34,349 nt of DNA from Verrucomicrobiales bacterium (lineage in GTDB: Bacteria > Verrucomicrobiota > Verrucomicrobiia > Verrucomicrobiales > DEV007): NCBI GenBank assembly GCA_016795505.1, contig JAEUHH010000095.1, positions 1-34,349 of the forward strand. The letters are read 5' to 3'. Of this stretch, positions 1 through 34,349 are shown piece by piece. Both the position numbers and the translations under genes were made by a program. Below the pieces are notes generated by a model that made no database searches, had not been told where the DNA came from, and worked only from the letters and a program-made list of their open reading frames with translations. Within the stretch, counting starts at the first letter, position 1, and each line of letters begins with the position of its first letter.

Positions 1-1
1 C

Positions 2-232
2 TTCGCCCATCAGTCCATCCTCGTCCTGCCGCCGGCGACCTGCGAGCGTGCCTTGGTCTTCTTCGACACCTTCACCAAGGTCCGGATCGGGCTTTGGTCT
101 TTCGACGCGGCCACGGGACGGATCACGGCCTTCCACACGCCGCGCGCTCTTGCTCCGAAATCGCCTCGTTCTCATCGGGTGGCTCTCGAGAAGATGAACC
201 GGGCGGCTAGGCAAGCTCTGCCCATTGGGTGA
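2..232 (+). CDS. Unknown protein, C-terminal fragment (cut by window start)
   Basis: This frame is open from the first bases of the window to a TGA at 230-232, giving the last 76 residues of a protein whose start lies outside. The tail is basic and Ala-rich, ending in AARQALPIG. It converges with the minus-strand gene at 207-1400 and overlaps its 3' end by 26 bp, so the defence operon ends here. I recognise no domain. The codon-like composition and the open frame are the only support, so it could be a chance reading frame, although the tail-to-tail layout fits a real gene. Confidence 0.45.
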   Translation, partial: FAHQSILVLPPATCERALVFFDTFTKVRIGLWSFDAATGRITAFHTPRALAPKSPRSHRVALEKMNRAARQALPIG

Positions 233-1400
233 AGAGTTCGATGCCTCCCTCCATCGCCTGGAGGCGTTCCAGATTGGGTTCGACCTCGGAGGTGATCCCC
301 GCGCTTTGGAGGGCGATCCACCGGCTCCGCGCCTGATCGATCAGTCCCCGGAATCGGTTCAGATCGTCGAGGATGTCGCCGCTGGGTTGCGCCTCGGCGG
401 CGAGACGTGCGAGCCCCTGCCAGGATTGCAGGGCCTCTTCAGTTCGCGACACGTCGCCCTGAAACCGGTCGTCTAGCGAAAGTCCGTTCCAGATGCCCGG
501 AGCGATCGCTTCAAAGGTATCCAAGTCCGTCTGCCTCACGTGAGCCATCAGGGGGGCGCTCACGTAGCGGGGGTTGGGCTGGTTCCCCCCGCGTCCTTCG
601 GCGCGGATGTAGCGGTCGAAACAGAATTTCCGCAGACCCGACGACCAGCCGCTCGCGGCGGCAGCGGCACCGCATAGGCCCATCAGGGGGCTCAGCAGGA
701 AGCAATACCCGTTGATCAGGTGCGCTCCGTTCAGCGAGAGGACGTAATTCGCATACATCCATGCGGCGATCACCCGGGGATGGGACAGATCGGAGCGGAC
801 AAACTTACCTGAGCTGTTCTGCTCGTTGCTGCCGAGGATCAGGTAATAACCGTCGGGCGGCGTCTCCATCCCGGTGAGGTCGTCGAGAATCTCGAAGAAC
901 TGATCCCCTTCCAGGATCGCGTCGCGGTGGATCGCGATCGTTCCGTAGACCGGGCCATCCGCCACTTTCGCGGCGGCCGCCTTCGTCTGGTTCAGGATGT
1001 TGATCGCGATTCCCGTGTCGATCGAGTCGGCCTGACGGATGAAGAGATTGGGGGCGATGAAGGCGTTCAACCCGACACCCGCCTGAGCTTCGACCGTTCG
1101 TTGGATCAGATTCGGTATCGCCGCGCCCGAGATCATCTTGGATCGGTTCTGCCGCTGGAAGTAGGGCCACGCCTCCAGCGACCCGCAGTTGGCGTTCGGA
1201 TGCGCCACCACGTCGGTCGCGTAATACTCGGGGTCCATCACGAGGGTGAATCCCTCCGCCTGAAGATCGGCGACGCGTTCCTTCATCCGCTTCGGGTTCG
1301 AATAGCGGGGGCTGAGGACGACTCCATCGATGATCCCCAGATCCCTCGCTTCCTTCGGCTTGTCGGCCGGACCAAATCCGTCTTGGGCGAAAATCTTCAT
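207..1400 (-). CDS. Uncharacterised 397-aa protein coupled to a Ser/Thr kinase
   Basis: A 397-residue cytoplasmic-looking protein with no signal peptide or clear membrane segment. It opens with a beta-strand-like MKIFAQDGFG, then GIIDGVVLSPRYSNP and GFTLVMDPEYY. This alternation of strands and helices could be an alpha/beta barrel, but I cannot assign a family. Later parts include GTIAIHRDAI, a Gly/Ala-rich stretch near residues 240-255 and a helical C-terminal third. Its ATG (1400-1398) overlaps the TGA of the upstream kinase (1399-1397) as ATGA, so the two are probably translated together. It is the last gene of the restriction-modification-like operon. It may be the kinase's partner or substrate, or the effector of the pair; that is inference from position only. 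Confidence 0.8.
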   Translation of the reverse strand: MKIFAQDGFGPADKPKEARDLGIIDGVVLSPRYSNPKRMKERVADLQAEGFTLVMDPEYYATDVVAHPNANCGSLEAWPYFQRQNRSKMISGAAIPNLIQRTVEAQAGVGLNAFIAPNLFIRQADSIDTGIAINILNQTKAAAAKVADGPVYGTIAIHRDAILEGDQFFEILDDLTGMETPPDGYYLILGSNEQNSSGKFVRSDLSHPRVIAAWMYANYVLSLNGAHLINGYCFLLSPLMGLCGAAAAASGWSSGLRKFCFDRYIRAEGRGGNQPNPRYVSAPLMAHVRQTDLDTFEAIAPGIWNGLSLDDRFQGDVSRTEEALQSWQGLARLAAEAQPSGDILDDLNRFRGLIDQARSRWIALQSAGITSEVEPNLERLQAMEGGIELFTQWAELA

Positions 1401-2293
1401 TGCTTGATTCCTTTCAGTTCGTTCAGGACTTGGGCGATCCGGCTGTAGCGCAGCGCGGGCTTTTTACGGATGCATCGGTCGATCATCCGGCAGAATTCGG
1501 GAGGCAAGTCCGGCCGCAGGGTGGCGAGCTTTTCCGGCTGCACGTTCATGATTCGCCACATCGTCGCATACTGGTGCTCGGGCCTCGGCGCGTAGGGATG
1601 CTGGCGCGAGGCGAGGACGTAGACGGTGAGACCCGCGGAATAGAGATCGCAGCGGAAGTCCATGTGATCCTTGTAATCGGGCATCAGCATCTCGGGCGCC
1701 ATGTAGCGGATCGTCCCCGGCGCCCCTCCCTGGGTCAACTGGGTGCCCTCCATCTTGTAGGCGATGCCCATGTCGAGGACGACGTAGCGGCGGTGCGGAT
1801 CGCCCGTGTCGATGATGTTGTCGGGCTTGATGTCGCGGTGGAGAAATCCCAACTGCGCCAGCTCGTCGATGAGAACGAGCAGGGTCTCGAAGACGAGCTT
1901 CAAGTCGTCGTAGGTCATCGGGGCATTTGCCGGGTCGAGCTGCGCGAGGAGCGATTCACCCGGCAGGAATTCCTCGCCGTAGATCAGGTAATCATGGGTG
2001 CCGATGGTGAATAGCTCGGGCTGGATGTGCCCGAGCTTCACGATGGCCGGATGGGGGCAGGCGCGCAGTGCCTCGATCTCACGTTTGGCCCGGGCGATGA
2101 GTTGCTCGCGCTGCAGCATCTCTTCATCAGTGCGCCCGGGCGGAATGTAGACCGCTTTGATCGCCTCGGGACCGCCATTCGGCCAGTCGAAGCGGTAGAC
2201 GGCCTTGAAGCCGCCCGTGGCGATGTGGATGGGATCATCGGGCAAGTTTAAAGCTGCCTGGATCGCATCGGGAGTTGGAACGGGGAAGGACAT
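1397..2293 (-). CDS. Serine/threonine protein kinase in a defence operon
   Basis: A 298-residue, single-domain eukaryotic-type protein kinase without a transmembrane segment or sensor domain. Visible motifs are a glycine-loop remnant GGFKAVYRF (residues 27-35), the ATP-anchoring Lys46 in AIK, the catalytic loop HRDIKPDN (152-159), a DMG in place of DFG (174-176), APE (199-201) and the F-helix region DLYSAG. All catalytic residues are present, so it should be active. It lies 31 bp downstream of hsdS and is ATGA-coupled to the unknown gene that follows. Soluble kinases occur in phage defence, for example Stk2 and the kinase subunit of some BREX systems. A similar role here is inferred from the hsdM/hsdS/Abi_2 neighbourhood, not shown. 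Confidence 0.93.
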   Translation of the reverse strand: MSFPVPTPDAIQAALNLPDDPIHIATGGFKAVYRFDWPNGGPEAIKAVYIPPGRTDEEMLQREQLIARAKREIEALRACPHPAIVKLGHIQPELFTIGTHDYLIYGEEFLPGESLLAQLDPANAPMTYDDLKLVFETLLVLIDELAQLGFLHRDIKPDNIIDTGDPHRRYVVLDMGIAYKMEGTQLTQGGAPGTIRYMAPEMLMPDYKDHMDFRCDLYSAGLTVYVLASRQHPYAPRPEHQYATMWRIMNVQPEKLATLRPDLPPEFCRMIDRCIRKKPALRYSRIAQVLNELKGIKQ

Positions 2294-2324
2294 GACGGGC
2301 GGTTGATGGGTGGGTTCGGGAGGA

Positions 2325-3623
2325 TCAGTCGGGTTTCACGCGGATCTCCCCGGTGAGGAGCTTCTGCATGAGGCCGCGCTTCTGTTCGCGGAGGGCCTCG
2401 AGATGCTGGCGGTGGAGGGCGAGTTCGCGGTCGCAGGTATCGAGGAAGTCGGCGATGGCGGTCTGTTCCTCGATGGGCGGGCAGGGAATCTTGAAGCGGG
2501 CGATGTCCTTGAAGTAGAGCCGCACCCGCACGCTGCCGCTGCCGCTCTTGTTGACGAAGAGGGTCCAGGAATGGGACCGGCGGAGATGGTCGAAGTATCG
2601 CGGGTCGAGCTTGCCCTCAAGGCAACGGAAGACCACGTAGTCGCCGCTGACCATCACCTCGTCGTCGCCCTGCCAGCGGGCGAGGGATCCGATGTTCAGG
2701 CGCATCGGGTTGTAGGCGAACCAGCCCGGTTTCACGAGTTTGCAGCGGTCGTTCGAGGCGCCACGGACGTGCTCGCGCATCGGCGTCATGCCGTCGGCCT
2801 TGGTCACGCCGTAGAGGCGGTCCCAGCCGTGCTTGCCCCGATTCGTGGCGGCTGAGTTCTGCGCGAGGTCTCCGAGTTTCTTCACCGGCCACTTGCCCCG
2901 GAATCCCGGAAGCCGTTTCCGGCCGGTGAGCAGTTGTTGCAGGAGGCTGCGCTTGCGGTCGGCCTTGGCGGCGATCAGGGATTCGAGGGTTTCAATGGCT
3001 CGGTCCCACCCGTCTAACAATTCTCGGATCCTTTCCTGCTCAGGTTTTGGGGGTATCGGTTCATCCCATTTCTCAATCCAGCTTTTTTGTATGTGAACCA
3101 AACCAGCAGCTCCGTGAGCCTTTTCTTCAATCTTGTGAGTAACGTGACATAGAAGGTGGTAGAGAAACCGCTTATCTACTTGGGGTTTCGGAACAACCTT
3201 CCAAGTATGGTAGTTGAGAAGTCCATTTTGATTGCGGTTCCAGAATTTCGGTCCAAAAGAAGATCCTCGGCTTCCGGACCACGAGAACAAAAGGTTGTTG
3301 GGTTCCACGAGAATCTTGGCGTCATATTCTCCAGCATAGTAATTAAATTCCTCAGATCCGTTCAGGTTTTGGATCCGAATGATTGGAAGGCCGTGTTCTC
3401 CCCATTCGTTTGGTTTGAATCCCCTTCCGTTGATGAACTCCGCTACTTCTCCAAGAGGCTTGGCGATCCACTGAGCGGGCAGGTTCTTTGACGATCCTTT
3501 GATGCCTACGAATTCGCGAATTACCGTTTCATCTCCGTCTGTATCTCGATGACCGTTCCGGCCCGCTCCCTTTTCCCGTTGGCGAGTTCTTTTCGTGTCG
3601 CGCTTGTGTTGCTTCCCCCTCAT
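2325..3623 (-). CDS. hsdS: Type I restriction-modification specificity subunit HsdS
   Basis: A 432-residue DNA-recognition subunit of a type I methyltransferase. It has the usual two half-repeats, each a target-recognition domain (TRD) followed by a helical spacer. Half 1 starts at WIAKPLGEVAEF and ends with QQLLTGRKRLPGFRGKW; half 2 starts at PVKKLGDLA and ends with QKLLTGEIRVKPD. I chose the ATG at 3623-3621 because it overlaps the TGA of the upstream Abi_2 gene as ATGA; the same frame stays open further upstream but is then antisense-like shadow. The first 50 residues are an unusual Lys/Arg-rich extension. DNA for TRD1 (about 3050-3560) is much lower in GC than its flanks, suggesting TRD exchange. 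It is separated from hsdM by the Abi_2 gene. Confidence 0.9.
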   Translation of the reverse strand: MRGKQHKRDTKRTRQREKGAGRNGHRDTDGDETVIREFVGIKGSSKNLPAQWIAKPLGEVAEFINGRGFKPNEWGEHGLPIIRIQNLNGSEEFNYYAGEYDAKILVEPNNLLFSWSGSRGSSFGPKFWNRNQNGLLNYHTWKVVPKPQVDKRFLYHLLCHVTHKIEEKAHGAAGLVHIQKSWIEKWDEPIPPKPEQERIRELLDGWDRAIETLESLIAAKADRKRSLLQQLLTGRKRLPGFRGKWPVKKLGDLAQNSAATNRGKHGWDRLYGVTKADGMTPMREHVRGASNDRCKLVKPGWFAYNPMRLNIGSLARWQGDDEVMVSGDYVVFRCLEGKLDPRYFDHLRRSHSWTLFVNKSGSGSVRVRLYFKDIARFKIPCPPIEEQTAIADFLDTCDRELALHRQHLEALREQKRGLMQKLLTGEIRVKPD

Positions 3624-4555
3624 CGTGTCGTTCCTCCTCCCGGCGTAGAGTTCGTGGCCGCCCAAATAGGGCAGTCCTTCCAGTTGGCTGGGAAACCCAT
3701 TCGACCGATGGGAATCGCCGGATGTTTTTCCGTCCAGAGTCGCTCCATCCTCTCCGACCAGGCGCTCTTGGGGGCGATGTATCCCAGCAAATAGCGGAGC
3801 ACGGTGAACTGCGCGAAATTCCGCCTCGGATCCCGGCCGACCGGGACGGGCAAATGCCAATCCGGGTGCTTGTTGACGCGCGGGATCATCATAGCCGTGC
3901 CGTGGAGGCGGTCCCAAAGGCGGGCATGGTGGGCGCACAGGTTCCGAAGGGTGTTTCCGGCGAGCAGCCAGGACTCGAGAACGGTGTCGGCGACGCCGTA
4001 TTTCGCGGCCACACCTTGCTTCACCGCCGCGTCGACTCCCCGGAACAGGGTCAGCATGCAGCCGTAGTCCATGACCTCGGCCGCCATCCAGAGAGGAAGG
4101 TCGGTCTCGGAGGTGTATTTTGTCTTGAAGTGATCGACGAACACCTCCCGGCTCCGGTCCACCTCGCGGTTGATCTTGTCCATGAGGGTCCGATGCCGGT
4201 CGTAGGTGAGATTCGGCAGATGCCGCCGGTCGAGATGGGCAAAGGGGCCATGGCGCAGGGCCAGGGCAGTGACAAGCTGCGCCTTGATCGCCACCTCGAT
4301 CCGCTCGATCGCGTCCATCACGAGCACCCGCAGTTGCCGATCGAACACGTAACGGTCCCACACCGTCTCCAGGGTGGTGCCCGGCTCAAGCTGGTCACTC
4401 CCGGCCTGCCGGAAAGGGAAGAGGTAGCCGCTGAGGCGGTAATAGCTGACGCGCTCCAGGGCCTCGATCAGATCCTGGCGTTCGGCGATCAAGCCCCGGG
4501 CGCGCAAATGATCGGCCTGATCGGAGAAGGACAGGGGCGCCTTGGTGTATTTCAC
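3620..4555 (-). CDS. Abi_2/AbiF-family HEPN abortive-infection protein
   Basis: A 311-residue protein of the Abi_2 (AbiD/AbiF) family. The family signature is seen at ERVSYYRLSGYLFPF (residues 34-48), with a helical core and a HEPN-type ribonuclease motif Arg-x4-His at R204-H209 (RNLCAH), so the nuclease site looks intact. The start is a GTG at 4555-4553, preceded by a strong GGAGGT five bases upstream, which is unusual among the SD-poor genes here. Its TGA overlaps the hsdS ATG. Members of this family cause abortive infection, and AbiF proteins are reported to pair with a small structured RNA encoded just upstream and to be related to Cas13. A matching small transcription unit lies at 4595-4679. 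Insertion between hsdM and hsdS couples the putative toxin to the methyltransferase operon. Confidence 0.9.
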   Translation of the reverse strand: MKYTKAPLSFSDQADHLRARGLIAERQDLIEALERVSYYRLSGYLFPFRQAGSDQLEPGTTLETVWDRYVFDRQLRVLVMDAIERIEVAIKAQLVTALALRHGPFAHLDRRHLPNLTYDRHRTLMDKINREVDRSREVFVDHFKTKYTSETDLPLWMAAEVMDYGCMLTLFRGVDAAVKQGVAAKYGVADTVLESWLLAGNTLRNLCAHHARLWDRLHGTAMMIPRVNKHPDWHLPVPVGRDPRRNFAQFTVLRYLLGYIAPKSAWSERMERLWTEKHPAIPIGRMGFPANWKDCPIWAATNSTPGGGTTR

Positions 4556-4594
4556 GCCGCACCTCCTTCCGGAAGGGCCGCCGCTCCGGTACAG

Positions 4595-4638
4595 AAAAAA
4601 CCCGCCAAAATTGGGCTTTCGTGAAGAGGCCTGGCGGG
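4595..4638 (-). terminator. Intrinsic terminator ending the small RNA
   Basis: Minus-strand stem CCCGCCA/TGGCGGG (7 bp, perfect) is followed directly by TTTTTT. The loop is 24 nt, longer than typical, and may fold further. Its placement between promoter and Abi_2 gene means it ends the small RNA and would also attenuate transcription from hsdM into the Abi_2 gene. Confidence 0.55.
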
Positions 4639-4644
4639 TGTGCT
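4595..4644 (-). ncRNA. Predicted ~50-nt small RNA upstream of the Abi_2 gene
   Basis: A promoter and an intrinsic terminator bracket a minus-strand unit that starts at about 4644 (A, seven bases after the -10) and ends in the T-run at 4600-4595. The RNA would form an outer stem CCCGCCA (4638-4632) with TGGCGGG (4607-4601), holding a 24-nt loop with a possible inner GGC/GCC pairing. It ends about 40 bases before the Abi_2 start codon. Position, size and the partner family match the RNA component known for AbiF-type systems. An 80-codon open frame across the same interval (4794-4552) shows no protein features and is probably not coding. Assignment is inference from sequence signals; transcript ends are approximate. 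Confidence 0.55.
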
Positions 4645-4650
4645 GCGCGG

Positions 4651-4679
4651 ATTATCCGGGGCTACGCGATTATTTGCAA
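4651..4679 (-). promoter_or_regulatory. Sigma70-like promoter for the small RNA
   Basis: On the minus strand, a -35 TTGCAA (4679-4674, 4 of 6 consensus) and a -10 GATAAT (4656-4651, 5 of 6) are separated by exactly 17 bp. It lies in the non-coding interval between hsdM and the Abi_2 gene, directly before the hairpin-terminator unit. It could also supply read-through transcription of the Abi_2-hsdS-kinase part of the operon. Confidence 0.55.
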
Positions 4680-4716
4680 GAAAAAAAGACTTCTCCTCGG
4701 ATTGACGGCCAAAAGG

Positions 4717-4749
4717 CAACAGGGTTGCATCGCCAATCCAACCCTGTTG
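4717..4749. repeat. Perfect 11-bp inverted repeat downstream of hsdM
   Basis: CAACAGGGTTG (4717-4727) and CAACCCTGTTG (4739-4749) pair perfectly around an 11-nt loop. It sits 42 bp beyond the hsdM stop codon, upstream of the small-RNA promoter. No T-run follows on the minus strand within a few bases, so it is not a classical terminator; it may protect the hsdM mRNA end or be a protein-binding site. Confidence 0.5.
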
Positions 4750-4790
4750 GTTCGAAGCGGCTCCGTGATTCAAGATGGTGACGGATGCGC

Positions 4791-6311
4791 TCATACCCCC
4801 AGCTCCTCCAAATACCGTTTCATCTCCACCCGCACCGCCGCCAGCTCTCCCTCCAGCGCCACGATCCGCTCCTCCACCGCCTTCAGATCGACCGGTTCCT
4901 CCTCCTCGAAGGTGTCCACGTAGCGGGGAATGTTGAGGTTGTAGTCGTTCTCCTTCAGCTCCTCCCGCGTCGCCCGGTAGGCGTAGCGATCCACGGTCTC
5001 GTAGGCACGGTAGGCGGCGGCGATCTTGTCGAGGTCCTCGCCGCGCAGCTTGTTCTGGTTCGTTCCCTGGGCGAAATCCTCTTTCGCGTCGATGAAGAGC
5101 ACGTCGGTGTGGGTGCGGCCTTTCTTGAAGAGCAGGATGGCCGCCGGGATGCCGGTGCCGAAGAAGAGATTCGCCGGCAGGCCGATGACCGCGTCGAGCA
5201 GGTTCTCCTCGACCAACTTCCTGCGGATCAAGCCCTCCGACGCGCCCCGGAAGAGGACGCCATGGGGCACGACGACGCCGACCCGACCCGATCCGGCCTT
5301 GGCCGTCTCGACCATGTGGAGAAGGAAGGCGTAGTCGCCCTTCGACTTCGGCGGGATGCCGCGCTGGAATCGGCCGAAGCGATCGTTACCCGCGTTCTCC
5401 GCCCCCCATTTGTCGAGACTGAAGGGCGGATTGGCCACGACCACATCGAACTGCATGAGCCGGTCGTCCTCGACCAGCTTGGGATTCTTGATCGTGTCGC
5501 CCCACTCGATGCGGGCGCTGTCGATGCCGTGGAGGAACAGGTTCATGCGGCAGAGGGCGTAGGTGCCGCTGTTGACCTCCTGCCCGTAGATCGAGAAATC
5601 GTCCGAAGGCTGTCCCTTCGGATCGCGGACTTCCTTGGCCACCTTGATCAGGAGCGAGCCCGAGCCGCAGGACGGGTCGCAGATGCGGTCGCCGGGCCGG
5701 GGCGCGACGAGGCGGGCGATCAGCTCCGAGACCTCGGGCGGTGTGAAGAACTCGCCGCCCTTCTTCCCGCTCTCCGAGGCGAAGCGTGAGATGAGGTATT
5801 CGTAGCAGTTCCCGATGACGTCGAGATTGCCGATGCGGGAGGGCCGCAGGTCGAGGCGGGGATCGTGAAAGTCCTGGAGCAGGTGCTTGAGCCGGCCGTT
5901 GCGGTCCTTTGTCTCGCCGAGGCGCTTCTCGTCATTGAAGGAGACGGTGTGGAGCACACCCTCGAGCTTGGCCTTGTTGGCGTCCTCGATATCCCAGAGG
6001 GCCTGGTCGATCCGCTCGCCGAGATTGTCCGCGTCCCGAGCGGCGTAGAGGCTGTCGAAGTCGCAGCCCTCGGGCAGGAGGAATCGCTCGCGCTCCAGCC
6101 GGCGCCGCACCATCTCGGGCTTGCCGGGGAACTGCTTCTCCAGCTCCTCGCGCCGCTCCTTCACCAGATCGGAGAGGAACTTGAGGAAGAGGAAGGTGAG
6201 GATGTAGTCCTTGTATTGGTCGGATGACATCACTCCCCGGAAAGTGTCGCAGGCTTTCCAGACGATGTCGTTGATCTCGTCTTGGTTGGCGGGTCGGGTG
6301 GTGGCTGTCAT
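4791..6311 (-). CDS. hsdM: Type I restriction-modification methyltransferase subunit HsdM
   Basis: A 506-residue adenine-N6 DNA methyltransferase subunit of normal family length. The N-terminal helical HsdM domain covers about residues 10-140, with IVWKACDTFRG and YILTFLFLKFLSD. The methyltransferase core follows: GGEFFTPPEV (185-194), the S-adenosylmethionine motif DPSCGSGS (212-219) and the catalytic NPPF (294-297). With HsdS it would methylate both strands of a bipartite site. The gene lies 67 bp downstream of the PD-(D/E)XK gene. After it come a hairpin and the small-RNA unit rather than hsdS. No hsdR is seen in this operon, so it could be an orphan methylase or could work with the non-standard partners beside it. 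Confidence 0.97.
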   Translation of the reverse strand: MTATTRPANQDEINDIVWKACDTFRGVMSSDQYKDYILTFLFLKFLSDLVKERREELEKQFPGKPEMVRRRLERERFLLPEGCDFDSLYAARDADNLGERIDQALWDIEDANKAKLEGVLHTVSFNDEKRLGETKDRNGRLKHLLQDFHDPRLDLRPSRIGNLDVIGNCYEYLISRFASESGKKGGEFFTPPEVSELIARLVAPRPGDRICDPSCGSGSLLIKVAKEVRDPKGQPSDDFSIYGQEVNSGTYALCRMNLFLHGIDSARIEWGDTIKNPKLVEDDRLMQFDVVVANPPFSLDKWGAENAGNDRFGRFQRGIPPKSKGDYAFLLHMVETAKAGSGRVGVVVPHGVLFRGASEGLIRRKLVEENLLDAVIGLPANLFFGTGIPAAILLFKKGRTHTDVLFIDAKEDFAQGTNQNKLRGEDLDKIAAAYRAYETVDRYAYRATREELKENDYNLNIPRYVDTFEEEEPVDLKAVEERIVALEGELAAVRVEMKRYLEELGV

Positions 6312-6378
6312 GCGCGGGTGAGATTTTGGGGAAAGTTAGCGTGCGGGGTGAGACATTCTCGGATTTCGGGCAGCGGCA

Positions 6379-7182
6379 TTATGGGATGGAGTCGCCGCCC
6401 CCGGAATCGGCAAGGAATCGATCAACGTTTGCCACGACCTGGATCTCGTTCATGTCCATCGTTTCCATCCGGCGAACTCCGAGGCGGGCGGCGAGTTCAT
6501 TGAGGGCGGCGCGAACATCCTGGCGGTTTCCGTCCCAACCGCGAAGGCTGTGGGCGTCTCCGGTGGCGACGTGGGCGCGGGGATCGCGCACGCCTTGCCG
6601 GAAGCGTTCTGCAAATTGGCTCTGAAGAAACCGTTCGTACCGGGGGCTGAACTCGTTCGCCAGGATCCGCAAGCTCTCGCCATCCACGATCACGACCGCA
6701 TCGATCTCGACATACCTCTCAAAGTCGGAAAATCCCAGGTAGTAGCAGTCCTGCATCTCGCCTCCGTGGTCATCGACATCGAAGACGTGCCGCAGCCCGT
6801 AGAGCCCTTTGATCAGGGAATCGGCATTGGCGTGACGCCACACACCCCAGGCGGTCATCCAGACAATCTTGAAGGCGATCGCGGCGTCTGGATGGGCCTC
6901 GATCTGTTCGAGCGCGTCCTCCAGGATGCCGGATAGTACGCTCCGGGGACGAAGCGGCTTAGCCCGGTCGATGATCCTGGTCTGGCGAAGCGCCTCCATC
7001 TCCCGCGCTTTCTCGTTCGGGTCGTCGCCCTTCGATTTCTGTTCGATGAGGTAGAGTTCCTCACCCAGGCGCACTGCCACGTCGGGCCGGCGCGCGTCGC
7101 TCCTCGCGGGGATTCGCTCGACGGTGAACCCGTGTTGCTCAAGGAAGTCGGTCATCTCCGTGATGGCTTGATCTTCGGTCAT
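6379..7182 (-). CDS. PD-(D/E)XK-fold nuclease-like protein, defence operon
   Basis: A 267-residue soluble protein with a restriction-endonuclease-like core near its N-terminus: RRPDVAVRLGEELYLIEQKSK gives Asp34, Glu47 and Lys49 spaced as in PD-(D/E)XK enzymes. The remainder (about residues 60-267) is helical and unrecognised; it contains a strand-like EIDAVVIVDGES. It lies between the half-length specificity gene (24 bp gap) and hsdM (67 bp gap) in the same direction, so it is probably co-transcribed. It may replace the missing HsdR as the cutting subunit, or only bind DNA or nucleic-acid ends. It is far too short to contain the HsdR translocase. Confidence 0.7.
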   Translation of the reverse strand: MTEDQAITEMTDFLEQHGFTVERIPARSDARRPDVAVRLGEELYLIEQKSKGDDPNEKAREMEALRQTRIIDRAKPLRPRSVLSGILEDALEQIEAHPDAAIAFKIVWMTAWGVWRHANADSLIKGLYGLRHVFDVDDHGGEMQDCYYLGFSDFERYVEIDAVVIVDGESLRILANEFSPRYERFLQSQFAERFRQGVRDPRAHVATGDAHSLRGWDGNRQDVRAALNELAARLGVRRMETMDMNEIQVVANVDRFLADSGGGDSIP

Positions 7183-7206
7183 GCAATTTGCGGGTCTGGG
7201 TGAGGG

Positions 7207-7782
7207 CTACTTCGCCAGGATCAAGGCGTCGAGGCGTTGCTGGCGGGCGAGTTCGAGTTCGCGATGCAGGTCGCGCTCGCGACGTTGCGCCTCCGCCATC
7301 GCCACGAGCAGCCGCTGCCGATCGAGGGGCGGCACCGGGACCGGGACGGCGCGCAGATCCTCCACGCGGAGGTAGGGGATGTTGGTTCCTTTGAGGAAGG
7401 CGGCGATCCGCGCCCGCACCAGGCTCTGATTCAGGATCATGGCGAGGAATTCGGGCGACATCCGGTGGGTCGAGTGAAGCCGCAGGGTGTTGAAGGAATT
7501 CTGCACCACGGTGGGCGGCATCTCGCAGGCGAGATGGACGGCGAAGGGCCGCTCGGTCCGGACCATGATGATGACGTCGTCCTTGCGCATCAGCTTATCG
7601 TGGGGCCGGGATCGACCGGGGAGGCGGATGCGGGTGAGCGCCTCGGGGTCGAGGACGCGGCCCTCCTCGACATCCTTTCCCTGGATGACCCGCAGGTCGC
7701 CGTCGGGCGCGCTCTCGACCTTGCTGCGAAAGGGATAACCCGTCAGCACCTCGGCAAGCTCCTGGAGGGGCAATTCCTGCAT
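7207..7782 (-). CDS. Half-length type I specificity subunit (single TRD)
   Basis: A 191-residue protein with one target-recognition domain and one C-terminal helical spacer, so about half the length of a normal HsdS. It begins LPLQELAEVLTGYPFRSKV and contains FLKGTNIPYLRVEDLRAVPVPVPPLDRQ, the usual TRD-to-spacer junction. It ends in a long charged helix RRERDLHRELELARQQRLDALI. Half-S proteins can dimerise to recognise a symmetric site, or pair with another subunit to change specificity. It is the first gene of the minus-strand operon, divergent from the gene at 7942 across a 159-bp intergenic region in which I found no convincing promoter. Confidence 0.85.
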   Translation of the reverse strand: MQELPLQELAEVLTGYPFRSKVESAPDGDLRVIQGKDVEEGRVLDPEALTRIRLPGRSRPHDKLMRKDDVIIMVRTERPFAVHLACEMPPTVVQNSFNTLRLHSTHRMSPEFLAMILNQSLVRARIAAFLKGTNIPYLRVEDLRAVPVPVPPLDRQRLLVAMAEAQRRERDLHRELELARQQRLDALILAK

Positions 7783-7941
7783 GATCGTGAAGATCGGACA
7801 GGGTGTGCGGGAAAACGGCAGTCGTCAAATAAAAAAGAACGAGGATGGCTACTGCGGTTTTTCCGAGATTGCCGTGATGACGCAGCGCGGGGAAACCCTC
7901 TTGCGTCTGCGACTCAATCCTCTTTGGTCGAGGTCACTGCA

Positions 7942-8484
7942 ATGAACAAGGCATTAGAGACCGCCCTGAAAGAGAATCTGACGAAACGCGCGGTCGGAAC
8001 CTCAGCACTGCGAAACCAAGTGCGGAGAGGAGGCATCCGGGCGGTCCATGACTTTCTCTGCGGGCTCCAGCCGAGAGAACTGCGCGCTCTCCGGAGCCGA
8101 AAGGCGTTCCTCGGGTGGCTGGACGCGCGGACGAATGAGATGGAGCGGCAGGTGGGCAAAAGCCACGGCCTGATGTGGGGATCGGCCCGGAAGTCGCTCA
8201 ATCTTTGGATCCGCGACACCGTCTACAATCATCACTTTCGCTCCACCTATGGATTGGATCGGCTGGAGCCGTGGCTGGAGGTCTCGCTCGACAGCCACAC
8301 GGCCGCCTTCATCCGACGGGAATCAGTGACTCACCTGCCCCGCTGGACGACGATCATGGCAGTGACGCCGGCTCTTTCCGGAGTGTATCAGGACGCGGCA
8401 CGCGGGATCGTCGAATCGCCCCGCTTCGCCTATCTGAAGCATCCGGTGCATCTTGATCTGGCGTCTTGGCGGCAAGAGGACTGA
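7942..8484 (+). CDS. Uncharacterised 180-aa protein, divergent from the defence operon
   Basis: A 180-residue, basic, soluble protein with no recognisable family. The start ATG at 7942 is chosen because upstream in-frame sequence runs antisense through the half-S gene. The sequence is helix-rich and Arg-rich, with RAVHDFLCGLQPRELRAL and FLGWLDARTNEMERQVGKSHG, and a Trp-containing KSLNLWIRDTVYNHHF. No enzyme motif is clear. It sits at the border between the defence operon and the replication module, facing away from the former. It could be a regulator or an accessory defence gene; position alone does not decide. Confidence 0.7.
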   Translation: MNKALETALKENLTKRAVGTSALRNQVRRGGIRAVHDFLCGLQPRELRALRSRKAFLGWLDARTNEMERQVGKSHGLMWGSARKSLNLWIRDTVYNHHFRSTYGLDRLEPWLEVSLDSHTAAFIRRESVTHLPRWTTIMAVTPALSGVYQDAARGIVESPRFAYLKHPVHLDLASWRQED

Positions 8485-8517
8485 GCGGGAGAGGGACAAG
8501 ACTGGGTGGTCAAGTTT

Positions 8518-8548
8518 GTTGCGCAACGGGCTTCGCTCTCACCCGTTG
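8518..8548. promoter_or_regulatory. Palindrome and overlapping hairpin upstream of the Xis-like gene
   Basis: GTTGCGCAAC (8518-8527) is a perfect 10-bp palindrome. It overlaps a second inverted repeat, CAACGGG (8524-8530) with CCCGTTG (8542-8548). Both lie in the 80-bp gap before the excisionase-like gene, 17 bp upstream of its ATG, where an operator would be expected. The same palindrome recurs at 15734 within the module. Confidence 0.4.
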
Positions 8549-8564
8549 ACACGCGGATCGCGGC

Positions 8565-8810
8565 ATGAATCCGCACAACGAATCCCCCCGCCGTCCCGAC
8601 CCCCTGCTTACCGAACTCGAAGCTTGCGAATTCCTCCGCATCCGACCGCGTCAGCTCTACACATGGCGTAAACAGGGCCTGATCCCCTTCGTCCGTATCA
8701 GCCGCTCGGTGCGCTACCGCCTCGGCGAGTTGGAGGCCGCCCTCGACGCGATGAGCGTGCGCGGTGGCGCCGGAATGTCTGCAACGGAAGCCGATGGACC
8801 GCGGGCCTGA
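8565..8810 (+). CDS. Excisionase-like helix-turn-helix protein
   Basis: An 81-residue MerR/Xis-type winged-helix DNA-binding protein. The signature is LLTELEACEFLRIRPRQLYT followed by WRKQGLIPFVRISRSVRYR, then the helix LGELEAALDAM. Proteins of this size and fold act as recombination directionality factors or as small repressors/activators in prophages, ICEs and plasmid-like elements. It is the first gene of the plus-strand replication module, 29 bp before the primase gene, and has a palindrome upstream that could be its own operator. No integrase lies in the window, so a role in excision is only inferred. Confidence 0.85.
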   Translation: MNPHNESPRRPDPLLTELEACEFLRIRPRQLYTWRKQGLIPFVRISRSVRYRLGELEAALDAMSVRGGAGMSATEADGPRA

Positions 8811-8839
8811 CCGCGGGAGGCCTTTCCATCCACGCGCCG

Positions 8840-11704
8840 ATGAGCACGCCGGACTTCGATTGGGACGCGGTGCGCGCCCACTATCAAGAGCACCGCAGCT
8901 ACAAGGCAGCGGCGGAGCAGTTCGGACTGACGGTCGCCACGGTCAAGAAGCGTGCCCAGAGGGGACGATGGAGCGAGGTCTCTAAGTCCCGGGGTGACAG
9001 CGGGGGGACAACGATGCCGGAGCATGTCCCCCCAGGGGTGGACATGTCCCCCGGGCCTGCCGCCTCCGGGGGGACGGATCGTGGCACTGAGGGGACCCCG
9101 GCACGGGGGCCGGTCCCCTCCGACGGGTTTTTGTCCCCCGAATCCGTCACTTCTGGGGGGACGGAACCTGGCACCGAGGGGCCAGAATCTACGGCCAATG
9201 TCCCCTCCAGAGGGACGGTAGATTCTCCGGCAGTCTCCCCGACGGATGTCCCCTGCATTCCTGCGTCCATCTGGTCCTGGAACAGGCTGGAGGCGGCCCG
9301 CTACTATCTCAAACACCTCAACTGGGCTGTCCTTCCGCTCTACCCTCCGAATCGCGGCAAGCCCCACGAAAAGGGCAAAAAGCCCCTGATCGAGCGCTGG
9401 CCCGCCCACCGTTCCGCCGATGTGCTCATCGAGGATCTGGAGGAAGCCTTCGCTCCGGGCACGAAATTCAATCTCGGCGTCGTGGTTCGCCCGCCCTTTG
9501 TCGCCGTCGATCTCGACTCCAAGCCCGATCTGGGCGAGTCGGTGCGGGCCTGGCTGGCTGATCGACCGGAACTGGCGACGGTGCCGCGCGAACGCACCGG
9601 CGGCGGGGCCCACCTCCATTTCCGCTGTCCCGATCTTCCCGAGGAGGTGCTCGAATCTGCCAAACCTCTGATGGTCGCCCTGACGCCCAAGATCGGCGCG
9701 GAGCTCTATTCCAACGGCCAAAATCTGGCGCTGGCGCCGTCCATTCACCGCTCCGGCCATCGCTACATCTGGGAGGTGACCGGTCCGATTCCCGAGGTCA
9801 GTTGGGCACTGCTTTGCGACTGGTTCGGATTCCAGATCCCGGTGCGAAAGAACGCGAAAAAAAAGAAATCCCCGGACTGGAAGACGGCCTACGAAGGCGA
9901 TGTTCACTCCCTCGACATTCTGGGACTGTTTCGCGAAGCCGGCCGGCTCGGCGATCTCCTCGACGCCGACACGGAAAAGTGGGCGGTGCGCTGTCCCTGG
10001 GAAACCGAGCATTCCACCGAACCTTCGGCCGAACCCGGTTCCGACACGGTCGTCTTTGCCGGAACTCCGCCGGGTTTCAAGTGCCTGCACGCCCACTGCG
10101 ATGGACGCGGTCTCGCGGAGGTCTGCCAATGGTTCGAGGCGAGGGAGGCGGGTGTGATCGACCGTCATTGCACCACGCTGCGCGGCGATCTCGCGGAAAA
10201 GGCGGTCGAAAACTCCCAACCGGTGTCCGCCTGGGGCCTGGAGGAGCCGAAGGATCCCACGACGTGGCTCTTGCGCCGCTTCGGCGAGGCATTCGAAACC
10301 GCGATGGACCGCAGCACGGGTGAGCTCGTCATCGTGGATTTCAACTTCCATTACTGGGCCGGACGCTTTGCCTTCGAGACGCTCGTCGTCTACGAGCCCT
10401 GTGCCGATCAATTCTATTGCTATGACGACAGTCGCGGCCTGTGGCGCTGGATCACCGAACCGGACCTCCGTCAGCGTATCGCCGCCTACCTGCTGGAGCA
10501 GGCGCGAAAGTTCAACCAGTCCATCCTCAAGCAACGTCGCTCGCAGGATCGTCTCGCCAGCATGGTCACGATGCTGCGGGCTGAGACCGAACGCCGCGAT
10601 GCCTTTCGCCGCGACGGCAAGGTCATCCACCTTGCCAACGGCATGCTGCACCTCGACGCCCATCCGCCCGAGCTGCGGGCCTTCTCCCCCCACTACTTCA
10701 GCCTCCACCAGTGTCCCGTTCCCTTCGACGCGGCGGCGCTGTGTCCCCGCTTTCTGGGCGAGCTGGTCCTCTCCTCGATGTCGCCAGAAGATGCCGGGCT
10801 GCTCCAACTGATGGGCGGCCTCTACCTGACCGGCCGGAACAACTGGCAGAAGATGCTGATCCTCTCCGGCACCGGCGGCGCGGGCAAGGGTACCATCGCC
10901 AGAATCGTCCAGGGCCTGGTGGGCATGGAGAACGTCAAGCAGCTGCGCACCCGGCTGCTCGACGAGCGCTTCGAACTGGACAACCTCGACCAGGCTTCCC
11001 TGCTGGTCGGCTCGGATGTCGACGGCGACTTCCTCTCCTGCCGGGGCGCCAAGGTCATCAAGGCCCTCACCGGTGGCGATCCGCTCACCATGGAAACCAA
11101 GGGCGGTCGGAAGCGCGACATCCTCGGAGAACACAACGTCCTGATCACCTGCAACGACCGACTCCGGGTCCGGCTCGACGGTGACGAGAGCGCCTGGAAA
11201 CGCCGCCTTCTCCTCATTGAGTTCCACCGATCCGCCGGGCGACAGATCGACGACTTCGACCGGATCCTCATGGAGGAAGAAGGCAGCGGCATCCTCAACT
11301 GGTTTCTCATCGGCGCGCTGCGCCTGCGTCGCTTGTCCGAATCGGGCCGGCGCTTTCCCCTCACCGAGGCGCAGGAGGACCGCATCGACGCGCTGCTGGC
11401 AGAGAGCGATTCCCTGCGGCTCTTCGTGAAACGCCGGATCGAGCGCGAGGAGGACGCCTCGCTGACCACCGAGGAGATCCTCATCGCCTACGAGAACTTC
11501 TGCGCCAACCAGAACTGGACCGCCCTGCCCAAGCACCGCTTCGAGCAGCAACTCGGCCCTCTCATGATGGAGTTCCACCGCGCCGGAAAGCGCAATGACA
11601 TCTCGCGGGGAACCTCGATCAAGCGCGGCTTCAAACACGTCCGGCTCGGCGACCCGCAGCCGGAAAGTACGCCCGCCCCCGACTTTCCCGATGAATTGCC
11701 ATGA
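8840..11704 (+). CDS. Primase-polymerase / SF3 (D5-like) helicase fusion replication protein
   Basis: A 954-residue replication initiator-type protein. Residues 10-45 form an HTH (SYKAAAEQFGLTVATVKKR). Residues about 48-145 are a low-complexity Gly/Thr/Pro linker. A bifunctional primase/polymerase (archaeo-eukaryotic primase) domain follows at about 150-320, with VAVDLDSKPDL holding the acidic pair and GGGAHLHF the histidine motif. The C-terminal half is a P4/D5-type superfamily 3 helicase with Walker A GTGGAGKGT (677-685, Lys683), Walker B-like LLVGSDVDGDF and sensor NVLITCND. Such fusions prime and unwind DNA in phages, satellites and plasmids. Its TGA overlaps the polymerase ATG (ATGA, 11701-11704), so the two are coupled. 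Confidence 0.95.
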   Translation: MSTPDFDWDAVRAHYQEHRSYKAAAEQFGLTVATVKKRAQRGRWSEVSKSRGDSGGTTMPEHVPPGVDMSPGPAASGGTDRGTEGTPARGPVPSDGFLSPESVTSGGTEPGTEGPESTANVPSRGTVDSPAVSPTDVPCIPASIWSWNRLEAARYYLKHLNWAVLPLYPPNRGKPHEKGKKPLIERWPAHRSADVLIEDLEEAFAPGTKFNLGVVVRPPFVAVDLDSKPDLGESVRAWLADRPELATVPRERTGGGAHLHFRCPDLPEEVLESAKPLMVALTPKIGAELYSNGQNLALAPSIHRSGHRYIWEVTGPIPEVSWALLCDWFGFQIPVRKNAKKKKSPDWKTAYEGDVHSLDILGLFREAGRLGDLLDADTEKWAVRCPWETEHSTEPSAEPGSDTVVFAGTPPGFKCLHAHCDGRGLAEVCQWFEAREAGVIDRHCTTLRGDLAEKAVENSQPVSAWGLEEPKDPTTWLLRRFGEAFETAMDRSTGELVIVDFNFHYWAGRFAFETLVVYEPCADQFYCYDDSRGLWRWITEPDLRQRIAAYLLEQARKFNQSILKQRRSQDRLASMVTMLRAETERRDAFRRDGKVIHLANGMLHLDAHPPELRAFSPHYFSLHQCPVPFDAAALCPRFLGELVLSSMSPEDAGLLQLMGGLYLTGRNNWQKMLILSGTGGAGKGTIARIVQGLVGMENVKQLRTRLLDERFELDNLDQASLLVGSDVDGDFLSCRGAKVIKALTGGDPLTMETKGGRKRDILGEHNVLITCNDRLRVRLDGDESAWKRRLLLIEFHRSAGRQIDDFDRILMEEEGSGILNWFLIGALRLRRLSESGRRFPLTEAQEDRIDALLAESDSLRLFVKRRIEREEDASLTTEEILIAYENFCANQNWTALPKHRFEQQLGPLMMEFHRAGKRNDISRGTSIKRGFKHVRLGDPQPESTPAPDFPDELP
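9002..9253. repeat. Array of GGGGAC/GTCCCC motifs inside the primase linker
   Basis: About eleven copies of GGGAC or its complement GTCCC lie within 250 bp, most as GGGGACn or TGTCCCC in both orientations. Two 27-bp segments (9068-9094 and 9155-9181) are near-identical direct repeats, 87 bp apart. The encoded protein is a low-complexity linker with a repeated SGGT-x2-GTEG. Density and both-strand arrangement resemble protein-binding arrays, but a simple codon-repeat expansion in a linker is the alternative. Confidence 0.6.
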
Positions 11705-14700
11705 ACGATACCATGTCCCGCTCCTTCGCCCATCGCCCTGACTCCCCCCATCGCCCCGGCCGATTGCTGCTGAGAGTGGACGTTCGCGACCTCGAAGAGC
11801 GCCTCGGGGCACTCCAGGCGTCTCTTCTCCGTGGCGCGCCCTATTCGGAAACAACCACATCCGGCGAGTCCGTTTCCCCCGTCCGAACAGTCCGTGACCC
11901 GATAAGCCGGTCCGTCTCGGACGTTTCGGACGGCCTCGAAGTTACTTACGCGCGCACGCGGGAAGAAATCAAAAAGAGACAGGGGTACGATCCGGGGGGA
12001 CAAGTGGTTGGCGAAAAAAATGATTTTCCGGCGACGGTAAGGAGTGGCGCGAATGCCGTCCGAAACGTCCGGGGGTGTCCGACGGTCCCCCAGGTTTTCT
12101 GCACCGCGAAGGCGGAGCTCGCCTGCATCGTCGATGACCTGATCCTCTCCGAGAACGGCTGGATCGCCCTAGACCTCGAAACCTACGGTAACCGCAAAGG
12201 CGACGGGCTCGATCCCTGGCGCGGCGACATCCGCCTCCTCACCGTCTGCCGCGAGGGTGGTCCGATCTGGATGATCGACCTCATGGCCATCGGCTACGAC
12301 CTCGGTCCTCTGGCGGCCATCCTCGAAGTCGCCACCGTCATCGCCCATAACGCCAAGTTCGACGGCCTCTGGCTGCGGGTGAAGTGCGGGCTGCGCCTGC
12401 CCAAGGTTTTCTGCACGCTGACGGCCGCTCGGCTCCTCGCCGCCGGCACCAAACCCGGCAACAACCTCGACCAGTGCCTGGAGCGCTTCCTCGGGATCGA
12501 GCCGGGCAAGGACCAGAGCCGCTCCGACTGGGGCTCGATGCTGCTGACCGAGGAGCAGTTCGCCTACGCGGCCCGCGACGTGGCCCATCTCCACGACCTG
12601 GCCAAGGTGCTGGAGACCGGCATCGAAGAAGCCGCGTTGGAGCGCGTGTGGACGCTGGAGAGCGCACTGCTGCCGCGGGTGGTGGAGATGGAAGCCGTCG
12701 GTATCCGGGTGGACGTGGAGAAGCTCAGGAAAATCGCAGCGGACGCCAAGGCCCATGCCGCGAAAGCCTCCACCGATTTGCGCGAAGCCCTGGGAAGCCC
12801 CGGACTCAATCCCGGCAGCCCGGCCCAGCTCCTCGCCGCGCTCCGGTCGCAGGGTATCGCGCTGGAATCCACCGCCGAAGAAGCGCTCAAGGCGGCCGAT
12901 GACGGGCGCATCATTCCCCTGATCCTCGCCCACCGCGAGGCCAGCAAACGCGCCCAACAAGCCGAGACGCTCATCGAGCACGTGAAGACCGACGGACGCA
13001 TCCACGCCCGCTTCGAGCCGACCGGCACCGCCACCGGGCGCTTCTCCTCGAAGGAGCCGAACCTCCAGAACGTGGGACGGGGCGAACTGCGCGAGGCTTT
13101 TGTTCCCGCCCCAGGCCACCGCTTCATCGTCGCGGACTACTCCCAGGTGGAGCTCCGCGCCGCCGCCGCCATCGCCGGCGAGACGAAGATGATCGAGGCG
13201 TATCGGGCGGGGGCAGACCTTCACCGAAAAACGGCATCCACAGTCTTGGGCAAATCCGAGGAAGCGGTCTCCAAGGCCGACAGGCAGTTGGCCAAGGCCT
13301 GCTTCTCGGGCGATACCGAAGTGCTAACGCCGAACGGTTGGGTGCGCTTCGACGCCTACGACGGGATCGCTCCGGTTGCGCAATTCGAACTGCCGAAGAA
13401 CCTGTGCTGGAACCCGCCGAAGAGGCATGGCAACCGCTGGGGACATTCGACGGGCAAGACTTCTTGGGATGGCTACGGCGAGATCCAGTTCGTCGAACCC
13501 CTGGCGATTCAGTCGTTCGATGATCGTGAGCTGTTCCACCACGAGGACCGCAACACGGATCTCCAGGTGACCGGCGATCACGAGATCGTCTTCATCACGA
13601 ACTCCAAGAATCCGGCAAAGCTTCCCGCTATCGATGTGGTTCCGGGCAATTGCCGTCATCTAGTCGCTGCGGGGTATCTACGCCGCTTGGCGTCGAGCGA
13701 CAAACTGGAAGCCTTCACTCGCGCTCTGGCAATGGTCGTCGCGGACGGCAACTTCGCTTCGCCGCGTTGTGTTCGCTTTGGATTCTCAAAGCGTCGCAAG
13801 GTTCAAAGATGCTTGGAGCTTCTCGGGAAGCTAAGCATTTCGCCCCAGATCTCCGAGAAGGGCAGGGTCACCAGCATCCGGGTCAATGATCCTGATTGGG
13901 TCGAATGCTTGCTTTCGTGGATCACCCTCGGCAAGGACCTTTCCTGGCGATGCCTTACGGAGTTGCCTGCCGATGTCTATCTCGATGAGGCCGCACACTG
14001 GGACTCGCATCTCAACGAAGGACGGAAACGAAATCGCGCCCAGTTCTGCACAACTTCCAGACAAACCGCCGAGGTGATGCAGGCCATGGCGGCCACTAGC
14101 GGTCATCCGTCTTTGCTAAGGCACACGCCATCAAGCAAGGCCCGACATTCCGACCTCTGGCATCTCTCTTACGTTCTCGACGGCCCGAGCGTCTGGCGGG
14201 CATCATGGTCACTTAAACCCACCGGTCGGCGGGAGCGGGTTTGGTGCGTGCAGGTTCCTTCCGGCGCGATCCTGATCCGGCGCAACGGCAAGGTCTGCGT
14301 CCAAGGGAACTGCAACTTCGGCCTCATCTACGGCCAGAGCGCCCCCGGCCTCGTGCGCTACGCGGCTTCCTCCTACGGCGTGACGCTGCAAGACGATCAG
14401 GCCAAGGAGATCCGGACCGCATTCTTCCGCACCTACGGCCACCTCCGCCAGTGGCACGGCGAGAGCCACCAGCAGGCCGAACGGGGCGTGACCGAAGTGC
14501 GGACCCGCCTGGGTCGCCGCCGCCTCATCCCCGACACCTCCACGGAATGGGAGCGCTTCACCGCCCTGGTGAACACGCCCGTTCAGGGCGGCTGTGCCGA
14601 CGGGATGAAGCAGGCCATCGTCACCCTGGCCGAACGCCTGCCCAACACGGCCAGGCTCATCTCCACCGTCCACGACGAGGTCATCGTCGAAGTGCCCGAG

Positions 14701-14826
14701 ACCGATGCCGAGCAAGTCTGCGAATTGGTGGCCGCGACGATGAAGGAAGCGATGGAAGCCCTCTTCCCCGAGGTGCCCATCGAGGTCGAGGCCGGAACCT
14801 GCAACCACTGGGGCGAGAAAGGATGA
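11701..14826 (+). CDS. Family A DNA polymerase with proofreading domain and an intein
   Basis: A 1041-residue precursor of a DNA polymerase I-type enzyme; 704 residues remain after removal of the intein. Residues 1-140 are poorly conserved. The DEDD 3'-5' exonuclease domain follows, with ALDLETYG (Asp158, Glu160), HNAKFD and YAARDV. No 5'-3' exonuclease domain is present. The polymerase domain has motif A ADYSQVELR (Asp479), motif B RQLAKA + CNFGLIYG (split by the intein between Ala533 and Cys871) and motif C VHDEV (His991, Asp992). It is ATGA-coupled to the primase-helicase upstream and to the next gene downstream, making a self-contained replication set of phage or plasmid type. It is not the chromosomal repair enzyme, judging by its context and missing domain. 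Confidence 0.95.
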   Translation: MNDTMSRSFAHRPDSPHRPGRLLLRVDVRDLEERLGALQASLLRGAPYSETTTSGESVSPVRTVRDPISRSVSDVSDGLEVTYARTREEIKKRQGYDPGGQVVGEKNDFPATVRSGANAVRNVRGCPTVPQVFCTAKAELACIVDDLILSENGWIALDLETYGNRKGDGLDPWRGDIRLLTVCREGGPIWMIDLMAIGYDLGPLAAILEVATVIAHNAKFDGLWLRVKCGLRLPKVFCTLTAARLLAAGTKPGNNLDQCLERFLGIEPGKDQSRSDWGSMLLTEEQFAYAARDVAHLHDLAKVLETGIEEAALERVWTLESALLPRVVEMEAVGIRVDVEKLRKIAADAKAHAAKASTDLREALGSPGLNPGSPAQLLAALRSQGIALESTAEEALKAADDGRIIPLILAHREASKRAQQAETLIEHVKTDGRIHARFEPTGTATGRFSSKEPNLQNVGRGELREAFVPAPGHRFIVADYSQVELRAAAAIAGETKMIEAYRAGADLHRKTASTVLGKSEEAVSKADRQLAKACFSGDTEVLTPNGWVRFDAYDGIAPVAQFELPKNLCWNPPKRHGNRWGHSTGKTSWDGYGEIQFVEPLAIQSFDDRELFHHEDRNTDLQVTGDHEIVFITNSKNPAKLPAIDVVPGNCRHLVAAGYLRRLASSDKLEAFTRALAMVVADGNFASPRCVRFGFSKRRKVQRCLELLGKLSISPQISEKGRVTSIRVNDPDWVECLLSWITLGKDLSWRCLTELPADVYLDEAAHWDSHLNEGRKRNRAQFCTTSRQTAEVMQAMAATSGHPSLLRHTPSSKARHSDLWHLSYVLDGPSVWRASWSLKPTGRRERVWCVQVPSGAILIRRNGKVCVQGNCNFGLIYGQSAPGLVRYAASSYGVTLQDDQAKEIRTAFFRTYGHLRQWHGESHQQAERGVTEVRTRLGRRRLIPDTSTEWERFTALVNTPVQGGCADGMKQAIVTLAERLPNTARLISTVHDEVIVEVPETDAEQVCELVAATMKEAMEALFPEVPIEVEAGTCNHWGEKG
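11879..12081. repeat. GTCCG repeats with a 17-bp perfect inverted repeat in the polymerase 5' region
   Basis: CGGACGTTTCGGACGGC (11918-11934) and its exact complement GCCGTCCGAAACGTCCG (12055-12071) lie 120 bp apart. A third, direct copy with two changes is at 11879-11894. GTCCG units recur at 9-10 bp spacing (12058, 12067, 12077). They encode the unconserved N-terminus, giving VRTVRD, SDVSDG and VRNVRG. The spacing near one helical turn fits repeated protein binding. Confidence 0.6.
13300..14310 (+). other. Intein with LAGLIDADG-type homing domain in polymerase motif B
   Basis: Codons 534-870 (337 aa) interrupt the O-helix motif. Removing them restores RQLAKA-CNFGLIYGQ. The intein begins CFSGDTEVLTPNGW (block A) and has block B at VTGDHEIVF with the Thr and His. 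The C-terminal blocks F/G are VWCVQVPSGAILIRRNGKV and VQGN, with Cys as the first extein residue. A LAGLIDADG-like motif ALAMVVADGNF (Asp682) and a second degenerate copy near YLDEAAHWDS indicate a homing endonuclease domain, active or decaying. The usual penultimate His before Asn is Gly here. Position in the catalytic motif is typical of polymerase inteins. Confidence 0.93.
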
Positions 14827-15404
14827 TGCGCGACTTCGACGACATCGATCTCGACGCCGAGGAGGACTACGAGATCCGGCAGCGGTCCCGCGACGAGGAC
14901 TACCGGAAGGCCTATGGCGAGTGGGTCGCCTCGCTGCCGCCGGAGGAACGGGAGCGTCTCGGGGAACTCGGTCTCGACCGCGCCTCCGTGCCTGGAGCGG
15001 GCACCGGCGCTCCCAGCCGCGACCTCGCCGAATCCTCGATGGCCTGCTGCGAGCCAGAGGAGATCGTCGAAGCGGAACCCCAGCCATCCACCGCACCATC
15101 CCTCGACGAACCTGACCCGGAGCGCCTCCACGACCTCCTCCGTCGTCTCGTCGGAGAACTGATCGGCCAGGACAACGCCCGCCTCTCCCTCGAATGCCTC
15201 GCCTTGGTCACCGGCCTTTCCTACTGCGGCGACTCGATGACGGAGATCGCCGCACGCCATGGGGTGACCCGGGCGGCAGTGTCCAAGCGCTGCGTCGAGT
15301 TGTCCCGCGCCCTCAACCTCAAACCCAGCCGAGCGATGCGTTCGATCTCTGCCCGCCAGAGCTATCGCCGCGCCCGCCTCAAGCACCTGAGCACTCAGGT
15401 TTGA
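14823..15404 (+). CDS. Sigma-region-4-like HTH protein
   Basis: A 193-residue protein, very acidic at its N-terminus (DFDDIDLDAEEDYEI), with a Pro/Glu-rich middle and a C-terminal HTH. The HTH core is SMTEIAARHGVTRAAVSKR (about residues 137-155), resembling region 4 of sigma factors and phage transcription or terminase-type HTHs. The start ATG at 14823 overlaps the polymerase TGA; a second ATG at 14826 is also possible. It is likely a regulator of the module or an accessory replication factor. The acidic half could be a protein-interaction segment. No family was recognised with certainty. Confidence 0.8.
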   Translation: MMRDFDDIDLDAEEDYEIRQRSRDEDYRKAYGEWVASLPPEERERLGELGLDRASVPGAGTGAPSRDLAESSMACCEPEEIVEAEPQPSTAPSLDEPDPERLHDLLRRLVGELIGQDNARLSLECLALVTGLSYCGDSMTEIAARHGVTRAAVSKRCVELSRALNLKPSRAMRSISARQSYRRARLKHLSTQV

Positions 15405-15419
15405 CACGCCACCCGGTTC

Positions 15420-16085
15420 ATGAGCATCGCCCTTGCCGACACCCGAAAGTTCACCATCAGCCGCACCGGGCTGGAGGTTCACGATCATCTCTCCTTCGAG
15501 GAATGGTCGTCCCTCGCCCCGCTCCTCAACGAGGCGGCTCGCGGCGTGGCTTTCGTGATCGGCGACTGGCTCATCTACGGCCTCGACCGTTTCGCCAAAA
15601 GCGAAAAGGGCGACCCCCGCAACACCACCTCCCGCGTCCGCTCCGAGGACTACGAGGCGGCCATCCATCTCACCGGTCTGGACCGGGCCACCCTGCAAAC
15701 CTACGCCCATGTCTCGCGCAAGGTCCCATCTTCGTTGCGCAACAAAGATCTCTCCTGGGAACACCACAAGATCGTGGCCAAACTCCCGCCCGTCGATCAG
15801 CAGTACTGGCTCAAGCTGGCCGCCCATCAGCTCGCGGACGGCCAACCGGTTTCCACGCGCCGCCTCCGCCGTTCGATCTCCTCCGGTCGCCTGCTCGACA
15901 CCGACGAGGTGAACCTGCCCGAATCCGATCGTGGCATCGAGAACCACATCCCCTTCGTGAACCGGCTCGTCGCCTGGTGGTCCCGGATGCGGGAGAAGGG
16001 CTGGCACGAGGATGCCACGCCCGAACAACGCGCCGCCGTGAAGCGTGACCTCGAACCCATCGTCGCGATCTACAACGAACTCTGA
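15420..16085 (+). CDS. LmbU-like DNA-binding protein
   Basis: A 221-residue soluble protein. The sequence LSFEEWSSLAPLLNEAARGVAFVIGDWLIYG, TGLDRATLQTYAHVSRKVP and LSWEHHKIVAKLPPVDQQYWLKLA follows the pattern I associate with LmbU-type regulators and related plasmid/phage proteins, which are predicted DNA binders. A Trp-rich C-terminal helix (FVNRLVAWWSRMREKGW) follows. It begins 15 bp after the HTH gene and is followed by a GTG-started small gene. In this module it is probably a regulator. The family assignment rests on remembered sequence pattern and is moderate. Confidence 0.75.
   Translation: MSIALADTRKFTISRTGLEVHDHLSFEEWSSLAPLLNEAARGVAFVIGDWLIYGLDRFAKSEKGDPRNTTSRVRSEDYEAAIHLTGLDRATLQTYAHVSRKVPSSLRNKDLSWEHHKIVAKLPPVDQQYWLKLAAHQLADGQPVSTRRLRRSISSGRLLDTDEVNLPESDRGIENHIPFVNRLVAWWSRMREKGWHEDATPEQRAAVKRDLEPIVAIYNEL
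15734..15743. repeat. Second copy of GTTGCGCAAC palindrome, inside the LmbU-like gene
   Basis: The 10-bp palindrome found upstream of the Xis-like gene recurs here. It extends outward as ATCTT/AAGAT with one mismatched pair between, giving a 22-nt near-palindrome. It is within coding sequence (SSLRNKDL). Confidence 0.4.
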
Positions 16086-16094
16086 TGGACCACC

Positions 16095-16259
16095 GTGAAA
16101 CTCCGTCCCTGGACCGAATGGCACGCCCGGAGCCGCGAATGGCTCGCTGGGATCAAGGTGAGCATCACCTTCGACGAACTCGCCCGCTTTCTCGGCCGAC
16201 GCATCCCGCGGAAACCGAACAAACCAAACCCAACACCCAACTCCAAGACCCATGATTGA
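16095..16259 (+). CDS. Small 54-aa basic protein, GTG start
   Basis: A 54-codon frame starting at GTG, encoding VKLRPWTEWHARSREWLAG followed by ITFDELARFLGRRIPRK and an Asn/Pro/Lys tail. It lies 9 bp after the LmbU-like gene, and its end overlaps the next small gene (ATG at 16252), fitting the tightly packed module. The protein is basic and helical with no family that I recognise. It is short and non-ATG started, so it is plausible rather than certain. Confidence 0.5.
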   Translation: MKLRPWTEWHARSREWLAGIKVSITFDELARFLGRRIPRKPNKPNPTPNSKTHD

Positions 16260-16461
16260 TTTCTTTCAATGTATCCTCGCCGGCATCGGCATGACTGCCG
16301 CGTTCTTCGCCATCTCCTACGGCGTCGTCTCCGGTTGGACCGCGCTCAGCGAAGCCGCCGAGCGCAAGCGGAAGGACACCCAGCGTGTCCTCAAGCTCCT
16401 CGAAAAGATCGAGGCCAACACGGCGAAGACCGAATCCACCCCGACCACTGATCGCGCATGA
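16252..16461 (+). CDS. Small membrane protein with cytoplasmic coiled tail
   Basis: A 69-residue protein with one hydrophobic segment (about residues 5-28, CILAGIGMTAAFFAISYGV). A charged helix EAAERKRKDTQRVLKLLEK and a polar tail follow. The layout resembles small inner-membrane proteins of phages and plasmids, including holin-like ones, but nothing proves lysis function. It overlaps its upstream neighbour by 8 bp and its downstream neighbour by ATGA, so it is co-translated with both. Confidence 0.7.
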   Translation: MIDFFQCILAGIGMTAAFFAISYGVVSGWTALSEAAERKRKDTQRVLKLLEKIEANTAKTESTPTTDRA

Positions 16462-16703
16462 GCACCTCCAACGACGACGCGCTCAAGTCGCAAGCCCTCG
16501 ATCATCTGCGCGAGCTGCTGGACACACACTGGCACGATGCCCGCGAATCAGCGGACGAGGAAGGCCGGTTTGCCATCGGCTTCAAGGTCGCCGTGAAAGA
16601 CGGCGTGCCCGCGAAGCTCAAGGTGACGAGCCGGATCTCCACCACGATCACAGACGAGATCGAAAGCACCGTGGACGATCCGAACCAGCCAACGCTTCTC
16701 TGA
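16458..16703 (+). CDS. Small conserved-looking phage/plasmid protein, unknown function
   Basis: An 81-residue acidic, soluble protein. A helical N-terminal half (ALDHLRELLDTHWHDARES) is followed by beta-rich FAIGFKVAVKDGVPAKLKVTSRI and TTITDEIEST. It starts at an ATGA overlap with the membrane-protein gene. Small acidic alpha/beta proteins of this sort occur beside replication genes in phages. I do not recognise a family. Confidence 0.7.
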   Translation: MSTSNDDALKSQALDHLRELLDTHWHDARESADEEGRFAIGFKVAVKDGVPAKLKVTSRISTTITDEIESTVDDPNQPTLL

Positions 16704-16728
16704 CCCGCACCCCTGACCCCATCACTTC

Positions 16729-16902
16729 ATGACACCGCTCGACATCATCGGCTGGGCCCTAGCCATCGGCATCTCCTGGGCCATCGTCTCCTCGTGCATC
16801 CCGATTGAATCCTGGGTCTCCTCGTTCATCGCCTCTTTGGCGAAGCGCCGGAATGATCCAGTCCCGGGCGAACCGGCTCCCCGCGATCCTTCGGGCGACT
16901 GA
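16729..16902 (+). CDS. 57-aa single-pass membrane protein
   Basis: Encodes 57 residues beginning MTPLDIIGWALAIGISWAIV, a clear hydrophobic segment, then IPIESWVSSFIASLAKRR and a Pro-rich tail. The reading frame has an ATG start and TGA stop and sits between two genes of the module, leaving 25 and 19 bp gaps. It could be a second small membrane protein working with the one at 16252. Its length makes it tentative. Confidence 0.55.
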   Translation: MTPLDIIGWALAIGISWAIVSSCIPIESWVSSFIASLAKRRNDPVPGEPAPRDPSGD

Positions 16903-16921
16903 TTGACTCGGAAGTCAGGGA

Positions 16922-17296
16922 ATGCCTCGACTCCGTTTCCGATCCAAGACACCGCCCTCCCGCTTGGAGGAACGATTCCTCTGGCTTTGGAACAAGGCAG
17001 GCGGTCCGAAACTGGAGCGGGAGTTCCGCTTTCATCAGAAGCGGCGGTGGCGGGCCGATTTCGCCCACCTGGAGAGCAACACGCTCATCGAGATCGAGGG
17101 CGGCATCTGGGTGAACGGCCGCCACAATCGGGCAGCCGGGTTCAACGCGGACCTGGAGAAGTATCTGGAGGCGGGCCTGAGCGGCTGGCGGGTCTTCCGC
17201 CTCGGGCCGGACCAGATCCAGTTCGCTTTGGTCGAGCGGCTCGCGGCCCTGATGAACCGACTTCCGTCGGAAGACAGCCCCGAGCTTCGCGGATAG
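16922..17296 (+). CDS. Small PD-(D/E)XK endonuclease (DUF559/Vsr-like)
   Basis: A 124-residue, basic nuclease-like protein. The core is RLEERFLWLW (residues 14-23), then RRWRADFAHL (Asp46) and LIEIEGGIWVNGRHNR (Glu57, Glu59), ending GWRVFRLGPDQI. The order E...D...ExE with GG and GRH-R is that of small phage-type endonucleases of the PD-(D/E)XK fold. It could act in branched-DNA or packaging-related cleavage, repair or host DNA attack. It follows the small membrane proteins and lies 2 bp before the phosphoesterase gene, so the two are probably co-translated. Confidence 0.8.
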   Translation: MPRLRFRSKTPPSRLEERFLWLWNKAGGPKLEREFRFHQKRRWRADFAHLESNTLIEIEGGIWVNGRHNRAAGFNADLEKYLEAGLSGWRVFRLGPDQIQFALVERLAALMNRLPSEDSPELRG

Positions 17297-17298
17297 AT

Positions 17299-17982
17299 TT
17301 GCCCATCACGACAACACGCCTCACCCTCGCCCTTTTGAGCGACACCCACGGGATGCACGACCGGATGGAGCACCTGGTTCCCGAGGCGGATATCCTCATC
17401 CATGCCGGTGACTTCTGCGGACGCGGCCGGGATGCAGAGGTGCGGGACTTCGCCGCCTGGATGGGATCGATGCCGCACCGCCACAAGCTCGTCACTCCCG
17501 GCAACCACGACCGCCCCGTGGAAAACGACCCGTCCACCTTCCGCAAGGTCTTTGCCGAGCAGGGTATCCGGCTCCTCATCAACGAGAGCGTCTGGATCGA
17601 GGAATTCCGCTTCTTCGGGTCGCCCTATACGCCGACCTTCTTCGACTGGCACTTCATGCGGGACCGAGGTCCGGCGATCCGGGCCGAGTGGGAGAAAATC
17701 CCCAACGATGCCGATGTGGTCATCACCCATGGACCGGCCTACGGTCACGGGGATCTGGCCCCACCCTGGAAAGGCGAGCCTCCCCGCCATGTCGGCTGTC
17801 TCGAACTGCTCAACCGACTCCGGACCGTCCGACCCCGCCTCCACGTCTTCGGCCACATCCACGACGGCTACGGGATCACGATCTCGGACGAGATTCCTGG
17901 AACGACCTTCGTAAACGCCTCTGTCTGCACCGAGGCCTATTGCCCCACGAACCCGCCGCATCGCTTCGAGTTGAGCCCGTGA
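17299..17982 (+). CDS. Calcineurin-like metallophosphoesterase, TTG start
   Basis: A 227-residue phosphoesterase with all five dinuclear-metal motifs: SDTHG (Asp15, His17), HAGDF (Asp38), PGNHD (Asn69-His70), THGP and GHIHDGYG. The start is taken as TTG at 17299, directly after the nuclease stop, because no ATG precedes the first conserved strand (LTLALLSDTHG); GTG or ATG alternatives would cut the fold. Substrates of such proteins include phosphodiesters, cyclic nucleotides and nucleic acid ends. Beside a nuclease and a polymerase, nucleic acid or nucleotide hydrolysis is likely. It is the last gene of the module, followed by a strong hairpin. Confidence 0.9.
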   Translation: MPITTTRLTLALLSDTHGMHDRMEHLVPEADILIHAGDFCGRGRDAEVRDFAAWMGSMPHRHKLVTPGNHDRPVENDPSTFRKVFAEQGIRLLINESVWIEEFRFFGSPYTPTFFDWHFMRDRGPAIRAEWEKIPNDADVVITHGPAYGHGDLAPPWKGEPPRHVGCLELLNRLRTVRPRLHVFGHIHDGYGITISDEIPGTTFVNASVCTEAYCPTNPPHRFELSP

Positions 17983-17988
17983 AGCCGG

Positions 17989-18048
17989 CTCGGTGATGCA
18001 ACAGGGCGGAAGGAGCGCCTCCGGCCCAAAGTCTGTTGCGTCACCGAG
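17989..18048. terminator. Long hairpin at the end of the replication module
   Basis: CTCGGTGATGCAACAG (17989-18004) pairs with CTGTTGCGTCACCGAG (18033-18048) over 16 positions with a single T-G wobble. The 28-nt loop holds a further GGAG/CTCC pairing. It begins 6 bp after the phosphoesterase stop. No T-run follows, so it may be a Rho-independent-like roadblock, an mRNA-stabilising end or an element boundary. Confidence 0.55.
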
Positions 18049-18590
18049 ACGGGGTTCTGAATGACGATGGGGCTGGAATCTGCCGCCAATTGCCGTTTCG
18101 ACTGGCCGTCAGGCTCCTTGGAAGGACTGCCCCGCCGAGGCACTCCTTCCGCATCGAACGGACGGCGGTTTCCACTCAACTTCCCACTTCCCGGCAGGAG
18201 CGAGCCGGATGCCATTCGCCCTCCAACGCCCGTAGAATATAGGGTTCCGGCCTCTCAAGCGCCCCTGAACGGCCTCATCGGCGCGAAAAAAGTGGAAAGC
18301 GGAAAAACGGACCTCTCATCGGATTTGGTTGAGGGTTGGACCCCAAGGGTACGGAGACGGTCGCGGAAATAGATTTCCTTTAATTTAACCAGGCAACTTG
18401 TTTCAATGGGCGACGAAGCAAAGGCTCATGAACCTGACACGGAGGCATACTGAGAAGATTTCCATGAGGGCACTTATCCGCGCTCAATCCCCTCGTGAGC
18501 CGCCTCAATCGCCCCGAGTCACTCGGGCCCGACCGGCGAACTCACCCTTGACTCCGGCGGAATGCTGCTGACAGTACCGACGAAGTTTCA
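18049..18590. other. Non-coding spacer between replication module and metal island
   Basis: About 540 bp with no convincing gene. A 103-codon plus-strand frame at 18061-18372 lacks protein-like composition. An AT-rich patch (18365-18390) contains the palindrome GGAAAT-AG-ATTTCC (18365-18378), followed by TTTAATTTAA. This is the only such AT-rich spot nearby and may be a terminator remnant or an insertion boundary. The promoter-like element of the first metal operon is at its right end. Confidence 0.5.
18548..18575 (+). promoter_or_regulatory. Putative promoter of metal-efflux operon 1
   Basis: TTGACT (18548-18553) followed after 16 bp by GACAGT (18570-18575, 3 of 6 consensus). The -10 is weak. 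The TTGAC element starts 43 bp before the first start codon, exactly as in operon 2, which gives the site more weight. Confidence 0.35.
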
Positions 18591-18980
18591 ATGAAACGTC
18601 TCTGGCAACTAGTAACCCTTCTGATGTTGGCACTGATCGTGCCTGCATCGATGTGCTGCCATTTGGTGGAAATGAGCTCCTCGGAAGCGAGCGGCTGCTG
18701 TCCCACTCACGAACAGGGTGGCGATGACGAGCGAAATCCGCTTTCCTGCCCGAGCGACTCGATTTCCCATAGCCAGGTTCCGGAGACAGTTTTCCTGCCT
18801 GCCGTCCTTCTTGCCGAGCACCTGATCCTCGTCCCAGGTGCGGCGAACCCAAAGGATTCCGGGGATCTGGATGTCGACCGGTCCTCCTTTCTGACCGAGG
18901 CACCTCCAGAGTTGACTCCGACCTGGGCCTTCGTCCATCGCGCTTCCCTCCCGGCCCGCGCCCCTTCGGCGCTGGCCTGA
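18591..18980 (+). CDS. Small secreted Cys/His protein, first gene of efflux operon 1
   Basis: A 129-residue exported protein with a signal peptide (MKRLWQLVTLLMLALIVPAS). Cysteine and histidine clusters follow: MCCHLVEM near the cleavage region and SGCCPTHEQGGDDE. The rest is Pro- and Ser-rich without a known domain. Small secreted proteins of this type often open czc-like operons and are thought to sense or buffer metal in the periplasm (CzcI-like). Its counterpart in operon 2 is at 24862. A 142-bp gap separates it from the TolC-like gene. Function is inferred from position and metal-ligand residues. Confidence 0.75.
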   Translation: MKRLWQLVTLLMLALIVPASMCCHLVEMSSSEASGCCPTHEQGGDDERNPLSCPSDSISHSQVPETVFLPAVLLAEHLILVPGAANPKDSGDLDVDRSSFLTEAPPELTPTWAFVHRASLPARAPSALA

Positions 18981-19122
18981 GACTCCCCGCCCTGTTGCTT
19001 GGATCCGTCCGGGTGGCTGTGAATGTGACGGAGTCCGCCTGCCGCCCAGCTCTCGGGTGGCCCACCCACGTCTCCGGTCGAGACGATTGGTTCATGTCGT
19101 CAGTCCAAAATTCACCGCCACC

Positions 19123-20397
19123 ATGCGAACTTCATTTTTTTCCATCACCCTCCTATCGGCCATCGCGACGCTTTCAGCGGCGGACGAGAAGCCGAAAGCC
19201 ATCTCTGTGTCCGACCTTGTTTCCCGTGCGCTCGAGGCCAACCCGGAGGTGCGCTTCTACGAAGCAGAAATCGCCCACGCAAGGGCGACACGGACCACGG
19301 CTGGCCGCCCATCGAATCCTGAACTGAGTCTGGAGATAGGAAGGAAACGCGTTTCCTCCTCCGATGCCCGCTCGAACGGTCTCGCCTTTTCGGCGGAGCT
19401 GGCCCAACCCTTGGAGTGGCCGGGGCGCCTGGGACTCCGCAAAGCCATTGCGAATCGGGACATCACTCTTGCCGAGCTGGGGCTCGAACGTTTCCGTTTC
19501 CACCTTGCCTCACGAGTGCGGGTGCTGGCCACCACCCTTGCCGCACAACAAGACATTTCGGCCGCTGCCGAAGAAGTGGCGGCTCGCCATTCAGCCCTTC
19601 GGGATGTTCTCGTCCAACGGGAACCGGCGGGCATCGCCCCCCAATTGGAAGTCGTCACGGTCGAGGCAGCCGCTCTGGTCGCGGAATCACGTGCTGCCAC
19701 CGCAGCGGTGGCCGTTCAGTCAGCGCTCCTCGAGTTGAACCAGCTGATGGGCCGGAGACCGGACTCGCCGATAGCGGTCGAGCGATCGTCATTCTCCCTC
19801 AAGGCGGTTCCTTCGCTGAACCAGCTGCTCTACGCTGCGATGGAGAATCACTATGACCTTCGCATCCTCCACGCGGAGCTCGAGCAACAGGGGTTCAAGG
19901 TGGAGCTGGCCAAAAACGAACGCTACCCCGCCATCGTCGTCGGACCTTTCGTGGAACGCGAGAACGGCCTCGAGGACGAAACGACCGGAGGCATCGGTAT
20001 TTCGCTGCCGTTACCTTTCTGGAAGTCGGGCAAGGCGGAGGTGACCGCGGCTGAAGCCCGCCTGACGCAGGCTCAGGCCAGCCTCGGCGTGGCGCAACGG
20101 GAGGTGGAACGTCAGGTGACGGAATCCACGCTGATGTTCAAAACCCAACAGTCGCGCGCCTCCCTCTGGAAAGGTGACGCGGTCGCCAAATTCGGAGAAG
20201 CGGCCGACTTGGCGGATCGACACTTCCGACTCGGAGCCGTTCCCATGGGCACCTTCGTGGAGATCCAGGACAAATACCTCGAAGCGGTCGAGGCCGTCAA
20301 CGAGGCCCGAGCCCAGACGCTCGAGGCGGCGCTCAAGCTAGAGGAACTCACCGGTGCCCCCGGGAGTCTCGTCCTTCTCAATTCATCGAAACCCTGA
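19123..20397 (+). CDS. TolC-family outer membrane channel of efflux operon 1
   Basis: A 424-residue outer membrane factor of the CzcC/CusC type. The start ATG at 19123 gives a clean signal peptide (MRTSFFSITLLSAIATLSAADE); an in-frame ATG 66 bp upstream would place a charged non-leader segment in front of it. Two outer-membrane-efflux repeats are seen as long amphipathic helices: SVSDLVSRALEANPEVRFYE with NPELSLEIG, and NQLLYAAMENHYDLRI with GISLPLPFWKSGKAEV. It would form the exit duct for the RND pump encoded two genes downstream. No lipobox is present. It is 12 bp from the next gene. Confidence 0.93.
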   Translation: MRTSFFSITLLSAIATLSAADEKPKAISVSDLVSRALEANPEVRFYEAEIAHARATRTTAGRPSNPELSLEIGRKRVSSSDARSNGLAFSAELAQPLEWPGRLGLRKAIANRDITLAELGLERFRFHLASRVRVLATTLAAQQDISAAAEEVAARHSALRDVLVQREPAGIAPQLEVVTVEAAALVAESRAATAAVAVQSALLELNQLMGRRPDSPIAVERSSFSLKAVPSLNQLLYAAMENHYDLRILHAELEQQGFKVELAKNERYPAIVVGPFVERENGLEDETTGGIGISLPLPFWKSGKAEVTAAEARLTQAQASLGVAQREVERQVTESTLMFKTQQSRASLWKGDAVAKFGEAADLADRHFRLGAVPMGTFVEIQDKYLEAVEAVNEARAQTLEAALKLEELTGAPGSLVLLNSSKP

Positions 20398-20409
20398 CTC
20401 TTCCCCATC

Positions 20410-21108
20410 ATGAAACAAGCCCTACTCATTCTCATGCTGCCCATTGCCGCAGCGCTCAACTCCTGTAGCGACAGCGCCGCAAGTCCATCGCCCGAGACCG
20501 AATCCGCACCGGAGAACGGTGCCCAGTACAAAGAAGGCAAGGGTGTCACACTCACGCCACTCATGGCCCAATCCATCCAACTGAAAACGGCTGAAGTGCA
20601 GGATGAGGTGATCGCCCACGCGTATTCCGCCACCCTGCAAGCCACCCGGATCGGAAACGAGGCGAGCGGTTGGTTGACCGAAGAGCAGGCCTCCCAGATC
20701 CAGACCGGCATGATGGTGGAATTGGGCTCCAGCAAAGGACGCGTCCTGCGAATGGAAAAATCACCCTTCGTTGCTCTGGGTGACTACGAAGTCATCGTCA
20801 CCACAGACGAGACGCTCCAGCCGGGAGAGGCTTTGAACGCCACCTTCCGATTCCCCGCCGGGGATCCCGTGACATCGATTCCGAAATCGGCGCTTCTGAC
20901 CACGGCGGAGGGAACTTTCGTGTATGCGCAGAACGATGAATACTTCCTTCGCACTCCCGTCCAGGTCGGTGCCGTCAACGATGACCACGTCGAAATCATC
21001 GATGGACTCTATACGGGGGACGTGGTGGTCACGACACCGGTGATGTCGCTCTGGCTGGCAGAGCTTCAGATCTTGCGGGGAGGCAAGGCTTGTACCTGCG
21101 GTCACTGA
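20410..21108 (+). CDS. Short lipoprotein periplasmic adaptor of efflux operon 1
   Basis: A 232-residue lipoprotein: signal MKQALLILMLPIAAALNSC with Cys19 as the lipobox cysteine. It resembles only the second half of a membrane-fusion protein, the beta-barrel and membrane-proximal parts (SIPKSALLTTAEGTFVYAQN, then VQVGAVNDDHVEIIDGLYTGDVVVT). The lipoyl and alpha-hairpin parts are missing, so it is about half the usual length. It ends GGKACTCGH, a cysteine motif also found in the small proteins that close both operons. It sits between the channel and pump genes, 6 bp before the pump. It may be a reduced adaptor or work with another full-length adaptor. Confidence 0.85.
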   Translation: MKQALLILMLPIAAALNSCSDSAASPSPETESAPENGAQYKEGKGVTLTPLMAQSIQLKTAEVQDEVIAHAYSATLQATRIGNEASGWLTEEQASQIQTGMMVELGSSKGRVLRMEKSPFVALGDYEVIVTTDETLQPGEALNATFRFPAGDPVTSIPKSALLTTAEGTFVYAQNDEYFLRTPVQVGAVNDDHVEIIDGLYTGDVVVTTPVMSLWLAELQILRGGKACTCGH

Positions 21109-21114
21109 GACTCC

Positions 21115-24100
21115 ATGTTGACTTCCCTCATCACCCTCGCGATGCGGCAACGCGGTGCCGTGCTCCTCGGCATGCTGTTGCTCATCGCCTTCGGATTGTG
21201 GTCGGCACTGAACCTGCCCATCGATGCCGTACCCGACATCACCAATCCGCAGGTGCAGATCAACACGGCCGTCGATGCGCTTGCGCCGGAGGAGATCGAG
21301 AAGCTCGTGACCTTTCCCATCGAGAGCGAGATGGCAGGCCTGCCGCGAATGGTGGAGCTGCGTTCCCTGTCCAAGTTCGGCCTCTCCCAGGTAACGATGA
21401 CCTTTGAGGACGGGGTCGATCTCTATCTCACGCGCCAGCTCGTCACGGAACGTCTCCAAGGCGTCCTCGACGAACTGCCGCCGGAGGTGAGCCCCAAGCT
21501 CGCACCAGTCGCCACCGGGCTCGGCGAGATCTTTTATTACAGCCTGGACTATCTCGAAGATGCTCCGCACAAACCCGCGACCCGGGAGGAGCAGCTCATG
21601 GCTCTCGCGCAGATCCAGGAATACCAAGTGAAGCCCCTGCTCCGGGGCACGCCAGGGGTGGCGGAGGTGAACACGAGCGGCGGCTATCAGAAGCAGATCG
21701 TCATTCAACCCGATCCTCCCCGCCTCGCCGCGCGAGGTCTCTCACTTGATATGCTCGCCGAGATCGTGGAGCAGAACACACGCAACGCGGGTGGCGGATA
21801 CATCGAGATTGGCGGAGAGCAGCTCATCGTCCGCGCCACGAGCCGGGTAGACAACATTGACCAGATCCTCTCCATCCCCTTGAAATTTGCGGGTGCGGTG
21901 GAACCCGTCCTTCTCAGTGAGGTGGCCACCGTCACCATCGGCAGCGCCTTTCGGACCGGGGCTTCCACCGATGACGGCAAGGAAGCGATCATCGGCGCGA
22001 CGATCATGCTGGCCGGAGAGAATTCCCGGCTCGTGGCCGAGTCCGTGCGCGGCAAGTTGGTCGAGGTTCAGGAGAAACTGCCGCAGGGTGTCGTCATCAG
22101 GCCCCTGTACGACCGCAGCAATCTCGTCAGCCGCACCATCGCCACCGTCGAGAAGAACCTGACCGAGGGAGCGTTGCTCGTCGTCATCGTGCTCTTCGCC
22201 TTGCTCGGCAACTTCCGCGCCGCCTTCATCGTTGCACTGGTGATCCCGCTCTCCATGCTCTTCGCGATGACCGGGATGGTGCGATGGCACATCAGCGGCA
22301 ATCTCATGAGCCTGGGTGCGATTGACTTCGGTCTCATCATTGATGGGGCTGTGGTGATGGTGGAGAATATCGTGCGCCACCTCGGCGAGCGTCAGCACGC
22401 CCTAGGCCGCCGCCTCACCGTCAGTGAACGGACCGAGGAAGTGCTGAAATCCGCCAAGGAGGTAGCCAACCCGATGTTCTTCGGGGTCCTCATCATCACC
22501 GTCGTCTACGTGCCCATCCTCGCGCTCCAGGGCATCGAAGGAAAAATGTTCAAACCCATGGCCCTCGTCGTCATGCTCGCGCTCGGCGGTTCCCTCGTCC
22601 TCGCCGTCACGCTGATGCCCGTTCTGTGCTCCTACCTGCTCGGCGGCAAGATTCAGGAGAAGGACAACTGGCTGGTCACCCTGACAAAGCGACTCTACAC
22701 GCCGCTGCTCCGCTTCGGATTGCGCTTCCGCTTTGTCGTCGTCATCATCATGCTCGGGTTGTTCGGCTCGTCGATCTGGGTGAGTTCCCGACTCGGATCG
22801 GAGTTCATCCCCCAGCTTGACGAAGGCGATTTCGCCTTTCAACTCATCCGCAGCAGCAGCGCCGGTCTTTCCTCATCCCTGGAACTGCAAAAGCAGAGCG
22901 AAGCCATCATCCGCCGCGACTTTCCCGAGGTGAAGGAGATCTTCTCACGCATCGGCACCGCCGAGGTGGCGAGCGATCCGATGAATCCCAACGTCTCGGA
23001 CACCTACCTGATGCTCAATCCGCGCGACCAGTGGCGCGAGGAGGACGGCAGGACCATCACGAAGGAGCGGCTCGGCGAGATCATGCGCAAGACACTCCTC
23101 GATCAGGTGCCCGGTCAAAGCATCCTCGTCACCCAGCCCATCCAGATGCGATTCAACGAGATCATGGCCGGTGCCCGAGCCGACCTCGTCTGCAAGATCT
23201 TCGGTGACAGCTACGATGAACTGGAACGGCTCGCCGGGGAAGTGCGCACCGTCATCGGTACGATTCCGGGAGGAGGCGAGACCGAGTTCGACAGCATCGG
23301 CAAGAATCCCATGATCGAGATCCAGCCCGACCGCGAGGCCATGCGTCGGTTCAACGTCCACGCCGATGAGTTGAACTCCCTCATCGAAACCGCCCTGGCC
23401 GGGACCGAGGTCGGCATGCTCATCGAAGGAAACCGCCGCAGCCCCATCGTCGTCCGGCTCGCCGAGAATCATCGGGCAGACCTCGAGGGGCTCAAGCGAC
23501 TCGCCTTGCGCACCGATGATGGCGGGATGCTGTCGCTCGGGCAGGTGGCAAAGATCGTCCTCGTGCCCCAGCCGGTGCAGATCGCCCGAGAGAATACGCA
23601 ACGTCGCGTCAGCATCCTCATCAACGTCCGGGGCCGGGACACGGAAGGATTTGTCGAGGAAGCGACCCGGGAGATCCGCAACAAGGTCCAGTTTCCCGAC
23701 GGATATTTCTTCGAGTTTGGCGGCCAGTTCAAGAACTTGCAGGAGGCCAAGGCACGCCTCCTCATCGTCGTGCCTCTGGCGCTGGGCCTGATCTTCGTCC
23801 TCATCTTCCTCAGTTTCGGCTCCCTCAAACAGGCCGCTCTCATCTTCACCTGCGTCCCGCTCGCGGTCACGGGTGGGATCTTCGCCCTGTACGTGCGGGG
23901 AATGCCCTTCACCATCAGCGCGGCCGTCGGGTTCATCGCACTGAGTGGCATCGCCGTGCTGAATGGCATCATGCTCATCAGCTTCATCAACCAGCTCCGC
24001 AGCGAAGGGCGTGAAGTCCGCGAGGCCGTCGTCGAGGGCACCCTCACACGCCTGCGCCCCAAGCTCATGACCGCCCTGGTCGCCAGCCTTGGCTTCGTCC

Positions 24101-24261
24101 CCATGGCCATTGCGACCGGCGCCGGCGCGGAAGTCCAGCGCCCCATCGCCACCGTCGTCATCGGCGGCATCGTCACCTCCACTTTCCTCACCCTGCTCGT
24201 GGTGCCTGTGCTCTACGACTGGATCGAACGGAAATCCCAACCAAAAACCAATACCCTATGA
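21115..24261 (+). CDS. CzcA-type heavy-metal RND efflux pump, operon 1
   Basis: A 1048-residue inner membrane proton-driven metal transporter of the HME-RND family. The N-terminus is typical of CzcA (NLPIDAVPDITNPQVQIN, then EEIEKLVTFPIESEM and SLSKFGLSQVTM). The TM4 proton-relay motif is DFGLIIDGAVVMVEN, with Asp404, Asp410 and Glu417 matching the CzcA Asp402/Asp408/Glu415 set, so Zn/Co/Cd-type divalent cations are the likely cargo. Two large periplasmic loops and twelve hydrophobic segments are present. The last residues overlap the next ATG (ATGA). With the channel and adaptor upstream it forms a three-part efflux pump. Confidence 0.96.
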   Translation: MLTSLITLAMRQRGAVLLGMLLLIAFGLWSALNLPIDAVPDITNPQVQINTAVDALAPEEIEKLVTFPIESEMAGLPRMVELRSLSKFGLSQVTMTFEDGVDLYLTRQLVTERLQGVLDELPPEVSPKLAPVATGLGEIFYYSLDYLEDAPHKPATREEQLMALAQIQEYQVKPLLRGTPGVAEVNTSGGYQKQIVIQPDPPRLAARGLSLDMLAEIVEQNTRNAGGGYIEIGGEQLIVRATSRVDNIDQILSIPLKFAGAVEPVLLSEVATVTIGSAFRTGASTDDGKEAIIGATIMLAGENSRLVAESVRGKLVEVQEKLPQGVVIRPLYDRSNLVSRTIATVEKNLTEGALLVVIVLFALLGNFRAAFIVALVIPLSMLFAMTGMVRWHISGNLMSLGAIDFGLIIDGAVVMVENIVRHLGERQHALGRRLTVSERTEEVLKSAKEVANPMFFGVLIITVVYVPILALQGIEGKMFKPMALVVMLALGGSLVLAVTLMPVLCSYLLGGKIQEKDNWLVTLTKRLYTPLLRFGLRFRFVVVIIMLGLFGSSIWVSSRLGSEFIPQLDEGDFAFQLIRSSSAGLSSSLELQKQSEAIIRRDFPEVKEIFSRIGTAEVASDPMNPNVSDTYLMLNPRDQWREEDGRTITKERLGEIMRKTLLDQVPGQSILVTQPIQMRFNEIMAGARADLVCKIFGDSYDELERLAGEVRTVIGTIPGGGETEFDSIGKNPMIEIQPDREAMRRFNVHADELNSLIETALAGTEVGMLIEGNRRSPIVVRLAENHRADLEGLKRLALRTDDGGMLSLGQVAKIVLVPQPVQIARENTQRRVSILINVRGRDTEGFVEEATREIRNKVQFPDGYFFEFGGQFKNLQEAKARLLIVVPLALGLIFVLIFLSFGSLKQAALIFTCVPLAVTGGIFALYVRGMPFTISAAVGFIALSGIAVLNGIMLISFINQLRSEGREVREAVVEGTLTRLRPKLMTALVASLGFVPMAIATGAGAEVQRPIATVVIGGIVTSTFLTLLVVPVLYDWIERKSQPKTNTL

Positions 24262-24695
24262 AAACACTGCTGAATGTCCTCATCCTCGCCGCTCTGGCCA
24301 CCACCTCTGCCTTTGCCGATACCAAAGTCAAAGCAGGCCCACGCAAAGGTCTCATCCTCGAACTACCGGGCAAAAACGCCGAGTTCTTCGTTGAGAAAGA
24401 CCGCACCATCAGCATCGCCGTCTACGACGAAGCGATGAAGGCGCAGCCCGCAAGTACCGAAGTGATCACCGCCACCGCCGAGGCCCCGAGCGGCAAGACC
24501 AAGCTCGCCTTCGAGAAAAAAGGCGACCTCCTTGTCTCCACGACCCCACTGCCTGAAGGTGAAGGCTACCAGGTCGTCGTCCAGGCAAAGCCGACCCCGG
24601 ATGCGAAGACCAAGAACTTCCGCATCAAGCTCGCGCTCCACACCTGCGGCGGTCCCTGCGGCAACCCAGAATACGCCTGCACCTGCGACGAGTGA
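24258..24695 (+). CDS. Small periplasmic Cys-rich protein closing operon 1
   Basis: A 145-residue exported protein with signal peptide MKTLLNVLILAALATTSAFA. A beta-rich middle carries KAGPRKGLILELPGKNAEFF, and the Cys-rich tail is HTCGGPCGNPEYACTCDE. It is a paralogue of the protein at 31243, with which it shares the KAGP start, an x-EFFV strand, the PLPEGE/AIPEGE turn and the ACTC tail. Such tails can bind soft or borderline metals, so it is probably a periplasmic metal chaperone or buffer feeding the pump. Its ATG overlaps the pump stop, and a terminator-like hairpin follows 18 bp after its own stop. Confidence 0.88.
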   Translation: MKTLLNVLILAALATTSAFADTKVKAGPRKGLILELPGKNAEFFVEKDRTISIAVYDEAMKAQPASTEVITATAEAPSGKTKLAFEKKGDLLVSTTPLPEGEGYQVVVQAKPTPDAKTKNFRIKLALHTCGGPCGNPEYACTCDE

Positions 24696-24712
24696 AGATT
24701 CGCTCATGCGCT

Positions 24713-24745
24713 CCCTGTCCGAAGAACCGGGTTCTTCAGTCAGGG
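24713..24745. terminator. Hairpin between the two efflux operons
   Basis: CCCTG (24713) and CAGGG (24741) flank a near-perfect inner palindrome GAAGAACC-G-GGTTCTTC (24721-24737). A GC-rich stretch and a T-rich run (TTCTTTTATT) follow. This is a likely terminator of operon 1, or an operator-like palindrome. Confidence 0.55.
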
Positions 24746-24818
24746 GGCGGCTGCTTCTTTTATTGCCAGCGCCGTCTTCCTCCCCAACTCTCGATCGCCT
24801 CGATTAGTCGAAAACGCC

Positions 24819-24847
24819 TTGACACCAAGTTCCCAACAGCGAACATT
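24819..24847 (+). promoter_or_regulatory. Putative promoter of metal-efflux operon 2
   Basis: A perfect -35 TTGACA (24819-24824) and a weak -10 AACATT (24842-24847) are 17 bp apart. TTGACA begins 43 bp before the GTG start of the first gene, the same distance as in operon 1. The implied leader is only a few bases, consistent with SD-poor initiation. Confidence 0.45.
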
Positions 24848-24861
24848 CCACGTCTAAACTC

Positions 24862-25281
24862 GTGCGCAGGATACTACAGCTTCTACTCCTTCCCTTCCTA
24901 TTTGCCCTTTTGGCAGCAGGCGGAAAGGCGACGCTGTGTCAGGCGCTTTCATTGTCGGGCTTCGATGTCCACCATGACGCTGAGTGGATCGATGAGGATG
25001 GTTTCCACCTCACTCCTCTCTGCAGCAACGACCACGAAAGCGAAGAGCATGAGGAGGCGCCGTGTTCCGAATCTTGCGAGATTCGCCTTTCAGAAGCACC
25101 TTCACCGCTCCATGTGAAGGTGCCCGTCATCGCGGAAATTGCCTTTCTTCCGTCCCTTTTTGAAACCATGGAGCACCGGATGTTTCCGGTCACCAGTTTT
25201 AAGTCTCCGCCGAAAGTGGAGCCGCCCGCTTCTGCGGTTTCCTTGACCGACCCGACGTTCACGGGCCGTTATCTCGTTTGA
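24862..25281 (+). CDS. Small secreted Cys/His/acidic protein, first gene of efflux operon 2
   Basis: A 139-residue exported protein starting at GTG, with leader RRILQLLLLPFLFALLAAGG. The mature part holds likely metal ligands: HHDAEW, SNDHESEEHEEAPC and SESCEIRL, a dense His/Glu/Cys cluster. It corresponds by position to the protein at 18591 in operon 1, although direct similarity is low. It may sense or buffer metal before export. A 186-bp gap without a clear gene precedes the TolC-like gene. Confidence 0.7.
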   Translation: MRRILQLLLLPFLFALLAAGGKATLCQALSLSGFDVHHDAEWIDEDGFHLTPLCSNDHESEEHEEAPCSESCEIRLSEAPSPLHVKVPVIAEIAFLPSLFETMEHRMFPVTSFKSPPKVEPPASAVSLTDPTFTGRYLV

Positions 25282-25467
25282 TCTAACCCGCCCCGGCCCC
25301 TTCGCCGATGGCAGGCCAGGTTTGCCCTGGAAACACACTGCGTCTGCGGGCTCTCACGCGGTCTGCTTTCCCTGATTCCGGGGTTCGCGCGTCTCGTCAG
25401 ACCGGTGCCCGGGATCTGCCATCCCCGATCAAACGCCTCCCTGGTCTCTCCTGCTTCAATGATTACA

Positions 25468-26760
25468 ATGAAACGAAATTTTCTTTCGAACGCCTCAGTT
25501 ACAGCCGTCGTCTCGATGGTTACCTTCGTTCTGCACGCCGATGATCCGGTCGCTCTGACGCGCAACAAGGCAATCTCGCTCGCCTTCGCCAATAACCGGG
25601 ATCTGAAGATCGCCACCCTCGAGATCGAACGGGCCCAAACCCGTGTGCGATGGTCTGGTCGGCTCGACAATCCCGAGCTCGAGCTAAGCGTGAACGACGA
25701 CGGCGTCGGACTCGATGAAGGCGAGGGCAATTACGAGGTCGCCTTCTCGCAACGATTCCCCCTGACCGCGAAACTCAAACGCGAGACGGGTCTGCGCAAG
25801 TATCAGGTCATTCTCGCTGAAGCTGAGATTGCGGAGCGGCGGAGGGAGCTTGCCGGGCAAGTGGACAGGGCAATCGTCGAGTTGCTCTCCACCCGCGAAA
25901 AAATTCGCCTTGGTCGCGAGAGCGGGGCACTCAACAAGGAAATCCTCACCTTCCTGGAGGATAAGGCCAAACTCGGAGAGGTTTCGAAGTTGGACGTCAT
26001 TCAGGCCAATCTGAACGGGCGCACGCTCGCTCAGGAGGTTGACCTGCTTCTCACCCAGGAACAGCAGCAACGCCTTCTCTTGAACCAACTGATCGGCCTT
26101 GAGGCCACCACCGATCTGAGTCTCGAAGGCTCGCTCGACTTGCCGGGATCCCGACCCGCGGGAGTGGCCGATCTGGAGGCCATCCTCCAGCATCGACCCG
26201 ACTACATCCTCGCCCTCGCAAAGACTGACGAATCCCGTGCCGCCATCGCGCTCGAAGAGGCGAAGCGCTGGGAAGACATCGCACTGAAGGTGTTTGTCGA
26301 GGGTGAAAAGGCGATGGACGACCCGACCGGATTGGAGCGCAATACCTTCGCCGGCGTCGGGGTTTCGATCCCGCTTCCCTTCCGGAACCGCAACCAGAAC
26401 GGCATTGCCCAGGCGAAGATCGATGCGGAGGCTGCCACAAAAGGGGTCGATTCGGCCCAATTTCATATCCGAGCGGATTGCGAGGTGGCCTATCGACGCC
26501 GTCTCGACTCGTGGGAGCTTGCCCGCGAGGCCGGTGGTGAACTGCTCGCGCTCGCCGAAGAAAATCTCGCCGAGTTCCGCAAGGCCTACGAGCGCGGTGA
26601 AGCCACCCTCCTTCAGGTGCAGAACGCCCAGGAACAGGTGCTCAAACTTCAGTCAACCGCCACCACCTTTCTCTCCGACTACCACCTCGCCGAGGCCAGG
26701 GTCCGATACGTGACCGGCGCCTATCCCGGCATCAACCTTTCCCATCCTATCTCCAAATGA
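25468..26760 (+). CDS. TolC-family outer membrane channel of efflux operon 2
   Basis: A 430-residue CzcC/CusC-type outer membrane factor. The start is taken at 25468 (MKRNFLSNASVTAVVSM, signal-like, cleavage after HAD); an ATG nine bases upstream (MITMKRN) is equally possible. Helical repeats are visible: NKAISLAFANNRDLKIATLE, NPELELSVNDDG, and in the second half GVGVSIPLPFRNRNQNG with FRKAYERGEATLLQVQNAQE. The upstream frame is open but encodes an unlikely leader. It ends with an ATGA overlap onto the adaptor gene. It forms the outer duct of pump 2. Confidence 0.92.
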   Translation: MKRNFLSNASVTAVVSMVTFVLHADDPVALTRNKAISLAFANNRDLKIATLEIERAQTRVRWSGRLDNPELELSVNDDGVGLDEGEGNYEVAFSQRFPLTAKLKRETGLRKYQVILAEAEIAERRRELAGQVDRAIVELLSTREKIRLGRESGALNKEILTFLEDKAKLGEVSKLDVIQANLNGRTLAQEVDLLLTQEQQQRLLLNQLIGLEATTDLSLEGSLDLPGSRPAGVADLEAILQHRPDYILALAKTDESRAAIALEEAKRWEDIALKVFVEGEKAMDDPTGLERNTFAGVGVSIPLPFRNRNQNGIAQAKIDAEAATKGVDSAQFHIRADCEVAYRRRLDSWELAREAGGELLALAEENLAEFRKAYERGEATLLQVQNAQEQVLKLQSTATTFLSDYHLAEARVRYVTGAYPGINLSHPISK

Positions 26761-27998
26761 ACGCCAATCACCTGATACCAAATCCACACCCAGGGAGCCC
26801 GTTCACCGTGCGTCCTGTCCGGTGCCTGACGATTCTTGCGAATGTGTTCCTCTTGAATCTCTGCGGCTCCCTCATCTCTCCATTGATCGCAGCCGACCCA
26901 GGCAACATCATCGTCCTGGATGAGGCCGGCGTGAACAATCTGCGCATCGAAACCGTCGAGGTCGAGGAGACCGTGTTCGAGGCGACGATCTTCTCCCTCG
27001 GGCGGATCGAAGTCATTCCCGCAAACGTCGCCGCCGTGAGCAGTCGGATCTCTGGCCGTGTCGTGGACTTGCTGGTTTCCTCCGGCGACATGGTGAAGGC
27101 GGGTGACGCAGTCGCGAAAATTGAAAGTCGCCAACCCGGCGATCCGCCTCCCGTGATCTCCCTCACGGCTCCGCTCGGCGGCCTCGTCACTCACGTCGAT
27201 GTCCGCTTGGGCGACCCTGTCGATCCGGAGAATCCTCTTCTCGAGATCACCAATCTTGACGAAGTCTACGCCATCGCCCGCGTCCCCGAGCATCAGGCCG
27301 GATTGATGCCTTCCGCCACGAAGGCGCACATCAAGGTGGCGGCCCTGCCAAACGAAGAATTCGAGGGTGAGCTGCTCCGCTTCGGCACCAGCGCGGACAA
27401 GGAGAGCGGCACGATCGACGCGATCTTCCGGCTGAAGAATCCCGGAGCTCTTCTCAGAGCCGAGATGCGCGCGGAATTCTCCATCGTGATGGGCAGGAGG
27501 GAGAACGTGATTTCCATCCCGCGGGCCGCCTTGCAAGGCGAGGCCTCAAATCGATTTGTCTACGTGAAGGATTTTGATCTGCCCAATGCCTTCGTGAAAA
27601 CCCAAGTGCAGGTCGGCGAGATGAACGATCGTTTCGCCGAAATTACGAGCGGTCTGTTTCCTGCAGACGAAGTCGTCACCCAGGGTGCCTACTCGCTATC
27701 CTTCGCCGGTGCCAGCAGTGTTTCCCTGAAGGAGGCTCTCGACGCCGCCCACGGCCACGAGCACGCCGCCGATGGCAGCGAACTGACACCGGAAAAGGCT
27801 GCCGAGATGGAGGCCGCGAAGGGCGGCAAGGGATCGGAGCACGGTCACGATGAGGGCGGCGTCAGCACCCTCTGGAAATACGCCTCGATCGCCCTCTTCG
27901 TCTTGCTTGTGATTTCCCTCATCACAAAGAGACGCCCCGCCGTCCCTGAGGAAGAAACCACCGCCCCGGCGGAAACGCTCACCAAGGAGGCCCACTAG
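26757..27998 (+). CDS. Full-length periplasmic adaptor with C-terminal membrane anchor, operon 2
   Basis: A 413-residue membrane-fusion protein of the CzcB type. It has an N-terminal hydrophobic leader (about residues 24-46), then the lipoyl/biotinyl halves (SSRISGRVVDLLVSSGDMVKAGD and PLGGLVTHVDVRLGDPVDP). The beta-barrel region includes VISIPRAALQGEASNRFVYV. Unusually it continues into a His-rich stretch (HGHEHAADG, SEHGHDEGG) and ends in a transmembrane helix LWKYASIALFVLLVISLIT with a positive, cytoplasm-like tail. It has no long coiled hairpin. The tail could fix the adaptor beside the pump and collect metal. Spacing to the pump gene is 2 bp. Confidence 0.9.
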   Translation: MNANHLIPNPHPGSPFTVRPVRCLTILANVFLLNLCGSLISPLIAADPGNIIVLDEAGVNNLRIETVEVEETVFEATIFSLGRIEVIPANVAAVSSRISGRVVDLLVSSGDMVKAGDAVAKIESRQPGDPPPVISLTAPLGGLVTHVDVRLGDPVDPENPLLEITNLDEVYAIARVPEHQAGLMPSATKAHIKVAALPNEEFEGELLRFGTSADKESGTIDAIFRLKNPGALLRAEMRAEFSIVMGRRENVISIPRAALQGEASNRFVYVKDFDLPNAFVKTQVQVGEMNDRFAEITSGLFPADEVVTQGAYSLSFAGASSVSLKEALDAAHGHEHAADGSELTPEKAAEMEAAKGGKGSEHGHDEGGVSTLWKYASIALFVLLVISLITKRRPAVPEEETTAPAETLTKEAH

Positions 27999-28000
27999 TC

Positions 28001-31000
28001 ATGCTCAACAAAATGATTCACTGGGCGCTCGCCAGCCGTGCGCTCGTCGTCGGCGTCTCGCTCATCCTCATGGTGATGGGCCTGAAGACGGCCACGGAAC
28101 TACCCGTGGAGGTCTTGCCCGACCTGACCAAACCGACCGTCATCATTCTGACGGAGGCTCCCGGCCTCGCACCGGAAGAGGTCGAGGCACGTGTCACCCA
28201 ACCTCTCGAGAGCGCCCTCATGGGCGTGGCGGGTCTCACCCGTCTGCGTTCCAACTCCGATGTCGCGCTTTCTCTCGTCTATGCCGAGTTCGGTTGGGAC
28301 ACCGACATCTACAAGGCCCGCATGCTCGTTCAGGAACGGATGCAAGGGGTGCGCGAGCAATTGCCCGAAGGCGTGCAGCCCTTCATGACTCCGGTGGCAT
28401 CGCTCATGGGCGAAATCCTCCTCGTGGGAGTGCGCTCCACCATCAAGGAGGGCGAGGCGGGATACCTCCCGCCGCGGGAGATCCGTTCCCTCGCCGACTG
28501 GACGATCAAGCGCCGTCTCCAGAGTGTTTCCGGGATCGCCGAGATCCTCAACATGGGCGGCGGGGTGAAGCAGATCGAAATCCAGCCCGACCCGTACAAG
28601 ATGCAGTCGAACAACGTCTCTTTCGACGAACTCGAAGAAGCCGTCACCGAGGCCGCGAGCACCACCACCGGGGGATTCCTGAACACCGGCCCCACCGAGA
28701 TCATGGTGCGCAATCTCGCGATGACGGTGGAACTGGATGACATCGCCAAAACCATCATCAAAGAGATCAACGACCGGCCCATCGCCATCTCCGACGTGGC
28801 CAACGTGACTTGGGGAGTGGAGCCGATGCGCGGCGACGCCACCGTGAGTCAGGCTCCCGAGAAGTCGCCCACCTACGGTGTCATCATGTCGATCACGAAG
28901 GCTCCGGGATTTGACACACGAAAGCTTACCGAAGAGATCAAGGTCGCCCTGGATGAGCTCGCCCCGACTTTCCCGAAGGGAGTCGAAACAACCCTTTTGT
29001 TCCAGCAGAAGGACTTCATCGACAATGCCATCGGCAATCTCACCGAGGCGATTCGCGACGGCGCCATCATGGTCACGATTGTCCTTTTCCTGTTTCTTCT
29101 CAACTTTCGGACCACCTTCATCACTCTCATGGCAATGCCCCTGTCGTTCGGCATCACGATGCTGGTCTTCAAGGGATTCGATATCAGCGTGAACTCGATG
29201 ACCCTCGGCGGCCTCGCCGTGGCCATCGGCATGGTCGTCGACGACGCCATCGTCGATGTCGAGAACGTCTTCCGACGTCTCCGGGAAAACGCCTCCCTGC
29301 CGCATCCTCACCCGCGCCTGCAGGTGATTGCCAGGGCCTCGGGTGAGGTGCGAAATTCCATCCTCTACGCCACCGTTCTTATCATTCTTGTCTTCCTCCC
29401 CCTCCTTGGCTTGACCGGTGTCGAAGGCAAGCTCTTCGCCCCCATCGCCATCGCCACGATCATCTCGATGGTGGCGTCCTTCATCGTTTCGCTTACCGCG
29501 ATTCCCGTACTTTGCTCGATTCTGCTCAACCCCAAACAAGGGCACGAGCACAAGGACGGCTTCCTCACCCGGGGAATGAAGTGGCTTCTCGAAAACACGC
29601 TGCTCCGATTCGGCCTCGGCCAGCCCTACCTCATGCTCGGCCTTGTCCTGATGATCGTCGTGGCGGCCTTCTCGCTCTATCCAAAGATGAACAAGGATTT
29701 CCTCCCCAAGTTCCAGGAAGAGACCGCGCTCGTCGCCGCCACCACCGCCCCGGGGACTTCGTTGGACGAGATGAACAAAATCTCGGATGTGATCGAGCAA
29801 CAGATTCTCTCCGTCCCGGAGGTGCGCAAGGTGGGCCGCCGCCTCGGCCGGGCCGAGCGGGGCGATCACGTCGTTCCGGTCTCCACCGCAGAGTTTGATG
29901 TAGACTTCATGGAAGCCGAGGGCGGGCATGGGACCGAAGGGCGGAGCCGCAAGGAGGTCCTCGACGACATCGCCGCGAAAATCAAAACGGTGCCCGGCGT
30001 TTTTGCCGTCGTCAGCGGACCGCTCGCCGACCGCATCGGCCACATGATGAGCGGAGTCTCGGCGCCGGTTGCGGTAAAGATCTTCGGCCCCGACCTCGAC
30101 AAGCTCCGCCAGATCGGCATAGAGGTCCAGACCGTCGCCAAGGGCATCCCCGGATTTGAGGACTGCAAATTGGATCAGACCTCCTCCATCCCCCAGCTCC
30201 GTATCGAGGCAGATCGCGACCGCGCCCGGGCCTACGGGATCTCCCCCGGCAGACTCAATGAACAGCTCTCGGCCCTCATCGGAGGAAAAGAGGTCGCGGA
30301 GCTGCGGGAGGGCCAGCGAGCCGTGAATCTCGTCATCCGGCTGCCGATCGAGTGGCGGGATTCTCCTGACAAGATCGCCAAACTTCCCGTCGAGACGCGC
30401 GCCGGAAAGCGGATCCCGCTCTCCCTCGTTGCCGATGTGCGCGAGGCGAAGGGACCAAACGTCATCTTTCGCGAAAACAGCCAGCGCCGCTTCGCCCTCG
30501 CCATCAAACCCACCGTCCGCGATGTTTCCAATCTCGTCGTGAGGCTTCAGGAAGAGGTGAAGGAAAAGGTCACCCTGCCCGAAGGCTATTTCATCACCTA
30601 CGAGGGAGAATTCGCTGCTCAGAAGGAGGCCACGGAGCGCATCGCCATCTTCACTCTTGTCGTTCTCGCCGTCATCGCCTTCCTCCTCTACGGCTACTTC
30701 CGGACGCCCTTCTTCGCCGTCCAGGTGCTTTTCGATATTCCACTGGCACTCGTGGGCGGGCTCGTTTTTACCTATTTCAAGCTGAACAACATCAGCATCG
30801 CCACGCTCGTGGGGTTCATCGCCGTCGCCGGTGTCGCCGCGAGGAACAGCATCATGCTCATCAGCCACTACCTGCATCTGATGCAGCACGAGGGCGAAGG
30901 CTTCACGAAACAGATGGTCATTCGCGGGACCAAGGAGCGCCTCGTGCCCGTCCTCATGACCGCGCTTGCCGCCGGCATCGGGCTCATCCCTCTCGTCCTC

Positions 31001-31171
31001 GCGGCCGAACAACCGGGAAAAGAGATTCTCCATCCGGTCGCCGTCGTCATCGTCGGTGGATTGATCACGAGCACCCTTCTCGGGCTCGGCGTGACGCCAA
31101 CGGTCTTTTTCACCTTCGGACGCAAGGCCGCCGATACCGCAATTCAGAATGAAGCGCCAGCCTCACATTAA
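28001..31171 (+). CDS. Heavy-metal-type RND efflux pump, operon 2
   Basis: A 1056-residue RND transporter. The N-terminus is HME-like (ATELPVEVLPDLTKPTVIIL, APEEVEARVTQPLESAL, VAYxF-type porter loops). TM4 carries GMVVDDAIVDVEN (Asp414, Asp415, Glu421), an Asp-Asp pair more like the HAE drug pumps than the CzcA pattern in pump 1. Cargo specificity is therefore likely to differ from that of operon 1. It pairs with the upstream adaptor and channel. After its stop a short GCCCG/CGGGC inverted repeat (31181-31197) and an A-rich leader precede the next gene, which may have separate translation. Confidence 0.95.
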   Translation: MLNKMIHWALASRALVVGVSLILMVMGLKTATELPVEVLPDLTKPTVIILTEAPGLAPEEVEARVTQPLESALMGVAGLTRLRSNSDVALSLVYAEFGWDTDIYKARMLVQERMQGVREQLPEGVQPFMTPVASLMGEILLVGVRSTIKEGEAGYLPPREIRSLADWTIKRRLQSVSGIAEILNMGGGVKQIEIQPDPYKMQSNNVSFDELEEAVTEAASTTTGGFLNTGPTEIMVRNLAMTVELDDIAKTIIKEINDRPIAISDVANVTWGVEPMRGDATVSQAPEKSPTYGVIMSITKAPGFDTRKLTEEIKVALDELAPTFPKGVETTLLFQQKDFIDNAIGNLTEAIRDGAIMVTIVLFLFLLNFRTTFITLMAMPLSFGITMLVFKGFDISVNSMTLGGLAVAIGMVVDDAIVDVENVFRRLRENASLPHPHPRLQVIARASGEVRNSILYATVLIILVFLPLLGLTGVEGKLFAPIAIATIISMVASFIVSLTAIPVLCSILLNPKQGHEHKDGFLTRGMKWLLENTLLRFGLGQPYLMLGLVLMIVVAAFSLYPKMNKDFLPKFQEETALVAATTAPGTSLDEMNKISDVIEQQILSVPEVRKVGRRLGRAERGDHVVPVSTAEFDVDFMEAEGGHGTEGRSRKEVLDDIAAKIKTVPGVFAVVSGPLADRIGHMMSGVSAPVAVKIFGPDLDKLRQIGIEVQTVAKGIPGFEDCKLDQTSSIPQLRIEADRDRARAYGISPGRLNEQLSALIGGKEVAELREGQRAVNLVIRLPIEWRDSPDKIAKLPVETRAGKRIPLSLVADVREAKGPNVIFRENSQRRFALAIKPTVRDVSNLVVRLQEEVKEKVTLPEGYFITYEGEFAAQKEATERIAIFTLVVLAVIAFLLYGYFRTPFFAVQVLFDIPLALVGGLVFTYFKLNNISIATLVGFIAVAGVAARNSIMLISHYLHLMQHEGEGFTKQMVIRGTKERLVPVLMTALAAGIGLIPLVLAAEQPGKEILHPVAVVIVGGLITSTLLGLGVTPTVFFTFGRKAADTAIQNEAPASH

Positions 31172-31242
31172 TCTCTCCCTGCCCGCGTCTAACGGGCGTC
31201 AGTCAGACAAAAACAAAAAACAAACCAAACGAAAGTAAGAAT

Positions 31243-31734
31243 ATGAAAACGACCCTCCTCACCCTCGCCATCGCCGCTCTCGGCCTGGCCATCAACGTCA
31301 GCGCCGCTGACAAGGAAAAACACGACCACGACCATGAGATCAAAGCCGGCCCTACCGGCGGCAAGCTCATCACCGAGGTCGAACCCCACGTCGAGTTCTT
31401 CGTGAACAAGGACAAAATGGTCGAGATCCGCTTCATCGACGATGACATGAAAGTCGTCGCCCCCGGCGAGCAAGTCATCAGTGTCACCCTCGGCGACCGC
31501 TCCGCTCCCACCAAGCTGAGCTTCACCAAGGAAGGCAACATGCTGATCTCCGACAAGGCCATCCCCGAAGGTGAAAACCTTCCCACGGTCGTGCAGATCA
31601 AGACCACCCCGGACGCCAAGGCCGTGACGGAGAAGTTCAACCTGAACCTCGAACAGTGCCCGACCTGCAAAAACCAGGAGTATGCCTGCACCTGCGCTCA
31701 CGGCGAAGAGGAAGAAACGAAGAAAAAAGAGTAA
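31243..31734 (+). CDS. Small periplasmic His/Cys-rich protein closing operon 2
   Basis: A 163-residue exported protein (leader MKTTLLTLAIAALGLAINVSA). The mature N-terminus is metal-ligand rich (DKEKHDHDHEIKAGP). A beta-sandwich-like body is followed by the tail QCPTCKNQEYACTCAHGEEE. It is paralogous to the 145-aa protein of operon 1, especially in the KAGP start, the central strands and the YACTC tail. It probably binds metal in the periplasm and passes it to the pump. The A-rich leader before the ATG has no Shine-Dalgarno sequence. Confidence 0.9.
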   Translation: MKTTLLTLAIAALGLAINVSAADKEKHDHDHEIKAGPTGGKLITEVEPHVEFFVNKDKMVEIRFIDDDMKVVAPGEQVISVTLGDRSAPTKLSFTKEGNMLISDKAIPEGENLPTVVQIKTTPDAKAVTEKFNLNLEQCPTCKNQEYACTCAHGEEEETKKKE

Positions 31735-31751
31735 TCGCTCTCGCGCCTTCC

Positions 31752-31783
31752 CTCATTCGTTCCGTCAGAGGCGGACGAATGAG
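31752..31783. terminator. Hairpin after efflux operon 2
   Basis: CTCATTCG (31752-31759) pairs with CGAATGAG (31776-31783). An inner TCCG/CGGA continues the stem to about 12 bp with one bulged T and a 7-nt loop. It sits 18 bp past the stop of the small Cys-rich gene and before the ATPase gene. No T-run follows. Confidence 0.5.
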
Positions 31784-31876
31784 AGGAATGAGACGCGAGT
31801 TTCGGAAGTCGGTGAAATTCCTTCCTATGCTTGTTCGGGGCGGGAGCCCATCATACTCGCGCCCGGAACTTGACTT

Positions 31877-33847
31877 ATGAGCACGCAAGACCACACCTTA
31901 TCTAGTTCCAAATCCTGCGGTTCCTGCGAGCACGGACATGATGACAGCCCGCTTCCACAGGGTGCCCTCGTCATTGCCTCGGGGGTTCTCACCGGCATCG
32001 GCCTGATCGTGCACTGGACCCAAGCAGGCCCAGACTGGCTCACCATCGCTGCCTTCGCCGCTGCGACTTTCGCGGGAGGTTCGCTCGTCTTTCCTTCCGC
32101 CATTGGAGCCTTGAGGAAACTCCGGCTCGACATCAACGTCCTGATGACCGTCGCGGTCATCGGAGCTTGGATTATCGGAGAATATGCCGAAGCCGCCAGC
32201 GTCGTCTTCCTCTTCGCCCTCTCGGAACTGCTCGAATCCTGGGCGGCGGGACGCGCCCGGCGAGCCGTCGATGCCTTGCTGAAGCTCTCTCCACCCACCG
32301 CCCTCGTCCGCTTGTCCGATGGATCCGAAAAAGAAACCCCCGTCGAGGAGGTCGAAGTCGGGACCGAAATCCTGATCAAAAGCGGCAGTCGCATCCCACT
32401 CGATGGCGAAGTCATCACGGGAAGCTCCAGCGTCAATCAGGCCCCCATCACCGGGGAGTCCCTGCCCGTGGAGAAACAGGCCGGTGACTCCGTTTTCGCG
32501 GGCACGGTGAATGGCGAGGGCTCCCTCGTCGTCCGGGTTTCAAAACCGGCCGCCTCCTCGACCCTGGCACGCATCATCCAGCTCGTGGGTGAGGCCGAGG
32601 AAAACAAGCCACCGACCCAGCGCTTCGTCGACCGGTTCGCCGCGATCTACACTCCTGCGGTTTTCGTCCTCGCGATCCTCGTGGCGCTGGTCCCGCCGCT
32701 GATGTTCGGACAACCGTGGCTGTTCTGGATCTACCGGTCACTCGTCTTGCTGGTCATCGCCTGTCCCTGCGCTCTCGTCATCGCGACACCTGTCAGCATT
32801 GTCTCCGGCCTCACCGCCCTCGCTCGTCGTGGAGTCCTCGTGAAGGGCGGGGTCCATCTCGAGGCGGTGGGAAAACTCCGAGCTCTCGCCGTCGACAAGA
32901 CCGGCACCATCACCCAGGGAACCCCGAAGGTTGTCGGGATCATTTCACAATCCGCCCTCTCCGAGGACGAAATTCTCGCGAGGGCGGCCGCCATCAACAG
33001 CCATTCCGAACACCCCATCGCCATCGCCATCACCGAGGCGGCGCGGGCGAAGGGCCTGGTGATTCCGTCCATCGAGAACTACGTCTCCATCACCGGGCGC
33101 GGTGCCACGGCGACGATAGAGGGTCATCCCCATTTCATCGGAAACCACAAATTGACGCATGAGACCGGTCTCTGCGGTCCCGGGATCGAAGGCATTCTCT
33201 CCTCCATCGAGGAAAAGGGGCAGTCCCTCGCCGTGATTGGCCACGCGCCGCACGATGGATGTGACGGAGAGATCCTCGGCATCATCGCCATCGCCGACAC
33301 ACTGAGGCCCGAAGTGGTCGAGGCACTCCGCGAGATCCACGCTGCCGGAATCGAGGAAGTCATCATGCTCAGCGGCGACAACCAGCGAACCGCCTCCACC
33401 ATCGCCAAACAAGCGGGCATCGACGAAGCTCTCGGAGATCTCCTGCCGGAGCAAAAGGTCGATCACGTCCGTCGACTAGTGGAAAAATATCGTCACGTCG
33501 GTATGATCGGTGACGGAGTAAACGACGCGCCCGCCCTCGCCATCGCCACGGTTGGATTTGCGATGGGTGCCATCGGCAGCGACACAGCCATTGAGACTGC
33601 CGACATCGCCTTGATGAAGGACGACCTGCGCAAGGTCGCCGAAACGGTTCGCATCGGGCGACGCACTGTCCGCATCATTCAGTTCAACGTGGCCTTTGCC
33701 CTCTCCATCAAGGCGCTGTTCCTCATCCTCGCCTTCCTGGATATGGCAGGACTTTGGCTCGCCATTCTCGCGGACACGGGAGCGACCCTGCTGGTGATTC
33801 TGAATTCCCTTCGTCTTCTTGGAGGAGTGGCTCAGGACGAGGCGTGA
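31877..33847 (+). CDS. P1B-type heavy-metal-translocating ATPase (Zn/Cd/Pb group)
   Basis: A 656-residue inner membrane ATPase that exports soft or divalent metal to the periplasm. There is no full N-terminal metal-binding domain, only a short CGSCEHGHDD motif. Core motifs are TGES in the actuator domain, CPC (Cys296-Pro297-Cys298) in the transport site, phosphorylated Asp340 in DKTGTIT, SEHPIAIA in the nucleotide domain and GDGVNDAPALA. The last helix contains ADTGATLLVILNSL; its Asp is the residue typical of Zn/Cd/Pb (ZntA/CadA) pumps. With the RND pumps it gives a cytoplasm-to-periplasm-to-outside route. Its own promoter is not obvious. Confidence 0.95.
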   Translation: MSTQDHTLSSSKSCGSCEHGHDDSPLPQGALVIASGVLTGIGLIVHWTQAGPDWLTIAAFAAATFAGGSLVFPSAIGALRKLRLDINVLMTVAVIGAWIIGEYAEAASVVFLFALSELLESWAAGRARRAVDALLKLSPPTALVRLSDGSEKETPVEEVEVGTEILIKSGSRIPLDGEVITGSSSVNQAPITGESLPVEKQAGDSVFAGTVNGEGSLVVRVSKPAASSTLARIIQLVGEAEENKPPTQRFVDRFAAIYTPAVFVLAILVALVPPLMFGQPWLFWIYRSLVLLVIACPCALVIATPVSIVSGLTALARRGVLVKGGVHLEAVGKLRALAVDKTGTITQGTPKVVGIISQSALSEDEILARAAAINSHSEHPIAIAITEAARAKGLVIPSIENYVSITGRGATATIEGHPHFIGNHKLTHETGLCGPGIEGILSSIEEKGQSLAVIGHAPHDGCDGEILGIIAIADTLRPEVVEALREIHAAGIEEVIMLSGDNQRTASTIAKQAGIDEALGDLLPEQKVDHVRRLVEKYRHVGMIGDGVNDAPALAIATVGFAMGAIGSDTAIETADIALMKDDLRKVAETVRIGRRTVRIIQFNVAFALSIKALFLILAFLDMAGLWLAILADTGATLLVILNSLRLLGGVAQDEA

Positions 33848-33944
33848 AGGCCGAGTGGCGGCGAGTTTTCGCTGACCAAATCTCCTTCACGCATTCGGAT
33901 GTTTCGGTCGGCGCATCCTACCGCCAATTCAAATCCCGGAGGGA

Positions 33945-34349
33945 TCAAGAGTGCGCCACCAACTGAAACCACCTCACCGGATAGTTCTCCTCCCCGGGTT
34001 GAGTGGGGCGGTTCCGTTCCCACGTCAACTCGAATCCCGAGGATCGTAGAAGGGCCGGGTAGTTGTGGGAGAACGCAAACTCGTGCCCGTATGGGAGCGA
34101 ATGTTCTTCGGTCTCGAGGTCGTGGTCGGTCGCAATGGACTCGGTGATAGCGACAAGGCAGGGTGCGCAGAGGAGTCGAAGTTCGCTGAAGAGATTGCGG
34201 AGCTCGTCCGTAAGCGTAATAAAATTGGCCTCCTGTTCAACTCGCAGGCGTCTGGCATCGTAGGCCGATGCGAAAGAAACGCCCCATCGTGCGGTCGCGC
34301 GCAGTTTGCCAAGAGGTCCGCTTCGTGGAAGTAGAGTGGTCCGCGCCGA
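33945..34349 (-). CDS. Possible SAM-dependent methyltransferase, C-terminal part (cut by window end)
   Basis: A minus-strand frame is open from the window end to a TGA at 33947-33945, giving 134 residues without an internal stop. The text LRLLCAPCLVAITESI followed by LPYGHEFAFSHNYPALLRSSGF and ending ENYPVRWFQLVAHS has the strand, then His/Tyr-rich loop, then ALL-x2-GF helix order seen in the C-terminal third of class I methyltransferases. The start and SAM-binding part lie outside. It converges on the ATPase gene, 97 bp away, so it is not part of the metal operon. The family assignment is tentative; that it is coding is more secure. Confidence 0.55.
   Translation of the reverse strand, partial: SARTTLLPRSGPLGKLRATARWGVSFASAYDARRLRVEQEANFITLTDELRNLFSELRLLCAPCLVAITESIATDHDLETEEHSLPYGHEFAFSHNYPALLRSSGFELTWERNRPTQPGEENYPVRWFQLVAHS

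What the first reader, a model, noticed from the sequence alone, without database searches (positions are those of the whole stretch)
13300..14310. Intein in motif B of a mobile-element DNA polymerase, with Gly-Asn at the splice end
The 337-aa intein splits the catalytic O-helix exactly between RQLAKA and CNFGLIYG, so the enzyme is inactive until splicing. The penultimate residue is Gly rather than the common His, which can slow or condition splicing. This might make replication dependent on a cell signal.
Basis: partly seen in the sequence, partly recalled or inferred. Interest (0 to 1): 0.6.

Follow-up and report, generated by a model that had tools for sequence, protein, structure and literature searches.

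The report
Self-splicing insert in element's DNA polymerase
A Verrucomicrobia mobile element carries a DNA polymerase interrupted at its catalytic helix by a self-splicing protein insert (an intein) of a known phage-associated family, and the supposedly odd Gly-Asn ending is simply what nearly all members of that family have.

Summary
Window 13300-14310 encodes a 337-aa insert, in frame, between RQLAKA and CNFGLIYG of a family A DNA polymerase (11701-14826). It is a bifunctional intein: full-length similarity to phage inteins, a confident model matching solved inteins with LAGLIDADG endonucleases (best Z 24), both endonuclease acids kept, and intein-free relatives in Verrucomicrobia.

Penultimate Gly is the rule here: 24 of 25 aligned homologues end Gly-Asn. 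The published Bethlehem RDF intein has Gly there, splices completely, and is slowed when Gly becomes His; an RDF intein from a related phage is a full-length match to this family. Gly-Asn is no sign of slow or conditional splicing. Dependence on a cell signal is unsupported, though not excluded.

The site is not new: Lactococcus phage KSY1 polymerase (already annotated intein-containing) and one IMG/VR contig have inteins at the same bond. Among genomes sampled, only the window's genome carries this intein (1 of 74 in its family; 1 of 387 in its phylum).

A recombination footprint of about 130 bp around the site separates it from its closest intein-free relative; its direction is unresolved. 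Verdict: real, ordinary, new member of a known kind.

The parts
11701..14826 (+). Family A DNA polymerase gene (3'-5' exonuclease plus polymerase) with in-frame intein
   Evidence: 1041-aa ORF; PF00476 E 6.7e-75 and PF01612 E 5.6e-18
11701..13299 (+). N-extein, ending RQLAKA
   Evidence: Translation; aligns to intein-free relatives
13300..14310 (+). Intein, 337 aa, Cys1 to Gly336-Asn337
   Evidence: Full-length matches to phage inteins; fold match to inteins
14311..14826 (+). C-extein, starting CNFGLIYG (Cys at +1), with stop codon
   Evidence: Translation
13282..13299 (+). Left half of motif B (RQLAKA)
14311..14334 (+). Right half of motif B (CNFGLIYG)
13300..13344 (+). Splicing block A (CFSGDTEVLTPNGWV)
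   Evidence: Cys1 in 25 of 25 rows
13561..13596 (+). Splicing block B region (LQVTGDHEIVFI)
   Evidence: His94 in 25 of 25 rows
13699..13746 (+). First LAGLIDADG helix, catalytic-position Asp149
   Evidence: Helix 134-149 in model; Asp in 24 of 25 rows
13969..14004 (+). Second LAGLIDADG helix, catalytic-position Asp235
   Evidence: Helix 224-235 in model; Asp in 24 of 25 rows
14233..14310 (+). Splicing blocks F and G (ERVWCVQVPSGAILIRRNGKVCVQGN)
   Evidence: Cys316 in 25 of 25, Gly336 in 24 of 25 rows
13207..13299 (.). Left part of recombination footprint relative to G028
   Evidence: 59% identity in the 132-bp tract against 93% elsewhere
14311..14349 (.). Right part of recombination footprint relative to G028
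8840..11704 (+). Prim-Pol/D5-type primase-helicase gene, overlapping the start of polA; same replication module
   Evidence: PF09250, PF19263, PF08706; upstream of polA in many relatives

Best explanation
A class 1 type, bifunctional intein (Hint splicing domain with an inserted two-motif LAGLIDADG homing endonuclease) of a phage-associated family sits in the catalytic O-helix of a family A polymerase that belongs to a Prim-Pol/PolA replication module of a Verrucomicrobia mobile element. The precursor is expected to be an inactive polymerase. Cys1, His94 and Cys+1 make and move the thioester, Asn337 cyclises, and the exteins join to RQLAKACNFGLIYG, an intact motif B. The endonuclease copies the intein into empty motif B alleles. 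Penultimate Gly is the normal state of this family and does not by itself slow splicing. Shown: anatomy, family, predicted fold, intein-free relatives, recombination footprint. Inferred: splicing, precursor inactivity, endonuclease activity.
For: Boundaries and frame. End-to-end matches to phage inteins in NrdA, primase, NAMPT and polymerase. Identical insertion bond in KSY1 polymerase, annotated 'intein-containing DNA polymerase I', and in IMG/VR contig L041, 45% identical over the intein. AlphaFold2 model pLDDT 85.5, pTM 0.86, matching TliVMA intein Z 24.0 over 300 residues, PI-PfuI Z 21.8, PI-SceI Z 20.9 and AceL NrdHF splicing domain Z 19.1 at 1.9 A. Cys1, His94 and Cys316 in 25 of 25, Asp149 and Asp235 in 24 of 25, penultimate Gly in 24 of 25. 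Published Gly-to-His test in an RDF intein (PMC5050341, passages); the RDF intein of phage BPBiebs31 matches the family profile end to end, 125.5 bits. Lower GC (59% against 66-67%) and lower third-position GC than any of 17 blocks of the neighbouring coding sequence.
Against: No splicing or cleavage was measured. The intein lacks both histidines usually credited with helping Asn cyclisation (G:6 and F:13), so which residue helps is unknown. The RDF intein tested in print is only distantly similar. Pfam does not recognise the splicing domain in this sequence.
Confidence: 0.93

Rival explanations
1. Conditional intein: splicing in motif B is gated by a cell signal (redox, metal, temperature) so that element replication waits for it.
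For: Insertion at the catalytic helix; 10 Cys in the intein, with Cys1 and block F Cys316 invariant in 25 of 25 homologues, so a disulphide latch is chemically possible; disulphide-bonded precursor forms are reported for the RDF G316H mutant (PMC5050341, passage).
Against: Gly is the family norm (24 of 25) and the tested Gly intein splices completely; Cys is the second commonest residue at F:4 in inteins (PMC4031507, passage).
Confidence: 0.05
2. Splicing-dead relic: the intein is present but no longer removed, and the polymerase function is lost.
For: The host has another polA on contig C100, so loss of this one could be tolerated.
Against: Class 1 nucleophiles and block B His are kept, the frame is open, both endonuclease acids are kept, and the exteins are 90.5% and 95.3% identical in protein to an intein-free copy.
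Confidence: 0.04
3. Assembly artefact: the intein was joined to this polymerase by misassembly of a metagenome contig.
For: Single copy; intein absent from every other genome searched; different GC.
Against: Both ends fall exactly at the bond used in KSY1 and L041, in frame on both sides and with the Cys+1 that splicing needs; a chance join would not give that.
Confidence: 0.02

Closest known systems
Lactococcus phage KSY1 DNA polymerase intein (NC_009817, KSY1p096)
   Same: Same host family, identical insertion bond (KA|CNF), same intein family, Gly-Asn end, Cys+1
   Different: Phage rather than bacterial element; 26% identity; 303 aa; both endonuclease acid positions changed in the alignment, whereas here they are kept
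Intein of IMG/VR contig 3300034072_000910 (L041)
   Same: Same bond in a family A polymerase, 45% identity, shared extra segment after block A
   Different: Viral contig of unknown host; polymerase exteins only about 34% identical
Mycobacteriophage RDF intein (Bethlehem, tested in PMC5050341; RDF intein of BPBiebs31 gp52 compared here)
   Same: Full-length family match, penultimate Gly, block F Cys, terminal Asn
   Different: Sits in a metallophosphoesterase/RDF; Ser+1; distant in sequence
AceL NrdHF class 3 split intein (6zgq)
   Same: Best sequence match in PDB to the family profile (E 1.8e-11) and closest splicing-domain-only fold (Z 19.1)
   Different: Class 3 and split; the window intein has Cys1 and lacks the W and T of the WCT motif
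PI-SceI / TliVMA inteins
   Same: Same overall architecture: Hint domain plus two-motif LAGLIDADG endonuclease
   Different: Different host protein (VMA ATPase); about 12-16% sequence identity

Membership tests
Class 1 intein | Nucleophile at position 1 | tested here: met
   Cys1; 25 of 25 homologues
Class 1 intein | Block B Thr and His | tested here: met
   Thr91 and His94
Class 1 intein | C-terminal Asn followed by Cys/Ser/Thr at +1 | tested here: met
   Asn337 | Cys
Class 1 intein | Penultimate His (common, not required) | tested here: not met
   Gly336; Gly in 24 of 25 homologues
Class 1 intein | Hint fold | tested here: met
   Predicted model matches solved inteins, Z up to 24
Class 1 intein | Autocatalytic excision with ligation | not testable with these tools
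   Needs expression
LAGLIDADG homing endonuclease | Two LAGLIDADG helices with catalytic acids | tested here: met
   Helices 134-149 and 224-235, Asp149 and Asp235; Foldseek matches I-DmoI and I-Tsp061I
LAGLIDADG homing endonuclease | Cuts the empty allele | not testable with these tools
   Needs cleavage assay
Class 3 intein | No nucleophile at position 1 | tested here: not met
   Cys1 present
Class 3 intein | W-C-T motif (B:12, F:4, G:5) | tested here: not met
   Ile96, Cys316, Gln335: only the Cys is there
PolA motif B insertion allele shared with KSY1 | Same bond in motif B | tested here: met
   RQLAKA|CNFGLIYG against RTIAKA|CNFSLLYG

The most novel reading that the evidence does not exclude
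This intein family (Gly at G:6, no His at F:13, invariant Cys1 together with invariant block F Cys) does its C-terminal cleavage with a different set of residues from the textbook pair of histidines, and the Cys1-Cys316 pair can act as a reversible redox latch that holds an element polymerase inactive until the cell interior is reducing.
Probability: 0.08. Interest if true: 0.55.

Novelty: new member of a known kind. Interest (0 to 1): 0.28.

Why it matters
It places a phage-associated intein in a bacterial mobile-element polymerase and shows that Gly-Asn ends are a family trait rather than a warning of conditional splicing. The family is a convenient set for asking how Asn cyclisation proceeds without either usual histidine. 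The very close intein-free relative, with a footprint centred on the site, is a natural pair for studying intein gain or loss.

Tried and rejected
Class 3 membership: considered because the best PDB sequence match is a class 3 intein and Cys316 is invariant; rejected because Cys1 is present and two of the three WCT positions are not.

Homing as the proven cause of the footprint: considered, then downgraded. The drop in identity around the junction is largest for window against G028 (34 points, the largest of 78 pairs), but pairs of intein-free copies also drop there (L067-L087 23 points, L066-L087 15 points), and the G028 copy (L066) is closer to L073 inside the tract (85%) than outside (76%), so G028 may be the copy that changed.

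More carriers: a genome-contig scan with the two closest inteins confirmed none; phylum and family searches found only the window's genome. A viral-contig scan for the host polymerase found no relative. The first structure model (4 sequences) was poor, pLDDT 63, and was replaced by a 12-sequence model. phmmer of the intein alone against PDB sequences found nothing.

Counts: the 25-row table holds the window, L041, 14 of the 15 phage/plasmid loci that I chose and fetched (L038 dropped, its match covers 28 residues only), L005, and 8 of the 13 loci (L053, L055 and L056 repeat L041, KSY1 and PTm1; L061 and L065 look the same as L060 and L064 at both ends). The one row not ending in Gly-Asn is L057, which ends His-Gln. 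The phage loci were picked by hand out of 246 matching records, for diversity of host protein. In one search my script cut L041 one residue short (its row there reads 337 aa and 'QG'); one search shows the full 338 aa ending Gly-Asn.

Papers: for PMC5050341, PMC4031507, PMC7664689, PMC6302109, PMC3888941 and PMC3359363 I saw passages only. Full-text searches listed no title that I recognised as describing an intein in PolA motif B or in Verrucomicrobia; most listed papers were not opened and the library is partial, so this is weak.

Full report
What is there. The window is one whole contig (34,349 bp) of a 120-contig assembly, G000:C1. Gene 11701-14826 encodes a 1041-aa protein with a 3'-5' exonuclease domain and a family A polymerase domain that Pfam finds in two stretches. 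At 13300-14310 lie 337 residues from Cys1 to Gly336-Asn337. The flanks read RQLAKA | CNFGLIYG, so the insert divides motif B, the O-helix; by recalled E. coli numbering the bond lies one residue after Lys758.

It is an intein. tblastn of the insert against phage records aligned residues 1-337 end to end with proteins annotated as ribonucleotide reductase, primase and others (183 records at E<=0.01; 101 cover at least 80%; best E 8e-21). Pfam sees almost nothing in this sequence alone, but among 17 aligned family members 3 match Intein_splicing and 5 match LAGLIDADG_3. A profile of the 17 finds the AceL NrdHF intein in the PDB at E 1.8e-11. A model built with 12 sequences (pLDDT 85.5, pTM 0.86) matches TliVMA intein at Z 24.0 over 300 residues, PI-PfuI at 21.8, PI-SceI at 20.9, and AceL NrdHF at 19.1 with 1.9 A over 144 residues. 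The middle carries two LAGLIDADG repeats; the acids Asp149 and Asp235 are kept.

The Gly-Asn end is ordinary for its family. In a 25-row alignment, Cys1, block B His94 and block F Cys316 are present in 25 of 25; the penultimate residue is Gly in 24 of 25 and the last residue Asn in 24 of 25; the exception, L057, ends His-Gln. None of the 25 has His at position 325 (F:13 by my count from Cys316 as F:4). Kelley and colleagues (PMC5050341, passages) tested the Bethlehem RDF intein, which has Gly there: it spliced completely, and changing Gly316 to His caused precursor to build up. Bethlehem itself was not held, but the RDF intein of phage BPBiebs31, which interrupts the same kind of protein, scores 125.5 bits end to end against the 25-row profile and ends Leu-Thr-Gly-Asn. 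The inference from Gly to slow or conditional splicing therefore has no support, and the one test found points the other way.

The site is known. Phage KSY1 polymerase has an intein at the same bond (RTIAKA | CNFSLLYG) and is annotated 'intein-containing DNA polymerase I'. A junction pattern scan of IMG/VR found two contigs: KSY1 itself and L041, whose 338-aa intein at the same bond is 45% identical and shares an extra segment after block A. Other members of the family interrupt family A polymerases elsewhere: L005 a few residues further on in motif B, and L054, L062 and L064 upstream. L027 is annotated as a polymerase but its N-flank gave no Pfam hit, and L057 and L063 gave only weak ones.

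The host element. The polymerase follows a Prim-Pol/D5 primase-helicase (8840-11704). A genome-contig scan with the extein found 29 loci, all titled as Verrucomicrobia or groups within it (Akkermansiaceae, Verrucomicrobiaceae, Prosthecobacter, Akkermansia), some with two or more copies in one assembly. All 20 junctions inspected are without an intein; the other loci end before the junction or were not in that list. The module is about 92% identical in DNA to that of G028, a different genus, while chromosomal polA is about 71% identical, so the module has moved between hosts. The genome keeps a separate polA without an intein on contig C100. The intein was found only in the window's own genome: 1 of 288 and 1 of 387 sampled genomes of the phylum, 1 of 74 of the family.

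A footprint at the site. Against G028 the polymerase is 93.4% identical outside, but 59.1% within, a 132-bp tract from 93 bp before to 39 bp after the junction; the lowest 120-bp stretch is centred 42 bp before it. I chose the tract limits after seeing the profile. This is the largest local drop of 78 pairs. It fits co-conversion during homing from a donor with Cys at +1, as in G002 (100% identical over the first 30 bp after the junction; the only one of the 20 intein-free junctions with Cys at +1). It also fits the opposite: two site types exist among intein-free copies, and G028 is closer to L073 within the tract (85%) than outside (76%), so G028 may have been the recipient. I report recombination around the site and leave its direction open.

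Mechanism. Class 1 splicing is the best reading (Cys1, Thr91/His94, Asn337, Cys+1). The class 3 route is not supported: Cys1 is present and the W and T of the WCT motif are not. The polymerase should be inactive before splicing because motif B is broken; that is inference. The endonuclease is probably active, as both acids are kept, unlike KSY1; that too is inference.

Verdict. The proposed control by a cell signal gets no support from the Gly-Asn end. What remains open is which residue replaces the two usual histidines in Asn cyclisation, and whether the invariant Cys1-Cys316 pair has any redox role.

Noticed in passing
L064, C-terminal flank 6003-7997: The same polymerase gene appears to hold a second intein: Pfam Intein_splicing (E 1.4e-10) and LAGLIDADG_3 (E 6.3e-9) in the flank after the first intein.
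   Followed up: no
window 18591-24258 and L076, L081: A small ORF followed by an outer-membrane efflux gene and an AcrB-type pump lies after the polymerase module in the window and also in two other Verrucomicrobia loci, so efflux genes may be cargo of this element.
   Followed up: partly
window 2328-7782 (minus strand): Type I restriction-modification genes (HsdM, two HsdS-like ORFs) lie beside the replication module; HsdM and HsdS relatives are also near the module in G034 (L046).
   Followed up: no
L066, L067, L073 against L072, L074, L082, L087, L088: Two allele types of the roughly 130-bp stretch around motif B exist among intein-free copies (SISKxQRQTAKA-V/I-SFG and VTKxDRQLAKA-V/C-NFG types), as if this stretch is exchanged between elements.
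   Followed up: partly
L057 2011-2928: A family member that ends His-Gln instead of Gly-Asn, the only exception in 25.
   Followed up: no
L088 around 6425-7146: The polymerase reading frame in this relative matches in several separate pieces, suggesting a damaged copy or sequencing errors.
   Followed up: no

Follow-up and report, generated by a model that had tools for sequence, protein, structure and literature searches.

Cysteine-tailed small proteins and a Cys-x-Cys adaptor arm in metal efflux cassettes of Verrucomicrobiota, with a probable selenocysteine form in related adaptors

The 34,349-nucleotide stretch of Verrucomicrobiales DNA analyzed here (the window) raises the question of why three proteins encoded beside metal pumps end in nearly the same cysteine motif, ACTC. 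A sequence-only reading had taken the motif for a common tag, borne by proteins of two unrelated types, that serves in metal hand-off. The motif is indeed present at all three C-termini, and the interval 21075-31706 takes in every copy. By translation, ILRGGKACTCGH is the C-terminus of a short adaptor, a lipoprotein of 232 aa with the lipobox LNSC (20410-21108), and two small secreted proteins end in HTCGGPCGNPEYACTCDE (24258-24695; 145 aa) and QCPTCKNQEYACTCAHGEEEETKKKE (31243-31734; 163 aa). Both small proteins display the tail pattern C-x2/3-C...EYACTC, which amounts to four cysteines rather than the two previously noted. They are homologues of each other with 42% identity; thus, the division into unrelated types holds between the adaptor and the small proteins, and not between the small proteins themselves. 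At the DNA level, GCSTGYACSTGC occurs 10 times in the genome against 7 for the reversed control, i.e., it is barely commoner. As this count is uninformative, the evidence for the motif has to come from its conservation among homologues.

The window contains two neighboring four-gene heavy-metal efflux cassettes, all on the forward strand, each comprising a TolC-like outer membrane factor, an adaptor, an RND permease and a small secreted protein. Cassette 1 opens with the TolC-like gene (19057..20397, start codon uncertain; Pfam OEP PF02321, E 7.9e-31), followed by the short adaptor (20410..21108), a ZneA/CzcA-like HME-RND permease (21115..24261; TIGR00914, 1231 bits) and small protein A (24258..24695), whose start overlaps the permease stop codon (ATGA). 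It is preceded by a small secreted ORF containing Cys and His (18591..18980), read from its translation and position only, the latter presumably resembling that of CzcI-like leader genes. Cassette 2 has the same order: a TolC-like gene (25405..26760; PF02321, E 1.2e-33), a full-length adaptor (26757..27998; TIGR01730, 129.6 bits), an HME-RND permease (28001..31171; TIGR00914, 755.8 bits, above the cut-off) and small protein B (31243..31734). The full-length adaptor matches lipoyl and barrel-sandwich profiles and ends in ETLTKEAH, with no cysteine and no arm. Another small secreted ORF with His and Cys (24862..25281) lies before this cassette and is conserved beside such cassettes, with homologues adjoining cassette 2 in L047, L117, L120, L125, L152, L153 and L156; downstream is a Zn/Cd/Pb-type P1B ATPase (31877..33847; TIGR01525 and TIGR01512, both above cut-off).

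Both permeases score above the TIGR00914 cut-off and have adaptor and TolC-like genes adjacent to them, as expected of tripartite HME-RND systems. The best solved relative of permease 1 is ZneA (4k0e, E 5.3e-195), and it carries DFG..D..EN in TM4. In the alignment, it has no methionine at the positions of the CusA methionine triad (CusA residues 573, 623 and 672). By these sequence features permease 1 looks to be of the zinc/cadmium type, an observation that we count against the soft-metal relay considered below.

The adaptor of cassette 1 departs from the usual membrane-proximal (MP), barrel, lipoyl and hairpin architecture. It matches TIGR01730 over its C-terminal part (E 8.2e-14), and its model is CusB/ZneB-like, the nearest folds being CusB of the CusBA complex (Z 14.7) and ZneB (Z 13.9), with BesA as the third match (Z 13.1). 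The model comprises the barrel and MP domains only, with neither hairpin nor lipoyl domain, and cassette 1 is hence a variant of the HME-RND type. Beyond the last MP-domain helix extends a C-terminal arm, GGKACTCGH (21079..21105), disordered in the model. C-x-C is present in the arm of 33 of the 44 distinct short-adaptor homologues, while five distant ones have H-x-H in its stead. What is left is a pared-down adaptor that ends in a flexible arm of the form Cys-x-Cys-Gly/Ala-His.

The small protein belongs regularly to these systems: across Verrucomicrobiota it is the fourth gene of the RND cassette, after TolC, adaptor and permease, and its four-cysteine tail is conserved. In the window, this tail is CGGPCGNPEYACTCDE in protein A (24645..24692) and CPTCKNQEYACTC in protein B (31657..31695). 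Among approximately 121 distinct family members, 114 have the tail (103 with C-x2-C and 11 with C-x3-C); in the 103, alanine precedes the CxC in 95, and threonine separates its cysteines in 57. Together with the short-adaptor counts, this conservation in homologous operons goes against the absence of the motif there, which the earlier reading had named as its refutation, and on such sequence grounds the motif is not a product of chance. One Akkermansia-side lineage (L167-L171) has lost the tail while retaining the cassette and the remainder of the protein, and in L141 the CxC is gone and the tail is His-rich.

Neither small protein of the window matches a Pfam or NCBIfam family above the curated cut-off, and 42 homologues searched against Pfam gave only scattered weak matches; the family would define a fourth part of the metal pumps of Verrucomicrobiota that has so far no name. 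Searched against solved sequences, the family profile matched only an RNA polymerase subunit (E 0.002), which was unlikely and was rejected. Protein B is predicted to be a β-sandwich (AlphaFold2 mean pLDDT 84.5, core 96-98), with its tail ordered at about 94-96 up to residue 150. Its top structural match is CrdA with silver (Z 8.9, 94 residues, rmsd 3.0, 12% identity), a Z-score barely above the level of common fold arrangements, followed by the FetP/P19/FtrA copper proteins. The small proteins do not have the Met-rich motif of a CrdA-type copper site, and their candidate site is the Cys4 tail. We also re-read all small-protein loci for selenocysteine (Sec): TGA codons occur only beyond the frame end and none at a tail cysteine, and hence no Sec is proposed in these proteins.

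Does the common ACTC then denote a common device? The arm of the adaptor, C-x-C-[GA]-H, is disordered, whereas the tail of the small protein is a four-cysteine knuckle predicted to be ordered; given these unlike contexts, common descent of the similarity is unlikely. Nor do adaptor and partner always both bear the tag: in cassette 2, the end of the long adaptor has no cysteine though its small partner has the four-cysteine tail, and the L167-L171 lineage keeps the cassette without the tail. One may hence ask if the four cysteines are merely structural, as a stabilizing zinc knuckle or disulfides, with the adaptor CxC being separate, the shared ACTC a coincidence and no hand-off taking place. 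The predicted order of the tail, the motif-free long adaptor and the dissimilar sequence context of the two motifs would all agree with this. However, a disordered arm at the very end of the adaptor is a poor structural site, and the intact remainder of the protein in L167-L171 indicates that the tail is not needed for folding. Accordingly, we consider a purely structural role quite improbable.

The principal new finding concerns relatives of the window gene, outside the window itself. Its own arm has a TGT codon for the first cysteine, but in three genera of the source organism's family (L129, L130 and L219) the same position is an in-frame TGA (..GRA-TGA-SCAH-stop). The 13 nucleotides after the TGA are identical in all three genera, while upstream third positions are only 40-63% identical. 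In each, a hairpin with a GGUC loop lies 20 nt past the TGA, and its paired changes fall in non-coding sequence. In the tree, the three adaptors group together with support (97/88) and on long branches. Among 75 genomes of the family, the Sec-arm pattern is found in exactly these three, against no matches for the reversed control. The pattern GGNVRRGCNTGANSNTGYGSNCAYTR, which recovers the three known TGA loci, was also searched in 384 genomes of the class, only two of them from the family of the window, and matched nowhere. In-frame TGAs flagged in the adaptors of G470 and G486 lie outside the arm, which has Cys in both, and were set aside.

The Sec machinery is largely in place: tRNA-Sec and SelD are encoded in all three genomes, and SelB in G006 and G012, with none above cut-off found in the 550-contig assembly of G497. 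SelD is itself Sec-coding in two of the three, including G497, and its SECIS shares a CCGGUCGG core with the adaptor hairpin in G006 and the GGUC in G497. Published rules for bacterial SECIS elements ask for a loop of 3-9 nt with G in the first two positions, a stem of 4-16 bp, a spacing of 16-37 nt and an energy at or below -7.5 kcal/mol (PMC13188914). All three hairpins agree in loop (GGUC), stem (5-8 bp) and spacing (20 nt), and those of G006 (-11.2 kcal/mol) and G497 (-14.0) also in energy. That of G012 is weaker and, at -6.9 for the hairpin alone, misses the energy threshold, which we count against the proposal; its 50-nt stretch prefers another fold. Plain folding of the 50-nt stretches was no better than shuffles at two of the three loci, so that it is conservation, covariation, the sequence of the loop and its spacing, and not energy, that make the case for a SECIS. 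An Rfam scan of the three loci gave chance-level matches only and no SECIS.

Were the TGA an ordinary stop, the SCAH codons would be decaying remnants and there would be no selenoprotein. The apparent lack of SelB in G497 and the folding results lean this way, as does the fact that the shortened adaptor would be complete save for its arm. Such decay is nevertheless hard to square with codons letter-identical across genera despite diverged synonymous sites, paired changes in a non-coding hairpin, tRNA-Sec and SelD in every genome, and a single supported clade with long branches; we regard it as very improbable. By comparative sequence evidence, then, there is a high likelihood that the first arm cysteine is selenocysteine in this sister clade. 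The Sec-arm adaptors are very probably a new selenoprotein family, no RND adaptor being among the 119 families listed in PMC13188914, and the arm would be a functional element on a protein class missing from that inventory. The replacement of Cys by Sec at one position is strong evidence of a chemically active residue, making the arm a testable functional site.

What chemistry do these residues perform? The ligand swaps fit a metal-binding role: three genera have Sec in place of Cys, distant adaptors have H-x-H where others have C-x-C, and L141 has a His-rich tail without the CxC. We infer that the tails are soft-metal ligands, likely acting as metal-grabbing arms. The mechanism that we favor, with somewhat better than even confidence, is a soft-metal relay between the small protein and the adaptor arm. 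The Cys4 tail would capture a periplasmic ion, either divalent or soft, and pass it on by thiol exchange, the recipient in cassette 1 being the mobile Cys-x-Cys (or Sec-x-Cys) arm. This arm would hang from the MP domain beside the porter cleft of the RND protein, from which the ion would be expelled. The conserved operon position and tails and the disordered arm after the last MP-domain helix speak for the relay; the closeness of the small-protein fold to silver-bound CrdA and of the adaptor to CusB and ZneB is a further point in its favor. The tailless Akkermansia-side lineage counts against it, and the armless adaptor of cassette 2 implies that an adaptor tag is unnecessary for pairing with a small protein. 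Thus, the hand-off by a shared tag envisaged in the sequence-only reading is only partly supported: adjacency to RND metal pumps and the ligand swaps fit metal binding, but the tag is not common to all pairs.

The main rival to the relay is thiol/selenol redox chemistry, with arm and tail cycling between dithiol and disulfide (or selenylsulfide), to reduce metal ions or periplasmic disulfides, or to sense oxidant or metal and gate the pump. The best-known role of Sec is in redox chemistry, which weighs against the relay, and a flexible pair of cysteines at the C-terminus is reminiscent of redox tails. Sec replaces only the first Cys, and most selenoproteins are oxidoreductases or have redox-type motifs (PMC13188914). 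Yet neither the small protein nor the short adaptor matches a thioredoxin-like fold, the H-x-H of distant adaptors retains metal ligation and not redox chemistry, and all these genes are in metal-pump operons with no redox partner gene seen between those of the cassette. A redox device appears rather unlikely. Returning to the relay, ordinary termination at UGA in the Sec species would yield the same adaptor minus its arm, and arm formation would then depend on selenium supply. This raises the tentative possibility of a selenium-gated efflux pump, in which a Sec-x-Cys or Cys-x-Cys arm is loaded with soft metal by a dedicated Cys4 metallochaperone of the same operon and low selenium gives an armless pump. 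If true, the CusF/CusB hand-off idea would extend from Met/His copper sites to thiol/selenol sites and to pumps of the zinc/cadmium type.

Among known systems, CzcCBA and ZneCAB, with TIGR00914 permeases, likewise have operons that unite TolC, an adaptor and an HME-RND permease; the cassettes described here add a fixed fourth gene for the Cys4-tailed protein, and a short adaptor with a C-x-C or Sec-x-C arm in lieu of lipoyl and hairpin domains. BesA of Borrelia burgdorferi is an RND adaptor that also lacks the α-hairpin (PMC3807786), but it has a lipoyl domain, whereas the short adaptor is apparently without this too and has the arm. In Helicobacter pylori, the small periplasmic copper-binding protein CrdA is similarly encoded with a Czc-type pump, CrdB-CzcB-CzcA, and binds copper via methionines, without Cys and His (PMC9182242); the candidate site of the small protein is instead its C-terminal Cys4 tail, and the two share only about 12% identity. 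SilB, with its C-terminal metallochaperone domain, and the CusF-CusB relay with its small periplasmic chaperone (PMC4446572) likewise join an extra C-terminal metal-binding element on the adaptor, a candidate one here, to a small periplasmic partner. In SilB this element is an entire domain of the CusF type, with sites built on Met, as opposed to the nine-residue Cys or Sec arm of the short adaptor. Finally, the selenoprotein form (NF033936, UxC) of the SO_0444 family Cu/Zn efflux transporter, listed in PMC13188914, is also a metal exporter with Sec-x-Cys, though it belongs to a protein family other than the RND adaptors.

Two efflux cassettes lie head to tail in the window, as read from translation and from Pfam and NCBIfam profiles. 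The first consists of TolC (19057-20397), a short adaptor (20410-21108) ending in GGKACTCGH, a ZneA/CzcA-like RND permease (permease 1, 21115-24261) and a small protein A (24258-24695) ending in CGGPCGNPEYACTCDE. The second consists of TolC (25405-26760), a full adaptor (26757-27998), a second HME permease (28001-31171) and a small protein B (31243-31734) ending in CPTCKNQEYACTCAHGEEEETKKKE, after which comes a Zn/Cd/Pb-type P1B ATPase (31877-33847). The small protein A gene overlaps the stop codon of permease 1 (ATGA), suggesting that the two are translationally coupled. Permease 1, whose best solved relative is ZneA, carries in TM4 the DFG..D..EN residues of divalent-metal pumps and, in the comparison with solved relatives, lacks the methionine triad of CusA. 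Small secreted Cys/His-containing ORFs precede each cassette (18591-18980 and 24862-25281), and relatives of the latter, many ending in an FTGRYLV-like motif, recur upstream of cassette 2 in several genomes.

The metal island (18526-34209) shares 87-99.9% DNA identity with genomes of another genus (L043, L044, L045, L117, L119, L120, L222) and has the appearance of a genomic island that moved recently. Its left end falls near 18526-18545 in several genomes; beyond the right end at 34209, the other genomes agree mutually and the window departs. The window's own Verrucomicrobiales genome, whose named relatives are mostly Verrucomicrobiales MAGs, holds a second copy of cassette 1 on another contig (C62:1-10386, L118), with an adaptor that is 90% identical; a further contig (C120:1-8126, L137) carries another cassette-2 permease together with its small protein (62% identical). 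Elsewhere in the window, type I restriction-modification genes occupy the minus strand of the 1400-7782 region, namely HsdM (4794-6311) and HsdS-like genes (2328-4361 and 7210-7782), adjoined by a protein kinase domain gene on the same strand (1400-2293).

The sequence-only reading had placed an ACTC motif near the C-termini of the short lipoprotein adaptor and both small periplasmic proteins, and the translations confirm it in all three. Its proposal of a common tag on adaptor and partner, serving metal hand-off, fits cassette 1 but fails as a general device: the adaptor of cassette 2 lacks the C-terminal arm, so the two partners need not carry matching tags. Small proteins A and B are homologues (42% identity), each with a four-cysteine tail. 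The small protein belongs regularly to the pump cassette as its fourth member: it is present in 63 of 96 close genomes and in 46 of 387 spread over the phylum, and almost all loci that were read together with their flanks have an RND permease immediately upstream of it. Among the loci collected here, which are not an exhaustive census, 114 of about 121 distinct family members keep C-x2/3-C...[YW]-x-C-x-C, with two residues between the first cysteines in 103 and three in 11; nine further rows without CxC were set aside, being by our reading overlapping frames or other proteins. Among the exceptions, L034/L141 lacks the last three cysteines and has a His-rich tail (CPTSGHPEYALGDHSHDHDHKH). In one lineage (family f2; L107/L167, L113, L168-L171) the whole tail is gone, the protein ending in ...LTLHLH or ...FELHLH; the TolC-adaptor-RND-small protein cassette is intact there, amounting to a natural tail deletion.

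Profile searches found no Pfam or NCBIfam family for small proteins A and B. AlphaFold2 models small protein B as a confident β-sandwich (pLDDT 96-98), with the tail ordered to residue 150 (pLDDT about 94-96). The best structural match is silver-bound H. pylori CrdA (Z 8.9, with 12% identity and rmsd 3.0 over 94 residues). CrdA binds copper in the periplasm, and its gene accompanies those of CrdB-CzcB-CzcA (PMC9182242). A DUF4426 protein and the copper proteins FetP/P19/FtrA are also among the best matches. As a Z near 9 barely exceeds common-fold levels, the model resembles CrdA without this proving that the two are related.

The short adaptor is by profile an RND adaptor fragment (TIGR01730 positions 230-313), and its model matches CusB in the CusBA complex (Z 14.7), ZneB (13.9) and BesA (13.1). 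The arm is C-x-C in 33 of 44 distinct homologues, followed nearly always by G/A and then H/Q. In three genera of the family to which the window belongs (L129, L130 and L219, in genomes G006, G012 and G497) an in-frame TGA stands in place of the arm's first Cys codon and is followed by AGC TGC GCC CAC and a stop; the corresponding U aligns exactly with the conserved arm Cys. This TGA very probably encodes selenocysteine, judging by several features of the sequences. First, the 13 nt 3' of it are identical in all three, as against 40-63% identity at upstream third codon positions. Second, 20 nt 3' of the TGA each locus has a hairpin with a GGUC loop; identity is 75-80% across the hairpin region and 15-50% beyond it. 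The stems (GAGUGCC/GGCACUC, GGUGCC/GGCACC and AUGCC/GGCAU) show paired changes, and the published bacterial SECIS rules (PMC13188914) for loop, stem and spacing hold in all three, that for energy in two. Third, of 75 family genomes these three alone contain the pattern, and a reversed control gave zero matches; a looser form found none in 384 class genomes. In the tree the three adaptors form one clade (97/88), which is placed (100/100) beside the Cys-form adaptor of G522, itself a Sec-decoding genome; the bootstrap had not fully settled.

The three genomes all have SelD and a tRNA-Sec, confirmed by ARAGORN. SelB scores over the cut-off in G006 and G012, and a profile search did not detect it in G497, a fragmented MAG like several of the related genomes. 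The SelD genes of G006 and G497 also code for Sec; their SECIS has GGUC in the loop region as in the adaptor hairpins, and that of G006 has the same CCGGUCGG core as the adaptor hairpin. SelD is a selenoprotein in the Verrucomicrobiales genomes of L261-L266, with an in-frame TGA near the protein start and a GGUC or GGUU SECIS; unlike its relatives, the SelD of G012 (L267, C192:27856-28779) lies within a 757-aa open frame without TGA and is possibly a fusion protein. Of 40 genomes with a short adaptor that were screened for SelB, seven show Sec decoding, six by SelB and G497 by tRNA-Sec and Sec-SelD, and all three TGA adaptors fall within these seven; simple counting gives about 0.004, which is not an independent test because the three form one clade. 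The window genome has no SelB over the cut-off, no SelD was found in it, and its best tRNA-Sec model match, at 48.9 bits, scores much as those of Cys-only genomes do; its arm is accordingly Cys.

No RND adaptor figures in a 2026 inventory of 119 prokaryotic selenoprotein families; the several metal transporters that it lists include a UxC-bearing SO_0444-type Cu/Zn exporter (PMC13188914). The deep-Sep paper and the reviews searched mention neither HlyD nor RND, the Sec-form adaptors match no NCBIfam selenoprotein model, and a literature search, whose reach excluded subscription journals and preprints, returned no title on selenocysteine in RND, membrane fusion or efflux proteins.

The general role of Sec would suit redox chemistry at the arm and tail, but five distant short-adaptor homologues have an H-[CS]-H arm, and such H-x-H arms, together with the His-rich replacement in L141, lead us to favor metal ligation. 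Under metal ligation, the small protein would be a periplasmic metallochaperone whose Cys4 tail is the candidate metal site. In cassette 1 it would pass the ion on to a flexible Cys-x-Cys or Sec-x-Cys arm, presumably suspended from whichever domain of the adaptor lies closest to the permease. BesA lacks the hairpin and keeps the lipoyl domain (PMC3807786). The short adaptor seems to have neither, judging from its Sec homologues, whose profile match begins at position 153-157 of 322. The chaperone-to-arm transfer proposed in cassette 1 has precedents in the relay from CusF to CusB and in SilB, which carries a metal domain at its C-terminus (PMC4446572).
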